Source of the DNA: Nitrospirota bacterium
Lineage (GTDB): Bacteria; Nitrospirota; Thermodesulfovibrionia; UBA6902
DNA length: 64,000 bases
Assembly: GCA_016215115.1 (NCBI GenBank)
Contig: JACRLN010000051.1
Span: forward strand, 1-64,000
Reading direction: 5' to 3'
This document shows positions 1 to 64,000 of this stretch, piece after piece (within the stretch, counting starts at the first letter, position 1; every line of letters starts with the position of its first letter). A model generated the notes under the pieces. That model was not told where the DNA came from. It searched no databases and saw nothing but the letters and a program-made list of their open reading frames with translations. Both the position numbers and the translations under genes were made by a program.

Positions 1-193
1 GTCAAGATAAAAAACACGATAAATGAAAACAACTAATTGATTCGGAAGATTAAATGGAATTTAAGCAGAGATAAGCAAACTTTGCGGCTATTTATTTAAT
101 GGAATGGTTACAATTACCCCCCGTCACTGAATGGTTACCATTTGCAATATTTTTTGCTTGCATTTCTATCATTGAATGTTATAATATTTACCA

Positions 194-1039
194 ATGCCGG
201 AGGTATTGGAGAAAGAATTATCTCAGACTGAAACACAGAAGCAGGATGATTCGGCAAGTGATGCTGCATCCGAATCTCTGAATAATTTTCTTTTCAAACT
301 GCCGGTCTTTGAAGGCCCCCTTGACCTGCTTCTTCATTTAATTAAGGAAAACAAGATAGACATATACGATATCCCCATCATTGATATAACCCATCAGTAT
401 ATTAAGTACCTTGAACTGATGAAAGAGCTTAATCTTGAAATTGCAGGCGAATTTCTTGTAATGGCTGCAACCCTCATCCATATAAAATCAAAAATGCTTC
501 TCCCTACCGATGAAGAGGAAAAGAAGGAATCTGCTGAAGACCCGAGGTCTGAACTTGTTCAAAGGCTCCTTGAATATCAGGCGTATAAAGAGTCCTCCGG
601 TTTTTTAAGAAAACGGGAAGAAATATGGAAGAACATCTTCCAGAGAAATATTTCTGATAAGGATGATTTTACATTTGAGCCGGAGCCGTTACTTTTTGAT
701 GCGAATGTCTTTGACCTGATCACTGCATTTAAAAAACTGTTAGAGAAGGCGCCTGCACAGGCTGTCGAAATAACAAGAGAGACACTTACTGTAGCTGATA
801 AAATAAATTTTATCATAGAGCGGATAGAGAAAGAAGACGGGATAAGGTTTGAAGACCTTTTTGAAGAAGGATACACACGGCTGACGCTTATAGTGACGTT
901 TCTGGCCCTGCTTGAGCTTATCAGGCTTGGTTTGGTGAAGATATATCAGGAAAAAGCGTTTGGTATCATCTGGATTATCAACCCCCGTCAGCAGGCTGAT
1001 GCAGCATCAGATGAGGTTGTTCAGGAAGTGTCAGCTTAA
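194..1039 (+). CDS. scpA: Segregation and condensation protein A (ScpA)
   Basis: This is the kleisin subunit of the SMC-ScpA-ScpB condensin complex, which compacts and segregates the chromosome. The 281-residue protein has a variable N-terminal tail of about 30 residues. The hallmark segment LPVFEGPLDLLLHLI follows, and a C-terminal winged-helix region contains FLALLELIRLGLVKI. The ATG at 194 is the first possible start because an in-frame stop lies at 182-184, but no good Shine-Dalgarno is visible. The gene converges on the HEAT-repeat gene and the two overlap by 9 bp. An scpB is not in the window. Confidence 0.93.
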   Translation: MPEVLEKELSQTETQKQDDSASDAASESLNNFLFKLPVFEGPLDLLLHLIKENKIDIYDIPIIDITHQYIKYLELMKELNLEIAGEFLVMAATLIHIKSKMLLPTDEEEKKESAEDPRSELVQRLLEYQAYKESSGFLRKREEIWKNIFQRNISDKDDFTFEPEPLLFDANVFDLITAFKKLLEKAPAQAVEITRETLTVADKINFIIERIEKEDGIRFEDLFEEGYTRLTLIVTFLALLELIRLGLVKIYQEKAFGIIWIINPRQQADAASDEVVQEVSA

Positions 1040-1423
1040 TAAAGATTTGTCCCTGCTCTTTATTGCTCCTATTGACTCAATAGCCGCTTCTCTCACAAGT
1101 TCATTTTCATCATTTACCGCTTCCAATAAAAAAGGCAGTGCATTTTCATGTCCGATGATACCAAGGAGATATGCAGCATCACCGCGTATGGTGGGATTAG
1201 GGTTTTTAAGCGCCTCAACAATTCCTGGAAGCGCTTTCAGGATATTATTAATATCTTCTGTCATTAGAATTTCTACAAGCGCTACTGCGCCAAGCCGAAC
1301 CCTGCTTCTCTCGTCCACAAGCATATCTCCTATCGTTGTGTACAGGCTTTTATCGTGCCTGAACATGTCGACAATGTTTTCAAGGAATCCGTTTTCCATG
1401 TAATCAGCTATCATTTTTTTCAT
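1031..1423 (-). CDS. HEAT-repeat protein
   Basis: A 130-residue, largely helical protein with HEAT/PBS-lyase-like repeats. Helical pairs such as NPNPTIRGDAAYLLGIIG and DENELVREAAIESIGAI recur at about 35-residue spacing. Such proteins usually act as small protein-interaction scaffolds, and no catalytic motif is seen. Its 3' end overlaps the scpA 3' end on the opposite strand. The function is unknown. Confidence 0.75.
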   Translation of the reverse strand: MKKMIADYMENGFLENIVDMFRHDKSLYTTIGDMLVDERSRVRLGAVALVEILMTEDINNILKALPGIVEALKNPNPTIRGDAAYLLGIIGHENALPFLLEAVNDENELVREAAIESIGAIKSRDKSLLS

Positions 1424-1481
1424 AGCTTCAAAAACTTTTTTTCAATAATGCAGATATCATACGGTTTATCACAACACTGAG

Positions 1482-1558
1482 TGTCATTCCCGCTTGTCGG
1501 GAATCCTTCCGAGTTGTCAGGAATCATAAAGAAAGATTCTGGACAAGCCAGAATGACA
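1482..1558. repeat. Dispersed CATTCCCG/GGAATC palindromic repeat
   Basis: An intergenic copy of the family that begins GTCATTCC and ends GGAATGAC, with inner inverted arms. Similar copies lie near 4324, 11996, 18324, 38521, 43147, 55558 and 62636. A short reading frame across this copy (1420-1614) is not a gene. The layout resembles dRS3/REP-like non-autonomous elements, a comparison made from memory. Confidence 0.7.
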
Positions 1559-1633
1559 GAAAAAAGCAATCCTTTAGCAAGCTGCTGGGATACCGAGGTC
1601 ATCTTATAAGGCAACGGCTAAGCTACCGTATAC

Positions 1634-2659
1634 TTACTTTACGATTATCTTCCCGTCGCCCCTGGCAACTTCTCCGATAAGCCAGTAAGGCATTTTTTCT
1701 TTCTTTGCAAATGCGTCAAATTTTTTCATGCCCCTTGGTGGAAGCGCTATCAACAAGCCGCCCGAGGTCTGAGGGTCGGACAGAATTAATTGCGCCTCCT
1801 TTGGGAAATCTTCAGGGAAGGTTACATCTTTGCTGCAGAATTCGAGATTTCTCTGGGCCCCTTTCGGCACTGTTCCTGATGCAGCATATTTTCTTACCCC
1901 ATTCATTAAAGGGACCTTATCATAAGAAATCACAAGGTCTACCGTTGAGCTTTTTGCCATGTTCAATCCGTGTCCCAATAAACCAAATCCTGTAACATCG
2001 GTTGCAGCTCGTGCCCCTGACAGAACAGCGGCTTTTGATGCGGTTTTATTGAGTTGAAGCATTGAAGCAATTACCTTATTCAAAGCCGCTTTTTTTAGCT
2101 TCCCGCGTTTAGCTGCAGATGTAAGAATGCCTGTGCCAAGAGGTTTTGTAAGAATAAGAACGTCTTTAGGACAAGCTCCGGCTACCCTTAAAATTGTTTT
2201 TTTATCAACCGCGCCTGTTACCGCAAGCCCGAATTTGAATTCATTGTCTTCTATGCTGTGTCCGCCGATCAGGCAAGCACCTGCCTCCCCGAGTTTATCA
2301 ATACAGCCTTTTAAAAGATGTTTAATTACAGGGGAGCTGAAATCACAGGAAGCAAAACCCAGTATGGCAAGCGCTGTGAGAGGTGTTCCACCCATGGCAT
2401 AAACATCACTTACCGAATTTGCAGCACATATTGCCCCAAATGTGTAGGGGTCGTCAACAATAGGGGTAATAACGTCGACTGTTTCGACTAACAAGATGTT
2501 TTTGTAGCGGAATATTCCCGCGTCATCACCGGGACCCACAACAACGTCCTTATTGCTACACTTGTAAATATCTGCCAATATTTCGGATAGGTCCGCCGGA
2601 CCTAATTTGGCAGCTCAACCGCCTGCTTTTACTTTCTCTGTAAGTTTCACTATGTTCAT
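1634..2659 (-). CDS. selD: Selenide, water dikinase SelD with in-frame UGA selenocysteine
   Basis: SelD makes selenophosphate from selenide and ATP for selenocysteine and selenouridine synthesis. Reading from the ATG at 2659, codon 15 is TGA (2617-2615) in the context KAGG-U-AAKLGP. This is the conserved catalytic Cys/Sec position, followed three residues later by the conserved Lys. With the UGA read through, the protein is 341 residues, the usual family length. The ATP-binding GPGDDAGIF and GGHSIEDNEFKFGLAVTG segments follow. A start at 2578 would lose the catalytic loop and is wrong. A SECIS-like hairpin lies just downstream of the UGA. Confidence 0.92.
2588..2604 (-). promoter_or_regulatory. 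Putative bacterial SECIS hairpin in selD
   Basis: Starting 10 nt after the UGA codon, the mRNA has a perfect 7-bp stem, TAGGTCC paired with GGACCTA, closing a GGC loop. Bacterial SECIS elements sit immediately 3' of the Sec codon within the coding sequence and are recognised by SelB. Position and shape fit this role. The identification is by pattern only. Confidence 0.65.
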
Positions 2660-2772
2660 GACTGTTTATATTACTTAAAAGATTTTTGCATGTCAAAATT
2701 GGTTTTAATAAAAAACTGTTTCCCCCAGCCAACTTTGACTTTTTGTCCGGAATTTCTGTATGTTACAGTGTT

Positions 2773-3426
2773 ATGATTGATTTACATATGCATACGCTTT
2801 TAAGTGATGGTGTTCTTCTGCCATCAGAGCTTATCCAGAGGGCTTACAGCAGTGGATATAGGGCGTTGGCGCTTACAGACCATGTCGATATGTCTAATAT
2901 CGATTTTGTAATTCCCAGAATTGCACATATTGTTAAAGAAATTTCAGAATTTTCCGGATTAACCGTTATCCCCGGCGCCGAGATAACACACGTGCCTCCA
3001 AAACTTATTTCGGGGATGGTGCAAAAGGCACGGGCCCTTGGCGCCAAAATAGTGGTTGTACACGGTGAAACCCTTGCCGAACCAGTGGCGGCCGGCACAA
3101 ACAGGGCCGGGATAGAAGCAGGGGCTGATATCCTTTCACATCCCGGCTTGATTAATCTGGAAGATGTAATGCTTGCGAAGGAACGTGGAGTTACACTTGA
3201 GATAACATCAAGAAAGGGTCACAGTATATCAAATGGTCACGTTGCGAAGATCGCCATGGAGACAGGAGCGATGCTTGTAATTAACACAGATTCTCATGCG
3301 CCTGAAGACCTGATTACCCTTGAACGGGCCAGGATTATTCTGCGTGCTTCAGGTATTGCAGAAAAAAATATAGATCAAGTTCTTGAAAATTCAGAAAAAC
3401 TTATAGATAAAACAGGGAGGGATTAA
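2773..3426 (+). CDS. PHP-domain metal-dependent phosphoesterase
   Basis: The protein belongs to the polymerase and histidinol phosphatase family of metal-dependent phosphoesterases. Metal-binding motifs appear in order: DLHMHTLLSDG near the N-terminus, LTDHVD, PGAEITH, VVHGE, ILSHPG and INTDSHAPED. The ATG at 2773 is preferred because the first motif begins at residue 2 there. An upstream ATG at 2686 would add 29 unconserved residues. It is divergent from selD, and its stop codon abuts the start of the TPR gene. The substrate is not evident. Confidence 0.85.
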   Translation: MIDLHMHTLLSDGVLLPSELIQRAYSSGYRALALTDHVDMSNIDFVIPRIAHIVKEISEFSGLTVIPGAEITHVPPKLISGMVQKARALGAKIVVVHGETLAEPVAAGTNRAGIEAGADILSHPGLINLEDVMLAKERGVTLEITSRKGHSISNGHVAKIAMETGAMLVINTDSHAPEDLITLERARIILRASGIAEKNIDQVLENSEKLIDKTGRD

Positions 3427-4182
3427 ATGCCGAAGATTATCAAGAAAAAACCTGCTAAAAAGAAATCTGTCCAGGATACAGAAGAAGTAAAAACCGTTGC
3501 CCTTCGTGCATTGGATGTAATGAAAGGGAGACAGAAACAGGCAATAATAATCATATCAGCAATTGTGGCAATCGTCCTTATATTTGTATTCTTTAATTTT
3601 TATACTTATTCTCAGAATAAAAAAGTCTATGAACTTGAGATGGAAGCGAACAGTATTTATTATCCTGCCAAAACAGATAAATCCCTGCCTGAAACAGAAA
3701 AGTGGAAAAGGGCCTTGGAACTTTATAAAAAAGCGGTTGATGTAAAGGTTACGCCGACAGCGTTGTTTTCCCTCGGTAATTGTTATTACAATCTCGGAGA
3801 TTATGAAAACGCAATAAAACAATATAACGTATTTATAGAAAAGTTCAGCGGTGATTATGTAATATTGCCCCTTGTCTATCAAAAACTTGCTTCTGCTTAT
3901 TTAAAAACCGGCAAAAACGAAAAAGCGTTAGAGACATTTGCCAATCTCTCCAAAATTAAAAACGGAACCTTCAAGGATACTGCTTTATTAATGGAAGCCA
4001 GGCAGTATGAAATTCTGGGGAATACAGCAAAAGCGCAGGAAAAATACAGGGCGCTTGTCAGCGAGTTCCCAAATTCACCCTGGAGCGCAGAGGCGACTGT
4101 AAAGGTTTCTCAAAAGACCAAAACAGAAGATAAGGCAACAACCGAACAGACCCCGCATGTTGCGGAGCCAGTAAAGAAGTAA
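3427..4182 (+). CDS. Membrane-anchored tetratricopeptide-repeat protein
   Basis: A 251-residue protein with a Lys-rich cytoplasmic head, one transmembrane helix at about residues 39-60 (AIIIISAIVAIVLIFVFF), and TPR repeats outside, including ALFSLGNCYYNLGDYENAIKQY. The layout resembles YfgM/TolA-type TPR proteins that act as periplasmic scaffolds. Its ATG follows directly after the stop of the PHP gene, so the two are co-transcribed. No enzymatic motif is seen. Confidence 0.8.
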   Translation: MPKIIKKKPAKKKSVQDTEEVKTVALRALDVMKGRQKQAIIIISAIVAIVLIFVFFNFYTYSQNKKVYELEMEANSIYYPAKTDKSLPETEKWKRALELYKKAVDVKVTPTALFSLGNCYYNLGDYENAIKQYNVFIEKFSGDYVILPLVYQKLASAYLKTGKNEKALETFANLSKIKNGTFKDTALLMEARQYEILGNTAKAQEKYRALVSEFPNSPWSAEATVKVSQKTKTEDKATTEQTPHVAEPVKK

Positions 4183-4323
4183 AGAGATAAAGGCTCATCT
4201 ATTCTTGCCTTTCTAACATGCTGAACAGCACTTGAAATGATATCGAATTTGGCGTATTCTAATATTCGGTACAAATAAAGAAACTTATTAAGGTTCTCAT
4301 AATAGTCTGTACATTTCTAAAGC

Positions 4324-4402
4324 GTCATTCCCGCACGTCTTTAGCGGGAATCCATTAGTTTCTATTCTATGGATGCCCGATTAAGGACGTCGGGCATGAC
4401 GG
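4324..4402. repeat. Dispersed CATTCCCG-family repeat (intergenic 4183-4526)
   Basis: Two inverted arms are visible, CATTCCCG...CGGGAATCC and ATGCCCGA...CGGGCATGAC, typical of the dispersed family. The rest of the 344-bp gap between the TPR gene and panC shows no gene or clear promoter. Confidence 0.7.
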
Positions 4403-4526
4403 ACCAAGGCCGACAGTTTGTAAATACTATTTTGCACAGATTAATATTTGTATGCTTCAGTCTTTCAAGAAAAATTTTATACGTCCCCGGCAGTGATTTG
4501 ATGACTATAAATTCTTAATTCCTCTT

Positions 4527-5405
4527 ATGCAAATTATCAGAACCATAAAAGATATGCAGGCGTTAAGCAGAAATATCCGGGATGAACATAAAACCATAGG
4601 CTTTGTCCCTACAATGGGAGCGCTGCATGAGGGGCATATGAGTCTTATGAAGCGTTCAGGAGATGAAAACGATTTTAGTATTGTCAGCATATTTGTAAAC
4701 CCTGTACAGTTTGGACCAAATGAAGATTTCAGGCAATATCCACGAGATATTGAAGGAGATTTAAACAAGCTGTCTTCCATTAAAGTTGATATTGTCTTTT
4801 TTCCTGATGATAAAGAGATGTATCCGGACGGCTTTTCTACGTCTGTTAACATTGGCAGCGTTGGTGAGATTCTCTGCGGCGCTTCAAGGCATGGACATTT
4901 TAACGGCGTTGCGACAGTAGTAGCCAAACTTTGTAATATTGTCATGCCGCATAATGCATATTTTGGACAGAAAGACTTTCAGCAGACAGTTGTTATAAAA
5001 AAATTAATAAAGGAATTAAACTTTGATATTGATGTTATTGTCTGTCCTACTGTGAGGGAGCATGACGGGCTCGCGATGAGTTCAAGGAATATTTATTTAA
5101 ATCATGAAGAAAGAAAAGCAGCTACTGTTTTATACAGGGCATTGAAACTCGGGGAAGATCTAATTTCATCAAAAGGTCTGGTTGATGCATTATATATTAA
5201 AAATGAAATGAAAAATCTTATAAATTCCGGGCCGGTTTCAAACATAGATTATGTCGAGATCGTTACCACCGAACATCTTGAGAAAGTGGAGAAAATAAAA
5301 TCTCCTGTTGCAATTTGTATTGCAGTTAGAATAGGCAAGACAAGGTTGATTGATAATATAATTACAACGGGCATCTTCCCCTTTGCTACTGATTATCAAA
5401 CATGA
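4527..5405 (+). CDS. panC: Pantothenate synthetase (PanC)
   Basis: PanC ligates pantoate and beta-alanine using ATP in coenzyme A biosynthesis. The 292-residue protein, close to the family norm of about 280, shows the nucleotide-binding PTMGALHEGH motif at the N-terminus. FVNPVQFGPNEDFRQYPR, FGQKDFQQ and MSSRNIYL follow. It is a complete cytoplasmic enzyme. Its stop overlaps the start of the next gene (ATGA at 5402-5405), so the two are translationally coupled. Confidence 0.96.
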   Translation: MQIIRTIKDMQALSRNIRDEHKTIGFVPTMGALHEGHMSLMKRSGDENDFSIVSIFVNPVQFGPNEDFRQYPRDIEGDLNKLSSIKVDIVFFPDDKEMYPDGFSTSVNIGSVGEILCGASRHGHFNGVATVVAKLCNIVMPHNAYFGQKDFQQTVVIKKLIKELNFDIDVIVCPTVREHDGLAMSSRNIYLNHEERKAATVLYRALKLGEDLISSKGLVDALYIKNEMKNLINSGPVSNIDYVEIVTTEHLEKVEKIKSPVAICIAVRIGKTRLIDNIITTGIFPFATDYQT

Positions 5406-5932
5406 CAGACAAAATTACAGATGCAAATAAAGTTGAAAATGAAATCCCAATTTCATTAAAAGACCGCAAAGACGAAATACTTCTGCTCGCAAGACATTTT
5501 ATTAAATTAGCCCAGGAGCAGTTGACTACCGAATATAAAGAACTTTCAAAGGAGACCGGGGATTATCTTTTAACATACGACTGGCCGGGCGGGGAAAAAG
5601 AACTTGAAACTGTTATAAAAAGGGCTTGTATTTTATCAGATGGAACTGTATTGCAAATAGAAGATTTCGATATAAAACAAAGGCAGGCCAAATCTATCGG
5701 GAAGTTTGTTGAAGCCAGGCTTAAAGGTTTTTTGCGGAATATCAAGCGGTTTGAAAAATTCAATCTTTATGATATGGTTATCCCGGAGGTTGAAAGGTCA
5801 CTAATATTAATGATCCTGAAAGAGACAAACGGCAATCAGATAAAGGCAGCCAAACTGCTCGGCATAAACCGCAATACCTTAAGAAGCAAGATAAAAAAAT
5901 TAAAGATAAACGTAAAAAATCCTCAGAAGTAA
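5402..5932 (+). CDS. Stand-alone NtrC-type C-terminal region with Fis HTH
   Basis: This 176-residue protein matches only the end of sigma-54 activators. Residues about 24-85 resemble the AAA+ lid region (LLARHFIKLAQ, then YDWPGGEKELETVIKRA, normally YDWPGNVRELENVI). Residues about 130-170 form a Fis-type helix-turn-helix (NQIKAAKLLGINRNTLRSKI). The Walker A, GAFTGA and Walker B parts are absent. It could be a DNA-binding partner or a relic. Translational coupling to panC and an intact frame favour an expressed protein. Confidence 0.72.
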   Translation: MTDKITDANKVENEIPISLKDRKDEILLLARHFIKLAQEQLTTEYKELSKETGDYLLTYDWPGGEKELETVIKRACILSDGTVLQIEDFDIKQRQAKSIGKFVEARLKGFLRNIKRFEKFNLYDMVIPEVERSLILMILKETNGNQIKAAKLLGINRNTLRSKIKKLKINVKNPQK

Positions 5933-6007
5933 TGTCTGCATCTTCTTGGGTTAATGAAGATTTGATTTTAACAAAAAGTTCACTTATAATTTTTATGAAG
6001 TTCAGGA

Positions 6008-6082
6008 GGGCGATTAGCTCAGTGGGAGAGCGCTTCCTTCACACGGAAGAGGCCGCTGGTTCAATCCCAGCATCGCCTACCA
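6008..6082 (+). tRNA. tRNA-Val (anticodon CAC)
   Basis: A full cloverleaf can be drawn. The acceptor stem is GGGCGAT with ATCGCCT (one G-U pair). The D arm is GCTC...GAGC. The anticodon stem CTTCC/GGAAG encloses loop TTCACAC, giving anticodon CAC for valine GUG. The T arm is GCTGG TTCAATC CCAGC. The 3' CCA is encoded at 6080-6082. Confidence 0.96.
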
Positions 6083-6211
6083 TATTTTTCAATGAGTTAC
6101 AAGATACAGATGTTCTTGATCCTGCCTGATTGTATAGTTTTTGTATAGTAGGCGTTTCTGTTTTCGTCAGCGTTCTCACACAATTTTCTTCTTTACGGAT
6201 TTTTGCATCAT

Positions 6212-6577
6212 TTATACCGCTATCTCAAGGAGAATCTTTTCGTAATTTACATTAGGAATAGTCTTTTCATCGGTCTCCTTAAGTTCTACAAGCCCCATAT
6301 TGTGGAGATATTCAATATCCTGTATGACATTCTTGATATCCCTGTGAAGCATCTTTGCAAGCCTGTAGATTGACTCAGGGTGTTTATCCTTGATGGTCTT
6401 GAGGACTTCAAGTCTCTTTTCAGTTAAGACCCTTCTCATATCTGAGAGATTCTCAAAATATATGCCGGTGGTTTTTTTAACCTTTTCCCCCTTGATGGCT
6501 TTTTCCATTACATCCCTTGCATCATCAAGAAATTCCTTTGTTGTCTTTATACCTATTCTTATTCTCTTAACCTTCAT
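6212..6577 (-). CDS. TumA-type HTH antitoxin / DNA-binding protein
   Basis: A 121-residue predicted winged-HTH protein of the HVO_A0114-like class. The region RRVLTEKRLEVLKTIKDKHPESIYRLAKMLHRDIKNVIQDIEYL carries the DNA-binding helices and is followed by LHNMGLVEL. It lies directly downstream of the TumE-like gene with an ATGA overlap at 6574-6577. Proteins of this type act as antitoxins to TumE toxins and usually autorepress. A GGGGG-rich Shine-Dalgarno lies inside the end of the upstream gene. Confidence 0.8.
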   Translation of the reverse strand: MKVKRIRIGIKTTKEFLDDARDVMEKAIKGEKVKKTTGIYFENLSDMRRVLTEKRLEVLKTIKDKHPESIYRLAKMLHRDIKNVIQDIEYLHNMGLVELKETDEKTIPNVNYEKILLEIAV

Positions 6578-6861
6578 CTTTGTACCCCCTTTAAGTCTCT
6601 ATAAAAATCATTAAAGAGCTTTTTCACAGTTGTAAAATTGTATGGAAGTTCTCGGTCTCCTATGTGTTTATGATCTCCTTTGCCTTCAGCATTGTCATAA
6701 CATATAACCCTTTTACCATCCCTCACAAAAACAAGGGAATATTTAACGCCGAAAGGTTTGTCATCTGATACCGGAACTTTCCAAATCTTGATTTCAATAA
6801 TATCTCCATCTGGATTAACCTTTTTTGTATGATGTAAAAGTTCCGCCTTCATACTTGGCAT
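6574..6861 (-). CDS. TumE-family (DUF6516) toxin
   Basis: About 95 residues with the family pattern MKAELLHHTKKVNPDGDIIE, IKIWKVP, KYSLVFVRDGKRVICYDNAEGKGDH and a C-terminal FNDFYRDL. TumE is the toxin of TumE/TumA modules. The ATG at 6861 is preferred because upstream codons are unconserved; an ATG three codons later is also possible. It overlaps the antitoxin gene by 4 bp. Toxin-first order is usual for this pair as I recall it. Confidence 0.82.
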   Translation of the reverse strand: MPSMKAELLHHTKKVNPDGDIIEIKIWKVPVSDDKPFGVKYSLVFVRDGKRVICYDNAEGKGDHKHIGDRELPYNFTTVKKLFNDFYRDLKGVQR

Positions 6862-6969
6862 GATATACCTACTATAACATAAGATTAGCAGAATGGGAAG
6901 ATGTTTAGGCGTAAGCAATAATTTAATTGCTATAGATTAGGTGTTGAATAAGAGGATGCTGACCTAATC

Positions 6970-7203
6970 TCAGCTTCTCTTTGCCTGCATTTTAATAACC
7001 AGCTTCATATCAAGCGCATCGGCAATTTTTTGTAATGTCTCTACAGACGCTTTCTTGAAAGCTCCTCTTTCAAGCCTCGATAGTGCAGGCTGTTTAGTGC
7101 CGATCCTCTTTGCAAGTTCAGCCTGTGTGATGCCTGCCTTTTCTCTTGCCTTGATGAAACCCTCTAAAAGTTCAAACTCCGGATCAAGGTCATGCCATGC
7201 TTT
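6970..7203 (-). pseudogene. 5'-truncated XRE-type HTH (HigA-like) remnant
   Basis: An open frame reads AWHDLDPEFELLEGFIKARE, then AGITQAELAKRIGTKQPALS, then ETLQKIADALDMKL. This is a clear Cro/C1-type HTH as in antitoxins partnering RelE-like toxins. The frame is blocked by TAA at 7204-7206 and has no usable start codon before its middle. No toxin partner is recognisable upstream. It is probably a decayed toxin-antitoxin relic beside the TumE/TumA pair. Confidence 0.65.
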
Positions 7204-7403
7204 TTATTCTATTCCAGTATTTAATGGCATGAGTATTGATGTAATCCAACTCTTTTTTTCAACGTGCTAAAAACGTGCTAATCGTATTCAAAAAAGCAGG
7301 GGGCTTTATTTATTGAAACCGGATTATAACATCCCCATACAGTTTGGAATAAGGATTTCGCATAGTTTTTAAGAGTCTGTTTCTTTCTTGAAAAAAGATT
7401 CCG

Positions 7404-7484
7404 GACATTCATCCTTCGTAGTTCTGTTTTCGTAGTACTTCGGCGAAGTAGGCTACTACGGAGAACGGAAGCCGGAATGACAAA
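7404..7484. repeat. Degenerate dispersed repeat (gap 7204-7517)
   Basis: The gap holds GATTCCGGAC...GCCGGAATGAC arms with an inner palindrome around GTAGTACTTCGGCGAAGTAG, a diverged member of the dispersed repeat families. A tandem ACGTGCTAA pair lies at about 7262-7280. No gene is seen in the rest of the gap. Confidence 0.55.
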
Positions 7485-7517
7485 AAACCGATGACTGAAC
7501 GAATTTATAAACGAACT

Positions 7518-8069
7518 CTATTTTATCCTCTTTGATATTTCCTTAAACTCCAGGGTTCCGGCATTTTCAAGCAATTGGAATAAAACAATCTCGGTGCAGG
7601 TTATCACAGCGCCTGCGTCTCGCATAAGTTCCCTGCCGGTCTGAAAATCATCTTTTTTCCTGGAACAAACAGCATCGCTTACAAGATGAACTGAATAATT
7701 TTCTTTCAGAAGACTTAAACACGTCTGCAAGACGCAGACATGTGTCTCCATTCCTGCAAGGATAATATGGGTCCTTTTCAGGGATGCTGTTTTTCTGAGG
7801 AAACCGTCACTTTTGCAGCAGTCAAAAGTTACTTTCTCAAGAGGACGATAAACAGGAATCGCTTCTTTAATATCGTAGATCGTAGGGCCCAGCCCTTCAG
7901 GATACTGCTCTGTAACAATTATAGGAATATAGAGAAGTTTTGCAGCCTCGATAAGGTGCAGACAGTTGACCGTAACTTTCTGTTTCTGATCCATAACAAC
8001 TGCAAGTTTTTCCTGAATATCTACGATGAGGAGAGCAGTATTGTCTTTGCTGAGAGTGAATTTGTCCAT
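7518..8069 (-). CDS. Isochorismatase-family cysteine hydrolase
   Basis: A 183-residue cytoplasmic hydrolase of the isochorismatase/nicotinamidase superfamily. The catalytic triad candidates are Asp in LLIVDIQ, a central Lys in the PLEKVTFDCC region, and Cys in GMETHVC. The Cys is preceded by the usual cis-peptide-like ILAGMETHV segment. It lies 12 bp downstream of acs in the same direction. The substrate is not predictable; many such genes are annotated as YcaC-like hydrolases. Confidence 0.87.
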   Translation of the reverse strand: MDKFTLSKDNTALLIVDIQEKLAVVMDQKQKVTVNCLHLIEAAKLLYIPIIVTEQYPEGLGPTIYDIKEAIPVYRPLEKVTFDCCKSDGFLRKTASLKRTHIILAGMETHVCVLQTCLSLLKENYSVHLVSDAVCSRKKDDFQTGRELMRDAGAVITCTEIVLFQLLENAGTLEFKEISKRIK

Positions 8070-8081
8070 AATTTTATTTTT

Positions 8082-10055
8082 TTATAACCGCTCCTTCACC
8101 AGATTATCTACAACCGATGGATCGGCGAGGGTAGAGGTGTCACCGAGGTCTTCAACATCTCCTTTTGCGATCTTCCTTAAAATCCTTCTCATTATTTTGC
8201 CGCTTCTTGTCTTGGGAAGTCCGGGAGCGAACTGTAGCTTGTCAGGGGTTGCAATCGGGCCGATGACCGTTCTGACATGGCCTATGAGGATTTTTTTGAG
8301 TTCATCAGTCGGTTTCTGTCCGTCTTTCAGCGTTACATATACATATATCCCTTCGCCTTTTATTTCATGAGGAAATCCAACAACAGCAGCCTCTGCAACC
8401 GCTTCGTGGCTTACAAGCGCTGATTCCACCTCAGCGGTTCCAAGCCTGTGACCGGAGATATTAATGACGTCGTCTATCCTTCCCATGAGCCAGTAATCAC
8501 CGTCTTTATCAACACGGGCTCCGTCACCGGTAAGATACTTCCCTTTAAATCTTGAGAAGTAAACTTCTTTAACCCGCTTCTGCTCGGGGTCTCCGTAGGT
8601 CCCGCGTATCATCCCGGGCCAGGGTTTATCAATGACAAGATAACCTCCTTCATCAACTGCTGCAGGCGAACCGTCTTCTTTTAAAATCTTTGGCACTACA
8701 CCCGGAAAGGGCCTGTTTGCGGAGCCGGGTTTTAAGGTCATTGCACCGGGCAGGGGAGTGATTAGAATTCCCCCTGTCTCTGTCTGCCACCAGGTATCAA
8801 CAATCGGGAGTTTTTCCTTCCCTACATTAATGTGATACCACATCCATGCTTCAGGGTTGATAGGCTCTCCAACCGAGCCGAGAACACGGAGGGATGAAAG
8901 GTCATGCTTGTGTACCCAGCTTTCTCCTTCTTTCATCAAGGCCCTTATTGCAGTAGGTGCGGTATAGAAGATATTGACTTTGTGTTTATCGCAAATGTGC
9001 CAGAATCTTCCTGCATCAGGATATGTGGGAATGCCTTCAAACATGAGGCTTGTCGCCCCGGTTGAAAGCGGCCCATATACAATGTAACTATGTCCTGTTA
9101 CCCAGCCTATGTCCGCAGTGCAGAAGTGAATGTCTTCATCGTGATAATCAAATATCCACCTGAATGTGAGATTTGTGAAAAGGAGATAACCGCCTGTTGT
9201 ATGCAGAACACCTTTTGGTTTTCCTGTGGAACCGGAGGTGTAAAGTATAAACAAAGGGTCTTCTGCATCCATCTGTTCGGGTTCACAATAATTTGTGATG
9301 TCCGGAGCTTTCATTTCATCATGCCACCACATATCCCTGCCGGGCTCCATATCTATGCCGTCTGTCCTCTTTACCACAATCATCTTTTCAACAGTGGGGC
9401 ATTCCTGCAATGCAACATCTGCATTTGCCTTTAATGCAACCTGTCTGCCGCCCCTGACCCCCCTGTCTGCGGTAATTACAAGTGTTGCTTTGCAGTCCTG
9501 TATCCTGTCCCTGAGAGCAGTGGCACTGAATCCGCCGAACACTATGCTGTGTATGGCGCCTATCCTTGCACAGGCAAGCATGGATATTGCCAGCTCCGGT
9601 ATCATCGGGAGATAAATGGTTACCCGGTCTCCTTTTTTTACTCCGTGCTTTTTCAGGACATTGGCAAACCTGTTGACTTCGTAATAAAGCTGCTGATATG
9701 TATACGTCTTGTAACTTCCATCATCTGCCTCCCAAATGATTGCAGCCTTGTTCCTTGTTGCAGTTGTTATATGCCTGTCGAGGCAGTTGAACGATGCATT
9801 GATCTTTCCGCCCTGAAACCATTTGATCTCAGGTTTTTCAAAATTGTATTCAAGCACCTTATCCCACTTTTTATACCACGTAAGATTCTGCTCTGCCATG
9901 TCCTCCCAGAACCCTTCCATATCTTCAACAGAGCGTTTATATATCTTTTCATACTCTTCCATGCTCTTGATATGAGCCTTGCTGCTGAACTCTTTTGATG
10001 GTGGAAATGTCCTTTCTTCAGTCATTAAAACATCAATCTTTTCTGTGTCTGACAT
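8082..10055 (-). CDS. acs: Acetyl-CoA synthetase (AMP-forming)
   Basis: This enzyme activates acetate to acetyl-CoA through acetyl-AMP. At 657 residues it is full length. The P-loop-like [11 protein letters not shown], the adenylate motif [10 protein letters not shown], the hinge region [20 protein letters not shown] and the C-terminal [11 protein letters not shown] with the acetylatable Lys are all present. The start has a strong GGGAGG. The downstream hydrolase is probably in the same operon. The 265-bp upstream gap (10056-10320) is AT-rich with no clear operator. Confidence 0.96.
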
Positions 10056-10320
10056 TTGAACCTCCCGTTTATATTAATATCATTTAACCTGAACTGCCTG
10101 GTTTAAAAATTATAACGTATTATAATTATCAGCGCTTTGAAATAAAAGTACAGAATATAAATTGCAAATCATATAATATTCATCGGTTATGTTATACACT
10201 AACTTGAGCGTTCTTTTAATGCCTTATATATATTTACAGTAAATTATCGCAACATGTCAGGTGATTTAAGATAGAGGGGAAGCAACAAAATCTCTCAATT
10301 TAGATGTAACGTATTAATAT

Positions 10321-10644
10321 ATGATACGATTCCTGCTTAAGAAGATTATCTCAAGACAAAAAGAACTGATTTTGCAGGAGGCGTCCCGTATTCAGGACTT
10401 TATGCGCCTTCTGATGAAGCTTCGAAACACAGGGAAGAAGTGGACAAGGGAAGAAAAGAAACAACTCAAATTACACATAATACATTTATCAGTCTATGTC
10501 CCTGTATTAATAATTTTCCTGTTGCCGGGCGGATCGCTGCTGATACCCATTCTTGCAGATATACTTGAGAGGAGAAAAAAAAAGGAAAGGCTAATACAAC
10601 AAGACGCTGATTTAGTATCAAAGAGAAATAAATATGAAAAGTAA
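10321..10644 (+). CDS. LETM1-like small membrane protein
   Basis: A 107-residue basic protein with one hydrophobic segment containing VYVPVLIIFLLPGGSLLIPILADIL. The LLPGGS(L/I)L(I/L)P motif is typical of bacterial proteins with a LETM1-like region. No Shine-Dalgarno is evident at 10321, though a GAGGGG lies 45 bp upstream. It overlaps the next gene by 11 bp. The function is unknown. Confidence 0.7.
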   Translation: MIRFLLKKIISRQKELILQEASRIQDFMRLLMKLRNTGKKWTREEKKQLKLHIIHLSVYVPVLIIFLLPGGSLLIPILADILERRKKKERLIQQDADLVSKRNKYEK

Positions 10645-10957
10645 ATCCAGAAAGCCCCCGGTCCCAATGGACAGAAAAGAGACGATCCGGCAGATGATAA
10701 TATCATGTCTCAGGGATAAAACACTTTCGGCAAAAGAACTGTCAGGCGAGGTGAGGGTTTCCGAAAAAGAAATATACGAACATCTCGATCATATTCACAA
10801 GACAATCAGTAAAAGTAATAGTACACTTGCCATTACGCCGGCAGAGTGCAGAAAGTGCGGTTTTGTGTTTAAGAAGAGAGAAAAGCTTAAAAAGCCGGGC
10901 AAATGCCCCATATGCCGCAGTGAATCTATAGAAGAACCGCTTTTTGGAATATATTAA
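10634..10957 (+). CDS. HTH regulator with C-terminal zinc ribbon
   Basis: A 107-residue protein. An N-terminal winged HTH spans about residues 15-60 (LSAKELSGEVRVSEKEIYEHLDHI). It is followed by a zinc ribbon with paired cysteines CRKCGF and CPICRS. This architecture matches predicted transcriptional regulators of the COG3357 type. It is translationally coupled to the LETM1-like gene. The target is unknown. Confidence 0.8.
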   Translation: MKSKSRKPPVPMDRKETIRQMIISCLRDKTLSAKELSGEVRVSEKEIYEHLDHIHKTISKSNSTLAITPAECRKCGFVFKKREKLKKPGKCPICRSESIEEPLFGIY

Positions 10958-11023
10958 CCATGATTATTTTAATTTATTTCAGATTACGCTTCAGGTTTTT
11001 TGGAAATGTCTGTATTATTCGGA

Positions 11024-13144
11024 TTAATCCGTCTTCTTCACCTGAACAAATCTGTATTTCCCAAGAGTTAAAAGATAATTTGTCAATGCTTCAAATTCCC
11101 ATTTTTGAAATTTAAATTTCGGCATTCTCACATCAGATTGTATGGACTGCGGGTCTTTGAGCCATTGTTCAAACCATTCCTTCGTCAACCGGCTTGCAAC
11201 ATCTGTATGATCGGGGCCGACCTGCCCCCCTCTTCCATTCACGCGATGACACCCGACACAGGCGAATATTTCGTGATATAGTTTTTCTCCATCATCAATA
11301 TCTTCCGGTTGCACTTCTTTTTTTAGCTCAAAAGGGTAAGGATAAGGGATTTCGGAAAGAAAAGCCAAATATTCAATTGCATTATTTATCTCTTTTTCAG
11401 ACAGCTTGAAATCCGGCATCCTCGCTTTGAGGATGGGCTCAGGTCTAATTTTGTAGGGGGTTTTCAGAAAAGCAAACAACCAGTCCGGTCTGCTTTTCTT
11501 CCCCTCTTTAGTCAGATCGACGCTTACATCCCCGCCTTTTTTATTAAGTTTATGGCAGCCCAGGCAATTATATTTTTCAAAAACCTTTTTGCCTCTTATC
11601 TCCGGACTATCAGGCTCAATCAGGGTTTTCATGTATTTCACAGGAACAGCATCTTTTCGCGCACCCAAAAGAAAAGTAACCAGGGCCTTTGCCTGCTGTT
11701 CATTAAATCCATAATTCGGCATTCGGGCTACTATCTTATCTGAAGTGAATTTTTCAGGATGCATAACCTTCATCATCAGCCAATCAGCGAGGGTTTTCTT
11801 AATATCGGTTATATTGCCCCAGAACAGTTCATCAACCCGTTTGCTTCCTATCCCGTCAAGCGGAGGCGCGTCGTATCCGGCAGGCAATTTTTCAATCTCG
11901 TGACAACCAGTGCATCCTTTATCTTTCACCAGTTTTTTCCCTTTGTTTATGTTTTTCAGCAAGAATTTGTTTTGCCCAGTAAATACTTTGGTTATGTCAT
12001 TCCGGGCTTGACCCGGAATCCAGTTGTCTCTCTGGATTCCCGCCTTCGCGGGAATGACATCCCCTTTTTCCCTTCCCTTTTTTTTCAGAGTTACAAGATA
12101 AACGGCAATGTTTTGGATCTCTTCTTCAGACATCACGAAGTCGGGGATCTTTGCCTTGGGATCATATGCCTTAGGATTCTTCAAGAACCTGTAAGGCCAG
12201 TCAGCGTTTACTTTATTCCCTATGCCGGATAAATCAGGCGCAAAGTTATTGCCTTTTTCATCAATCATGTGACAGCCCAAACAACCGAGTTCTTTAACAA
12301 GATTTTTACCTTCAACTGAATCTCCCTTTTCAAATTCCCCCTCACCCCCCTTCGCTAAAGGGGGGGGCACACCCCTCACCCCTCTTATTAGAGGGGAATA
12401 AATTCCCCCTTTGAAAAAGGGGGATGTAGGGGGATTTTCATTACCTACAGTCAGGCTCAAGAGATAATCTGCCATATACCCTATCTCGTTATCGCTCAGC
12501 TTTGGTCCCGGCATCTTCGTGTTTTTCAGGTACTCTTTGGGATCTTTCAGCCATTTTATGAGCCAATCCCTGTTCACCTTGCTGCCTATTGCAGTCAGGG
12601 CTGGACCGATGCGCTCCGGCCTTTCATATCCTTTCAGTTTATGACATCCGATACAGTTGTATTCATTAAAAAGCTTCCATCCCTGTATAAAAACCGGAGC
12701 ACCTTTTAATTCAACAGTCAGAGGCAGTTTATGATTCATGGGATGGCATTTCCCGCATGATGACTGCGCAAAAGAACCTTTTAAAACAGGCTTTGTCCAG
12801 TTCTTCACATCGCCATGTGCATCATCGACTGTCAATGCAGCACCCTGTCCTTCATGACACGTAACACACCCGAATTTTTCAACCTTATGATGTTTCAGGT
12901 AATCGCCAGAATGGGTCTTGAAAGGTTGAGGTTTATTGCTGAAACCAGGCTTATCTATCCCCTGGTGGCAGGTGATGCACCGGTCTGTTTCGCCGAGGTC
13001 CTGAAGACGCAGTTGTTGAATCTTTTCTTTTTGGAACTTTTTCCACGGACGATCATATTCAGCATAAAGCGCCCAGATGATAACTGCTACAAGTGTTAAA
13101 CAAAATACAGCATTTAAAATTAATTTATTGCGTGTTAATTTCAT
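11024..13144 (-). CDS. Octaheme c-type cytochrome of a bc-type complex
   Basis: A 706-residue protein with an N-terminal membrane anchor and eight CxxCH heme sites, at about C56, C93, C130, C164, C288, C411, C527 and C629. Several are cytochrome-c-like modules ending in MPxF/MPG-type Met ligands. It is the last gene after Rieske and split cytochrome b, so it is likely the electron exit of that complex. Residues about 237-276 and 362-383 are translated dispersed repeats. The ATG at 13144 is chosen because an upstream ATG at 13189 would translate a palindrome (VGATRRVAPTF) as N-terminus. Confidence 0.88.
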   Translation of the reverse strand: MKLTRNKLILNAVFCLTLVAVIIWALYAEYDRPWKKFQKEKIQQLRLQDLGETDRCITCHQGIDKPGFSNKPQPFKTHSGDYLKHHKVEKFGCVTCHEGQGAALTVDDAHGDVKNWTKPVLKGSFAQSSCGKCHPMNHKLPLTVELKGAPVFIQGWKLFNEYNCIGCHKLKGYERPERIGPALTAIGSKVNRDWLIKWLKDPKEYLKNTKMPGPKLSDNEIGYMADYLLSLTVGNENPPTSPFFKGGIYSPLIRGVRGVPPPLAKGGEGEFEKGDSVEGKNLVKELGCLGCHMIDEKGNNFAPDLSGIGNKVNADWPYRFLKNPKAYDPKAKIPDFVMSEEEIQNIAVYLVTLKKKGREKGDVIPAKAGIQRDNWIPGQARNDITKVFTGQNKFLLKNINKGKKLVKDKGCTGCHEIEKLPAGYDAPPLDGIGSKRVDELFWGNITDIKKTLADWLMMKVMHPEKFTSDKIVARMPNYGFNEQQAKALVTFLLGARKDAVPVKYMKTLIEPDSPEIRGKKVFEKYNCLGCHKLNKKGGDVSVDLTKEGKKSRPDWLFAFLKTPYKIRPEPILKARMPDFKLSEKEINNAIEYLAFLSEIPYPYPFELKKEVQPEDIDDGEKLYHEIFACVGCHRVNGRGGQVGPDHTDVASRLTKEWFEQWLKDPQSIQSDVRMPKFKFQKWEFEALTNYLLTLGKYRFVQVKKTD
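11996..12058. repeat. CATTCCGGG-family repeat inserted in frame in the octaheme cytochrome
   Basis: The DNA has the GTCATTCC...GGAATGAC ends of the dispersed family. Translated, it gives the foreign segment VIPAKAGIQRDNWIPGQARN between two heme modules without breaking the frame. Confidence 0.85.
12325..12437. repeat. CCCCCTTT/AAAGGGGG-type repeat inserted in frame in the octaheme cytochrome
   Basis: A C-rich/G-rich palindromic element that translates as PPTSPFFKGGIYSPLIRG and then PPPLAKGGEGEF. The same element type is inside mfd at 45064-45110. It lies between heme sites four and five in a linker. Confidence 0.85.
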
Positions 13145-13154
13145 AAAAATAAAT

Positions 13155-13183
13155 GTAGGGGCGACCCGTCGGGTCGCCCCTAC
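13155..13183. repeat. 29-bp GTAGGGGCGACC palindrome
   Basis: A near-perfect palindrome whose arms are GTAGGGGCGACC and GGTCGCCCCTAC. It fills the space between the cytochrome b C-terminal gene and the start of the octaheme cytochrome. Relatives lie at 15342-15370, 31816-31840, 43239-43267, 54132-54220 and 55185-55212. Confidence 0.85.
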
Positions 13184-13185
13184 GT

Positions 13186-13914
13186 TCATATATTAAACCA
13201 GGGAGTTACCAGTACATATTTGATGTTAAATACAAGTCTTAAGAAAATCTTGACAGGGACAAAATACATTAAGAGTATTGAAAGCATAATGATTACATAT
13301 CTGACAAAACCGCATTTTTTATAAAAATCTTTTTTTATCAGTTTTGGCATCATCATGCCCAGCCCGAAATAAATTATTAGACTTATTAAGCCGATCTCAG
13401 GATTCAGGCTCCACAGATTTTCTTCTAACTCTTTGACCTTTTCCCATGATTCCCATGGCAAGTACAACTGCCAATTTGGCCCCCTGAGAAAATATCCTAT
13501 GAAAATCAATATCAGCCACATGAGAAACCCGAAAATGAAATTTATAATCGCCAACTTTCTGAGTGAAAAAGTATATTCTCCGCTCCCATGCGGGTCCCTG
13601 TCTATATATGGAATGACCATCAGGCATAGAATGATGATTGCTGGAATCATGACGCCTGCAATCCATGGATCGAAATAAACTAACAACTCCTGCAATCCAA
13701 CAAAATACCATGGTGCCTTTGACGGATTTTCCGAACGTGTCGGAGAAGCTATCTCCAGTAATGGCGCATTTGCGAGTAGTCCCCAGACAATTAAGATAAT
13801 TGTTAAAGCAATCGCAGTCAGGAATTCCATGAATGCCAGGTCTGGCCAGACAAGATGTTTTTTCTTTTCGGTCACAACGGTCTCGATATCCCTCCGTCTT
13901 TTCTTATTCTCCAA
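13186..13914 (-). CDS. Cytochrome b C-terminal subunit (PetD-like, extended)
   Basis: A 242-residue membrane protein carrying the quinol-site region ENPSKAPWYFVGLQELLVYFDPW, equivalent to subunit IV of b6f complexes, with extra C-terminal helices. It pairs with the N-terminal cytochrome b encoded just upstream, overlapping it by 43 bp. The only fitting start is TTG at 13914, inside the upstream gene, so translational coupling is likely. With Rieske and the octaheme cytochrome it forms a quinol:cytochrome c oxidoreductase. Confidence 0.88.
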   Translation of the reverse strand: MENKKRRRDIETVVTEKKKHLVWPDLAFMEFLTAIALTIILIVWGLLANAPLLEIASPTRSENPSKAPWYFVGLQELLVYFDPWIAGVMIPAIIILCLMVIPYIDRDPHGSGEYTFSLRKLAIINFIFGFLMWLILIFIGYFLRGPNWQLYLPWESWEKVKELEENLWSLNPEIGLISLIIYFGLGMMMPKLIKKDFYKKCGFVRYVIIMLSILLMYFVPVKIFLRLVFNIKYVLVTPWFNI

Positions 13915-14630
13915 AAATGGACTGCCATAAAGATAATTGCCGCTGCAGGCAGCGCCATGATATGCAGCACATAAAATCTTAAAAGGGCATTGGCCCCTAT
14001 CTCTGTCCCTCCAAGGATCATAAAGCGGACATCGTTATACTTATTTAGCAGTGCAAAGGGTCCCTCATGTCCTATTACCGGTGCGGCCCTTATCATATTT
14101 GTGCCCACCGTTATTGCCCAGTAAGCCAATTGGTCCCATGGCAGGAGATAGCCGGTGAAACTCAGTAAAAATGTTGTAACCAGTAAGACTACGCCAATAA
14201 CCCAGTTAAACTCCCTCGGGGGCTTATATGAGCCTGTCAGAAAGACCCTAAGCATATGCAACATAATAGTAACTAACATTAAATGAGCGGCCCATCTGTG
14301 CAGATTTCTCAGAATGATACCGAAAGGCACATCAAATTCCAGATACTTCATGTCGAGATAGACATACTCCGGAACAGGGCGGTAATAAAACATCAGAAGT
14401 ATTCCTGTTATTACTTCAACTAAAAACATAAAAAACGTTATCCCGCCCATACACCAGGTAAATCTTATCTTCATTGCGTGAGAAGGTATTTTTACAGGAT
14501 GAAGATGAAGAAATACATTTGATTTTATCTGGAGGGTCCTGTTTTCTTTTGTATCCGTATAAGTATGACGGAAGACGGATTTATAGATTTGAGAGTCGGT
14601 TATTTTATTCCTGAGATTTTTTCCTTTCAA
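13872..14630 (-). CDS. Cytochrome b N-terminal subunit (PetB-like)
   Basis: A 252-residue protein with four transmembrane helices. The heme-ligand histidines lie in LRNLHRWAAHLMLVTIMLHMLRVF and in RFYVLHIMALPAAAIIFMAVHFWR. TGYLLPWDQLAYWA marks the quinol-oxidation loop region. The start is an unusual TTG at 14630, supported by a perfect GGAGG (14642-14638) seven bases upstream. An ATG between them is in a different, short frame. It encodes the b-heme core of the bc complex. Confidence 0.92.
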   Translation of the reverse strand: MKGKNLRNKITDSQIYKSVFRHTYTDTKENRTLQIKSNVFLHLHPVKIPSHAMKIRFTWCMGGITFFMFLVEVITGILLMFYYRPVPEYVYLDMKYLEFDVPFGIILRNLHRWAAHLMLVTIMLHMLRVFLTGSYKPPREFNWVIGVVLLVTTFLLSFTGYLLPWDQLAYWAITVGTNMIRAAPVIGHEGPFALLNKYNDVRFMILGGTEIGANALLRFYVLHIMALPAAAIIFMAVHFWRIRKDGGISRPL

Positions 14631-14652
14631 AATTCATCCTCCAAATTATAGG

Positions 14653-14730
14653 AAGGTTCAAGGATTCGAGGGTTCAAGTGAAGACAGTTTTAATCACTCG
14701 AACCCTTGGCCCCTTGGCTCCTTGAACCCT
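14653..14730. repeat. GGTTCAAGG/CCTTGAACC inverted repeat
   Basis: The gap between Rieske and cytochrome b holds multiple GGTTCAAG units facing CTTGAACC units, able to form a long imperfect hairpin. It separates co-directional genes of one operon and may modulate relative expression, or it may simply be a repeat insertion. Confidence 0.6.
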
Positions 14731-14736
14731 ATTTAT

Positions 14737-15249
14737 TCACACCTCCACATATGCTTCCGGCTTTTCAAATTCCTTAAACGTATATACCCTGCTTTTATCC
14801 ACGATAATCATTCCGTCTTTGCCGATTGATAATTTGAAACGGTCAAGCGGTCTTGGCGCAGGACCTGCGAAGTTAACTCCGTTACCGCGGAACTGGCTGC
14901 CGTGACATGGACATTTAAAGATACCCTCCTCGGCAAACCAGTTTGGAGTGCAACCTAAATGAGTGCATTTGGCATGTATCGCATATATGCGGTTTCTCTC
15001 CTTCACTACCCAGACAGATTGCTCCTCCTTCCAGTTTTCATATACTCTATGGCTTGTTGATCCATCTGTTTTGAATTCATCAGGAAAGCCGATATTGAAA
15101 GTTGATGGCTTTTCAAAAAGGACCCGGGGATACAGAAAGCGAAGAATGCTTCCAATTGTAATTCCGAATGTGACCAGCAGAGAACCCCAGCCTGCAATCT
15201 GAAGAAGACTGCGACGGGAGATGCCGGTTTTATTAATGTCTGTAGTCAT
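14737..15249 (-). CDS. Rieske iron-sulfur subunit of the bc-type complex
   Basis: A 170-residue protein with a twin-arginine-like SRRSLLQ and a membrane anchor in the first 40 residues. The soluble Rieske domain has CTHLGC (C95, H97, C100) and CPCHGS (C113, C115, H116), giving two Cys and two His ligands for [2Fe-2S] plus a disulfide pair. It sits upstream of cytochrome b in the operon and should move electrons from quinol to the c-type cytochrome. Confidence 0.93.
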   Translation of the reverse strand: MTTDINKTGISRRSLLQIAGWGSLLVTFGITIGSILRFLYPRVLFEKPSTFNIGFPDEFKTDGSTSHRVYENWKEEQSVWVVKERNRIYAIHAKCTHLGCTPNWFAEEGIFKCPCHGSQFRGNGVNFAGPAPRPLDRFKLSIGKDGMIIVDKSRVYTFKEFEKPEAYVEV

Positions 15250-15310
15250 TGCTAATCCGCTTTAATTCTGTCATCCACGGTTGTCGGAAATCTTTCTTTT
15301 CTCTAATGGG

Positions 15311-15370
15311 TAATTCCGGACAAGCCGGAATGACAAAAGGATAAAGGGCGAGTCACCGACTCGCCCCTAC
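15311..15370. repeat. Partial CCGGAATGAC repeat plus GGGCGAGTCACCGACTCGCCC palindrome
   Basis: The 159-bp gap between the molybdoenzyme gene and the Rieske gene holds a partial TTCCGGA...CCGGAATGAC unit followed by a palindrome ending CGCCCCTAC. No gene is present. Confidence 0.7.
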
Positions 15371-15408
15371 CACTCCTAACTCTTAACTCACAACTCTAAA
15401 CTCTATTC

Positions 15409-17772
15409 CTATATCATCACAGTTTTCACAATATTCACCGGCACCATCCTGTCCCACTCTGCAAGTTTCGGGTCTGCCTTTTCACTTGTCACCATATTTG
15501 GAGTAGATTCAGTCTTTGGATAAAGAGACATAACATCTACAACTCCGAGCGCGGTTAACCCGCTTACTTTTGCTACAGCCCTCATACTGCCGTTTCTGGA
15601 AGTCAGGGTAACCCAATCTCCGCTTTTCACGCTTATTGCCCTGGCGTCATTTGGATTAATGCTTACTGTCTGCTCAGGCAGTCTTTCGTAAAGGGTCTGG
15701 GTCAGCGGCACATTCAGCCCGTTATTGTAAAAGTTGTATCCAGTGTTCCAGATTTCATTAGCGCGATGCATTATCATCCAGAATGGATACTCATTTGTAA
15801 CTTTGTCTCTAAGGGGATGGTTGTAAGGATCAAAATCAACCAGAGCCTTTACGGGATCAAGGTGCGCCTTGCCGTCATCGTGTTTAAAGCGCCTTCCCAT
15901 CACCTCTTCTGTCTCGGGCGAATAGAGCCGCGCTATGCTCCTGCGGTTTCTGTAAGGGAATTGAATGCCGTTCGTGCCGGCCTTTATAAGGTCATTCCAC
16001 GTTATCTCCGAAATATCGCTGGTGAAATGGCCTTTTGTCTGGGCGTTGCATTCTTCATAAATCTCCTGCTCGTTTTTCCAGTCAAACCCTTTAAGCCCCA
16101 TGCGCTTTGCAAGTTTTGCAACGATCCACCAGTCCGGTTTCGCATCGCCGGGAGGGTCCATGAAGCCCTGTTGAATATGGATCCTGCGGTCCTCGCTGGC
16201 CTGAATGCAATTCCATTCTCCCCATGTTGCAGCAGGGAAGACCACGTCTGCCGCCGCTGTAGTGTCTGTCGGATAAATCTCATTCACAATGAGGAACATC
16301 TTATCAATCTGCGGTTTATATTTGCTCAGGTTCGGAAGCTGGATGTATATATTGCTGATATATGACCAGAGGGCCTTTACTTCTCCCTTGTCAATCTTGT
16401 CGCATATACTTCTCATTGCGCTGTCTCCGTTTGGAGCCGGTGGATCAGCCCATGTCCCTCTCGGATGTCCGCCTGCCCTGGATGTACATGCCCCGGGTTT
16501 TCCCGCATTGCCAAGGATAATCCCCATTGCGCTGTATGCAACTTCATTTTCATAACCTGTTACCTGATGCATGATTCCCTTTTCAAAGAGTACCATTGTC
16601 TGACCTTTGTATTTTGCAAGCATCTCCGCCGCAGCCTTGATCTTTGCGGCCGAAATCCCGGTGACCTTCTCGGCATTTTCAGGAGCGAATCTGCTGTTCA
16701 AAACGGTGTCTTTAAGTGTGCTGAAACCGGTCGCATACTTCTGAACAAAATCTTTGTCGTACAAATCATTCTTCACGAGCACATGCATCAAAGATGCGCC
16801 GAGTATCGCGTCCGTCCCCGGGTTTATCTGCAGGAACAACCCGCCGCTTTTAACTGCGTCGTCAGCCATTTGCGTCTTCCTCGGATCGACAAAGATCAGT
16901 TTTATGTCGCCCTTGTTCATGCCGCCCTTGGACAGCGCATTGTAATACCAGGATGAACCTGTGTCCTTCAGATTTTTTCCGGCGCAGAAGATACATTTGG
17001 TTTTAGTAAAATCTTCCACAGTGAAGGACCTGGTCCCGCCGCCGACTACATCGGCAAGACCCCAGCTTTCATCACCCCAGAAGAGATATCCGTTGCCTGC
17101 GAGGGTGCTTGATTTAATCCCGGTAAAAAGCCATTTCAGGAATGCATATGTGTTCTGGAGATAACCCCAGTCGCCGTAAACCGCGCCGACTGCATCCGGG
17201 CCGTGTTTATCAATAATCTTCTGAAGATTATATGCGGTGAATTCAATCGCCTCATCCCATGAAACCTCAACAAGAGGCCCGGACTTCCCGCCCTTGCGGA
17301 TCATCGGCTTCTTGAGGCGAATCCTCGTCGGAAGTTTTTCGGAATACAGACTCTGTGCATTGAAGGACCCGCGCACAGAGTAATTTGATCCGCTTGCAAC
17401 GTCTTTGTTATCCGGCACCACCATGATGTTTACGTCCTTGCCGTTCTTTTTTGCCTCAATAGTAAAAACGGGGTTCGGCCAGTCTCCTCTCATCTTTTCG
17501 ACCGGGAAAAATTTTTCTTTTTCCGGCTTGCGGCCGGTTCCTTTAGGCCATACATACACCTTATATCCGCACATAACATGGCAGTAACGACAAGCGGTAT
17601 CATAAGTCTCGGCATTCGCTGGAGGGAGTTCCGCAAATTCTGTTGCCTTTGCCCCGGGAAATTTGTCTGCTGCAAAGGCGGGGATGCCTTTATCGAGCAC
17701 ACACGCCCCTGCGGCGCCTGCCGCCGATATTTTTAGTAAATCCCTTCTTGAAAATTTCTTTTCGTTGCTCAT
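15409..17772 (-). CDS. AioA-like molybdopterin oxidoreductase, catalytic subunit
   Basis: A 787-residue DMSO-reductase-superfamily enzyme closest, by recalled motifs, to arsenite oxidase AioA. A twin-arginine SRRDLLK signal starts it. C61, C64 and C68 with S132 match the three-Cys-one-Ser [3Fe-4S] site. SRAGGHPRG (R432, H436) matches two AioA arsenite-pocket residues. DFDPYNHPL and HRANEIWNTGYN match the C-terminal cofactor region. The position of AioA His195 appears to be Gly226, so the substrate is uncertain. It follows directly after the AioB-like gene. Periplasmic arsenite oxidation is likely but unproven; iodate or another oxyanion is possible. Confidence 0.85.
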   Translation of the reverse strand: MSNEKKFSRRDLLKISAAGAAGACVLDKGIPAFAADKFPGAKATEFAELPPANAETYDTACRYCHVMCGYKVYVWPKGTGRKPEKEKFFPVEKMRGDWPNPVFTIEAKKNGKDVNIMVVPDNKDVASGSNYSVRGSFNAQSLYSEKLPTRIRLKKPMIRKGGKSGPLVEVSWDEAIEFTAYNLQKIIDKHGPDAVGAVYGDWGYLQNTYAFLKWLFTGIKSSTLAGNGYLFWGDESWGLADVVGGGTRSFTVEDFTKTKCIFCAGKNLKDTGSSWYYNALSKGGMNKGDIKLIFVDPRKTQMADDAVKSGGLFLQINPGTDAILGASLMHVLVKNDLYDKDFVQKYATGFSTLKDTVLNSRFAPENAEKVTGISAAKIKAAAEMLAKYKGQTMVLFEKGIMHQVTGYENEVAYSAMGIILGNAGKPGACTSRAGGHPRGTWADPPAPNGDSAMRSICDKIDKGEVKALWSYISNIYIQLPNLSKYKPQIDKMFLIVNEIYPTDTTAAADVVFPAATWGEWNCIQASEDRRIHIQQGFMDPPGDAKPDWWIVAKLAKRMGLKGFDWKNEQEIYEECNAQTKGHFTSDISEITWNDLIKAGTNGIQFPYRNRRSIARLYSPETEEVMGRRFKHDDGKAHLDPVKALVDFDPYNHPLRDKVTNEYPFWMIMHRANEIWNTGYNFYNNGLNVPLTQTLYERLPEQTVSINPNDARAISVKSGDWVTLTSRNGSMRAVAKVSGLTALGVVDVMSLYPKTESTPNMVTSEKADPKLAEWDRMVPVNIVKTVMI

Positions 17773-18300
17773 TTACTTTACCTCCTCCCCGTCTAATAAA
17801 TTGTTTCTGAGTCCATAAATAAGTCCGGCAACCCCAACTGCGTAAATGTCTCCGTTCTTGTCCACCTCTAATGAAATCATCGGCAGATTAGAGGGAGACG
17901 GACCTTCAATGAGCTTTCCGCTTTGCTTTGGATCATATATACTCTGGTGGCATTCACAAATAAGCATCCCGCTTTCTTTGTCAAGTTCAACACCACAGCC
18001 GATATGAGTACAGAATGCACTGTATGCAACAATGCTCTTGTTTGCGCCAACACCTCCTTCAACCGGGCAGCCAAGGTCAACCAGCATGTTCTTTCTTCCA
18101 ACAAGCGGGTAATCGAATTTCACCGGTTTCCCTGTCTTAAGTTCCTTCAGATTGGCAACCTTAATCTGCGGGTAAGTTCCTGAAGACGCCTGAGCCTTGT
18201 CTTTTAAGCCCATGAGCAGAACGGCCGCTCCCGCACCTGCGATACCGGCGGTCTTCAATAGATTCCTTCGCGTCACTTCTTTCTTTTGCTGATGATCCAT
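17773..18300 (-). CDS. AioB-like Rieske subunit of the molybdoenzyme
   Basis: A 175-residue exported protein with a TRRNLLK twin-arginine signal. Its Rieske domain has CTHIGC (C97, H99, C102) and CECHQS (C115, C117, H118). FDYPLVGRKN, VGANKSIVAYSAFCTH and GDIYAVGVAGLIYG match the arsenite oxidase small subunit. Gene order AioB-AioA with adjacent stop and start is the classic aio layout. It should accept electrons from the molybdenum subunit. A GGAGGAGAAG Shine-Dalgarno supports the start. Confidence 0.87.
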   Translation of the reverse strand: MDHQQKKEVTRRNLLKTAGIAGAGAAVLLMGLKDKAQASSGTYPQIKVANLKELKTGKPVKFDYPLVGRKNMLVDLGCPVEGGVGANKSIVAYSAFCTHIGCGVELDKESGMLICECHQSIYDPKQSGKLIEGPSPSNLPMISLEVDKNGDIYAVGVAGLIYGLRNNLLDGEEVK

Positions 18301-18323
18301 CTTCTCCTCCTTTTTTGTTTTTT

Positions 18324-18431
18324 TGTCATGCCCGAAGCCTGCCCTCGAATGTCGTAATCGGGGGTTCTTAATCGGGCATCCAGTTCATTTGTATTCTGGA
18401 TTCCCGCTTAAGAACTGCGGGAATGACAGAT
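18324..18431. repeat. Composite CATGCCCGA / CATTCCCG dispersed repeat
   Basis: The gap between cytochrome c and the AioB-like gene holds CATGCCCGA...TCGGGCATCC followed by GGATTCCCGC...GCGGGAATGACAG. It is nearly the same composite as at 62636-62741. Confidence 0.8.
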
Positions 18432-18467
18432 TAACTACAAGTCTGTTAATGCAACATTAAGGTCTAT

Positions 18468-18866
18468 CTATTCCTCCTGACACCTGCACAATATCCTCAA
18501 ATACATTACCAATGATTTTATCTGCGTCTTACTAAATGTATTCCCCCACGGCGGCATGAGTGTGGATTTACCAACGCCCTTGCCTCCTTTGCTGATTGCG
18601 TCAAAAAGATCCTCGTCGGCTCTTTTAGTCATGAGGTCAGGGTCCGTATGGTTTGCGGGACGCGGATCGAGATTTTTTGCATTGAAACCTTTGCCGTCGC
18701 CTTTGTCCCCGTGGCATGGAGTACAGTACCATTTGTAAATGCTTTCTCCGTTTTTCATAACTGGTTTTTCTACCGCCATAATTTGCGAAAAATCAAAAAG
18801 CAAAAATAAAAATGCAAAAATACAAATCAAAGTTAATAAATGTCTTCCCCTTTTCAAAATAGTCAT
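18468..18866 (-). CDS. Class I cytochrome c
   Basis: A 132-residue exported monoheme cytochrome. A signal peptide (about residues 1-31) precedes the heme site CTPCHG (C48, C51, H52), and LMPPWG supplies the Met ligand (M104). It is the first gene of the molybdoenzyme operon and probably carries electrons between the AioBA-like enzyme and the bc complex or a terminal oxidase. No Shine-Dalgarno is visible because a terminator-like hairpin ends right at its start codon. Confidence 0.9.
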   Translation of the reverse strand: MTILKRGRHLLTLICIFAFLFLLFDFSQIMAVEKPVMKNGESIYKWYCTPCHGDKGDGKGFNAKNLDPRPANHTDPDLMTKRADEDLFDAISKGGKGVGKSTLMPPWGNTFSKTQIKSLVMYLRILCRCQEE

Positions 18867-18920
18867 AAAATAAAAGCCCGATCAATCACCCCAAAGCATC
18901 GGGATAATCAATCGGGCTTT
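18865..18920 (-). terminator. Rho-independent terminator or attenuator between arsR-type gene and cytochrome c
   Basis: On the minus strand a 10-bp stem AAAGCCCGAT/ATCGGGCTTT has an inner ATCCC/GGGGT helix and is followed by TTTTATTTT. The T-tract runs straight into the ATG of the cytochrome c gene, so the structure could end arsR transcripts or act as a leader attenuator for the downstream operon. Confidence 0.7.
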
Positions 18921-18969
18921 AATAACCTGTACATTCCAGGGTTAAAGAAACCGTTTGTCGAATATAAAT

Positions 18970-19362
18970 CTATTTTTCCAGATCTGTAAACCTAAGCTTG
19001 CAACATCCCAAATCCAATTCCAAACAATCGTCTGTCAACCGATATTTTAACTTTTCTGTTACATTGTAAAATCTATAAAGGCCTTCTTTTCTTTTTTCTA
19101 TCAATCCATTGGCTTCCAGTATTTTCAAATGCTTTGATATGTTGTATATCTTCATGCCAAGAATATCAGCAAGTCGATTTACAGATAATTCCTGGTTAAG
19201 CAGTTTCAGGACAATCTGAAGGCGGGTCTCATCAGCCAGGGCATTTAACACTCTGATCCAATAAATAAAAGATTTTGAAAAATATCTTTTATTTTTATTC
19301 ATATTGTTGAAAAACTTTAAAACAGCTACTTGATGACCTCTATACTGTTGATGTTTATCCAT
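18970..19362 (-). CDS. ArsR/SmtB-family regulator
   Basis: A 130-residue winged-HTH repressor-type protein. RVLNALADETRLQIVLKLL opens the fold and the recognition region is NRLADILGMKIYNISKHLKIL. The classical ELCVCD metal site is absent, but the C-terminus carries C113, C120 and C121, which could bind As(III) or another thiophile. It lies upstream of the AioBA-like operon. The start may be at 19362 or at a Met at 19302; the first overlaps the upstream small gene. Confidence 0.85.
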   Translation of the reverse strand: MDKHQQYRGHQVAVLKFFNNMNKNKRYFSKSFIYWIRVLNALADETRLQIVLKLLNQELSVNRLADILGMKIYNISKHLKILEANGLIEKRKEGLYRFYNVTEKLKYRLTDDCLELDLGCCKLRFTDLEK

Positions 19363-19511
19363 GCGATATTTCCAGAAGTTGTCCTGAAAGTCACTTCATG
19401 GTCTTTGTCTTCCGACAGATAGCCATATTTTCTGAACAGGTCCAGCAGTTCTCTTTTGAACTCTTTTTTTCTATCATCCTTTAAATCGTGTCTGATATTT
19501 ATGTCTTTCAT
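19326..19511 (-). CDS. Small conserved-looking hypothetical protein
   Basis: A 61-residue charged protein whose N-terminal half is helical (RKKEFKRELLDLFRKYGYL) and whose C-terminal half looks like beta strands (HEVTFRTTSGNIAWININSIEVI). It lies between arsS and the arsR-type gene in the same direction and overlaps the latter. No family is recognised. A TTGCGCAA palindrome lies 90 bp upstream. Confidence 0.5.
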   Translation of the reverse strand: MKDINIRHDLKDDRKKEFKRELLDLFRKYGYLSEDKDHEVTFRTTSGNIAWININSIEVIK

Positions 19512-19632
19512 TTTTGCAAAGGTATTTTCCTTAATTTGACATAGAAGTTTCTCTCTCTGTTTTGTCGATAAGTTTTTAACTTATTCATTTATTGCCTTCT
19601 TGCGCAATCTGGCAATCAAAAGGCAAAAAAAA

Positions 19633-20589
19633 TTATACCAGCGACCCGCTGCAGCTTGCCCCTGCTCCTGCAGTACACATAAAACACAACGGACCCGTGA
19701 CAATGTCCCTGTTGCTTAACGATGAATAATCAAAACTGTTTACTGTATTTGAGTTTCTGTTTTTCACGGGAAGTTTGAGCATCTGCCAAAAATCACAGTC
19801 ATACAATGTTCCGTCAGGGGAAACACTGATAAGAGAGCGGCACATGACGTTTTTTACTGTTGCGGGATTGAATTTTTCTTCAAGCTGTTTTAGATATGCT
19901 TCCTTATCTGTGCTGGACATGGTCTTACCTAGTCTGCCGATCGGCATATTGCTTAAAGCTATAAGGTGATTAAACGTTATTCCGTGCATCTCCCCCAATT
20001 TATTTTTATATGTGCTTTCCAGCATATTCTGGTCCGGAGCGATTTCCGCCTTTGCAGGATTGAACATGATATCTATTTCAAGACCTGTCCCTTCCTGACC
20101 ATACCCTAATTTGTTCAGACTTTTTAACACGGCTATGGCCTTTTCATATGTGCCTTTTCCCCTCTGCCCATTTACGCCTTCAGCAGTATAACAGGGGAGT
20201 GAAGCTATGATTTTAACCCTGTTCTGTGCAAGGAATTCGGGGATGTCTTTCATTTCCGGATCTGTCAGTATTGCAAGATTTGAACGAACCATTACCTTTT
20301 TACCCATATCAACTGCGGACTTTATAAAACGTCTGTAGTTGGGGTTTAGTTCAGGTGACCCTCCGGTAATATCAACAGTAGTTATTGTGTCATTTTCCCG
20401 TAAAATATCGAGCAATCTGTCAACTGTTGCTGATGACATCTCTTCTTTTCTGTCAGGAGAAGCCCCGACATGGCAGTGAGCACATCTCAGATTGCACTTG
20501 TATCCCAGATTGACCTGAAGAGTGGAAATATTCTCTGCTTTTAAAGGATATGCATCGATAGTTGATATCTTTTTCTCAAAGGCATTCAT
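19633..20589 (-). CDS. arsS: Arsenosugar biosynthesis radical SAM protein ArsS
   Basis: The 318-residue protein has the radical SAM cluster motif in GYKCNLRCAHCHVGA near the N-terminus, the glycine-rich DITGGSPEL and the Cys-rich C-terminus CFMCTAGAGASCSGSLV. This is the rSAM/Cys-rich family to which ArsS belongs. ArsS attaches a 5'-deoxyadenosyl group to dimethylarsenite on the way to arsenosugars. Some relatives carry selenocysteine in the C-terminus; here every position is Cys. A GAGGAGG Shine-Dalgarno precedes the ATG, with a sigma-54 promoter about 120 bp upstream. ArsM is not in the window. Confidence 0.9.
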   Translation of the reverse strand: MNAFEKKISTIDAYPLKAENISTLQVNLGYKCNLRCAHCHVGASPDRKEEMSSATVDRLLDILRENDTITTVDITGGSPELNPNYRRFIKSAVDMGKKVMVRSNLAILTDPEMKDIPEFLAQNRVKIIASLPCYTAEGVNGQRGKGTYEKAIAVLKSLNKLGYGQEGTGLEIDIMFNPAKAEIAPDQNMLESTYKNKLGEMHGITFNHLIALSNMPIGRLGKTMSSTDKEAYLKQLEEKFNPATVKNVMCRSLISVSPDGTLYDCDFWQMLKLPVKNRNSNTVNSFDYSSLSNRDIVTGPLCFMCTAGAGASCSGSLV

Positions 20590-20707
20590 TATAAATAAAG
20601 CCTCCTCTTTAATTTGCTTAGTTGCGCAATAAGGCAGATAAGAAACAAAAAAAATACAAATCTGAAATTAATCCAGCATCTCGTTATTATGCAAGCTTAT
20701 ATTCATA

Positions 20708-20723
20708 AGCAATAATTATGCTA
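20708..20723 (-). promoter_or_regulatory. Sigma-54 (-24/-12) promoter upstream of arsS
   Basis: On the minus strand TAGCATAATTATTGCT fits the consensus TGGCAYR-N4-TTGCW with one mismatch (G2 to A). The predicted transcript starts near 20696, leaving a leader of about 105 nt before arsS. Palindromic half-sites lie about 80 bp upstream. Confidence 0.65.
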
Positions 20724-20797
20724 ATATTGATTGCAAAACAAATTCTTTAAAATTAATAGGAACAACCTGCAAATATAATAATAATCTGGTCAATAGT

Positions 20798-20830
20798 TGA
20801 ACATACTGCTCACTATTTGAACATTGTGTG
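20798..20830. promoter_or_regulatory. TGAACA-type activator sites upstream of arsS
   Basis: TGAACATACTGCTCA (20798-20812) is an almost perfect TGAACA-N3-TGTTCA palindrome. A second TGAACA half-site starts at 20818. The same palindrome precedes the ABC transporter promoters at 23341 and 28587, suggesting one sigma-54 activator. The 469-bp gap 20590-21058 holds no gene. Confidence 0.6.
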
Positions 20831-21058
20831 GTTACTTCTGCGTAAGTAAAAATCTTCTAACGGTTATTGGCAACGGTATAAATGAACCCTGTGGGCAGCG
20901 AATATCTCTTTTATGAAAGTTCTTCTCAATCCATATTCTCGACTAGTTGCCTGCTAAAAGGAATGTTATAGTTTCATATCATTATTGCGATAAAATATCT
21001 ATAACTGTACGGAATTATGGTAACATAGTATATCTTGCCTGATTCTCAACAGTGTAAC

Positions 21059-22129
21059 ATGAACAGTAAAAGCACAAATCATCCTCACAAATCTGTTACT
21101 TTTCTGAGAAGCATTAAAGGAATTATCGTTAGGCTGAGGTCGTTAAAAAGATATAAGGGCGATCCCGAAAAACCAAGCATTATGCATCTTGCGGTGACGG
21201 ATAATTGCAATATGGCCTGTGCATTCTGCCTGTATAAGAATGACAACAAAAATTACAAGATCCTCGATGTGGCAAAAGCCTGCTCCATGATAAAAGAGAT
21301 TGACAGCCCGGTTGTCCTGTTGAGCGGCGGCGAGCCTTTGCTCTCCGGCGATATACTCGAAACTACGAGGAAGATAGTCCACTTCTGCAGGGAATCCGGA
21401 AAAATTACCGGGGTGTTAACGAATGGTATTACCCTTCAAAAGGTTTTGATGAACAATTATCATGAATTCAGGCCCGGAAGCAGATTTTTCTTTCAAATTT
21501 CTATTGACGGCTTGAAGGAAAACCATGACAGACTAAGAGGAAGTTTTGATTTAATAACAAAAAACATCCGGTTTGCAAAAGAGGCCGGACATCTGATTTA
21601 TACAAATACGGTTGTAAGCAGAAACAATATCGATGTAATTCAAGAAATAGTAAATTTCATTTCCGGTTTCAGTGACAGGATTTATTTAAATCCTATTTTG
21701 AATGCCGAGGTCAAATTAGATGAAAAAGGGTTGAAATATCTTGGTGATTATATAATAAATCATCAGGAGTTCAGGGTTGGCAACAGTGTTAATTTCGGTA
21801 AATTCTTAAAGGGGGAAAGAAAGCTGAAATGTATGTTTCACAGCCTTATCAGCGTTACTCCTACAGGTAAAATAAAATTCCCCTGTTATTGTTACGGGGA
21901 AGGAGCGGAGTACGTCGACTCATTCCAGGAATTTATCAAAAAGGTCCACGAGCACAAAAAAATTTTTGAGGAACGGTCGGATCCCCAGTGCAGTCATTGT
22001 TACACACATTGTCTGCATGAGGCAGACGTATATGCGAATTTTTACTGGAATGAGATACTGGAGCAGATTAAAAGACCCGGGTGTCTCTATGAAAAATATG
22101 TCGCCCCTCTCCTTAAAATCGCTCATTGA
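21059..22129 (+). CDS. Radical SAM protein with SPASM-like Cys-rich C-terminus
   Basis: A 356-residue radical SAM enzyme. CNMACAFC is the CxxxCxxC cluster motif and LLSGGEPLL is the glycine-rich motif. The C-terminus carries more cysteines (KLKCMF, FPCYCYGEG, CSHCYTHC) that could bind auxiliary iron-sulfur clusters. The ATG at 21059 is preferred over an upstream TTG at 21035. It is divergent from arsS and overlaps the nucleoside hydrolase 3' end by 7 bp. The substrate is unknown; the neighbourhood hints at arsenosugar or nucleoside chemistry. Confidence 0.83.
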   Translation: MNSKSTNHPHKSVTFLRSIKGIIVRLRSLKRYKGDPEKPSIMHLAVTDNCNMACAFCLYKNDNKNYKILDVAKACSMIKEIDSPVVLLSGGEPLLSGDILETTRKIVHFCRESGKITGVLTNGITLQKVLMNNYHEFRPGSRFFFQISIDGLKENHDRLRGSFDLITKNIRFAKEAGHLIYTNTVVSRNNIDVIQEIVNFISGFSDRIYLNPILNAEVKLDEKGLKYLGDYIINHQEFRVGNSVNFGKFLKGERKLKCMFHSLISVTPTGKIKFPCYCYGEGAEYVDSFQEFIKKVHEHKKIFEERSDPQCSHCYTHCLHEADVYANFYWNEILEQIKRPGCLYEKYVAPLLKIAH

Positions 22130-22947
22130 CCAATTCTGTCCAAAGAATTTAGAAAATCTTTCTTAATCAGTGCTTCATCAATGTCAGTAATGACGGTAAT
22201 CATACCTTTTGTATTGGAATGATCGAATTTCCCGTTCCTTAATAAACCGGGGCGGGGCGTTGTAATCCACGTACACCAGTTCATTGATTTCAGAACTGCA
22301 ATAGCGACTACATCATAAATAGCTTTGGGTTTCCACAGTCTCTTTAAGAAAAGCTTCCACAGGTAGTTGCCTATCTCGCCTTTTCCTTCTATGTAATTTC
22401 TGTCCCCTTTGTATATTTTGAGTTTATTTGCGGTCCCGCAAGCCGGGATAATCGTCAGATCAATCTCTGAACCAAAAATGATCTGAGCGGCCAGTGTATC
22501 TTTTTTCATATTAAAGAAAAGCCCGCCCTTAGGCCACGCCTTGTCCGCAAGCCAGATAACTTTTATTCTATCTTTAATTTTGGGCTCCATTAAATAAGCA
22601 GAAGCCAGATTAGATATTGCTGCAATACAGATGACATATAGATATCCCTCCGGGTTATTGAGAGCTTCATTAATGATAAATCTTGCTGCGGGTGAATCTA
22701 CAGGTGTTTTCGAGTTTACAAGAGCCTTTTCTGCTCCCCGTAATACAGGATATTTTCTTTCGCAACCCAGGAGTTTCAGGACAAGCAGTATTTCATCATA
22801 ACTTTTTTCCATGCTCCTTTTTTTACCGAAATGTGCCGCGGTAAAACCCCGGACATCAAAGCTCCCCGAAAGCACGGCATACGCAATTGCGTACTGGTCA
22901 TCAATCTCATTCTTGGCGTCAGTATCAATTATTATTTTGCAGGGCAT
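22123..22947 (-). CDS. Inosine-uridine nucleoside hydrolase family protein
   Basis: About 274 residues beginning with the family hallmark DTDAKNEIDDQYAIAYA, the Asp cluster that binds Ca2+ and ribose. A second conserved Asp-rich element, AIYDVVAIAVL, lies in the C-terminal half. Family members cleave the N-glycosidic bond of nucleosides. Beside arsS, an attractive inferred role is removing adenine from a deoxyadenosyl-arsenical. The ATG at 22947 fits the family N-terminus better than that at 22965. Confidence 0.85.
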   Translation of the reverse strand: MPCKIIIDTDAKNEIDDQYAIAYAVLSGSFDVRGFTAAHFGKKRSMEKSYDEILLVLKLLGCERKYPVLRGAEKALVNSKTPVDSPAARFIINEALNNPEGYLYVICIAAISNLASAYLMEPKIKDRIKVIWLADKAWPKGGLFFNMKKDTLAAQIIFGSEIDLTIIPACGTANKLKIYKGDRNYIEGKGEIGNYLWKLFLKRLWKPKAIYDVVAIAVLKSMNWCTWITTPRPGLLRNGKFDHSNTKGMITVITDIDEALIKKDFLNSLDRIGQ

Positions 22948-23068
22948 ATTATGTTTCCGAAACATTATAAGAACTCTGTACGGGATTCAGTGATTATTTA
23001 AATTTAATTGATTCTTTGTATAATAACTAGAGCATAACTTTATTTATAGCCGTTTCGGAGCAAGAACT

Positions 23069-23233
23069 ATGCTGGATAATAAAAAGAAAAACAGACTGGT
23101 TGCTATTTTACTGGCGGGGCTTCTGTTGTTCATAAGCGCCGGGATTTACACTGGCTTTTTCAGCAATGTCCTAAAAGCGTGTAAGGCCTTCATATATTGT
23201 AAGGGCCCAGAACTTTCCGAAAGAAACAAATAA
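23069..23233 (+). CDS. 54-residue single-pass membrane protein with two cysteines
   Basis: A Lys-rich head (MLDNKKKNR) precedes one transmembrane helix (LVAILLAGLLLFISAGIYTG) and a short tail with CKAFIYCKG, two Cys five residues apart. CGGAG lies 8 bp before the ATG. The layout recalls small Cys-motif membrane proteins such as the CD1871A type, but the spacing differs and I do not assign a family. It lies between the nucleoside hydrolase and the ABC ATPase gene. Confidence 0.65.
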   Translation: MLDNKKKNRLVAILLAGLLLFISAGIYTGFFSNVLKACKAFIYCKGPELSERNK

Positions 23234-23340
23234 ACACACATCCACACCTGAGTAATTTAGAAGTCATCTCGCGACATCTGCATTTTCTTAATTGAATTTC
23301 TGAATTAACATAGTTAATGAAATATAACCTGCCTGATAAA

Positions 23341-23355
23341 TGAACACATTGTTCA
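23341..23355. promoter_or_regulatory. TGAACA-N3-TGTTCA activator site upstream of ABC ATPase gene
   Basis: TGAACACATTGTTCA is a perfect palindrome 63 bp upstream of the -24 element of the sigma-54 promoter at 23418. The spacing suits an enhancer-binding protein. Confidence 0.65.
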
Positions 23356-23417
23356 ATTATTGAGCTTTTGTCAAACTTGTTTTCTTTAAACCGCCTTAAT
23401 TTCAATATCTTTTTCAA

Positions 23418-23433
23418 CGGCACAAGTTTTGCA
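23418..23433 (+). promoter_or_regulatory. Sigma-54 (-24/-12) promoter of the ABC ATPase operon
   Basis: CGGCACAAGTTTTGCA matches TGGCAYR-N4-TTGCW at all positions but the first. The predicted start is near 23444, leaving a leader of about 42 nt before the ATG at 23486. Confidence 0.8.
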
Positions 23434-23485
23434 TTAAAATTTTTTGGTGACACTGCGCTTAATTTCATAAAGGATTTTAAACGTC

Positions 23486-24265
23486 ATGGGGAAACATAAT
23501 TCAGATTGCACAATGGTTAAATTTATAAATGTTAATAAAGCATTCAATGCAACGTGTATACCTTTAAAAAATATTAATCTGGAAATTTCAAAAGGTGAAA
23601 TTTTAGCTGTCTGTGGGCCTAGCGGGGCCGGCAAAAGCACTCTGTTGAGAACGATCAATAAAATTGAGCCGATTGACTCAGGAGAAATAATTATCGATGG
23701 AAAGTATCTTTCCGATCCTAAAACAAATCTTACAGCTCTCAGGGCTGATATCGGCATGGTCTTTCAACATTTTAATTTATATCAGCACAAGACCGTGCTC
23801 GGAAACATTACACTGGCCCCGCGCAAGGTTAGAGGATTAGGCAAAAAAGATGCAGAAGAAAAGGCCCTGCAACTGCTTGATATGGTAGATCTTACGCATA
23901 AACGTAATGCATTCCCCATACAATTATCAGGTGGAGAACAGCAGCGTGTAGCAATAGCCAGAAGCCTTGCCCTGGAGCCTAAGATAATGCTTTTTGATGA
24001 ACCTACGTCATCTCTGGACCCTGAACTGACCAGGGAAGTACTCGACATTATAACTGCACTTGCAGAAAAAGGCATGACAATGATAATCGTCACTCACGAA
24101 TTGGCTTTTGCACAGAAAACTGCTCATAGGATTGCATTTATGGACCAGGGTGAAATTATGGAAATGGGAATGCCTGATAAGATGCTTCTCGATCCGGGGC
24201 ATCCCCGGACAAGGGAGTTTGTCAGCAATATTCTGCATGTCAGCAGGAATTATTCCGGGGAATGA
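23486..24265 (+). CDS. Polar amino acid-type ABC transporter ATPase (GlnQ-like)
   Basis: A 259-residue ATPase with Walker A GPSGAGKST, signature LSGGEQQR, Walker B IMLFDEPTSSLDPE and the switch His in VTHE. Its length and motifs match the HisP/GlnQ group. It is separated from its permeases and binding protein, which lie on the opposite strand at 25809-28355. All probably form one importer. AAAGGA precedes the ATG. Both halves share sigma-54 promoters and the same palindromic operator. Confidence 0.93.
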   Translation: MGKHNSDCTMVKFINVNKAFNATCIPLKNINLEISKGEILAVCGPSGAGKSTLLRTINKIEPIDSGEIIIDGKYLSDPKTNLTALRADIGMVFQHFNLYQHKTVLGNITLAPRKVRGLGKKDAEEKALQLLDMVDLTHKRNAFPIQLSGGEQQRVAIARSLALEPKIMLFDEPTSSLDPELTREVLDIITALAEKGMTMIIVTHELAFAQKTAHRIAFMDQGEIMEMGMPDKMLLDPGHPRTREFVSNILHVSRNYSGE

Positions 24266-24982
24266 ATGAAGTTATTTGGTGGAAAATATTTTTCAGTTTT
24301 TTTGCTTTTATTAACTATTACTCCTGGTTTTGCAGAGGTTAATAATGTATTAATACGTGAAGACTTCAACGACCTCGAAAACTGGAAGCTGTTAGAATTT
24401 CCGAAGATAAAAAGGCACACGAAATATTCCATTGAAAAAGAGGAGAACGGGAGTTACCTCAAGGCAGAAAGCAATGCTTCGGCGTCGGGGATTGTTTTTA
24501 ATAAAGAGTTCGATGTATTTAAGTATCCTAATGCAAGGTGGCGCTGGAAGATAAGCAATGTTTACAAAAAGGGAAATGCAGAGGAAAAGTCAGGTGATGA
24601 TAATCCCGTCCGTATCATCTTTAATTTCAAATATGATCCGGAAAAGGCATCATTGAGTCAACGGGTTAAATACGGATTTGTTAAAACTATATATGGGGAA
24701 TATCCCCCTCACAGCAGTTTAAAATATATCTGGGAAAGCAGAAAGCATGACAAAAAAATTTATACAAATCCTTACGCCCCGGAATCAAAAATGATAATCT
24801 TACAGGCAGGGGATGAAGATGCGGGTAGCTGGTTAGAACAGGAAGTTAATATTGTTAAAGATTACCGTGAGGCTTTCGGCAAAGACCCTCCGGCTATCGC
24901 AGGCATAGCAATCATGAATGATTCTGATAACACAGGAGAAAGCTCTGTTTCGTATATTGATTACATTGAAATTTACAAATAG
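24266..24982 (+). CDS. DUF3047-like exported protein
   Basis: A 238-residue protein with a signal peptide (about residues 1-24) and a jelly-roll-like body. REDFNDLENWKLLEFP, RWRWKISNVY, DDNPVRIIFNFKYDP and AGIAIMNDSDNTGESSVSYID are typical of the DUF3047 group as I recall it. No enzymatic residues are recognised. Its ATG follows directly after the stop of the ABC ATPase gene, so it is in the same sigma-54 operon. Periplasmic location is inferred. Confidence 0.75.
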   Translation: MKLFGGKYFSVFLLLLTITPGFAEVNNVLIREDFNDLENWKLLEFPKIKRHTKYSIEKEENGSYLKAESNASASGIVFNKEFDVFKYPNARWRWKISNVYKKGNAEEKSGDDNPVRIIFNFKYDPEKASLSQRVKYGFVKTIYGEYPPHSSLKYIWESRKHDKKIYTNPYAPESKMIILQAGDEDAGSWLEQEVNIVKDYREAFGKDPPAIAGIAIMNDSDNTGESSVSYIDYIEIYK

Positions 24983-25012
24983 AAAGTGAAAATATTGGCA
25001 GTTGATTAACCC

Positions 25013-25744
25013 ATGAATGCAAAAAAAATTTCCATAATAATCATAACCCTTAATGAAGAAGAATTAATTGGGGGGCTTTTACTATCACTGAGGGATGTAG
25101 AAGATATCGAAATTATTGTCTCAGACGGGGGGAGCATAGACCGAACAGGCAGGGTGGCAAGTAAGTACACGGACAAGGTCATTAGAGGAGAGAGGGGGCG
25201 GGGAAAGCAGCTTAACGCCGGTGCGGCATTAGCCACTGGAGATATATTGTGGTTTCTCCATGTGGATTCAACACCTCCTGATAATTTTAAATATCACATC
25301 TTAAATACGTTAGAAAAGCCCGGTGTCGCCGGCGGGGCCTTTACACTCGAAATTGACTCCGATCTATCCTCATTAAAATTCATATCAAGGGTTGTAGAAC
25401 TGAGATCAATGATTTCACGGATTCCCTACGGGGATCAGGGGATATTTGTTAAAAGAGATGTCTTTGAAAAAATAAACGGGTTTGAAAACATACCGCTTAT
25501 GGAAGATATCGACTTCGGCAGGAGATTAAAAAAAGAAGGCAGGATAGAAATATTAAACCAAAAAATAAAAACCTGCGCCCGTGCATGGGAGAGAGACGGC
25601 GTTATGAGAACTACCCTTAGAAATTGGGTATATGTGACGCTTTTTTTTATGGGATATTCTCCTCAGAAACTTTATGAACGATATTATCGTAGAAATATCC
25701 ATATTACCTTGCAGAGAGACGTAATAAAACAGAGGAAGAATTAG
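25013..25744 (+). CDS. TIGR04283-type (arsenosugar-associated) glycosyltransferase
   Basis: A 243-residue GT2-fold enzyme. SIIIITLNEEELIGGLL and IVSDGGSIDRTG form the nucleotide-sugar site. RGRGKQLNAGAALATGDILW and FLHVDS follow. The acceptor region has YGDQGIFVKRDVFEKINGF and LMEDIDFGRRLKK. The RGRGKQLNAGA and FLHVDS pattern is that of the TIGR04283 family, historically called rSAM/selenodomain-associated transferase 2 and linked to arsenosugar biosynthesis. It is third in the operon with the ABC ATPase. Confidence 0.85.
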   Translation: MNAKKISIIIITLNEEELIGGLLLSLRDVEDIEIIVSDGGSIDRTGRVASKYTDKVIRGERGRGKQLNAGAALATGDILWFLHVDSTPPDNFKYHILNTLEKPGVAGGAFTLEIDSDLSSLKFISRVVELRSMISRIPYGDQGIFVKRDVFEKINGFENIPLMEDIDFGRRLKKEGRIEILNQKIKTCARAWERDGVMRTTLRNWVYVTLFFMGYSPQKLYERYYRRNIHITLQRDVIKQRKN

Positions 25745-25808
25745 TAAGAAATTGGAAATGATGAAGATGTCATCTCTTTCTAAATATTAGATAAATTTCT
25801 AACATTGT

Positions 25809-26582
25809 TTACTTCTGTGATATAAGAAATCTCTTTACGGTTTTAGGCAGGGGTAACAAAACCAGGTCTTCCCTGCATATCTCCGGTTTATACGATTCAT
25901 AATCAAGGATGCCCAATTTCTTCTCAAGTAATTGTGATGCAAGCGATAGAATATAGCATGATATCCAGAATCCTATCGCCATACAGATATACGCCGCATA
26001 AATCCTGTTGGGCTGACGCTGGCTTATAATGACGCCTGTCCGTGTGAGATCAATGATGCCGACTATGTAAACAATTGAGGTGCTTTTAAAAAGGGAATTA
26101 AAAAAACTGACGAACGAAGGGAGCATCTTTTTGAAGGCCTGAGGTAAAATAATAAGTTTTACCGCCTGATACCGCGTCATTCCGGTTGACAGGGCAGCCT
26201 CCATTTGTCCCATCGGGACTGCTAATATGCCTGCCCTCACTATTTCCGCCTGATAAGCGGATGCGTATACAGAAAGAGAAATGACCGCGCACCAGAAGAG
26301 GGGCATCTTAGCGCCGACAACGGGCAGGAAGAAATAAAACCAGAAAATAATAAGGAGCAAAGGCGTTGATCTGATGACATCGACATAAAGACCGCAGGGG
26401 TGACGTAAATATCTTCTGCACGACGTCCTTCCCAGTCCGAACAGTATGCCGAAAAACAGGCCGATTATGATGGAGAGCATCGCGAGAACAATATTTAAAG
26501 TCAAACCCGTAAGCTGGCCTTTTGGATAGGCGCCTATGAGATAAAATTTCCAGTTTGCAAGCTGTTCAAAAAGGAACTCCAT
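25809..26582 (-). CDS. Polar amino acid-type ABC permease (HisM/GltK-like)
   Basis: A 257-residue inner-membrane permease with about five helices. The EAA-type loop is MGQMEAALSTGMTRYQAVKLIILPQAF. DVIRSTPLLLIIFWFYF is the typical HisMQ signature. It lies 1 bp from its partner permease and ends the three-gene group of binding protein and two permeases. Specificity is unknown. Confidence 0.9.
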   Translation of the reverse strand: MEFLFEQLANWKFYLIGAYPKGQLTGLTLNIVLAMLSIIIGLFFGILFGLGRTSCRRYLRHPCGLYVDVIRSTPLLLIIFWFYFFLPVVGAKMPLFWCAVISLSVYASAYQAEIVRAGILAVPMGQMEAALSTGMTRYQAVKLIILPQAFKKMLPSFVSFFNSLFKSTSIVYIVGIIDLTRTGVIISQRQPNRIYAAYICMAIGFWISCYILSLASQLLEKKLGILDYESYKPEICREDLVLLPLPKTVKRFLISQK

Positions 26583-26583
26583 A

Positions 26584-27321
26584 TCAGGTCCTCATCTGCG
26601 TAATACTTGTAACGTCAATTTTCAACCACCTCTCAAGCCGTATCATGATTACTGCCAGGGTGAGAGATATTCCGATGTAAAAAACCGTTGCCAGAAAAGT
26701 CACTTCAAGTCCGCGAAATGTAATTGATTCAACCTGCTGTGTCGCCCATGTGAGTTCAGGCGCCGCTATAGCCATACAGAGGGAGCTGTTTTTAAAATTA
26801 TGGATCATCCTCGTTCCAAGAGGAGGGAGGATAGTCCTGAATGCCATGGGTAGAATTATGTACTGTATCTGCTGAAACCTGTTAAGCCCGGTAGAAACTG
26901 CGGCCTCAATATGACCTCTTGGCACACTCAGAAGCCCTGTCCTGACAATATCGGAGACATAAGCGGAATTATCAACAGTAAGCCCGAGTATACCGGCTAT
27001 AACTGAATAATATGTATACCGGTTTAATGTATCAGTCAGGCCGAAAGGCAGTATTTGCGGAAAAACGAAATAAAAAAATAAAAGCCAGAAAAGTCCTGGG
27101 ATATTCCTCACGATTTCAACATACACTTTGGCCGGTATGTTAAGAAATTTAAACCTCGAGGTCCTCATGATTGCGAGGATTGTACCAACGAGAAGGGATA
27201 ATACTGATGTTACGGCGGCTATCAGGAATGTGAGCTTTACACCGGTAATCAGCCATCCTAAATAGGGCTCCCTGAAAGGGATACTCCAGTCAAAATCATA
27301 TCGTAGATTGAAAATCTTCAT
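26584..27321 (-). CDS. Polar amino acid-type ABC permease (HisQ/GltJ-like)
   Basis: A 245-residue permease with VEIVRNIPGLFWLLFFYF and the EAA loop RGHIEAAVSTGLNRFQQIQYIILPMAF. It pairs with the downstream permease to make the channel heterodimer. Paired inverted repeats lie in the gap to the binding-protein gene. Confidence 0.9.
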   Translation of the reverse strand: MKIFNLRYDFDWSIPFREPYLGWLITGVKLTFLIAAVTSVLSLLVGTILAIMRTSRFKFLNIPAKVYVEIVRNIPGLFWLLFFYFVFPQILPFGLTDTLNRYTYYSVIAGILGLTVDNSAYVSDIVRTGLLSVPRGHIEAAVSTGLNRFQQIQYIILPMAFRTILPPLGTRMIHNFKNSSLCMAIAAPELTWATQQVESITFRGLEVTFLATVFYIGISLTLAVIMIRLERWLKIDVTSITQMRT

Positions 27322-27409
27322 GATTTATAAATATTACCCTGTCAGCATCTTTAAAAGCAATCTTTTCATGTCGATTTTCTATTTGAGGCAACCGGTCCTG
27401 CAAACTAAA

Positions 27410-27472
27410 ATGGAGGCACGAGTATTATTCGTGCCTCCATGAGTAATCTGTACGGACGTATTGCCTACGTCC
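27410..27472 (-). terminator. Tandem hairpins between binding-protein and permease genes
   Basis: A 12-bp perfect stem ATGGAGGCACGA/TCGTGCCTCCAT (27410-27440) is followed by GGACGTA/TACGTCC (27454-27472). Such intercistronic hairpins commonly let binding protein accumulate above permease. A repeat-element origin is also possible. Confidence 0.6.
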
Positions 27473-27488
27473 CTACTTTATACTAATT

Positions 27489-28355
27489 TTAATCAGGCCA
27501 TACATAGAGCATCTCTCCATAGGTATCCTTTGGTAAACGGGGTCTTGCATTAATGGGGAGAGGTGAAAGGCCCTTCGGGCCAAACCATTTCTGGTAAATC
27601 TTCTCATAGGTGCCGTCCTTAAGCATATCCTGTAGGGTAAAGCTTATCTTGTCCCTCCAGTCGCTTTCGTTCTCAGGCACTCCGATGCCATAAAGGCCGG
27701 GGCTCCAGATCGCACCGCCTACTGCTTCGTATTCTTCTCCAAGGGTGCCTGCTACCGAAGCCATAATTTGAGCGTCCTGAGAATATGCATCGATCTTGCC
27801 TTGTTTCAACGCCAGGAATCCCTCCGCGCTATTCTGGAAGGAAAGCATTTCCGGTTTTGCGTCGGTGTATTTGGCAATCTCCTGGGGCGCTGCAATAAAT
27901 GCGTTTGAGCCCTGATCCACGCCTATCTTCTTCCCGCCAAGGTCTTTTATTGATTTAATTTTTCCTTTCTTCGCATAGAATATTTTACCCGTCCAGAAGT
28001 ACGGCGGCTCAGCATAATCCATTTGTTCTTCACGGCTTCTGGTCTGGCTTATGTTTGCCAGAGAGATGTCAATTGATCTGTTCGCCAGAAAGGCGATCCT
28101 TGTCTTGTTGTCTACTAACACTCTTTCAACTTTTACGCCCAGTTTTTCAGCGATTGCGCTGCCCAGATCAACGTCAAAACCGGTCCACTCGCCTTTTTCA
28201 TCAATGTAGTTCATCGGTGGAGTTGCATTACCATTACCTATGCGCACTACACCTCTTTTCTTTACCTCGTCAAGGAGGCTCTCTCCTGATGCATAAGAAA
28301 TAAATGAGACGAGAAATATCACTGCCAGCATAAATACTACGGTACTTCTTTTCAT
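27489..28355 (-). CDS. ABC transporter periplasmic solute-binding protein, family 3
   Basis: A 288-residue exported protein with a signal peptide of about 24 residues. The family 3 pattern includes VVRIGNGNATPPMNYIDEKGEWTGFDVDL, ISQTRSREEQMDYAEPPYF with the carboxylate-binding Arg, and AEGFLALKQGKIDAYSQDA. Family members bind polar amino acids. The exact ligand is unknown, and an amino-acid-like or arsenical ligand cannot be excluded. It is first in a sigma-54-driven operon with the two permeases. Confidence 0.9.
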   Translation of the reverse strand: MKRSTVVFMLAVIFLVSFISYASGESLLDEVKKRGVVRIGNGNATPPMNYIDEKGEWTGFDVDLGSAIAEKLGVKVERVLVDNKTRIAFLANRSIDISLANISQTRSREEQMDYAEPPYFWTGKIFYAKKGKIKSIKDLGGKKIGVDQGSNAFIAAPQEIAKYTDAKPEMLSFQNSAEGFLALKQGKIDAYSQDAQIMASVAGTLGEEYEAVGGAIWSPGLYGIGVPENESDWRDKISFTLQDMLKDGTYEKIYQKWFGPKGLSPLPINARPRLPKDTYGEMLYVWPD

Positions 28356-28428
28356 TAGTTGTTCTCCTTTCTTTTGCTTCTGTTTTTATAGCTTAAAAAT
28401 AAGCCGGTTTATTTGGTTATAATTAAAC

Positions 28429-28444
28429 AGCAATACTTGTGCCA
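28429..28444 (-). promoter_or_regulatory. Consensus sigma-54 promoter of the binding-protein operon
   Basis: TGGCACAAGTATTGCT on the minus strand matches TGGCAYR-N4-TTGCW at every position. The predicted start is near 28418, about 62 nt before the ATG at 28355. It is the best sigma-54 promoter in the window. Confidence 0.85.
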
Positions 28445-28575
28445 GAAACTATAAATACATTTAAAAAGGTAGCCGAAGGCTTTATCTGCGTTAATTAACT
28501 ATTTATAATAAGTAGTTGCGCAAACTAAAGTTTACGGATACATTTACTGTTAAAATCCGGAGCGAAATTAACCAC

Positions 28576-28612
28576 TGCACAAAGATTGAACATTATGTTC
28601 ATTCTTTGTGCA
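28576..28612. promoter_or_regulatory. 37-bp palindrome (TGAACA-N3-TGTTCA core), putative activator site
   Basis: The arms TGCACAAAGA-N-TGAACA and TGTTCA-N-TCTTTGTGCA are complementary except at one pair. It overlaps the stop codon of the adjacent regulator gene and lies about 140 bp upstream of the binding-protein promoter. It could serve both as enhancer site and as hairpin terminator of the regulator gene. Confidence 0.65.
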
Positions 28613-29993
28613 AATCATCCCTGCTCATCTTTTCCCTGAGGGTATTTCTTGAGATACCGAGAAGCTTTGCGGCGAGCGCCTGATTGTTATTGGTTAATTC
28701 AAGCGCCCTTTTGACCAGAAGACGCTCAAATTGTGACACCGCCTCTTTGTAAATGTCTTTCCCTCCTCTTCGCAGGTGCTCATTTACTGCATCTGATAAC
28801 GCCTTTTCAATATCTGATTCACCTCTGTCAGTCAATCTTAGCTGTGACAGCCACTCGCACTCTTTCGAAGAAAGATAATTGCCTGCGCATAAAACCATCC
28901 CCCTCTGGATAGCGTTTTGAAGCTCTCTAATATTTCCGGGCCAGTCGTATTTTTTAAAATCCTGCAGAATCTCTGATGATATGCCTTTTACTTCTTTGCC
29001 AAATTCCCTGTTGAATTTTCTGATGAAGTAATTGATAAGGTCTTCGATGTCTTCCTTTCTTTCCCTGAGCGGAGGTATGGTAATGCTTACAACGTTCAAA
29101 CGCCAGTACAGGTCATCTCTGAATTTCCCCGTGTTTATCAATGACTCAAGATTTTTGTTCGTTGCCGCGATAATCCTGACATCTGTTTTAATTGTATCGC
29201 TTCCCCCGAGCCTCTGAATGCAGCCGTCCTGAAGCACTCTGAGCATCTTTGCCTGAAGGGGCAAAGGCATATCCCCGATTTCATCGAGGAACATAGTACC
29301 CCCGTCACACTGTTCAAATTTACCGATCTTTTTTGTGTCAGCCCCGGTAAATGCGCCTTTTTCATGACCGAAAAGCTCGCTCTCAAGAAGGTTCTCCGGA
29401 ATAGCTGCACAATTGACAGGGAGAAAAGGGTTATTAGCTCTTTTACTATGTTGATAAACAGCCCTTGCAATCAGTTCCTTCCCCGTGCCTGTCTCACCAC
29501 ATAAAAGCACGGCGACATCGCTCTTTGCAACCTGCCCGATCTTTTTAAATATCTCAAGCATGGCAGTACTTCTGCCGATAATCGTGTCGCCTTCTTCCGA
29601 CTCTCCTTCAAAGGATACGGGGATACTCATCTTCCCCGCTGCAATGGCTTTTTCAACTAATGATACTAATTGGTTATTATCAACCGGTTTTGTGATGTAA
29701 TCGTACGCCCCGTACTTCATCGCGGTTATCGCTTTTTCGGATGTGCTGAAAGCGGTCATTATTATTGCAGTAAGAGCGGGATGAATTGTCTTCAATTTTT
29801 TGAGGGTTTCAAGACCGTCCATTCCGGGCATATTGATGTCCATGATAACGAGGTCGGGGAGCTCTTTCCCTGCCAGTTCCATCGCCTTTTCACCGCTTGA
29901 GGCAGTGATAACATCATAGTCATGCCTTCCGAGAATTTTTTTGAATGAATGGCAGATTCCCGGCTCGTCGTCAACTATAAGGATTTTATCCAT
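28599..29993 (-). CDS. Sigma-54-dependent response regulator (NtrC family)
   Basis: A 464-residue three-domain activator. The receiver domain has its phosphoacceptor at D52 (LVIMDINMPGMDG). The AAA+ domain has Walker A GETGTGKE and the sigma-54 contact loop GAFTGA. A C-terminal Fis-type HTH (NNQALAAKLLGISRNTLREKM) binds DNA. No histidine kinase is adjacent. Its gene ends inside the palindrome that precedes the ABC binding-protein promoter, so it is the natural candidate activator of the palindrome-bearing promoters. Confidence 0.94.
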   Translation of the reverse strand: MDKILIVDDEPGICHSFKKILGRHDYDVITASSGEKAMELAGKELPDLVIMDINMPGMDGLETLKKLKTIHPALTAIIMTAFSTSEKAITAMKYGAYDYITKPVDNNQLVSLVEKAIAAGKMSIPVSFEGESEEGDTIIGRSTAMLEIFKKIGQVAKSDVAVLLCGETGTGKELIARAVYQHSKRANNPFLPVNCAAIPENLLESELFGHEKGAFTGADTKKIGKFEQCDGGTMFLDEIGDMPLPLQAKMLRVLQDGCIQRLGGSDTIKTDVRIIAATNKNLESLINTGKFRDDLYWRLNVVSITIPPLRERKEDIEDLINYFIRKFNREFGKEVKGISSEILQDFKKYDWPGNIRELQNAIQRGMVLCAGNYLSSKECEWLSQLRLTDRGESDIEKALSDAVNEHLRRGGKDIYKEAVSQFERLLVKRALELTNNNQALAAKLLGISRNTLREKMSRDDLHKE

Positions 29994-30078
29994 GGCTTGT
30001 CTATTTTAGGAAAGAATTAAAATGATAGCAATAGGCCAGCTACTCGTATTCGCAATTTTATAGGCATCGGTCAAATAA

Positions 30079-30114
30079 AAAAAGAGGAAGAAGCCGAAGC
30101 TTCTTCCTCTTTTT
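30079..30114. terminator. Strong bidirectional Rho-independent terminator
   Basis: A 16-bp perfect stem (AAAAAGAGGAAGAAGC with its complement) closes a CGAA tetraloop with A/T tracts on both sides. It lies just downstream of the PEP-CTERM gene ending at 30142 on the minus strand, upstream of the response regulator. Confidence 0.9.
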
Positions 30115-30141
30115 AAATATAATAAGGTTATTAATCTCTGC

Positions 30142-30819
30142 CTATGCCTTTTTCATCTTTCTGAAACGCCTGAACCCTAAAACTAATCCGCCTACTATAA
30201 AGAGCGTTGAGCTAACCGGCTCGGGGACAACTGTTGTATTTGCAATCCATCCGCTGGTGCCATCGCTTCCATTGATTCCCTGGACTTTTGCGACTGAATT
30301 ATAGAGCCCGTTACCTGCTCCATCAGGCGCACTTATAAGGTTGAATGTCGTAGCATTTATTGATGAACCAGTGATGTTATAAACTATTGTCTCGCCACCC
30401 GTGAATCTGCCAGTTCCCGCCGATGTCTGGAAATCAAAGTCAATATCGAAGTAACCGTCTCCATCAGCCTTATAGTAATTGGATGCTTTGTTTATCGTTG
30501 GCTCAGATATCGCTGTAATATTGACAGGAGAAAAGGTTAGCCCGGTTGAATCGACGCTTGAATTGAAAAACCATCTAGTGATAAATTCGGTTCCCGTCAA
30601 ATTAGTAGCAGACATAGTCAGTTGTACCGTATTAGAACCAGCATCAACAAAAGTTGCTGTCGCCCATGGAGCAGAGCCTTGAGGAGATGTCCCTCCACTG
30701 ATTTCGTAATCCAAAGGAAAGATGATTGTACCGGCCTTGGCTTGACCAGTCAATGAAACAAGAAAAATAGTTGATAATGTAAGAAGCAGTAATGTTTTTA
30801 ACGTCATTAGATTTTTCAT
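30142..30819 (-). CDS. PEP-CTERM exported protein
   Basis: About 225 residues. A signal peptide (to the AKAG cleavage region) leads a beta-rich body, then the sorting tail VPEPVSSTLFIVGGLVLGFR followed by RFRKMKKA. The tail has the PEP motif, transmembrane helix and basic end. Such proteins are processed by exosortase and linked to exopolysaccharide. The ATG at 30819 has AGGGA upstream and gives a proper signal peptide; an ATG at 30843 is less likely. It is preceded by a sigma-54 promoter module. No exosortase lies in the window. Confidence 0.88.
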   Translation of the reverse strand: MKNLMTLKTLLLLTLSTIFLVSLTGQAKAGTIIFPLDYEISGGTSPQGSAPWATATFVDAGSNTVQLTMSATNLTGTEFITRWFFNSSVDSTGLTFSPVNITAISEPTINKASNYYKADGDGYFDIDFDFQTSAGTGRFTGGETIVYNITGSSINATTFNLISAPDGAGNGLYNSVAKVQGINGSDGTSGWIANTTVVPEPVSSTLFIVGGLVLGFRRFRKMKKA

Positions 30820-30922
30820 TCTTTCCCTATTAACTTTCACCATTGAATTTAATAGTAATCCTTATCCAGACTTTAGTTACTTTATTTAAGCACTATTATA
30901 GGGCAATAAATACTAATTTTAA

Positions 30923-30938
30923 AGCAATAATCATGCTT
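30923..30938 (-). promoter_or_regulatory. Sigma-54 promoter of the PEP-CTERM gene at 30142
   Basis: AAGCATGATTATTGCT fits TGGCAYR-N4-TTGCW except the first two bases. The identical core AAGCATGATTATTGC occurs before the other PEP-CTERM gene at 38246. Confidence 0.72.
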
Positions 30939-31010
30939 GAAAATAATTTATTTCAATATATCTTTTTTAATCAGAATGTTAGGTATGTTTGTTCAAAAAG
31001 CTCAGAATGC

Positions 31011-31138
31011 AAAGGGGTGCAAGAAATTTTGCTGTACATTTTTAACACATTGGTGTAACTTATTTAATTTAAATATTTTATTGTCAGAGTTGACGTATCT
31101 AACGAATTTCGAAAGTGCAAATAATCTTGCACCCCTTT
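31011..31138. promoter_or_regulatory. 128-bp inverted-arm regulatory module, copy 1
   Basis: AAAGGGGTGCAAGA (31011-31024) faces TCTTGCACCCCTTT (31125-31138). The same arms with identical 128-bp outer spacing occur at 38333-38460, and the sequence between the copies is also similar. The near arm lies about 87 bp from the -12 element in both. It probably binds a sigma-54 activator at two sites. The 385-bp gap 30820-31204 has no gene. Confidence 0.7.
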
Positions 31139-31204
31139 TGGCTTGCCCCAATGCATTTATAGTGGATGTCATCGGTCAAATAAAAAAAGGCTATTAATAT
31201 CTGC

Positions 31205-31726
31205 CTATGCCTTTTTCATCTTCCAAAAACGCCTTAAGCCCAAGGTCATCCCTCCTGTTAAAAAGAGGATTGTGCTTACCGGCTCTGGTGCAAGGGCGGT
31301 TGTTCCGGTAATTGGTGATATATTTCCTGCATGGTCGTCAAATTCAGCGGTATAGGAAATGTTCCCCACTTGCTGGTTAATTGTAAAACTAAATCCGCCA
31401 AGCGAACTATTAGCGGGTAGGTCATAGCTTGAGTCTATGGTCATTGCATCCAGATATGCAGTTATATTTTCGCCTTCCCACACAGTGCCATACCATCCAT
31501 CCGGCAAAGTTGAGCCCGTAGCCGTTAGTTCCTGACCAAAGTCCAGATATACTTTATAAAGGTATTCGCCTGCATCTGATGTATTATTGAAAGTATAGTC
31601 ATACTGCCAAAGCCCTCCTAAGTCTGTCTCGTTGTAAAGTATGCTTGCTCCCGGGCTTGCCAAGGCCATTGTGGAAATCAAAAATATGCTCACTGCAAGA
31701 ATGGCTGCGATAATAAGTTTCTTCAT
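31205..31726 (-). CDS. PEP-CTERM exported protein
   Basis: 173 residues with a signal peptide ending near MALA-SPG and a beta-rich body with an aromatic-rich N-terminal part (LGGLWQYDYTFNN). The PEP-CTERM tail APEPVSTILFLTGGMTLGLR is followed by RFWKMKKA. GGGGAG lies upstream of the ATG. It lies downstream of the giant exported protein with a dispersed repeat between. The function of the body is unknown. Confidence 0.88.
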   Translation of the reverse strand: MKKLIIAAILAVSIFLISTMALASPGASILYNETDLGGLWQYDYTFNNTSDAGEYLYKVYLDFGQELTATGSTLPDGWYGTVWEGENITAYLDAMTIDSSYDLPANSSLGGFSFTINQQVGNISYTAEFDDHAGNISPITGTTALAPEPVSTILFLTGGMTLGLRRFWKMKKA

Positions 31727-31761
31727 AACAACTCCCCCTTTTTATTTTGTGCTTTATTTTA

Positions 31762-31864
31762 GTCATTCCGCACCTGCCGGAACGACTCGTACCGAGATAC
31801 GGTATCCGGTTCCTGGGCGAGGCACCGCCTCGCCCCTACGAGGGCAGGTTCAACCTGCCCCTAC
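31762..31864. repeat. Composite dispersed repeat at the 3' end of the giant exported-protein gene
   Basis: It includes CATTCCGCACC...CGGAACGAC, the GGGCGAGGCACCGCCTCGCCC palindrome and the GGGCAGGTTCAACCTGCCC palindrome. The TAG stop of the giant gene (31861-31863) lies in the GTAGGGGCAGG end of this element, so the gene's C-terminus is defined by the repeat. Confidence 0.8.
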
Positions 31865-34800
31865 TGCCCCGCTACTGTATAATTCCCGCTGCTTATAGCC
31901 TGAGATGGTGCATTATAGGAGGTAGTGCAAGCGCCTCCCGGCACAATCACTATTCCAGTTGCATCTGGACTGCCGTCAGTTACTGTTGATGTGAAAGTAC
32001 AACCTGCAACATTATTCACTTTTCCTGCACCTGTAACAGTTGCAACGCCTCCTGTCACGGTTATCCCTGTGATTGATGTGCTTGTAAGCAATATCCTCTT
32101 GAAAGAATATTTCAGCCAGCTTGTTCCAAGAGATGATGCGTTTACATTTAGTGATAAGCTGGCCCTGAAGGCCGGTTCCGGATAGTTGTAACCATTGCCT
32201 GTGGCAGCATTTGCTTTTGTCGGGTCGGTACTATGTTGATATTCCTGAAGGTTAGTAGCGCCGTCATGGTCGAAATCACCATTGCCCGTCTGATTCAAAT
32301 TTCCAAAATATTGAAGCTCCCAGCAGTCAGGTAATTGATCATTATCGGTATCAAGAAGTGATGTATCAAATGCTGGATTTATGGATGATGTCGGTTGACT
32401 GTCTACGACCGTTATATCCTGAGAATATAGTATTAGGCCGGATGCATTGGTAACATAGAACTGATAATCCCCTGCAGCAAGGTCCGGAATGAAATAAACT
32501 CCCGAGGAATCTACTGTATCGCTCCCTTTTAATACACCGCCCTGCCGCACTTCGACAGCATAAGGGACAAAACATCCTGTGGCCGTCACTTTCCCGCCGA
32601 TTGCAGGAACAAGATGCGTGTTGACTGCTTCAATGAGCGGATCCAACTGTAGTCCAAGATAATTCTCATGCTTCAAAGTTGAGGTAAAATCGACAAAATA
32701 ACCGTCTTTGCTTGTTGAGAGCAGCCAGTATCCTTCTACAGCGCCACCCGGAGGTATCTCTCCGAAATCAATGGTTAAATCTCCCTGGTGATAACCGCTC
32801 TGGTCCGGGGTCGGCGAAGAACCATCAAGGATGAAACTGATCGGGATATTGTTCAGATTCTCAACAATCTTCGGCTGGGCAGAAGAAATAATAAAATTAT
32901 GGGCAGAGCCAAAACCGTTGTTAGTAACTACAACTTTTATCTTCACCGGATTTCCAGCCATGGTTATGTAAGGCAGATAATAATCTACCGTCAACCTCGG
33001 CATCGGCTTTACGGAGATTGTCTCAGCCTGTGTAGCATAGCTGTAACTGTTGGCTCCATATTGATAACTGATGTTGGCCGTAATTGTATAATTCAATCCT
33101 TCCGGCAGGGTGCCGCCGGCTTCGCTGCTTGGTATCAGTTGCCAGTTGATTTCAGCAGGGCCGGATACACTTCCCCCGCTTAAGGAATTTATACCTGATT
33201 GTTGTGTAACAACTGCAAAGAAGAGCGAACCCGCATCGTTGCCTGCAGCATCTTTGATATCGAGATTGACAGATACATTGCTTAACGAAGGCACCGTAGG
33301 AGTCAGGTTCAGCTTTGCATTGAAGGCCTCTCTTTCCAGAGATATTTTCTGCTCAATCTCCAGTTTTACTGTTCCGTGTTCATTGAGAGGGACCTGTGGT
33401 ACGCCTCCGCCGCCCCAGCCAAAAGAACAATAACATCCGCCCGCCCCTCCGCCAATAATCGTGTTCTCCCTGATAGTTGTTATAGAAAGAGGAATAAGAT
33501 ATGCGTCGTTTCCGGGTCTGTCCGCCCATTTGCCGAAGAAACCAATGTATTTATGTTTGCTCAATAAAGCATCCCTGTTGCTGCCGGACATCTGTGCCTC
33601 AAGGGCTTCTTTCAAATTGGTTATATCGAATGTAGTAACATCACCCTTTGCATCAAGGGATGTGGGAGGATTAAAATTATTCATCCAGAGCGCCTCATTG
33701 GAGTTGATGATATTTGCGCTGTCTGATCCGCCGTAAATATGGATCAAGGCCTTAAGGTCTTCCTCTGTACCTGGAATTTTCTGAATATCAAATGCCATAT
33801 CCCTGTTGCTCTTTACGGGCAGCCTGTATGAAGTTCCCTGATATTCAAGGTCATTTAGGTTGCCGTCGGTCTCATCATTAATGAACGACACGGCCGGCAG
33901 GGTTAATTCCGAAGGTTTATTGTAAAACACCGGAATCGGCGTTGTGGTTGTGCTTTCATAAGCATTCCCTTCCAGGGAAAGCGTGTAATCACCGGATGCA
34001 ACAATATTGCCGAGATATCTGTTGGTCAATTGAGGGTTGGACGCATAAATTATTGCCTTGAACGGTATCTGAACACTTTGCCCGTGATTGAGCTGGCCGA
34101 TGTTTAAAATTTGCGTTCCGTCTGCGGACCCGTCGTCGAACAATATTTTTATCTCATTTGCAACAGCATCCAGAGCTGATGAGTCGATAGTAAGGTTCCT
34201 TACAGGAGCGTTATTGCTCGTGTTCTTTATTGTTATTGTTCCCTGGTACGTTTCTTCAGGGAAGAAGGAAAGGTATATTGCTGAGGGGTTCGCATACAAC
34301 GACGGCTTGATTAAATCCGTAACGTAGGTAATATTGAGGGTAACAGTGTACTGATCCTGAATGACTGTAGGAGTGACAGTGAAATCCACAGTTACCAGGT
34401 TGGCTACCATAAGGACCTGAACATTTTTTGTAATCCCTGCCTCAACGGTGACTTCACCCTGTGCCTGATTATGTCCTACGGCATTGACAAGGTAACGGTA
34501 ATCGCCTGCAGGGACCTCGCTCAGAACAACGTTGCCTCCGGTGTCCGTGGTCCCTTTTATGACATTGTTGTACTCCTGTCTGCCCTGCGGAGTAACGTTT
34601 ACATAAAACGCCCTGCTTATAAGATTGACTTCTGCTCCGGATATAATTGAACCGGTATCGCTGTAAACCTTAAATGCTGCACTGCCGGTTGTTGAAGAAG
34701 TCACTTCAACGGTGATATAAAAAGGAACCGTTACGCCGCTGTAGGCAAGATTCAGTTGAACCACATATGATCCCAACTGTAAACCGGAAGGAGGATTTAT

Positions 34801-37578
34801 GTAAATCTGAAATGCTCTGGATACCGCGTGGTCTATAGTTCCTAATGCTCCGTTTACAACGGTTATCCAGTCATAGGTTGCAGGGTCATTTACGCTGACC
34901 AGCGCATTTGTCATTGGAGCAAAACCATTATTCGATACATAGACTTCTTTCGTTACCGGGGTCCCTGCCCGTACTCCGGCACTGAGAGGGTAAGGGGCTA
35001 TTACAGGAGTGCTTACTGCTGCATAGAGATTGACAGAGAGCAAAGAGGTTTCCGCTGAGCCTTCTGTTGAGTTGATATTCAGATTGAATGTTACAGAGGA
35101 CGAAGGCGGATTTCCTGCAGCGGTTGTAATTACAACAGGAACAGTAACAGAACTTCCCGGGTTCAGCGTTGAAGGCAGATTGGCGGTGTTGACAGTACCT
35201 GTAATTGAATCGCCTGCGTTGTTGTCCGTAAGCGCATATTGAATTCCGGTTAAGGCTATGTCGCCGATATTTTTCAATGTAAAGTTTACAGTGCTGGATG
35301 AGTTCATGGACATATTCGCTGTCATATTCGATGGCTGAAGCTGAAGCCCTAATATGCGGAAGGAAGTTGAAGCAGTCCTTTCCAGTCCCCTGTACATAGC
35401 TTTTACCGTAACCTCATAAGCTCCTGCCTCATTTGAGAGAGGCTGGAACGTGTAATTAAAGACTCCTGAAGTATTTGTATAAGCGGTATACAAGCGGTGA
35501 AATCCTTTTGACTCAACGTCTATTGTCACCTGAGCACTTAACGCAGGGCTTCCATCATATAAGATAACCGTTCCGGAAACCAAAACATCCTGTCCCCTGT
35601 CATAGGTTATATTTTGAGTACTCACTGTAACGTTGAACCCCGATACGGTGATGGTTACAATCACATCGGTATTACTTTCTTCGTTGCCTGCACGGTCAAT
35701 CGCTTTTAAGCCGAATTTGTAGGTCCCTTCTGTCTGGAAACTGACAGTAAGGGTATTTGCGGGATAATTAAGTGTGAAATGGGGAGCGGAATAATTGATA
35801 ACTCCTGTTCCATTGTCCCAGTAAATTTTGTAAGATTTGATATCTGTTGAAGGGGAATGCGACCAACTAAGCCTTATCCCGGTAGATATGGCCGTTGCAT
35901 TGAAATTGGAAGCAGGCGATGGAGGAGTAGTATCAACTGTAAAACTCCTTGTTGCAGGAGTAGCATCTTCATTTCCTGAAACATCTCTGGCTTTAACCGA
36001 GAATGTATGCGCTCCGTCTGAAAGATTTAATGTAGCGCTTGTTGATGAATCAAAAGACGACCATTCACTGCCATCAATCTGGTATGAATAGGTTAATCCA
36101 CCGCCCCTGTTATCGCTCCCGGACCAGTTGAATGTAATACTTGTTTGTGAGATAAAAGAACCCTCTGCTGGCCCGGAAGTAATATTAGTTTGAGGAGGTA
36201 CGATATCAGGGAAGGAATTGGAATTCAGCGGGTCTGTACCGGCAGCAATTTCAGCTTCATCAGTAAAACCATCATTGTCATCATCGTCATCACAGGCATT
36301 ACCTGATCCATCGTTATCAGTATCCAGTTGATCAGGATTTGGCACAGTGGGGCAGTTATCACAGGCATCGCCAATACCGTCGCCTTCGTATCCACGACCG
36401 TTAAGACCTTTCTGATAATGCTGCTGAATTTCCTGTGGTGTTAAGGCAAGGTTGTACATGGCAACTTCGTCAATAAAGCCTTTAAAGTATTCTGAAGACG
36501 AGGCAGCGGCTTTCCCGATAGTTAAAGGAACACTTGTATCAGGAATTGAACCGGAATAAGAGTTGCAAATATTTGATGAGCTGCCATAACTGCATCTTAT
36601 CAAAGGGACTTCATTCCCATTGATATATGCTTTTATTACTGATGATGTTTCGTCATATGTAAAAGCTGTGTGGGTCCACTGATTTGGAATAATAATGCCT
36701 GTAGCCGTAAACCACCAGGCATTACCCAAACCAGCGTGTAATTCCCCTGATGAGGTTATATGAAATTGTCTTCTGTTATTGTCATCAGGTTTTTTATCAA
36801 CAATTGCCGCAGAGGCAAGAACAGCAGGTTGAATCCATGCCTCAATTGTTATGGCATTTTGCGGATCTAAGGCTGGTGAATCCTGAATACTCACATAATC
36901 ATCTGTACCGTCAAAACTCAAAGCACTGCCGACTTTCCCGGCAGTCCATGCAGGATCGTTGACCATTGTTCCGTGATTGACATTGATCGAATCATTGACA
37001 TCTGTACCGCTTCCTTCTTCAAACATCCAGTATGAAATCATTCCTTCGGGAATATCACTGTCACTCTGAGTGGGATTTGAAACAGCCGGACAATTATCAA
37101 TAGGGTCGGTTATGCCGTCATTATCGGTATCAATTGAATTTATTGTAAAACCGGTAGAGCCGGCGTCAAAAGTTCCATCTTCATAAAAATAACTGGCAGA
37201 TACACCCCATATTCCGGCTTCTCTCATGCCTGAGGCGCCAAACCAGTTGACCTGGGTGCCGGTCCCTTCTATCTGAAATTTTATACCGTTATAGCCGTCT
37301 TCTGCAGAGATCCAAAGCTCCCGAACGTTATCCTGAATCACAAGCCCATAATTAATATTGCCTGGTGAAGATAACCAGTTAATTTCAAAATATTGCAGAT
37401 TATTCGATGATGGAAGTTTAATGTAAAGATAAGGTGTTTCATTCCAGTTAAATGTTGTTTTGGGTATAGTGCTCCCATAAGAGCCAACCGTATAAAGCGC
37501 ATCAAAGGCGGCATGAACATTGTTTATCAATAATAGAGCAGCAAATAAAGCTAACACGATTATTATTTTTTTATTCAT
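31861..37578 (-). CDS. Giant multidomain exported protein
   Basis: About 1905 residues. The ATG at 37578 has GGAGG directly upstream. After a signal peptide comes a domain homologous to the neighbouring PEP-CTERM protein (about residues 20-150), then thrombospondin type 3-like Ca-binding repeats ([15 protein letters not shown]). A LamG/concanavalin-like domain ([15 protein letters not shown]...[10 protein letters not shown]) is next, then more Asp-rich repeats ([15 protein letters not shown]), Ig/fibronectin-like domains ([16 protein letters not shown]), carboxypeptidase-regulatory-like domains and a last Ca-binding repeat. No PEP-CTERM tail is present. It is probably a surface or secreted adhesin. 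Confidence 0.9.
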
Positions 37579-37659
37579 GAATCCTCCTTCCATCTCTTCA
37601 AGGAATATATATGCTAACGATAAAAAAATTATGATTTTCTTTGGTTAGAGGAAAGGAAC

Positions 37660-38184
37660 TTACCTTTTCTTCATGATCAGGTAACGTCTGCCTGTCAGTA
37701 CTAATCCGCCGGTAATAAAAAGAATGGCGCTGATTGGCTCAGGAGTTACCGCGAAGCTGGTAGCTCCGCTTCCGGAAGATCCGTTTGTATAAAGATAACT
37801 TGCAGAAACATTCCAGTTTCCGGCTTCCCTCATATTTGCAAACCAAGTGACATCGGTGTTCGTTCCCGCTATTTTAAATTTTTTGCCGTTGTATCCTGTT
37901 TCTGCGGAAATCCAAACTTCCTGAATATTATCCTGAATTACAAGTTCGTAACGATCATTGGTAGGCGAATTCATCCAGTTTACTTCAAAATATTGAAGCG
38001 GATCAGAAAGGGGAAGTTTGACATAAAGCCAAGGGTCATTGTCCCAGTTTAAAGTTGTTTTTTGTGAAGTGCTTCCATAAGAGTCGACTATATAAAATGC
38101 ATCGAAAGCAGCAAATACCTTTCCGGTTAAAAACGATGCGCATGTTAGTAACAATAAAATAAAAACTACGATTAATTTTTTCAT
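37660..38184 (-). CDS. PEP-CTERM exported protein, paralogue of the giant protein's N-domain
   Basis: About 174 residues with a signal peptide, one domain and the PEP-CTERM tail TPEPISAILFITGGLVLTGR. The domain (AFDAFYIVDSYGSTSQKT, WLYVKLP, LQYFEVNW, LVIQDNIQEVWISAE, MREAGNWNVSASY) is clearly homologous to the first domain of the giant protein encoded next. The pair probably arose by duplication and may share a promoter. The ATG at 38184 starts the signal peptide. Confidence 0.88.
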   Translation of the reverse strand: MKKLIVVFILLLLTCASFLTGKVFAAFDAFYIVDSYGSTSQKTTLNWDNDPWLYVKLPLSDPLQYFEVNWMNSPTNDRYELVIQDNIQEVWISAETGYNGKKFKIAGTNTDVTWFANMREAGNWNVSASYLYTNGSSGSGATSFAVTPEPISAILFITGGLVLTGRRYLIMKKR

Positions 38185-38245
38185 TATATGTTTTACTTTC
38201 GTTAAGACACACGTATCCATTTAGACTAATGGATAAATTGTATAC

Positions 38246-38261
38246 TGCAATAATCATGCTT
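38246..38261 (-). promoter_or_regulatory. Sigma-54 promoter of the PEP-CTERM / giant-protein operon
   Basis: AAGCATGATTATTGCA fits TGGCAYR-N4-TTGCW except the first two bases and is identical over 15 bases to the site at 30923. Confidence 0.72.
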
Positions 38262-38332
38262 GAAATAAATTATTTCAATTTATTCTGTTTTATCAGGAGA
38301 TTAGACATATTTGCTCAAAAAATTCAGATTGC

Positions 38333-38460
38333 AAAGGGGTGCAAGAAAATTTGCTGCACATTTTTGACACATTGGGGTAACGTATTTAATCTAAATGACT
38401 TATTGTCAGAATTGATGCAATTAACGAATAGCTATAGTGCAAAAAATCTTGCACCCCTTT
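38333..38460. promoter_or_regulatory. 128-bp inverted-arm regulatory module, copy 2
   Basis: AAAGGGGTGCAAGA (38333-38346) faces TCTTGCACCCCTTT (38447-38460), matching copy 1 at 31011-31138 in arms, spacing and distance to the promoter. The flanks from about 38255 to 38460 are recognisably similar to 30930-31138. Confidence 0.7.
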
Positions 38461-38489
38461 ACCCATCTTTTTCGAATAGGGGGACACAG

Positions 38490-38630
38490 AGCCTGTCTAA
38501 AAACTACCATTTTTTATTATTGTCATGCCCGAAGTCTGTAATCGGGCATCCAGAAAGCACTGAAAAGAATAGATTCCGGCTTAAGGACTGCCGGAATGAC
38601 AGACAGACAACTTGAGTTTTTAGACAAGCT
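38490..38630. repeat. Composite dispersed repeat with outer inverted arms
   Basis: Outer arms AGCCTGTCTAAAAACT and AGTTTTTAGACAAGCT enclose CATGCCCGA...TCGGGCATCC and ATTCCGGC...GCCGGAATGAC units. It fills much of the gap downstream of the response regulator gene at 38684 and looks like a mobile non-autonomous element. No other gene is seen in 38185-38683. Confidence 0.75.
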
Positions 38631-38683
38631 CCACACCCCTTTATCCACTCTTGATAGAGGGGAATTATAAACCAATATTTTTG

Positions 38684-40120
38684 TCACAGATTCTTATTGG
38701 CTTTTTTTAATCTGCTGTTCAATGCCTGGCGGGTAATACCGAGGAGAGACGCTGCTATACCCTGATTTCCGTTGGACCGTTTCAACGCCTCGGATATCAT
38801 AAAGTCTTCTACCTCCTTCAGAGTAGGAAATCGCCCGGAAATATCCGGCATCGAAGATAATTCTTGCTCCGGAATTGAAATCTCGGGCTGAGTTAATTTC
38901 CCCTTTTTCATGATATATTCATTAATGCATCCTAATGACAGGACGCCGGACTTGTGCTTTGCAACAGCGTCGAATATCATAGCCTTCAGCTCCCGGATAT
39001 TGCCTGGAAAATGGTAACTCGAAAGCAGTGATATAAGCTCGGGAGGAGTAGTGGGTTTTTTCTTTTTCAAAGATTCAGAAGAGCTCTCAAGAAAGTAGTC
39101 AACGAGGATCGGGATATCTTCAATACGTTCTCTCAGGGGCGGTATGTTAACCTGTATGGCGCTGAGCCGGTAATATAAATCCTCCCGGAAGGTCCCGGCT
39201 GAAACCATTTTATGAATATCCCGGTTGGTAGCGGCAATAATCCGCGCATTACTCTTTTCAGGAGTGTCCGAGCCAAGTGGATAATAAGTTCCGTTCTCAA
39301 TGAGACGCAGGAGTTTAATCTGAGACTTTTCGTTTAAGTCCGCAAATTCATCAAGCAGAAGCGTGCCTTCAGATGCCTTGACAATAAGGCCTGCCCTGTC
39401 TTTATCAGCTCCTGTATAAGCCCCCTTTTTATGACCGAATAATGTATCGGAAAACATAGTATCATCCAGTCCGGCAACGTTAACTGCTATAAAATTACCT
39501 TTAAGACCGCTAATCTTATGAATTACTTCTGAAATCAGTTCCTTGCCAACGCCTGTTTCACCGGTAATAAGGACCGGCTCCTGAGATTTTGAAATCGCTT
39601 CAATATAATGAAAAACAGCCCGCATCTTTTTGCTTTGTGTAAGAATCGATGAGAAGGCCTGCTCATATTCCAGTTTATCTGTCAGAAGGTGATGCCTCAA
39701 AGATGAGATGTGTTCTCTGAGAGAAGTTATTTCTCCTTGCAACGAATTTAGTTCGAGGGCTTTCTTTACACTGGAAATAAAGCGGTTGTCTTCTACCGGT
39801 TTTACAAGATAATCCAGAGCGCCTTTTTTCATGCACTCTACAGCCTTTTCAACATCATTTGCTGCGGTTACGATAATAACGGCAATGTGCGGGAATTCGG
39901 ACTTTATTTGCTCTAACAGGACATCGCCCGGGATATGAGGCATATTCAGGTCCAGAACAACCGCAGCAACTTCTTCCCCGGCAAGCAGCGGCATCACCTT
40001 CCGGCTATCGTCAATGGTTACAATATCCTCAATGCCTCCGGTAAGGAGCATGGCACGATAACCAAGCAATATCTGCTGCTCGTCATCAACAAGAAGTACA
40101 GGAACGTTTTTCTTCATCAT
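38684..40120 (-). CDS. Sigma-54-dependent response regulator
   Basis: A 478-residue NtrC-type activator. The receiver's phosphoacceptor is D57 (VVLDLNMPHIPGD). The AAA+ domain has GETGVGKE and the sigma-54 loop GAYTGA. The C-terminal Fis HTH is NQGIAASLLGITRQALNSRL. It overlaps the kinase gene upstream by 35 bp, so the two are coupled. It lies directly upstream of a PEP-CTERM gene with a sigma-54 promoter and is the likely activator of both PEP-CTERM promoters. Confidence 0.94.
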   Translation of the reverse strand: MMKKNVPVLLVDDEQQILLGYRAMLLTGGIEDIVTIDDSRKVMPLLAGEEVAAVVLDLNMPHIPGDVLLEQIKSEFPHIAVIIVTAANDVEKAVECMKKGALDYLVKPVEDNRFISSVKKALELNSLQGEITSLREHISSLRHHLLTDKLEYEQAFSSILTQSKKMRAVFHYIEAISKSQEPVLITGETGVGKELISEVIHKISGLKGNFIAVNVAGLDDTMFSDTLFGHKKGAYTGADKDRAGLIVKASEGTLLLDEFADLNEKSQIKLLRLIENGTYYPLGSDTPEKSNARIIAATNRDIHKMVSAGTFREDLYYRLSAIQVNIPPLRERIEDIPILVDYFLESSSESLKKKKPTTPPELISLLSSYHFPGNIRELKAMIFDAVAKHKSGVLSLGCINEYIMKKGKLTQPEISIPEQELSSMPDISGRFPTLKEVEDFMISEALKRSNGNQGIAASLLGITRQALNSRLKKANKNL

Positions 40121-41723
40121 TCATCCTTTGTGCTTTTACGGGTAACTTAACAGAGACCGTGGTTCCCTTCCCAACTGTTGAATCAACTATCAGAGAACCA
40201 TTGTGTTCTTTGATTATTGTACTGGAAATAGAAAGACCAAGTCCTAAGCCCCCGCTATCAGCCTTTGTCGTAAAAAAAGGCTCAGTAATCCGTTTAAGGA
40301 CTTCATAAGACATGCCTATTCCGTCATCTTTAACTTTTATTACGACATGATTCGATTTTTCATCATAAGACGTTGATATTTCGATACCGGATTTCTTATC
40401 AGGCAGGGACTGAAGGGCGTTCATGATTATATTTATAATCACCTGCTCTATTTTCTGAGCGCTGCCTCTTATCAGGGGTATGTTATCAGAACAATGAACA
40501 TAAAATTTATCGGTAAATTTGCTGATATGGTTGTTGAGAATTGATTTGGAAGTCATAACAATATTGTTGACGTTGACATCCTCATGCATATAGGTCGTTT
40601 CAGGCCGTGCAAAATTCCTTAAGCTTTCGACGAATTGTTTAATCCTCAATGAACCTTCATTGATTCCGTTCAGTAGTTCAGGCACAAGCGTCTTTACCTG
40701 TGGAAAAGATATTCCGGCAAGTTTAAAGTTTTTATTATCATGATAGTATTGTCCAAGAAGCTCAATCGCATCTATATAGATTTTACTTAATGTCTGGGCA
40801 TTATGATGAATAAAACTGTTAGGGTTATTAATCTCGTGAGCCACTCCGGAAACAAGCGCGCCGAGAGAAGTCATTTTATTGGTATGAATAAGTCGTGACT
40901 GAATGCGGTTTGCTTCTTCCTCCATGCGGACCGTTGCGGTAATATCTCTGGTAACCTCTATGACTTTTATTGCTTTACCTGAACCATCTAATATGGGGAA
41001 TGCCCTTTTATTTAATATCTTGCCTTCTGTATTCAGGACCTGAGCCGTTTCTTCCCGCCCTGATTGAAAACTCTTTACGGCAGGACAGTTATAACAGGGA
41101 GATGAGAGATTACAGCATAAGCTGTAACAATATTTTTTATTGATTTCAGAAGGTTTGTTTTTATATTTAGAGGAGAAGGCCTTATTCGCCCACACTATTT
41201 TCATATCACCGGACAGGAGTATCAAATCGTCCGGAATGGCGTTAAGAAGGGCATGAAATTCCATTGAAAGCGCTTTGAAGTTCTCTTTACTTTTAATTAA
41301 TCTGGCTTCTGTAAGTTTGCGATCAGTAATATCCGTAATTGCTCCAACCCATTTAACGGCCCTTCCTTTTTCATGGCCAATGGCTTTGCCGCGTTCTTCC
41401 CAGTGACGGTAAGTACCGTTTTTACATTTTATGCGATAAACTGCACGGAAATCATTGCCGGTATCGAGCGAACTCTCAACAGCTTTCAAAAATCCGTCGC
41501 GATCTGCAGGATGAATATTTTCCATATGGCCTGTAACAGTGCGGGGGAACTCTCCATGATCATAGCCGAGAAGTCCATCGATGTCCCCGAACCATTTCAG
41601 TTCGTTATATCTGACATCTCCTTCCCAGATGAGATCAGACGTTGCATTGGCAACTGCGCGAAATCGACTCTCGCTCTCCAGCAGACATTTCTCCGCTTGT
41701 TTAGGTTTTTTTTGGTATTTCAT
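40086..41723 (-). CDS. Soluble PAS-sensor histidine kinase
   Basis: A 545-residue kinase without transmembrane helices. An N-terminal PAS/PAC domain (FRAVANATSDLIWEGDV to WVGAITDITDRK) is followed by a second PAS with a Cys-rich insert (CYSLCCNLSSPCYNCP). The phosphoacceptor His lies in SLGALVSGVAHEINNPN, and the ATPase boxes include NIIMNALQSLP and GGLGLGLSI. The Cys cluster could sense redox or metal. It abuts the upstream kinase and overlaps the response regulator. Confidence 0.92.
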   Translation of the reverse strand: MKYQKKPKQAEKCLLESESRFRAVANATSDLIWEGDVRYNELKWFGDIDGLLGYDHGEFPRTVTGHMENIHPADRDGFLKAVESSLDTGNDFRAVYRIKCKNGTYRHWEERGKAIGHEKGRAVKWVGAITDITDRKLTEARLIKSKENFKALSMEFHALLNAIPDDLILLSGDMKIVWANKAFSSKYKNKPSEINKKYCYSLCCNLSSPCYNCPAVKSFQSGREETAQVLNTEGKILNKRAFPILDGSGKAIKVIEVTRDITATVRMEEEANRIQSRLIHTNKMTSLGALVSGVAHEINNPNSFIHHNAQTLSKIYIDAIELLGQYYHDNKNFKLAGISFPQVKTLVPELLNGINEGSLRIKQFVESLRNFARPETTYMHEDVNVNNIVMTSKSILNNHISKFTDKFYVHCSDNIPLIRGSAQKIEQVIINIIMNALQSLPDKKSGIEISTSYDEKSNHVVIKVKDDGIGMSYEVLKRITEPFFTTKADSGGLGLGLSISSTIIKEHNGSLIVDSTVGKGTTVSVKLPVKAQRMNDEEKRSCTSC

Positions 41724-43118
41724 TTAAGTGTTCACAGGCAGTCTTACGGTAAATACCGTCCCTGTCCCTTCGTTGCTGTGAAAGAATACTTTGCCGCCGT
41801 GGGACTTAACTATATTATATACTATCGAAAGTCCGAGTCCCGTGCCATTTTCCTTTGTTGTGAAAAATGGATCAAAAACCTTTGAGCGTATATCCGATGA
41901 TATGCCGGTGCCTTTGTCGCTGATAACCATATCAAGGAATTTGTCATCAGTCTTGCCTGTAATCCTGATATCGCCTCCGTTGGGCATAGCCTGAATGGCA
42001 TTCAGGATGAGATTCAGGAATACATGTTCAAGGAGCGCCCTGTCTCCTTTTATTACGGGAAGATTCTCCATCATATCTTTGTATACCGCTATGTCATACC
42101 TGCGAATGTCAAAAGCTGCAAGCGACAGGACCCTCTCTATCAGGATATTTATATTTATATCCGAGACCTCAAAGTCTTTCTGTTTTACAAAGCCGAGAAA
42201 ACTTGTGATTATAGTTTCAATCTTCTCTATCTCCCTGTTGATGATCTCCGCATCCTCTTTTGTCATATCCGGCTGGTCCTTGAAGGCCTGAAACAGCATT
42301 TTTAGGGTGGTCATGGGATTTTTCAGTTCATGCGCAAGGCCTGATGAAATCTGCCCGATTGTCGAGATTTTTTCCGCCTCGAGAAGATGAGTGTATGTAT
42401 AGGCTTCTTCCATTTTCTCTTTTACTCTCTTGAGCTCCATTGAAAGCCTGTTAAAGTTTCGAGCAAGGTATCCAATTTCGTCTCCGTAGGAAACATCTAC
42501 TCTCTTGCCGAACTCACCCCTCCCGAGGACTTTAGTAAATTCTACAAATTTATTTAATGGTTCTGTAATTAAACGGCTGAAAACAAATGAGGCAATTACT
42601 CCCAAAAGAGTGACAAAAATAATAATAGGGATAGTAATTTTTCTTAATTGTGTTATTGTATGCTTTAGATTATCCTCTCTGATCCCCAAGTGAAGCTCTG
42701 ATTTCATGCCATTAAAGATTTTCACTCCTACATCCCGGAGATAACCCTTTTCCGTATCAAGAAGCTGGATATTTGTTGTTTTGTTATTGAGAGGATTCCA
42801 GGATAGAATGTCAGGAGGAATTTCATTGTTAAATGTATTTGCAACCAAGCGGTTTTCTTCATTTACAATAAAGATATATTCAATATCATTTTCCTTGTTC
42901 AGGACTTCCTGGATGTCCTTTGTTGCCTGAAAATAGTCTTTTAGTAAAATATAGTTTGCAACTCTGTCAGAAAGGTTAACCGCGACTGAAACCGCCCTCT
43001 TCTCCAGTTCTTCCCGGAATGCATTTATTATAACGCCTCTTATTGAGAGGAGAGTAAAGAATACAACGCTGACGGCGATTGTCGTTGTAAGGAGAGTTAT
43101 TTTTGTTCTGAGTTTCAT
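41724..43118 (-). CDS. Membrane histidine kinase with HAMP domain
   Basis: A 464-residue kinase. The first transmembrane helix is near the N-terminus (TLLTTTIAVSVVFFTLL) and a periplasmic sensor of about 110 residues follows. The second helix (IPIIIFVTLLGVIASFVF) leads into HAMP, and the His is in TIGQISSGLAHELKNPM. N and G boxes include NLILNAIQAMPNGG and TGLGLSIVYN. It is upstream of the soluble kinase and downstream of the PhnD-like gene. Confidence 0.92.
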   Translation of the reverse strand: MKLRTKITLLTTTIAVSVVFFTLLSIRGVIINAFREELEKRAVSVAVNLSDRVANYILLKDYFQATKDIQEVLNKENDIEYIFIVNEENRLVANTFNNEIPPDILSWNPLNNKTTNIQLLDTEKGYLRDVGVKIFNGMKSELHLGIREDNLKHTITQLRKITIPIIIFVTLLGVIASFVFSRLITEPLNKFVEFTKVLGRGEFGKRVDVSYGDEIGYLARNFNRLSMELKRVKEKMEEAYTYTHLLEAEKISTIGQISSGLAHELKNPMTTLKMLFQAFKDQPDMTKEDAEIINREIEKIETIITSFLGFVKQKDFEVSDININILIERVLSLAAFDIRRYDIAVYKDMMENLPVIKGDRALLEHVFLNLILNAIQAMPNGGDIRITGKTDDKFLDMVISDKGTGISSDIRSKVFDPFFTTKENGTGLGLSIVYNIVKSHGGKVFFHSNEGTGTVFTVRLPVNT

Positions 43119-43146
43119 GTGAATCTATTTAGAGTCTGTTTATAAA

Positions 43147-43267
43147 TTGCCGGTCGTCATTCCCGTGAAGACGGGAATCCAGAAAATTCAAACTGGATTC
43201 CGGCTTAAGGACTGCCGGAATGACAGACAAACATAGTAGTAAGGGCGGGTTTGAAACCCGCCCCTAC
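43147..43267. repeat. CATTCCCG-family repeat plus GGGCGGGTTTGAAACCCGCCC palindrome
   Basis: Two adjacent element types fill the gap between the PhnD-like gene and the membrane kinase gene. They are typical of the families described elsewhere in the window. Confidence 0.75.
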
Positions 43268-43271
43268 ATTT

Positions 43272-44201
43272 TCATTTCGTTAGCAATCCATACCTTATTG
43301 CCAGCGTTTTCACCTTTTCCAACTCAAGTTCGTTCACTTTTGTAAAACCCATAGGCATTTCTGTCTTATCCCAGTCAACAAGCATATCTTTGTGCTTTCC
43401 CATTGGTTCAAATGCAAGCAGGGCGGCCCTGACAGCCTCAACAGTCTTGCTATCAACAGAATTGTTATAGGCAATAAGACTTCCTGGATATGGTTCTGAT
43501 ATCTTTAATATTTTTATTTTCCCTTCGGACTGAAGTTTTTTTGCAAGGACATCCTGTATGCCTCCCGCATCACACTCGCCGTTTAAAACTGATTTCACAG
43601 TATCAAGGTGGGAGCTTGTATAAAAGTATTTGCCGAGATCATTAAGGGTAATGCCTTCTTCCTCCAGCATCTTCCTTGGTATGAGATGCCCCTGTGTTGA
43701 CATCTTTGCTCCAAATGCAAAACATTTCCCTTTCAGGTCTTTTAAATTTGGTATACTGCTTTTTGGCGCTGTGAAGATTATTGAATGATATGTAGTATCC
43801 CCTTCTTTATTAACCCCGTTTACAAGATATTTAATTCCGTATTTAGCCTCGCCAATAATATAGCTGAGGACCCCTACAGCAGCAAAGTGTGTGACGCCTT
43901 TTCCGAGGTCCTCAACAGTATCCTCATATTTTTCGGAAAATTTTATGCGGAAACGCATGCCGGTGGCGCTTTCAAGATATTTAAGCAGAGGAATGTAGCT
44001 CCTGACATCTTCTTTCGGTCCAACCCGAAGGTCAAATCCAAACCAGATGGTGTCCTGCGGAGGGTATTCAATTTCTTCCACCTTATCAACTGTCTTTTTA
44101 GTAAGACTAACCTTTTTAGGTGTTTCTTCCTTCACGCATCCTGAAGATACAAAAAGTAAAAAAGAGAATAATATGAAGAATGAAATGGCAGGTATTTTCA
44201 T
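43272..44201 (-). CDS. PhnD-like periplasmic substrate-binding lipoprotein
   Basis: About 309 residues. A signal peptide ends at the lipobox VSSGC. The body has the phosphate/phosphonate-binding PhnD fold (WFGFDLRVGPKEDVRSYIPLLKYLES, FAAVGVLSYIIGEAKYGI, LKDLKGKCFAFGAKMSTQGHLIP). No transporter genes are near. Standing just before two kinases it is more likely a ligand sensor subunit than an importer. The ATG at 44201 yields the lipoprotein signal; ATGs further upstream do not. Confidence 0.85.
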   Translation of the reverse strand: MKIPAISFFILFSFLLFVSSGCVKEETPKKVSLTKKTVDKVEEIEYPPQDTIWFGFDLRVGPKEDVRSYIPLLKYLESATGMRFRIKFSEKYEDTVEDLGKGVTHFAAVGVLSYIIGEAKYGIKYLVNGVNKEGDTTYHSIIFTAPKSSIPNLKDLKGKCFAFGAKMSTQGHLIPRKMLEEEGITLNDLGKYFYTSSHLDTVKSVLNGECDAGGIQDVLAKKLQSEGKIKILKISEPYPGSLIAYNNSVDSKTVEAVRAALLAFEPMGKHKDMLVDWDKTEMPMGFTKVNELELEKVKTLAIRYGLLTK

Positions 44202-44335
44202 TGCAATATCAGCTTGTATTATTGCTTTTCTCGTGTAGAGATTGCTGTTGGACATTAATTCAATTATTATAACTGAACAGGTCAATAATGTGATATACTG
44301 GATTATCAAAGAGCAACAAAGGATAACTTTCTGCC

Positions 44336-47300
44336 GTGCCGCTTGATCTCTCTATATTCCAGAAAGCCCTTAGCACCTTAGAGGGAAGAAGTGCGGACAC
44401 ATTTACTTCGCTCACAGGATCTTCGGGTGCGCTGTTTTTTTCGATGTTCAAAGGATCATCTCTTCTCCTTTGTTCTTCAGACACTGCTGCTTCCGATTTT
44501 CATTCAGATGCGGTTTTCTGGGCGAAGTTATTAAAAGTTGAAGCCCCGATTTTAATCCCTTCGAAAGACGATCCTTTACGATTACAGAGTCTGATTAACC
44601 TCTATGCTGACGATTCAGGCAAGTTCATTGCCTCTGTTGATGCAGCTTTTTCACCATTATGGAGCAGGGGAGAATTTCCGCTGTACAGCATTACAAAAGG
44701 GGTCATTATTGACCGTGATGTGATTGTACAACAGCTTCAGGGACAAGGGTACCACATGGTCCCTGTTGTTACCGGGGAAGGAGAGATGAGCGTAAGAGGT
44801 GGAATCCTTGATATTTTAGCGCCTAATGAAGAAAATCCTGTGCGAATAGAATTCTTCGGCGATGAGATTGAATCCATCAGGTTTTTTGATATTGACACGC
44901 AACTGTCTTTGAAAGAAATAAATGATATTCAGATATGTTCTACAGTTGAGCCGGAAAAGGGGCCAAACCTTCTTGAGCTTTTGTCTGACAGCATATTTAT
45001 TTTAAATGAGCCGGATGATATAAAAAGGCATTGGCCGGAGTTTGAAAATTCGATAATTCACAAAATCCCCCTTAATCCCCCTTTGTCAAAGGGGGGAGAG
45101 GGGGGATTTGAAGTCTTTCCCCCTGAACGCCAAATCCTCTCCTTCACCTCACTCCCATTACATAATGATGGTTTCCATTTCCCTGTCAGCAGCCCGGCAG
45201 GACTCGGCATCCTACCGGAAGAAAGAAAATCTGTCGAAGAGTTTGTCAGAAAAGTCATTGAACTTGGAAAGCAATATTTCATCTTGATTGTCTGTTCATC
45301 GGAAGGACAGGCCAAGAGATTAAAGGAATTGTTTTTTGATCATGATTCAGACGTCCCCATTCTCAGCAGCAATGCAGTTATTAAAGATACGCGCAGCCCG
45401 GTATTATGCTTCGGCGAATTAAGCAGGGGATTTACATATCAGAATACTATCGTACTTGCCGAGAGAGACATTTTCGGGCAAAGACCTTCCTTTAAGCGCA
45501 CAAAAAAGTCCAGAATTTCGACGCTTATTTCTTCAATAGAAGATTTCAAAGAAGGGGATTACCTTGTGCATGCCGAGCATGGCATCGGCAGGTTCCTTGG
45601 TCTTAAAAAACAGAAAATTGAAGATTATGAAGGAGATTTCATAGTCCTTGAGTATCTTGAAGGCGCAAAACTTTATGTACCGCTTGAGCATATTAACTCT
45701 GTTCAAAAATATCATGCCCCTGAAAGTGTGCGACCAAAAACAGACAGGCTCGGCGGGAAGACCTGGGAAAAGACCAAGCAAAAGGTCCAGCAGAAAATAA
45801 GGGATATGGCCGAGCGCTTATTAGCAATTTATGCGAAACGCTCTACAGCAGAGGGACATGCATTCTCGGAAGACACGGAACTGCATAAAGAGTTTGACGG
45901 GTTCTTTCCTTATGAAGAAACCCCTGACCAGTTGACTTCCATCAATGAGATAAAACGTGATATGGAAAACCCTGTGCCGATGGACAGGCTATTATGCGGA
46001 GACGTCGGCTACGGCAAAACGGAGGTAGTGATGAGGGCGTGCTTCAAGGCTGCTTATGATTCAAAGCAGGCAGCAGTGCTTGTACCCACAACCATACTCG
46101 CTGAACAGCATTACGAAACATTTACCGCACGTTTCTCTGCTTTTCCCATCAGAATTGATTATCTCAGCCGCTTTAAAAGCAAAGCCGAACAGAAGCAGAC
46201 TCTCAAGGCGCTTGCCGAAGGGAATATTGACGTCATTATCGGGACTCACCGTTTATTAGCAAAGGATGTGAGCTTCTTTAACCTCGGACTTCTGATAGTT
46301 GATGAAGAGCATAAATTCGGAGTAACTCACAAGGAAAAATTAAAGGCTATCAAGGAAAATGTAGACGTCCTGACCCTCTCCGCCACGCCTATTCCGCGAA
46401 CGCTCCATATGGCGCTTTCAGGTATAAGAGGCATGAGCGTCATCGAGACGCCGCCTGAAGAAAGACTCGCTGTAAAGAGTATTGTTTCACGGTTTAATCC
46501 GGCGACAATCCAAGAGGCGCTCCAGAAAGAATTAGAAAGGGAAGGGCAGGCATTCTTTGTGCACAACCGTATTCAGGATATTTATAAGATCGGGAACTTT
46601 CTTAGAGAGATGGTTCCTGATGCAAAGATAGGCGTTGCTCACGGGCAGATGAATGCAAAAGAACTTGAGCATGTAATGAGGGCCTTTTTTCACAAGGAGA
46701 TAAACGTTCTTGTCTCAACCTCCATTATCGGATCAGGACTTGATATACCATCTGCCAATACAATCATTATTGACAGGGCAGACAGGTTCGGGCTTGCTGA
46801 CCTGTATCAATTGAGGGGCAGGGTCGGACGCTCAAATGTAAAGGCATATGCATATTTCCTCATCCCGGGAGAAGATATTATCTCAGAGGATGCAAGGAAA
46901 AAACTTCAGGCGATTCAGGAGCTCGGTTATCTCGGCGCAGGTTTCCGTCTGGCCCTGAGAGACCTCGAGATCAGGGGCGCGGGAAACCTTCTTGGCGCTG
47001 AGCAGTCAGGACATATTGAGGCAGTCGGGTTTGATATGTATATGGAGATGCTTGAATCAGCCGTTGCAGAATTAAAAGGAGAAAAGATAGAGCCGAAGAT
47101 GGAGCCTGTTATTGACCTCAAAATTACAGCCGTTATCCCTGAAGAGTATATTGAAAATCCCGATCTGAGATTGAGCATCTACAGAAAGATTGCCACCGCC
47201 AAAGACATCAAATCTCTCGAACGGCTGCTTGAAGAACTTAAAGACAGATTCGGCCCGCCCCCTGAAAAGACTAAAAGGCTTTTAGAAATCATGGAACTGA

Positions 47301-47542
47301 AAACGCTGGCGAAAAGATTCCTCATAACCAGGGTACAAAATATTAACGGAAGGATACAAATTATCTTTGGACCGGATACCCAGGTTTCCTCACAGACCAT
47401 ATTCTCTCTCTATAATACCCGCAAGAAAATACTTAAATTCCTTCCCGAAGGCGGCATTGAGCTCGATCTCAGAGGAAAGCCATGGAGCGATATTTTTAAG
47501 GAATTGAAGAGGGTGATGGAGGAGCTGGAAAGCGGAGCTTGA
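44336..47542 (+). CDS. mfd: Transcription-repair coupling factor Mfd
   Basis: Mfd removes stalled RNA polymerase and recruits UvrA to lesions. The 1068-residue protein has a UvrB-like N-terminal region, an RNA-polymerase-interacting domain (EGDYLVHAEHGIGRFLGLKKQ), helicase motifs GDVGYGKTEV and VDEEHKFGV, SATPIPRTL and a C-terminal TRCF domain. The start is GTG at 44336 with AAGGAT upstream. A short repeat-derived segment (PLNPPLSKGGEGGFE) is inserted near residue 245 without breaking the frame. Confidence 0.96.
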   Translation: MPLDLSIFQKALSTLEGRSADTFTSLTGSSGALFFSMFKGSSLLLCSSDTAASDFHSDAVFWAKLLKVEAPILIPSKDDPLRLQSLINLYADDSGKFIASVDAAFSPLWSRGEFPLYSITKGVIIDRDVIVQQLQGQGYHMVPVVTGEGEMSVRGGILDILAPNEENPVRIEFFGDEIESIRFFDIDTQLSLKEINDIQICSTVEPEKGPNLLELLSDSIFILNEPDDIKRHWPEFENSIIHKIPLNPPLSKGGEGGFEVFPPERQILSFTSLPLHNDGFHFPVSSPAGLGILPEERKSVEEFVRKVIELGKQYFILIVCSSEGQAKRLKELFFDHDSDVPILSSNAVIKDTRSPVLCFGELSRGFTYQNTIVLAERDIFGQRPSFKRTKKSRISTLISSIEDFKEGDYLVHAEHGIGRFLGLKKQKIEDYEGDFIVLEYLEGAKLYVPLEHINSVQKYHAPESVRPKTDRLGGKTWEKTKQKVQQKIRDMAERLLAIYAKRSTAEGHAFSEDTELHKEFDGFFPYEETPDQLTSINEIKRDMENPVPMDRLLCGDVGYGKTEVVMRACFKAAYDSKQAAVLVPTTILAEQHYETFTARFSAFPIRIDYLSRFKSKAEQKQTLKALAEGNIDVIIGTHRLLAKDVSFFNLGLLIVDEEHKFGVTHKEKLKAIKENVDVLTLSATPIPRTLHMALSGIRGMSVIETPPEERLAVKSIVSRFNPATIQEALQKELEREGQAFFVHNRIQDIYKIGNFLREMVPDAKIGVAHGQMNAKELEHVMRAFFHKEINVLVSTSIIGSGLDIPSANTIIIDRADRFGLADLYQLRGRVGRSNVKAYAYFLIPGEDIISEDARKKLQAIQELGYLGAGFRLALRDLEIRGAGNLLGAEQSGHIEAVGFDMYMEMLESAVAELKGEKIEPKMEPVIDLKITAVIPEEYIENPDLRLSIYRKIATAKDIKSLERLLEELKDRFGPPPEKTKRLLEIMELKTLAKRFLITRVQNINGRIQIIFGPDTQVSSQTIFSLYNTRKKILKFLPEGGIELDLRGKPWSDIFKELKRVMEELESGA
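45064..45110. repeat. CCCCCTTT/AAAGGGGG repeat inserted in frame in mfd
   Basis: A small palindromic element translating as NPPLSKGGEGGFE within the N-terminal module. It is the same family as the insertion at 12325-12437 in the cytochrome gene. Confidence 0.8.
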
Positions 47543-47648
47543 TCAGAGGTCCTTTCCAGTATCCTGGTTTGACAACTGTCACGTGACAAGTTATAAGTTG
47601 TTCCCGTTTTATAGACGGAGACGCTTATGACGTAGAAATAACAGATTA

Positions 47649-48947
47649 TCATTCCCCCAGCACGCCCATCACCCAGAGGAGATTGACCAGGGCCGCGCGG
47701 TAGTTCCTCCAGGCTCGTGAAAGATTTCCCCTTGCCTTCTGGAGGTTCAATTCCGCATCTTCGACCTCAAGCCTGATCTTCACTCCCAATTCGTATCCCT
47801 TTTCCGACAGGAGCAACAGTTTTTCAGCCTGCTTCACTGTGCCGGAAAGGGCATCAACGATCTCCTTTGATTCTTGCACGGCATTCAGCGCCTCACGCGC
47901 CTGCAAGGCAATGGAATCAGCAAGCTTTTCCTCGTCTATCTTAATGCTGCGAAGGTCGCTTTCAGCCTGGGCCACTCTTCCCCTGGTGCGCATTCCGTCA
48001 AAGAAGGGAAACGACAGGAACATCCCGGCGCTCCATGCCTTCCCGTTTGTGGCCATGTCTCTGCTGTCGATATCTTTCCATCCGTATCCGCCCCTGAATT
48101 CAAGGCGCGGTTTGTCATCGGCGTTTGCTATGGTGACGAGTTCGCCTGCGATGCTGATCCGGTAGCGGAGGTCTCTCATTTCAGGCCGCTGCTCAAGCGC
48201 TGTATTATATACCGCTTCATAAGTCTGGACTACCGTAACATTCCCGGGTTCCAGGCTGCCGGTGACATCGAGGTTGTCACCCTCGAAGGCAAGAAGAAAA
48301 CGCAGCCTGTCGAGTGCATCACGTATCCGGTTTTCCGTGCGGATGACCTCAGGACGTGCATTTTCCACGGCCACTTCAGCAGCCAATATCTCATAATCAG
48401 TTGCAACTCCGGCAGAGTATTTGCGGCGAGCCTCTTCAAGATGACGTTCTTTCTGCTCAAGGTTCTGGCGCGCAATGGCATGTAGCTCCCTTGAAAGAAG
48501 TACATCGTAGAAGGCAATGGGGACATCCCTGAATGCCGCCTGACGATAAAGTCTCAATTGTTCTTCAGCGGTCTTGAGGCCCTCCTTTGCCGCCCTTATT
48601 GCAGCGCCGACCTTTCCCCATGTAAATAGTGTCTGGGTAACGCCGATTTCTCCGGAATATATCTCCTGCCTGTCAGGAACAATCCCGGTTATATCCTGGC
48701 TGATGATTGCCGAACCGGTCATGGTAAGTTGTGGAAAGGCGGCAGCCCTCTCTTCCACATACTTTCCCTGTACCCAGCGGAAGTACTCTTTCGCTTTTTG
48801 AATATCGCGGTTTTTTTCAGCGGTAATATCAAGCGCCTGCTGCAAAGTCAAAACCTTCACATCTTCAGCTATTGCAGAAAGAGACGGTAACAACGTGATT
48901 AACCAAAATACGAGTGAACAATAATATATAGATGAATATTTCTTCAT
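47649..48947 (-). CDS. TolC-family outer membrane efflux protein
   Basis: About 432 residues with a signal peptide. Two internally homologous helical halves are typical of TolC-type channels (ALDITAEKNRDIQKAKEYFRWVQG; EKGYELGVKIRLEVEDAELNLQKARGNLSRAWRNYRAALVNLLW). The ATG at 48947 has a GGCGGTG Shine-Dalgarno and overlaps the stop of the RND pump gene (ATGA). It forms the outer membrane exit of the efflux system. Confidence 0.92.
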   Translation of the reverse strand: MKKYSSIYYCSLVFWLITLLPSLSAIAEDVKVLTLQQALDITAEKNRDIQKAKEYFRWVQGKYVEERAAAFPQLTMTGSAIISQDITGIVPDRQEIYSGEIGVTQTLFTWGKVGAAIRAAKEGLKTAEEQLRLYRQAAFRDVPIAFYDVLLSRELHAIARQNLEQKERHLEEARRKYSAGVATDYEILAAEVAVENARPEVIRTENRIRDALDRLRFLLAFEGDNLDVTGSLEPGNVTVVQTYEAVYNTALEQRPEMRDLRYRISIAGELVTIANADDKPRLEFRGGYGWKDIDSRDMATNGKAWSAGMFLSFPFFDGMRTRGRVAQAESDLRSIKIDEEKLADSIALQAREALNAVQESKEIVDALSGTVKQAEKLLLLSEKGYELGVKIRLEVEDAELNLQKARGNLSRAWRNYRAALVNLLWVMGVLGE

Positions 48948-51900
48948 GTCGTCACCGCCTTCTTTAAGCCAAAGCGTTTCCGCACCCACACGCTGAAATC
49001 ATCCAGTGCCGTGTACATCACAGGGACGACCAGAAGTGTCAATACTGTGGAGGTAAGAAGTCCGCCGATGACGGCGCGCGCCATGGGAGCACGCATCTCC
49101 GCACCTGAACCGAGGGCAAATGCCAGCGGCATCATGCCGAATATCATGGCAAGTGTTGTCATCAGAATAGGACGCAGCCTCGTCCTTCCGGCTGTTATGA
49201 CAGCTTCACTCCTTTCCATCCCTCGTCCGCGCAGCACCTTTGCATAGTCCACAAGGAGGATGGCGTTTTTTGTTACCAGACCCATGAGCATTATCAAACC
49301 GATAAGAGACATGATATTGATAGTATCGCCTGTAAGGAAAAGCATCCCTGCCATTCCGACAATGGAAAGCGGCAGGGAGAGCATAATGGCAAGGGGTTCG
49401 AGAAACGATTCGAACTGCGCCGCTAATATGAGATAGACAAGGACCACCGCAAGGATTAGAGACTCTCCCATATACCCGAAGGACTCCGCCATGTCCTCCG
49501 CCTCTCCTGAAAATACGATCTTGTACCCGGGCTCCATCCTGATTCCCTCTGCAGCCTTCTGCACCTTGCTCACCGCGGTGCCTATGGGCACGCCGTCGAG
49601 ATTGGCAGTTATCACGACCTCACGGTTCAGGGCCTGCCGGTTGATCTCCGAAGGCGAGTTGCTCACCTCATACGAAGCGATATTCGACAGGGGCATGAGA
49701 ACAGGAGACCGATTTCCCCACTGCATGGTAAGCCTCAGGTTCTGCACCTGCAAAGGGTCCTGGCGCAGATGCTCAGGCAATCTGACCCGCATGTCAACCG
49801 AATCGCCGTCTTCGTCTTCATACGTTGTAACTGCTTCCCCTCCGACAAGCGCGCTTACGGTGCGGACGATGCGGTCGGTCATGATCCCGGCGTTCACCGC
49901 CTTTTCTCTATCCACCGTAAGCCGGTATTCGGGGATATCATTCTCCAGTGTCGCTTCAATATCGACAATGCCGGGGATCCCGTACATCTTATCCTTCAAC
50001 TTGGTGGAATACTTTTTCAATAAGGATATATCCTCACCCCTCACATTCACAACGAGGGGTTTGATACTGCTTCCAACCCCGCCTGCTTCCTCAATAGATA
50101 TCTTAATTCCCGGAATGCGCTGAAGCCTGTTGCGGACATCCCGCTGGATGGCTTCCTGCCTCCTCTTCCTCTCAGAGCTTTCCTTGAGCTTGATATAGAC
50201 CACTCCGCTTTGTACTGTACCGCTGTCGCCTGCGCCGACAGTAGAATAGGTGTGATCAATCTCGGAAATATCTTTGAGCGCTTCAAGCATTGCGTTGAGG
50301 CGGCTGCGGCTTTCGCTGAGCGATGCGTCCGGAGCGGTTTTAAAACTCACCTGAAATTCACCTTTATCAAAATTGGTCATGAAGGATGATTCGAGCATGC
50401 CGAATATCATAAGCCCGCCGACAAAGGCGGCCAATGCAGAGAACAGGACGGTCTTGCGGTGTCCTAAGGCCCATCCGATCAGTCCGCGGTAACGCTCCGC
50501 TATATTCTCAAACAGATCATTAAAGCGGTCGAGCATACGTGAGATAAACCCGCGTCTTCCTTCCCTGTGTATGGCCGGATCATGCCAGCGCGATGACAGC
50601 ATGGGATCGAGCGTGAATGACACTATAAGAGATACAGTTACCGCGAAGGCCACAGTTATACCGAAGGAGAAGAAGAAACGTCCCACGATACCCTTCATGA
50701 AAGCCACCGGCACAAACACGGCAAGAATAGACATTGTCGTGGCAAAGACAGCGAGCCCTATTTCGCTCGTACCATTGCGCGCAGCAGTGAAATGGTCCTC
50801 ACCACGTTCAAGATGCCGGACGATATTTTCCCGTACAACTATAGCGTCGTCTATCAGAAGGCCAATGGCAAGTGAGAGCGCCATGAGCGTCATGATGTTG
50901 AGCGTCATGCCGAGCGCGTTCAGGATGATGAATGATGATATAACCGATATGGGCAGGGTAATCCCGGTTATGACCGTAGAGCGCCATGAGTTGATGAAGC
51001 AGAAGACTATCAGGACCGTGAGGATACCGCCGATGACCATCGGCTCCTTCACATCCCTGAGAGAATCAAGCGTCATGGTAGAGGCGTCGCGCACTACGTC
51101 CAGAGTCACGCCTGAAGGAAGTTCCGGCTGAAGTTGGGAGACACGCTTCTTAATCGCATCTACAACCTCCACCATATTCGCCCCGGATTGTTTCTGAATA
51201 TCAAGCGCCACTGCGGGAATACCGTTTACAAGCGCAAGGGACCGCTCCTCTTCAATGCCGTCCACCACCTCCGCAACCTCTGCAAGCCTGATCGGTCTGC
51301 CTTCGCGTTCACCAATTACCATAGAGCGGAACTGCTCCACGCGGTCCGGTTTTCCTGCTACGCGGAGCGGATACTCGGTGTTGCCGCGGTTCAGCCTTCC
51401 CAACGGGGTATTTACATTTTCCGACCTCAGTCCGTTTATCACAGTGTCAACGCCGATGCCGAGGGATTCGATACGGACCGGGTCTATAACAACATTGACT
51501 TCTCTCTTTGCTGAACCGACAAGATCGACCTTTCCCACTCCGGCAACGGTTTCAAGACGGCGCTTTATTTTCTTTTCGACAAGAAGGGTCAGGTCACGGT
51601 TTGAAAGGGACGAGGAACGGACTGCAAGCGATATGACCGGTAAGGCATTGAAATCGAGCTTCTGTATAATGGGGTCTTCGATGCCTTGCGGCAGTTCGCC
51701 CCGGACCGCATTTATTTTAGCCCGGGTCTCCTGTGCGACCTCATTGATCTTCTCTTCAAGGCGGAACTCCACCACCACGGTGGAGACCCCTTCGCGGGAA
51801 TATGAGATGACGCGCTTCACCCCTGCAACAGGATTTACCGCCTCCTCGATCTTTTTAGTCAGTTCCCTTTCAACGCTTTCCGGAGACGCGCCCGGAAACT

Positions 51901-52048
51901 TTGTAACTATAGAAACAACAGGTATCTCTACATTGGGATACATTTCAACGGACAGCCGGCGGTACGAGAATATACCTAATACAACAAGGGTCAGCATCAT
52001 GACCGCCGCCAGGACAGGCCTCTTTATGGAAAGATCAGAAAGAAGCAT
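48944..52048 (-). CDS. RND-family multidrug efflux pump (HAE1-like)
   Basis: 1034 residues, normal length for an inner-membrane RND transporter with 12 helices and two large periplasmic loops. The helix-4 proton-relay region is GLLIDDAIVVRENIVRHLE. VLVYLILAAQFESFLEPLAIM and GLVTKNAILLVDYA are also typical. It is co-transcribed with the adaptor and TolC genes. The substrates are likely hydrophobic compounds. Confidence 0.95.
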   Translation of the reverse strand: MLLSDLSIKRPVLAAVMMLTLVVLGIFSYRRLSVEMYPNVEIPVVSIVTKFPGASPESVERELTKKIEEAVNPVAGVKRVISYSREGVSTVVVEFRLEEKINEVAQETRAKINAVRGELPQGIEDPIIQKLDFNALPVISLAVRSSSLSNRDLTLLVEKKIKRRLETVAGVGKVDLVGSAKREVNVVIDPVRIESLGIGVDTVINGLRSENVNTPLGRLNRGNTEYPLRVAGKPDRVEQFRSMVIGEREGRPIRLAEVAEVVDGIEEERSLALVNGIPAVALDIQKQSGANMVEVVDAIKKRVSQLQPELPSGVTLDVVRDASTMTLDSLRDVKEPMVIGGILTVLIVFCFINSWRSTVITGITLPISVISSFIILNALGMTLNIMTLMALSLAIGLLIDDAIVVRENIVRHLERGEDHFTAARNGTSEIGLAVFATTMSILAVFVPVAFMKGIVGRFFFSFGITVAFAVTVSLIVSFTLDPMLSSRWHDPAIHREGRRGFISRMLDRFNDLFENIAERYRGLIGWALGHRKTVLFSALAAFVGGLMIFGMLESSFMTNFDKGEFQVSFKTAPDASLSESRSRLNAMLEALKDISEIDHTYSTVGAGDSGTVQSGVVYIKLKESSERKRRQEAIQRDVRNRLQRIPGIKISIEEAGGVGSSIKPLVVNVRGEDISLLKKYSTKLKDKMYGIPGIVDIEATLENDIPEYRLTVDREKAVNAGIMTDRIVRTVSALVGGEAVTTYEDEDGDSVDMRVRLPEHLRQDPLQVQNLRLTMQWGNRSPVLMPLSNIASYEVSNSPSEINRQALNREVVITANLDGVPIGTAVSKVQKAAEGIRMEPGYKIVFSGEAEDMAESFGYMGESLILAVVLVYLILAAQFESFLEPLAIMLSLPLSIVGMAGMLFLTGDTINIMSLIGLIMLMGLVTKNAILLVDYAKVLRGRGMERSEAVITAGRTRLRPILMTTLAMIFGMMPLAFALGSGAEMRAPMARAVIGGLLTSTVLTLLVVPVMYTALDDFSVWVRKRFGLKKAVTT

Positions 52049-52051
52049 CCC

Positions 52052-53206
52052 CTAACCCCCCTGGCCGGTGATTATGACTTTGTCATCGTCTTTCAAATTA
52101 AAGCCGCCGCGTACAACCAGCAGTTCCCCGGGATTTAGTCCCGAAACAATTTCCACCTGATCTCCCGCGATCACGCCGGTGACCACTTCCCTGTAATGCG
52201 CCAGGTCATTTTCAATTACGTATGCGCCGGCCTTCTTCCCCGCAACATTAAGACCTGTGAGAGCTGAGCGGGGGACCTGGATAACAGATCTCCTGATTCC
52301 TGTCTGAATCATACCTTTAACAAAAAGTCCTCCCTTTAATTCTCCCGATGAATTGATCACTTCAGCGATCACTTTTACCGATCTGTCCGCTTCGTCCACC
52401 GAAGGGTTTATGTGCATTACCTTACCCGAAAATTTTCTACCGGGAAGCGCGTCCACCGTGAAAGTCAGAGGGTCCCCAATTTTTATGGAAGCCATATCTA
52501 CCGACGGGACCGTGACGGTAAGTTTGAGGATTCTGTTATCTACGATCTTAAAGAGCGCCTTGGCTGCTCCTGTATCGCTGGCAAGATCGCCCACATTTAC
52601 ATCACGCAGGGAGACGACCCCGTCCATAGGAGAAAGTATCAGCCCTTTGGAAAGGCGCGCCTGAAGCGAGCGCAGTTCTCCTTCTGCCGCGCTGATCTGG
52701 GCCCGCGCTGCTTCAACTCCGGCATTTGCCGCCGCTGTCTCTGATTCTGCATCATCATAATTCTGCTGCGTGGCAAGGCCGAATTCCCTGAGCTTCTGCA
52801 TGCGGGCCTTTTCACGCTCTGCGCGCTGGGCAACGACCTGAGCCTGAAGGTATCCGGCCTTTGACGATTCAACCGCAGCCCCGGCCTTATTTACAAGAGC
52901 CCCGGTCTCACTTACGTTTATCCGGGCAAGGGGATCATTCTTCTTTACTCTTACCCATTCGGTAACATAAACATCACTTATGAGGCCCAGGATCTGGGAC
53001 TTCACCTCTGCCTCGTATTTTGGGGTCAGGGAACCGACCACATCGATCCCTTCGATCAGTTCTGAAGCTGCAACCGTTATGGTTTCTACAGCCACCGCGG
53101 GACGACCGGCCTTGTCCTCATTTTTGCCGTCAGCGCTTTTTGAAGAACATCCTGACGTCCATAGTATAGAAAGCAATATGAAAAATAATAGTATGTTCTT
53201 ATTCAT
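52052..53206 (-). CDS. RND periplasmic adaptor lipoprotein
   Basis: About 384 residues. A lipoprotein signal (WTSGCSS) is followed by a biotinyl-lipoyl-like domain split by a long coiled-coil hairpin (NKAGAAVESSKAGYLQAQVVAQRAEREKA) and beta-barrel domains. The ATG at 53206 is preferred over an upstream TTG. It lies 3 bp from the pump gene and is the membrane-fusion part of the tripartite system. Confidence 0.92.
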   Translation of the reverse strand: MNKNILLFFILLSILWTSGCSSKSADGKNEDKAGRPAVAVETITVAASELIEGIDVVGSLTPKYEAEVKSQILGLISDVYVTEWVRVKKNDPLARINVSETGALVNKAGAAVESSKAGYLQAQVVAQRAEREKARMQKLREFGLATQQNYDDAESETAAANAGVEAARAQISAAEGELRSLQARLSKGLILSPMDGVVSLRDVNVGDLASDTGAAKALFKIVDNRILKLTVTVPSVDMASIKIGDPLTFTVDALPGRKFSGKVMHINPSVDEADRSVKVIAEVINSSGELKGGLFVKGMIQTGIRRSVIQVPRSALTGLNVAGKKAGAYVIENDLAHYREVVTGVIAGDQVEIVSGLNPGELLVVRGGFNLKDDDKVIITGQGG

Positions 53207-53218
53207 AGTCAATGTAAC

Positions 53219-53845
53219 TCACCTTTCCCTTTTCGATTTTGAAGGAGTGACCCCGTCAAAGACTAAAGCGAGCATGGCGGACAGTCCTTTTTTGTCTACC
53301 ATAGGGGAGCGGTGGCAAAGCTGCTCTTCAAGCACAAAGTTCAGCGCCCCTATCAACACACATGACAACGTATCTGCATTCACCTTTCGGAATTCGCCGC
53401 TTTCGATCCCGTCCTTCACAATTAGATCCGTTACCTCTCTTATCTTGAGGTGGTAGCCCTCGAAGTCAATGAACGGCGCGCCCTGAGGAGGCCCGTAATA
53501 GATCGAATACATAAGTCTTGCCGCCTTGAGATTTTTCATGAACAGGAGAAATATCCTGTCATAGAGCCGTATCACGCGTTCACGCGCGCTCAATTCTTCT
53601 TGTACGGTTTCTTTTAATATCTTTTCAAGTACCTCGAAGGGTTTTGTCATCAGTTCTGTGTAAATGCCTTCTTTGTTCCCGAAATAGTAATAGAGCACCG
53701 GCTTTGACACATCCGCGGCCTCAACAATCTCCCGCACGGAAGTGGCGGCATATCCCCTTTCGTTAAAGATATCAAGGGCTGACTGGAGAAGACGTTCCCG
53801 CGCCGCATGCTCTCCGGATTTTACCGGGTATTTTTTTTTCGCCAT
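53219..53845 (-). CDS. TetR-family regulator of the efflux operon
   Basis: About 208 residues. The N-terminal HTH has ALDIFNERGYAATSVREIVEAADVSKPVLYYYFGNKEGIY. The C-terminal ligand domain includes ARLMYSIYYGPPQGAPF and CVLIGALNFVLEEQL. AAAGGAG precedes the ATG at 53845. It is first in the operon with adaptor, pump and TolC. A palindromic operator overlaps its promoter, so autoregulation is likely. Confidence 0.93.
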   Translation of the reverse strand: MAKKKYPVKSGEHAARERLLQSALDIFNERGYAATSVREIVEAADVSKPVLYYYFGNKEGIYTELMTKPFEVLEKILKETVQEELSARERVIRLYDRIFLLFMKNLKAARLMYSIYYGPPQGAPFIDFEGYHLKIREVTDLIVKDGIESGEFRKVNADTLSCVLIGALNFVLEEQLCHRSPMVDKKGLSAMLALVFDGVTPSKSKRER

Positions 53846-53872
53846 CAAAACTCCTTTGCTAAATTTATCTTA

Positions 53873-53892
53873 TATACCTACCGGTAAGTATA
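53873..53892. promoter_or_regulatory. Palindromic TetR operator
   Basis: TATACCTACCGGTAAGTATA is a 20-bp palindrome with one mismatched pair, centred on ACCGGT. It lies about 30 bp upstream of the TetR start codon, the usual place for a TetR/AcrR operator. Confidence 0.75.
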
Positions 53893-54131
53893 TTTGACGG
53901 CAAAAACTTTGTCAAGGAATCTCTGTTTACGAACGATTTGTCAAAGCAACTCTGTAAGTGTTAAGACTGCTGCAATAAGGTATTTCGACATCTGGCTATT
54001 TTGAGTCAGTGGTTGCCAAATATCTCATTAATGAGAAGCGGGATTAGAAAGTTCAGTCTTTCACCATAAAAAAATCGTTCGTCAAGATGGATATGCTTTT
54101 CCGGAATGAAAGATTTCGGCTTGGATCATTC

Positions 54132-54220
54132 GTAGGGGCGATTCGGTGAAGCGCCCTTTTGATAGATGATTTATGTATGACGTTTCAATAACAGGGGCGA
54201 GGCACCGCCTCACCCCTACG
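54132..54220. repeat. GTAGGGGCGA-type palindromes (gap 53846-54226)
   Basis: Two GTAGGGGCGA / TCACCCCTAC units flank about 40 bp between mdh and the TetR gene. Further upstream, ACGAACGATTT (53929) and AAATCGTTCGT (54072) form a separate long-range inverted pair. No gene is seen in the gap. Confidence 0.65.
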
Positions 54221-54226
54221 AATAAT

Positions 54227-55153
54227 TTATATCGAAAGCTTCTTAATAAGCTTTCTTACAGATGCGCATGATTCTCTGAATTGGGCTTTTTCTTCCTTGG
54301 TAAGCTTTATCTCAACTACCTTCTCAACGCCCTCTTTTCCGAGTATGACAGGCACGCCTACATAGAGGTCTTTCACCCCGTATTCTCCGTTCAGATATGC
54401 AGCGCACGGCAGCATCCTTTTTTCATCATTAAGTATGGATTTTATCATCTGAAATGTTGCAGCCGCCGGAGCATAATATGCGCTTCCTGACTTGAGCAGG
54501 CTGACTATCTCCGCTCCCCCGCTTCTCGTTCTCTGGATCAATGCATCGATTCTGTTTTTCTTCATGATTTCAGTTACCGGAATTCCCTTAACAGTGGTAA
54601 ACCTCGGAAGCGGCACCATCTGGTCACCGTGTCCGCCAAGTAACATCGCCTCTATATCTTCAGGAGATACATTCAATTCCCATGCAAGGAACGCCCTTAA
54701 CCTTGATGCATCAAGTATTCCCCCCATTCCCATAACGCGCCTGCAGGAAAATTCCGTGGTCTTCCAGGCAAGCTGTGCCATTGCATCCATTGGATTGGTT
54801 ACAACGATAATGATGGCATTGGGGGAAGTCTTTGCAATTGCACCGGATGCATTTTTAATAACATCCGCGTTGGCATGAAGGAGGTCATCCCTTGACATGT
54901 TCGGCTTCCTCGGGAAACCCGCAGTAATGACAACAACATCCGAGTCTTCCGTGTCAGCATAACTGTTTGTTCCTCTGACAGAAACAGCAGAATACCAGAG
55001 CGGACAGGCCTCCGAAATATCAAGCGCCTTGCCCTGAGGAATTCCTTCTGCAATGTCATAAAGCACTACATCGGCAAGCCCTTCTTTTGCGATCAACTGT
55101 GCTGTCGAGGCTCCGACATTTCCAGCGCCTATGATAGTGATTTTCTTTCGCAT
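54227..55153 (-). CDS. mdh: Malate dehydrogenase (LDH-like NAD-dependent)
   Basis: A 308-residue enzyme interconverting malate and oxaloacetate. The NAD-binding GAGNVGAST lies at the N-terminus. VVVITAGFPRKPNMSRDDLL, VVTNPMDAM, the substrate-binding Arg in SRLRAFL and the active-site LGGHGDQMVPL are present. The Arg in GFPRKPNMSR at the specificity loop favours malate over lactate. It is monocistronic, flanked by repeat palindromes. Confidence 0.95.
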   Translation of the reverse strand: MRKKITIIGAGNVGASTAQLIAKEGLADVVLYDIAEGIPQGKALDISEACPLWYSAVSVRGTNSYADTEDSDVVVITAGFPRKPNMSRDDLLHANADVIKNASGAIAKTSPNAIIIVVTNPMDAMAQLAWKTTEFSCRRVMGMGGILDASRLRAFLAWELNVSPEDIEAMLLGGHGDQMVPLPRFTTVKGIPVTEIMKKNRIDALIQRTRSGGAEIVSLLKSGSAYYAPAAATFQMIKSILNDEKRMLPCAAYLNGEYGVKDLYVGVPVILGKEGVEKVVEIKLTKEEKAQFRESCASVRKLIKKLSI

Positions 55154-55184
55154 TGCTTTCCTCGTAAAAAGCCAACCTTCAAAA

Positions 55185-55212
55185 GTAGGGGCAATTCATG
55201 AATTGCCCCTAC
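55185..55212. repeat. 28-bp GTAGGGGCAATTC palindrome
   Basis: A perfect palindrome of the GTAGGGGC family upstream of mdh, with arms GTAGGGGCAATTCA and TGAATTGCCCCTAC. Confidence 0.85.
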
Positions 55213-55351
55213 GATTAATTAACGGATAAACATTATAGCCAGGATATATTAACATTAACAAGGTGTTAACAGTATAATAAAGACAATAAATGTATTTCTT
55301 GTGACAACATAAAATTCCTGTTATTATGTAACCTTACAAAAGGAGATACAC

Positions 55352-55525
55352 ATGACCATTAAAAAAGAACTGCTCGATATCCTGGCATGTCCTCAGTGCA
55401 AAGAGGATCTGAGATTGAACGCATCTGAAGACGGCCTGATTTGCGACAGGTGCAAACTACTCTATCATATTAAAGACGATATACCTGTTATGCTTATTGA
55501 TGAGGCTGAAAAGATAGGAAGCTGA
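55352..55525 (+). CDS. Trm112-family zinc-ribbon protein
   Basis: A complete 57-residue protein: KELLDILACPQCKEDLRL, then LICDRCKLLYHIKDDIPVML. The CPxC and CxxC pairs are typical of Trm112/UPF0434 proteins, which activate methyltransferases or act as small zinc proteins. AAGGAG lies 8 bp before the ATG. A CATTCCCG-family repeat follows. Confidence 0.9.
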   Translation: MTIKKELLDILACPQCKEDLRLNASEDGLICDRCKLLYHIKDDIPVMLIDEAEKIGS

Positions 55526-55557
55526 CTACTAAGTAGTTCATAAGTAAGAATACATAA

Positions 55558-55631
55558 GCGTCATTCCCGCAGTCTTTTGAGCGGGAATCCAGAAAGGCAC
55601 TGGATGCCCGCTTACTACCTGCGGGCATGAC
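55558..55631. repeat. CATTCCCG-family dispersed repeat
   Basis: GTCATTCCCGC...GCGGGAATCC and ATGCCCGC...GCGGGCATGAC arms lie between the Trm112-like gene and purB. Confidence 0.75.
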
Positions 55632-55658
55632 AAACGTGTCTTCATACTAATGAACTGA

Positions 55659-56954
55659 TTAGTATTTAAAAACTCTTCTGAAAATATAATTCACGTTCTT
55701 TGTGTAATAAGACAAGTTAAAAAGCTTTGTTATTTCATTTGAAGACAGATATTGTTTTATCTCTTTATCGTTTTTTAGAATTTCTTTAAATTCTCTTTTA
55801 CTGCTCCAGCTCTCCATAGCGCTTCTCTGAACATGTTGATAGGCATTTTCACGGCTCATACCTTTTTCAATCAGGGCAAGCATGACCCGCTGGGAATTAT
55901 AAAGTCCGAAACTTTTATTGATGTTCTCAAGCATTCTATCGGGATAAACATTTAGACCCCTGAGAATCTTTGTAAGGCGTGCAAGCATGTAGTCAATAAG
56001 TATGGTGCTGTCAGGGATAACGATCCGTTCAACTGAGGAATGACTTATATCTCTCTCATGCCATAATGCAATGTTTTCCATCGAAGCCAATGCATTTGAA
56101 CGCACAATGCGGGCCAGCCCGCTGAGATTTTCAGAGCCGATGGGATTTCTTTTATGCGGCATTGCAGATGAGCCTTTCTGTCCTTTCTCAAACGGCTCCT
56201 CTGCCTCAAGCACCTCAGTCCGCTGGAGATGCCTGATTTCAACGGCAATCTTTTCGATAGTGGCTGCTATAAGTGCAAGTGCATTCATGTATTCTGCGTG
56301 CCTGTCTCTCTGAATGATCTGAGTGGAAACCGGCGCAGGGTTTAACCCGAGTTTTTTACATACATAGGTCTCAATAAATGGGGGTATGTTGGAGAATGTT
56401 CCAACCGGACCGGACAGCTTTCCATAACTGATTGTTTCCTTTGAGCATTGTACACGGAAAAGATTCCTCTTCATCTCTTCATACCACAATGCAAACAACA
56501 GTCCGAATGTTGAAGGCTCAGCATGGATGCCGTGGCTCCTTCCCATACGCAAAGTGGTTTTATATCTAAAAGCATTTGTCTTTAGAACGCACATGAGTTC
56601 TTTGATATCGTCGATAATAATATCCGAAGCCTCTCTCATCTGGATTGCCAGAGCAGTATCGAGGATATCAGAAGATGTAAGCCCCTTATGGATGAAGCGG
56701 GAGTCAGGACCGACATATTCGGCAACAGAAGTTAAAAATGCAATAACATCATGTTTAACCGTTTGTTCAATCTTGTCAATCCGTTTGATGTTAAACTTTG
56801 CCTTTTTTCTGATTACCTGAAGGCTTTTCTTCGGAATCTCTCCAAGTTGTGCCCACGCCTCGCATGCGGCAATCTCAACATCAAGCCATTTCCGGAATTT
56901 GTTTTCCGGTTCCCATATTTTCGTCATTTCAGGTCTTGTATAACGCGGTATCAT
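55659..56954 (-). CDS. purB: Adenylosuccinate lyase (PurB)
   Basis: PurB acts twice in purine synthesis, cleaving SAICAR and adenylosuccinate to release fumarate. About 431 residues. The family signature GSSAMPHKRNPIGSENLSGLAR contains the catalytic flexible loop, and GRSHGIHAEPSTFG and TSSDILDTALA supply other active-site residues. The ATG at 56954 has GAGGAG upstream; an ATG at 56978 is less likely. The gap 56955-57251 is AT-rich with no gene or clear operator. Confidence 0.95.
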   Translation of the reverse strand: MIPRYTRPEMTKIWEPENKFRKWLDVEIAACEAWAQLGEIPKKSLQVIRKKAKFNIKRIDKIEQTVKHDVIAFLTSVAEYVGPDSRFIHKGLTSSDILDTALAIQMREASDIIIDDIKELMCVLKTNAFRYKTTLRMGRSHGIHAEPSTFGLLFALWYEEMKRNLFRVQCSKETISYGKLSGPVGTFSNIPPFIETYVCKKLGLNPAPVSTQIIQRDRHAEYMNALALIAATIEKIAVEIRHLQRTEVLEAEEPFEKGQKGSSAMPHKRNPIGSENLSGLARIVRSNALASMENIALWHERDISHSSVERIVIPDSTILIDYMLARLTKILRGLNVYPDRMLENINKSFGLYNSQRVMLALIEKGMSRENAYQHVQRSAMESWSSKREFKEILKNDKEIKQYLSSNEITKLFNLSYYTKNVNYIFRRVFKY

Positions 56955-57251
56955 GGTTTCTCCTCTAGGATAGATCAAAAATAAAATATCAAAATGTAAA
57001 ATTAATGAGTTTTTATTTTAATTTGGTAAATTTTCTCCACAATTTTGGTTTTTGAATTTTAATTTTCTTCTGTGTAATTACTATATCATAAGACACCCTT
57101 TTGATTTCTACAGAATTTTATATAAAACAGCAAAATGTTGCAAAGATAACAACAACAGACAAACAGAAAACAGTCTGACATCTGTCTTCTAAAAAATATA
57201 TCCTAAAGCCTGAAATTCTGGTATTATTATATTAACTTTAAAGGATCTACT

Positions 57252-58835
57252 ATGAAAATCGTTTTGACAGGTTTTATGGGGACAGGGAAAACCTCTGTTG
57301 GCAAGGAACTCAGCAGGAAGCTCGGATATAAGTTTATTGACACAGACGTTTTGATTGAGGAAAGGGAAGGCACTCCCATTTCCCGCATATTCAAGAAAAA
57401 GGGCGAGGATTATTTCCGCAATATTGAGCAGGCCGTAGTTAAAGAAGTATCAAAAATAAGCAACGTTGTGATTGCGACAGGCGGCGGTGTTATTAAGAAC
57501 AGAAATAATGTGGAAAATCTCGGCAGGAGAGGAATTGTCATCTGGCTTAAAGCAGACCCTAAAATTATTCTTAAGAGAGTTATGCTTGAAGGCGGGAAAA
57601 GACCTTTACTCGAAGTCGAAGAGCCGCTGGAGGAGATCAATAAGCTGCTAACGGAAAGAGTGCCTCTTTACATGCAGGCTGATGCATCCGTTGACACCAA
57701 TTATATCACCCCTGAAGAGACAGCAGAGGAAATCATGGAAATGCTTGCGCTTGATGCGCAGATCGTGACTGTTGACCTGAAGGAGAGAAGTTACAGTATT
57801 GTTATTGGAAGTAAAATTCTTCAGAAACTCGGCCTCCGATTGAAAGAATTCAGGCCTTCCAAAGTTGCGGTTGTCAGCAACAAGACGGTCTTCCCTATTT
57901 ACAAAGATACACTTCTTAAAGCGCTGAATGATTTTGATATAACACCTGAGGTCATTCTCATCCCCGACGGAGAAGAATATAAAGATTTTACCTGGACATA
58001 TCATTTACATGGAGAACTTCTCAAGGCAAGGTTTGACAGAAACTCCATGCTTATCGCCTTTGGCGGGGGCGTTGTCGGCGATATAACCGGTTTTGTAGCG
58101 TCAACATATATGAGAGGAATCAGATATGTACAGGTTCCAACAACCCTGCTTGCGCAGGTTGACAGTTCTGTAGGCGGCAAGACAGGGGTGAATCATCCTC
58201 TCGGTAAAAACATGATAGGCACTTTTTATCAGCCTTCGCTTGTCATGATCGATATTGATACAATAAGAACACTGCCAAAAGGAGAGTTATCCGCCGGCAT
58301 GGCTGAGATAATTAAATACGGAGTGATTGCCGACAAGGAACTCTTTAATTACCTTGAAAACAACAGAGAGAATATTCTTTCCCTCGGAGACAGCCTTATT
58401 CATGTAATCAGGCGTTCATGCGAGATTAAGGCAGGGATTGTATCAAAAGACGAAAAAGAAACCGGATTACGCGCTATATTAAACTTCGGGCATACAATCG
58501 GTCACGCCATAGAAACAGCAACGGACTATAAGAGATTTCTGCATGGAGAGGCTGTTGCAATCGGTATGTGCGCTGCTGCGGACCTTGCGGTCCGGATGAA
58601 TATCTTCAGAAAAAAAGAAGCGGAGCGTATAAAACGCCTCGTAGAACTGTATAAACTCCCGGCTATAATACCTGACAATATTAATTCCTCAGAGATTATC
58701 AATGCCATGGAAATTGATAAAAAGGTCATGGCAGGTCAAATAAGATTTATCCTTCCGGAAGCTATCGGCAAAGTCAGGATAGAGGAAAATGTTGACAGGG
58801 AGACGATTGCCCGCGTCTTACAGGCTAATGCCTGA
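57252..58835 (+). CDS. aroKB: Bifunctional shikimate kinase / 3-dehydroquinate synthase
   Basis: A 527-residue fusion of two shikimate-pathway enzymes. Residues about 1-165 are shikimate kinase (Walker A GFMGTGKTSVG, IDTDVLIEE, ATGGGVI). Residues about 175-527 are 3-dehydroquinate synthase (FGGGVVGDITGFVASTYMRG, VGGKTGVNHPLGKNMIG, NFGHTIGHAIE, HGEAVAIGM). The two catalyse steps five and two of the pathway. AAAGGAT precedes the ATG. Such fusions are known in some thermophilic and deep-branching bacteria. Confidence 0.94.
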   Translation: MKIVLTGFMGTGKTSVGKELSRKLGYKFIDTDVLIEEREGTPISRIFKKKGEDYFRNIEQAVVKEVSKISNVVIATGGGVIKNRNNVENLGRRGIVIWLKADPKIILKRVMLEGGKRPLLEVEEPLEEINKLLTERVPLYMQADASVDTNYITPEETAEEIMEMLALDAQIVTVDLKERSYSIVIGSKILQKLGLRLKEFRPSKVAVVSNKTVFPIYKDTLLKALNDFDITPEVILIPDGEEYKDFTWTYHLHGELLKARFDRNSMLIAFGGGVVGDITGFVASTYMRGIRYVQVPTTLLAQVDSSVGGKTGVNHPLGKNMIGTFYQPSLVMIDIDTIRTLPKGELSAGMAEIIKYGVIADKELFNYLENNRENILSLGDSLIHVIRRSCEIKAGIVSKDEKETGLRAILNFGHTIGHAIETATDYKRFLHGEAVAIGMCAAADLAVRMNIFRKKEAERIKRLVELYKLPAIIPDNINSSEIINAMEIDKKVMAGQIRFILPEAIGKVRIEENVDRETIARVLQANA

Positions 58836-58867
58836 AGTTTTGATAATGCCCCTTAGTAATTCAGGTC

Positions 58868-59290
58868 TTATTTCCTGAATGTTGAATGACATTGTTTGCA
58901 GCTTTCTTCTACTTTTGTTGAGAGGTTGTTTGCAGCGTCAGCATCTTTTCTTTTTATTTCGTCCTTTAATTTCAGTATGTTTTCTCTAAAGACATTGCAT
59001 TGTTTGGCAAACTGTTCCTGTTTATCCGCATTTTTATGTAATCTGAAGCTGTCAATGTCGGCGGCCGCTTCAATGATAGTTTCAACTGCGAGGTCCGCAT
59101 CCTTAAAATTATTATCTTTAAGGGCATTTTTACATGCTTGCCATTGTTTGACGATTGTCGTCATTGTCTCGTGCTGTTTTTTCATCTCAGGACTCATTGT
59201 GTGACCGACATGTTTATGATCTGAAGTCCCTGCAAAAACAGCGCCGCTGCCGATCAAAAAAAGGGACATGATAATGCTAAGCGTTTTCAT
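58868..59290 (-). CDS. Cytochrome c-prime-like monoheme protein
   Basis: A 140-residue exported helical protein. The heme motif CKQCH (C131, C134, H135) is at the C-terminus, as in class II cytochromes c and four-helix-bundle c-prime proteins. A His-rich region (DHKHVGHTM) follows the signal peptide. It overlaps the 3' end of the CusA-like gene by 14 bp and is probably co-transcribed with it. The His-rich N-terminus and the context suggest metal or redox stress. Confidence 0.82.
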   Translation of the reverse strand: MKTLSIIMSLFLIGSGAVFAGTSDHKHVGHTMSPEMKKQHETMTTIVKQWQACKNALKDNNFKDADLAVETIIEAAADIDSFRLHKNADKQEQFAKQCNVFRENILKLKDEIKRKDADAANNLSTKVEESCKQCHSTFRK

Positions 59291-62200
59291 TTTTTTTAAA
59301 CCTCCTTCCTTTCCACAGCAAATAAATCGCAGGATAGATGATCAATTCAAGAATTGCCGAGGTAACCACGCCCCCGACCATTGGAGTGGCGATACGTTTC
59401 ATTACGTCGGAGCCAGCGCCATGACTGAACATTATTGGAATCAGTCCGGCGAGGATTACGCTGACGGTCATAATTTTTGGACGGATCCTTTTTACAGCGC
59501 CATGCATGATGGCCTCTTTGAGGTCGGCAAGATTTCTCATCTTCCCCTCTTTTTTCCATTGCTCATATGCGAGCTCAAGATAAAGGAGCATCACAACGCC
59601 GGTTTCCGCATCAAGTCCTGCAAGCGCTATCAGCCCGACTACAACAGCGATGCTCAGGTTGTAATTAAGGAAATATAAAAGCCAGAATGCGCCGACAAGA
59701 GAGAACGGTACCGCAAGGAAGACGATAATTGTTTTTGTGACGGATTTTGTATTCAGATAAAGCAGGACGAAGATGATAAGCACAGTCAGCGGAATAACGA
59801 GTTTGAGCCTTTCACGTGTTTTGACAAGGTATTCGTATTCTCCGCTCCATTCAAGGCGGTAGCCGTCAGGTATTTTTAAAGATGCAACCCTTTTTTTTGC
59901 ATCATCCACATATCCGCCGACATCCCGGCCCGTAAAATCAATAAACACATAAGCTGCAAGAAGGCCTTCTTCGCTCTTGATGCCCGTGGGACCTCTGACA
60001 ATTTTTATATCGGCAAGCTGGCCGAGGGGAACCTGCAGAGTATTCATAGAAGCTGATTGCAGATTGCCCATTGCTGACTGCTGATCGCTGATTGCTGACC
60101 GCTGACTGTTATCCATTACAGGCACAAGTACCCTTTTGAGTTTCTCAATGTCGTTCCTTAATTCCCGTGCATATCTGACGTTCACCGGGTAGCGTTCTCT
60201 TCCTTCGATAGTTGTAGTGAGGTTCATTCCGCCTACAGCGGATTCTATAATTTGCTGTACATCATCAACCGTCAGACCGTATCTTGCAGCCTCCTCACGT
60301 TTGATGTTGAAGTCGAGGAAGTAACCTGTGGTCACTCTCTCCGCATACACGCTCCGCGTGCCGGGGATGTCTTTTAAATGATGCTCTATAGCAAGCCCGA
60401 TTCTCTCAATTTCGTTAATGTCGGGACCCATAACTTTGATGCCTACAGGAGTCCTTATGCCGGTGGCAAGCATGTCGATACGGGCCTTTATCGGCATCGT
60501 AAATGAGTTTGCAACCCCGGGGATTGACAGCACGTCATTCAGTTCGTTTTTCAATCTCTCCACTGTCATGCCTTCGCGCCATTCCGATTTCGGGAGATCT
60601 TTCTTGAGCCCGATTTTATAGAGAAGCTTATCGAACCAGGATGGACGAGTATCCGGCTTCAGATTGATGATCGTCTCAAACATCTCAAGGGGCGCGGGGT
60701 CAGTGGCGGTCTCCGCCCTGCCTGCCTTTCCGAATACCTGCGCAACTTCAGGAACCTGTTTAATAAGCTTGTCCTGTAACTGAAGAAGGTTTGACACCTC
60801 CGAGATTGACGCCGCGGGGACAGTGACAGGCATGTAGAAGAGCGTTCCTTCATAAAGAGGCGGCATGAATTCGCTGCCGATTTTTATAAACGGGTATGCA
60901 GTCAGCGCCATTATGATTACTGCAAGAACGATGACCGTCTTTTTGAATCTGAGCGCAAGCCTTGCGAAAGGCTCATACAGCCTGTGAAGAATTATGCTTA
61001 CGGGATGTTTATCTTCAGGATAAATCGTAAACATGTATTTAAGTATGGGCAGCCTGCTCAAGACAGGGATTTTGCCGTGTATGAAAAACGTCATAAGCAC
61101 GGGAGTAATAGTCACTGCAAGGAATGACGCAAAAAGCATGGAAAAGGTCTTTGTGTACGCAAGCGGTTTAAATAATCTTCCCGCCTGCGCCTGAAGGGTG
61201 AATACGGGAAGGAATCCGACAGTAATGACGAGCAATGAAAAGAACAGTGAGGGGCCAACTTCTTTTGCGGCCTCGATGATTATATCTGTCCTGCTGACCG
61301 CTGAATGCTGACCGCTGACCGCTTCTTCTAATTTTTTATGCGCGTTCTCCACCATGATGATTGAGGCGTCGACCATTGCTCCGATGGCGATGGCTATTCC
61401 GCTTAAGCTCATGATGTTTGAGGTCACATTGAGATAGTACATGCACACAAAGGAGATAATGATTGCTATGGGTAATGTGAGGATTACAACCAGTGCGCTC
61501 GGCAGGTGAAAGAGAAATACTATGCAGACAGCGCTGACGGCGATTGAGAGTTTGATGATCTCTTCTTTAAGTGTATCGATGGAGCGGTGTATTAAATCTG
61601 TTCGGTCATACGTGGTGACGATCTTCATACCTTTGGGAAGGCTCGGCGCGATGTCGGTCTTTATCCTCTCCTTCACCCTTTCAAGGACGTTTAAGACGTT
61701 CTCACCGAATCTCACAACTACAATTCCGCCTGCCACTTCGCCCTTGCCGTCAATATCTGCAAGTCCCCTTCTTATCTCCGGGCCCAGTTGCACGTTCGCA
61801 ACATCTTTCAGAAATACAGGCGTCCCTGCGCCGTTGGTTCCGACCGCGATATTTTCAAGGTCTTTCAGATTTTTGATATATCCCCTGCCGCGCACCATGT
61901 ATTCGATGCCTGAAAATTCCAGCACCCTGCCTTCCACGTCCTTATTGCTCTTTTTTACGGCCTCCATAACTTTCATAAGCGGAAGGTTGTATGCAAGAAG
62001 ACGGTTGGGGTCGATGGTTATCTGGTATTGCTTTACAAAGCCCCCGATGCTTGCGACCTGAGAAACGCCGGGAACGCTTTCAATGGCGAGCTTGACATTA
62101 TAGTCCTGAATGGAGCGAAGCTCCGCAAGATTGTACTGACCGGTTTCGTCAACTATTGCATAGGAAAAGCCCCAGCCGAGACTCGTTGCGTCAGGCCCGA

Positions 62201-62585
62201 GCACGGGATTAACGTCAGCGGGGATCTTCGCTTTTACCGCCTGAAGATATTCAAGCACCCTGCTACGCGCCCAGTAGATGTCCGTTCCTTCTTCAAAGAT
62301 GACGTAGATGAAGGAGCTTCCAAGGAATGAAAAACCGCGCACGACCTGCACCTTCGGAGCCGCAAGTAATGTGGAGGAAATCGGATAGGTTATCTGGTCT
62401 TCAACAAGGTCCGGGCTTCTCCCCGCCCATTCCGTGAAAATGATAACCTGTGTGTCGCTCAAATCCGGGATGGCATCGAGAGGCGTATTCTTAAGCGCCC
62501 AGTATCCCCATGCTGAAAGAAAAAATACGAGCAGGAAGATGATGAATTTATTCCTTGCGCTGTATTCGATTATTTTGGAAATCAT
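59277..62585 (-). CDS. Heavy-metal RND efflux pump (CusA/CzcA type)
   Basis: A 1102-residue inner-membrane transporter of the HME-RND family. Helix 4 has AIGAMVDASIIMVENAHKKLE and later segments have GLIALAGLDAETGVVMLLYL. AGRAETATDPAPLEMFETII and KARIDMLATGIRTPVGIKV carry Met residues at positions equivalent to the Cu/Ag path of E. coli CusA as I recall it. Two repeat-derived insertions (QQSAMG-like and SGQHSAVS) lie in loops. It partners the adaptor encoded upstream. Cu(I)/Ag(I) is likely. Confidence 0.92.
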   Translation of the reverse strand: MISKIIEYSARNKFIIFLLVFFLSAWGYWALKNTPLDAIPDLSDTQVIIFTEWAGRSPDLVEDQITYPISSTLLAAPKVQVVRGFSFLGSSFIYVIFEEGTDIYWARSRVLEYLQAVKAKIPADVNPVLGPDATSLGWGFSYAIVDETGQYNLAELRSIQDYNVKLAIESVPGVSQVASIGGFVKQYQITIDPNRLLAYNLPLMKVMEAVKKSNKDVEGRVLEFSGIEYMVRGRGYIKNLKDLENIAVGTNGAGTPVFLKDVANVQLGPEIRRGLADIDGKGEVAGGIVVVRFGENVLNVLERVKERIKTDIAPSLPKGMKIVTTYDRTDLIHRSIDTLKEEIIKLSIAVSAVCIVFLFHLPSALVVILTLPIAIIISFVCMYYLNVTSNIMSLSGIAIAIGAMVDASIIMVENAHKKLEEAVSGQHSAVSRTDIIIEAAKEVGPSLFFSLLVITVGFLPVFTLQAQAGRLFKPLAYTKTFSMLFASFLAVTITPVLMTFFIHGKIPVLSRLPILKYMFTIYPEDKHPVSIILHRLYEPFARLALRFKKTVIVLAVIIMALTAYPFIKIGSEFMPPLYEGTLFYMPVTVPAASISEVSNLLQLQDKLIKQVPEVAQVFGKAGRAETATDPAPLEMFETIINLKPDTRPSWFDKLLYKIGLKKDLPKSEWREGMTVERLKNELNDVLSIPGVANSFTMPIKARIDMLATGIRTPVGIKVMGPDINEIERIGLAIEHHLKDIPGTRSVYAERVTTGYFLDFNIKREEAARYGLTVDDVQQIIESAVGGMNLTTTIEGRERYPVNVRYARELRNDIEKLKRVLVPVMDNSQRSAISDQQSAMGNLQSASMNTLQVPLGQLADIKIVRGPTGIKSEEGLLAAYVFIDFTGRDVGGYVDDAKKRVASLKIPDGYRLEWSGEYEYLVKTRERLKLVIPLTVLIIFVLLYLNTKSVTKTIIVFLAVPFSLVGAFWLLYFLNYNLSIAVVVGLIALAGLDAETGVVMLLYLELAYEQWKKEGKMRNLADLKEAIMHGAVKRIRPKIMTVSVILAGLIPIMFSHGAGSDVMKRIATPMVGGVVTSAILELIIYPAIYLLWKGRRFKKNENA
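60051..60108. repeat. GCTGATTGCTGACC minisatellite-like insertion in cusA
   Basis: Imperfect tandem units of about 14-21 bp translate as SAISDQQSAMGNLQSA. Related units lie at 61291 and 63455. Confidence 0.8.
61291..61321. repeat. Short GCTGACC repeat insertion in cusA
   Basis: The translated segment is AVSGQHSAVS in a loop before the helix that begins TDIIIEAAKEVG. Confidence 0.75.
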
Positions 62586-62635
62586 AGTGCAATTACTAAT
62601 GCTGTCATTTGTAATGCCTCATAAACCTTTATTCA

Positions 62636-62741
62636 TCATGCCCGAAGCCTGCCCTCGAAATTCGTAATCGGGGGTTCTTTATCGGGCATCCAGTTCCTCT
62701 AATTGCCTGGATTCCCGCTTACTGACTGCGGGAATGACAAT
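62636..62741. repeat. Composite CATGCCCGA / CATTCCCG dispersed repeat
   Basis: The gap between cusB-like and cusA-like genes holds a composite almost identical to that at 18324-18431, including the unusual AAGCCTGCCCTCGAA segment. Confidence 0.8.
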
Positions 62742-62753
62742 AATCCCCAACCC

Positions 62754-63929
62754 CTAATCCCTTCTTATTGGCTTCACTCCCTTCAACTGGGCTTCCGAGT
62801 CAATAAGGAACGTGCCGGAGGCGGCCACTTTTTCGCCTGCTTCCACGCCGTGCAGAATCTCTGTCATTCCATCAGCCTTCAGACCGAGATGCACTTCTCG
62901 AGGCTCAAAATATCCTTCACCTTTGTCTACATAAATTAACTGCTGTATTCCGGTATCAATCACCGCATCATCGGGAATCACAAGTCTCCTGCCCATGTCG
63001 ATTTTAATCTCAACGTTTGTAAACATCTGAGGCTTTAACTGCGCAGAAGGATTTGTGATGATGAACCTGACCTTTGCCGTCCTTGTATCGGCTGAGAGAG
63101 CCGGATATATATAATCGATGGAAGATGAAAATTTCTTATCGGGGAAATAGCTGAGGGTAATATCCGCTGTCTGCCCGACCTTGATGAATGGTATTTCGTA
63201 TTCGTAAATATCGGATATGACCCAGACAGTTGACAGGTCTGCTATGTCGAAGAGTTTTTCTCCCGGCATAAAACGCATACCGAGCAAAGCCATTTTCTGA
63301 ACAACGTATCCGTTTACGGGACTGTAGATCGTCAATGTCCTGATCGGCTTTCCTGATTCCTCAATCGCCTTTATCTGCTCATCCGTGATGTCCCACAATT
63401 TCAGTCTCTGTCTTGCTGCGTCAACGATTCGCTCAGCGTCTTTAGAAAGCATTGAGCTGACTGCTGATTGCTGACCGCTGACCGCTGATTGGTTCCATTT
63501 CAATACATTCAATAGCTCCTGCTGTGTTGCCACAAGTTCAGGGCTGTATATCTCTGCAAGAGGCTCTCCTTTTTTCACATACTTCCCGGTGTAATCAACA
63601 TATAGCTTTTCAATCCAGCCTTCAAATTTGGTATTAACTGTAGCAAGCCGTCTTTCATCATATTCAATGCGTCCCACTGTCCTTATTATTTTCTGCATGG
63701 GCCTTACTGCAGCTTCAACTACTTTAACGCCGATCAATTGCTGTTTTTCAGGCTCGATCTCGATGGTATTTTTTTCTTCGTCCGCTTCTTCTTTTTGCGC
63801 TGCCTCCTGAGTCTGTGGTTTAGCGGTTTCTCCGGCAGGCGCTCCGTGCTGGTGGACTTGAGAGAATGAAGGCGTGTTGAAGAAAGATAATAAGAAAATT
63901 ATTAATCCTGAAATCATTATATGTTTCAT
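62754..63929 (-). CDS. CusB-like RND periplasmic adaptor
   Basis: About 391 residues with a signal peptide and a His/Met/Glu-rich linker (SQVHQHGAP). The adaptor body has VGRIEYDERRLATVNTKFEGWIEKLYVDYTGKYVKKGEPLAEIYSPEL, typical of CusB. The ATG at 63929 has GAGGAG upstream; an upstream ATG at 63986 would add repeat-derived residues. A repeat-derived segment (NQSAVSGQQSAVSS) is inserted in the helical hairpin. It feeds metal to the CusA-like pump. Confidence 0.9.
   Translation of the reverse strand: MKHIMISGLIIFLLSFFNTPSFSQVHQHGAPAGETAKPQTQEAAQKEEADEEKNTIEIEPEKQQLIGVKVVEAAVRPMQKIIRTVGRIEYDERRLATVNTKFEGWIEKLYVDYTGKYVKKGEPLAEIYSPELVATQQELLNVLKWNQSAVSGQQSAVSSMLSKDAERIVDAARQRLKLWDITDEQIKAIEESGKPIRTLTIYSPVNGYVVQKMALLGMRFMPGEKLFDIADLSTVWVISDIYEYEIPFIKVGQTADITLSYFPDKKFSSSIDYIYPALSADTRTAKVRFIITNPSAQLKPQMFTNVEIKIDMGRRLVIPDDAVIDTGIQQLIYVDKGEGYFEPREVHLGLKADGMTEILHGVEAGEKVAASGTFLIDSEAQLKGVKPIRRD
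63455..63491. repeat. GCTGATTGCTGACC repeat insertion in cusB
   Basis: The element encodes the SAVSGQQSAVSS segment in the predicted helical hairpin. It is the same family as the insertions in the pump gene. Confidence 0.8.
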
Positions 63930-63975
63930 TTTAACCAACTCCTCACTCGCAGGCTTCAGCCTGCGGTTGTCTTTT

Positions 63976-63999
63976 GGGCAAGGCAACGTCTTGCCCCTG
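63976..63999. repeat. GGGCAAGGCAACGTCTTGCCC palindrome at window end
   Basis: A GTAGGGGC-family relative at the right edge, next to a GCAGGCTTCAGCCTGC palindrome (about 63949-63964). What lies beyond is not visible. Confidence 0.6.
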
Positions 64000-64000
64000 C

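Follow-up and report, generated by a model that had tools for sequence, protein, structure and literature searches.

To our knowledge, two activities have so far been assigned to the Aio family, arsenite oxidation and iodate reduction. The family is thought to be ancient. Its enzymes swap two electrons with the substrate at molybdenum by oxo transfer, after which the electrons pass by way of a 3Fe-4S cluster and a Rieske centre to cytochrome c. We know of no need, in ordinary Aio, for a dedicated quinone-linked Rieske/cytochrome b complex. In crystals of Aio with bound arsenic or antimony, the second sphere around the substrate is formed by D169, H199, R201, E207, K413, R447, H451 and E453 (PMC10448176), and the substitution E453A by itself cuts the activity of the NT-26 enzyme by 65% (PMC10448176). 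In the model proposed for the iodate reductase IdrAB, the electron path runs from quinone through bc1 and cytochrome c to the enzyme (PMC8692401). The sensors AioX, ArxX and ArrX have an arsenite-binding residue, Cys106 (PMC5908839). Oxidation of Sb(III) has been ascribed to the NaoABC complex, in which NaoA is reported to be nearest to NapA and to be accompanied by a 4Fe-4S subunit (PMC11521347). Bosea sp. AS-1 oxidises both Sb(III) and As(III), and additional oxidase genes were suspected by the authors of that work (PMC8453088).

The window analysed here is a stretch of 64,000 nucleotides from a Nitrospirota bacterium (GCA_016215115.1, JACRLN010000051.1), part of contig C42 of a 2.82 Mb genome that is 99% complete. 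The open reading frame of interest was confirmed in its extent, coordinates and strand, and its product is a protein of 787 aa with a Tat signal. The features of the window that bear on it are listed in Table 1.

Table 1. Features of the window relevant to the AioA-like gene, in order of position
Feature	Position	Strand	Basis and remarks
Octaheme c-type cytochrome	11024..13189	-	8 CxxCH; full-length relatives also 8
Cytochrome b C-terminal, subunit IV-like	13186..13914	-	PF00032, ExtQ-like
Cytochrome b6-like subunit	13872..14630	-	PF00033/PF13631
Second Rieske, of Rieske/cytochrome b complex	14737..15249	-	PF00355, Cytb6f PetC-like; conserved synteny
AioA-like molybdopterin catalytic subunit, bis-MGD + 3Fe-4S type	15409..17772	-	PF00384, PF18465, PF01568, TAT
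RAGGHPR, codons 432-438	16459..16479	-	R432=R447, H436=H451, R438=E453 (NT-26)
Pocket loop GNGYLFWGDE, codons 226-235	17068..17097	-	phmmer, MAFFT, hhalign concordant; N227=H199 (H195 in A. faecalis), Y229=R201, F231=A203 (Mo-ligand position), E235=E207 (NT-26)
AioB-like Rieske small subunit, Tat signal, abuts AioA-like gene	17773..18300	-	TIGR02694
Monoheme c-type cytochrome	18468..18866	-	PF13442, one CxxCH; upstream of AioB-like gene in relatives too
ArsR/SmtB-family regulator, C-terminal Cys residues	18970..19362	-	NF033788 over cut-off
ArsS, arsenosugar-biosynthesis radical SAM protein	19633..20589	-	TIGR04167, 398 bits (cut-off 300)
Two ABC permeases, same island as the regulators	25809..27321	-	PF00528; 74-83% identity in L021, L023, L032
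Family-3 (polar amino-acid type) solute-binding protein	27489..28355	-	PF00497
Sigma-54-dependent response regulator (R)	28599..29993	-	PF00158+PF00072+PF02954
Sensor histidine kinase (S)	41724..43118	-	64-68% identity to operon-side kinase in L021/L024/L025
PhnD/AioX/ArrX-family periplasmic oxyanion-binding protein (X)	43272..44309	-	TIGR01098 over cut-off

The nearest solved relative of the catalytic subunit is AioA (8rtl_E, phmmer E value 5e-59), and the top PDB matches are all AioA structures (8rtl, 8cff and 1g8k; 1e-59 to 1e-56). Its PF18465 (Rieske_3) domain is the 3Fe-4S domain of arsenite oxidase, and the product of the abutting upstream gene is an AioB-type partner, scoring 143.5 bits against TIGR02694 (arsenite_ox_S; cut-off 95.65). 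Together with the monophyly of the superfamily described below, these results place the protein in the Aio family. An ArrA-like or Nap identity was ruled out, AioA being far ahead in both the PDB and the family-profile searches. The cluster ligands, three Cys and Ser132, had been held to match arsenite oxidase, and this is borne out: the CX2CX3C motif and the Ser (C61, C64, C68 and S132) align with C24, C27, C31 and S102 of AioA, and are invariant in 17 members of the lineage. The placement of R432 and H436 at the spacing of R419 and H423 of A. faecalis (R447 and H451 in NT-26) was likewise upheld by the alignment. Against TIGR02693 (arsenite_ox_L), the protein scored 319.2 bits and fell short of the curated cut-off of 359, which even IdrA and the Cytobacillus type pass; the AioA proteins of NT-25 and Thermus reach about 1470-1500 bits.

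The sequence-only reading had set a Gly opposite His195 of A. faecalis AioA. That by-eye alignment was one residue off, as phmmer, MAFFT L-INS-i and profile-profile hhalign concur in pairing His195 with Asn227. The pocket anomaly itself survives realignment, but its description as a single missing residue was an understatement, since R201 and E453 are also replaced, by Tyr229 and Arg438. The window equivalents of the eight second-sphere residues are D201, N227, Y229, E235, K398, R432, H436 and R438, so that five are kept and three changed (H199N, R201Y and E453R). The Mo-ligand position (A203 in Aio) is occupied by Phe231, and the Mo is predicted to be without the usual Ser, Cys, SeCys or Asp ligand. 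AlphaFold, run on the window protein alongside 15 members of the lineage, gave a poor model, with a mean pLDDT of 52.7 and with pocket residues 217-254 below 50.

When the second-sphere residues and the Mo-ligand position are read in NT-26 order, all of the AioA sequences compared give D H R A E K R H E, the IdrA type (n=4) gives S H (K/T/A) (S/N) (D/A/E) K R H (C/R) and the Cytobacillus type D H R K E K R H E. The Nitrospirota lineage (n=17) reads D N Y F E K R H R apart from a few departures, L041 having Q in place of E and the paralogue of L043 and L044 having M in place of K and W in place of the final R; the Bosea AS-1 protein reads D N W F E K R H G. The lineage differs from both the AioA and the IdrA strings and so has a third type of pocket, the change being fixed among its members. 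N227, G228, Y229, F231, R432 and H436 are invariant in the 17 relatives; the pattern is, therefore, no sequencing accident, and the substitutions are probably under selection.

A tree with Fdh-, Nas- and NuoG-type outgroups recovered the Aio superfamily as monophyletic (100/99), split into one group of the Cytobacillus type with IdrA plus AioA and another of Bosea AS-1 with the Nitrospirota lineage (100/100). Forcing the lineage together with AioA alone was rejected (p-AU 0.005), as was forcing it together with IdrA alone (p-AU 0.007), whereas a grouping with the Cytobacillus type was not (p-AU 0.144). With fewer outgroups, the support for the opposing group of AioA, IdrA and Cytobacillus drops to 93/88. 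Several branches are long, so the order near Cytobacillus is provisional; the firm part is the exclusion of the lineage from AioA and IdrA. The small subunits of the Nitrospirota form a separate clade (96/99) in a tree whose deeper part is without resolution. Clustering inside characterised AioA, which had been named as an outcome that would remove the anomaly, was thus not found. Of the possibilities raised earlier, a divergent Aio, a relative of IdrA or something new, it is the last that the tree supports, in the form of a separate deep Aio-family branch outside both AioA and IdrA. The lineage is best read, on these alignments and trees, as a third branch of the family, apart from the branches of arsenite oxidase and of iodate reductase. 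Another deep Aio-family branch is represented on plasmid p1 of Cytobacillus firmus (L055:3857-6286), where a gene encoding Lys at the Mo-ligand position, with H199, R201 and E453 retained, has pst phosphate genes on one side and an ars operon on the other.

Of 396 genomes of the phylum, 10 contain an orthologue at 67-95% identity, as do 17 named GTDB loci, nearly all of them from Nitrospirota (Thermodesulfovibrionia and kin). Judging by record titles and isolate names, the habitats are deep mines and aquifers, together with fluids of hydrothermal or crustal origin. Genomes were searched in a single phylum, in a single class and by one pattern-based scan of GTDB; members outside this range have likely been missed. 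The sole other close relative found was WP_089172995.1 (43.6% identical), from a conjugative plasmid of Bosea sp. AS-1; searched in turn against 385 alphaproteobacterial genomes, a set without a positive control, that protein had no match at E<=1e-45. No description of the Nitrospirota lineage was found in the incomplete literature searched; there could be some overlap between the lineage and the 'unknown clade' of PMC8692401. The loci L037 and L043, titled Deferribacteres, match the Nitrospirota loci L040 and L044 almost exactly, so that the organism given in their records is probably incorrect. L042 has a tandem duplication, aioB-aioA-cytc-aioB-aioA (3831-6721 and 7453-10340), before its Rieske/cytochrome b genes; its AioA-like copies share 70% and 87% identity with the window protein. 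The second paralogue mentioned above (L043:5097-7451 and L044:133-2487; 67-68% to the window protein, with K398 replaced by Met and R438 by Trp) has no Rieske/cytochrome b genes in sight and may have yet another function.

The AioA-like gene belongs to an operon with a recurrent order, namely monoheme cytochrome c, AioB-like, AioA-like, Rieske, cytochrome b6, subunit IV and octaheme cytochrome c, which is kept in nearly every locus with a long enough contig. A cytochrome b orthologue was present in 9/9 operon-bearing genomes tested (fragmented in G207) and in 1/11 others; those of the cytochrome b6-like subunit are 76-82% identical in operon-bearing genomes and in G350. The Rieske/cytochrome b module is not quite exclusive to the operon, since in G350 it occurs without aioBA, on a contig of 6.3 kb (C10, locus L097) where it follows a kinase and a sigma-54 regulator of its own and where the sequence stops before any octaheme gene. 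The cytochrome b gene of one metagenome-assembled genome lies in two frames (L022:11332-11915), through a frameshift or an assembly error. In L021 (11045-11803) and L023 (7114-8001), the second Rieske gene is separated from the cytochrome b gene by an inserted gene for a TauE/SafE-family permease. Respiratory gene content of the window assembly was sampled by family searches, and no COX1-type oxidase was seen in the operon-bearing genomes G140, G340 and G238.

Genes related to metalloids are situated near the operon. ArsS, a protein thought to act on methylated arsenic, adjoins it in five loci; within the family, 7/7 genomes with the operon encode it, against 2/11 without the operon (Fisher p 0.0011, the genomes being non-independent); adding two genomes from another family changed this to 7/9 versus 2/11 (p 0.012). 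ArsS is absent from the operon-carrying f4 genomes. The ArsR/SmtB-family gene occurs in the window copy only (n=1 among the loci), and neither acr3 nor arsM, the latter present in the genome, discriminates between operon-bearing and operon-lacking genomes. Downstream of the operon in L024 there is an ACR3-like permease gene, below the family cut-off. The Bosea AS-1 gene is followed by MoeA/Glp and by an ArsK-like MFS gene whose score of 222 bits, against 36 for the next family, falls short of the ArsK cut-off (400). As metalloid markers, ArsS and ArsR are circumstantial. A PhsA/Psr-like molybdoenzyme under all family cut-offs, with ArrA second among its PDB matches, is encoded about 7 kb from acr3 and arsM (G000 contig C41, ~92.8-103 kb, L006). 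The window also contains two putative RND-type efflux systems (48944-53848 and 59277-63986), one of them heavy-metal (CusA)-like, as named by sequence.

Further upstream of the operon, the relatives encode a kinase and a sigma-54 regulator as well as permeases and a family-3 binding protein; in L024 and L025 a PhnD-type binding protein comes first, giving a consecutive X-S-R triad. The window equivalents, 62-89% identical, are spread over 25809-44309, with genes for PEP-CTERM and other proteins intervening. R is 69-75% identical to the operon-adjacent regulator in L021 and L023-L025, and the family-3 binding protein shares 82-89% identity with its counterparts on the upstream side of the operon (L021, L023-L025 and L032). 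X has PtxB, ArrX and AioX as its PDB matches and is 62-65% identical to the operon-adjacent protein in L024 and L025, but the Cys106 position is Gly in the window and in L024. By homology, then, a triad of the AioXSR/ArrXSR type appears to be linked to the molybdoenzyme. The exported proteins of PEP-CTERM type within this island form a run at 30142-38220 that includes a repeat protein of 1910 aa.

Of the described systems, AioBA of A. faecalis and Pseudorhizobium NT-26 has the same Mo-bis-MGD domains, CX2CX3C...S motif and AioB Rieske, no usual Mo protein ligand predicted, a neighbouring cytochrome c gene and XSR-type regulators in its island. The window protein is, however, only about 28% identical to AioA, carries A203F besides the three second-sphere changes, lies outside the clade and has a Tat signal of its own on the catalytic subunit. 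IdrABP1P2 is alike in superfamily, 3Fe-4S motif, Rieske partner, a shorter pre-pocket loop with no GGAGGG insert and a postulated connection with cytochrome c and a bc-type complex, and differs in keeping His at H199 and in its separate clade. The cytochrome c peroxidases IdrP1 and IdrP2, present beside the Azonexus gene, were found neither in the window unit nor at the loci of its relatives, and an IdrA identity was ruled out by tree and synteny. The Bosea protein (44% identity) shares N, F, E, K, R and H of the pocket and an AioB-like partner, but has Trp at Y229 and Gly at the R438 position, and its locus, on an alphaproteobacterial conjugative plasmid, has no bc complex alongside. NaoABC, of Symbiobacteriaceae, resembles the window unit in its DMSO-reductase family and AioB-like Rieske; it was compared by published description, in which NaoA is placed with NapA (PMC11521347), and a NaoA identity is set apart on that basis.

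The substrate is probably a metalloid, and the enzyme an As/Sb oxidoreductase of the third Aio branch. The reading that we prefer, with a probability of roughly 0.45, is that of a periplasmic oxo-transfer enzyme of the AioBA type that oxidises As(III) or Sb(III). A species of one or the other would be the most likely substrate, oxidised by two-electron oxo transfer. Electrons would move between Mo, the 3Fe-4S cluster, the AioB Rieske, cytochrome c and the Rieske/cytochrome b complex, which would link the enzyme with the quinone pool, or else with the octaheme cytochrome, and an AioXSR-like oxyanion-sensing triad would switch expression. Metalloid neighbours in two unrelated hosts, together with the retention of D169 and E207, argue for a metalloid substrate and, less firmly, for oxidation. 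The linkage of ArsS, the window ArsR, the ACR3-like permease of L024, the ArsK-like neighbour in Bosea with its host's oxidation of Sb(III) and As(III), and a triad architecture as in aio, arx and arr all point to metalloids. Oxidation is made less secure by the alteration of H199, R201 and E453 together, when E453A alone is costly in NT-26, by a sensor without Cys106, by a quinone-linked complex that would be superfluous for an ordinary Aio, by the three operon-bearing genomes without COX1-type oxidases and by the missing ArsS in the f4 genomes. Direction and exact substrate are the least secured steps. Were the enzyme an oxidase, quinone reduction by the Rieske/cytochrome b6 complex would need reverse flow; in a reductase, the complex would feed quinol electrons to the enzyme.

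The latter arrangement is the main rival, though we regard it as rather unlikely: a quinol-driven oxyanion reductase with a path from menaquinol through Rieske/cytochrome b, cytochromes c, the AioB-like Rieske and Mo to a high-potential oxyanion. The Rieske/cytochrome b6 complex is co-encoded in all nine operon-bearing genomes tested and in one of 11 without the operon, and by analogy the electron path of IdrAB may be a precedent for the same direction (PMC8692401). The Arg at the E453 position, as in 3/4 IdrA-type sequences, lies at the funnel mouth and would suit an anion better than neutral As(OH)3; with the three genomes lacking COX1-type oxidases and an oxyanion-binding X without the arsenic-binding Cys, it suggests either a reductase or a different substrate. 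Against reduction stand the absence of IdrP1/IdrP2 from the unit, the position outside the IdrA clade (p-AU 0.007), the retention of D169 and E207 where IdrA has lost the former and often the latter, the arsenic and antimony neighbours, and a Bosea relative without an adjacent bc complex. That the gene encodes an ordinary arsenite oxidase in which the pocket substitutions are functionally neutral is improbable, even though domains, cofactor motifs, AioB partner and cytochrome c neighbour are all shared and the equivalents of R447, H451, K413, E207 and D169 are retained. Grouping with AioA is rejected (p-AU 0.005), and the TIGR02693 cut-off, which even IdrA and the Cytobacillus type clear, is missed; H199 and R201 are found without exception in all AioA compared, and the substitutions, being fixed in the lineage, were probably selected. 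Activity on another arsenic species, such as a methylated or thiolated arsenical, would fit the aromatic pocket (Y229, F231 and W232), the co-occurrence of ArsS with the operon and the arsM in the genome, but arsM does not follow the operon and there is no ArsS beside the Bosea locus; we consider this highly improbable.

Beyond the preferred reading of a metalloid oxidase, we put forward tentatively that this may be a third functional branch of the Aio family, with its own substrate, which might be Sb(III), an arsenical of the organo or thio type, or a different oxyanion, and with a dedicated Rieske/cytochrome b6/octaheme-c respiration in deep-subsurface Nitrospirota, the relative on the plasmid of aerobic Bosea perhaps being the missing antimonite oxidase. 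The Bosea gene is a concrete candidate for the partly unexplained oxidation of Sb(III) and As(III) in that strain. A deep third lineage with a fixed, altered pocket and a quinone-linked complex is a natural experiment on what determines substrate and direction in the Aio family, and 'arsenite oxidase' labels assigned from the small subunit alone could mis-assign the metabolism of deep-subsurface Nitrospirota.
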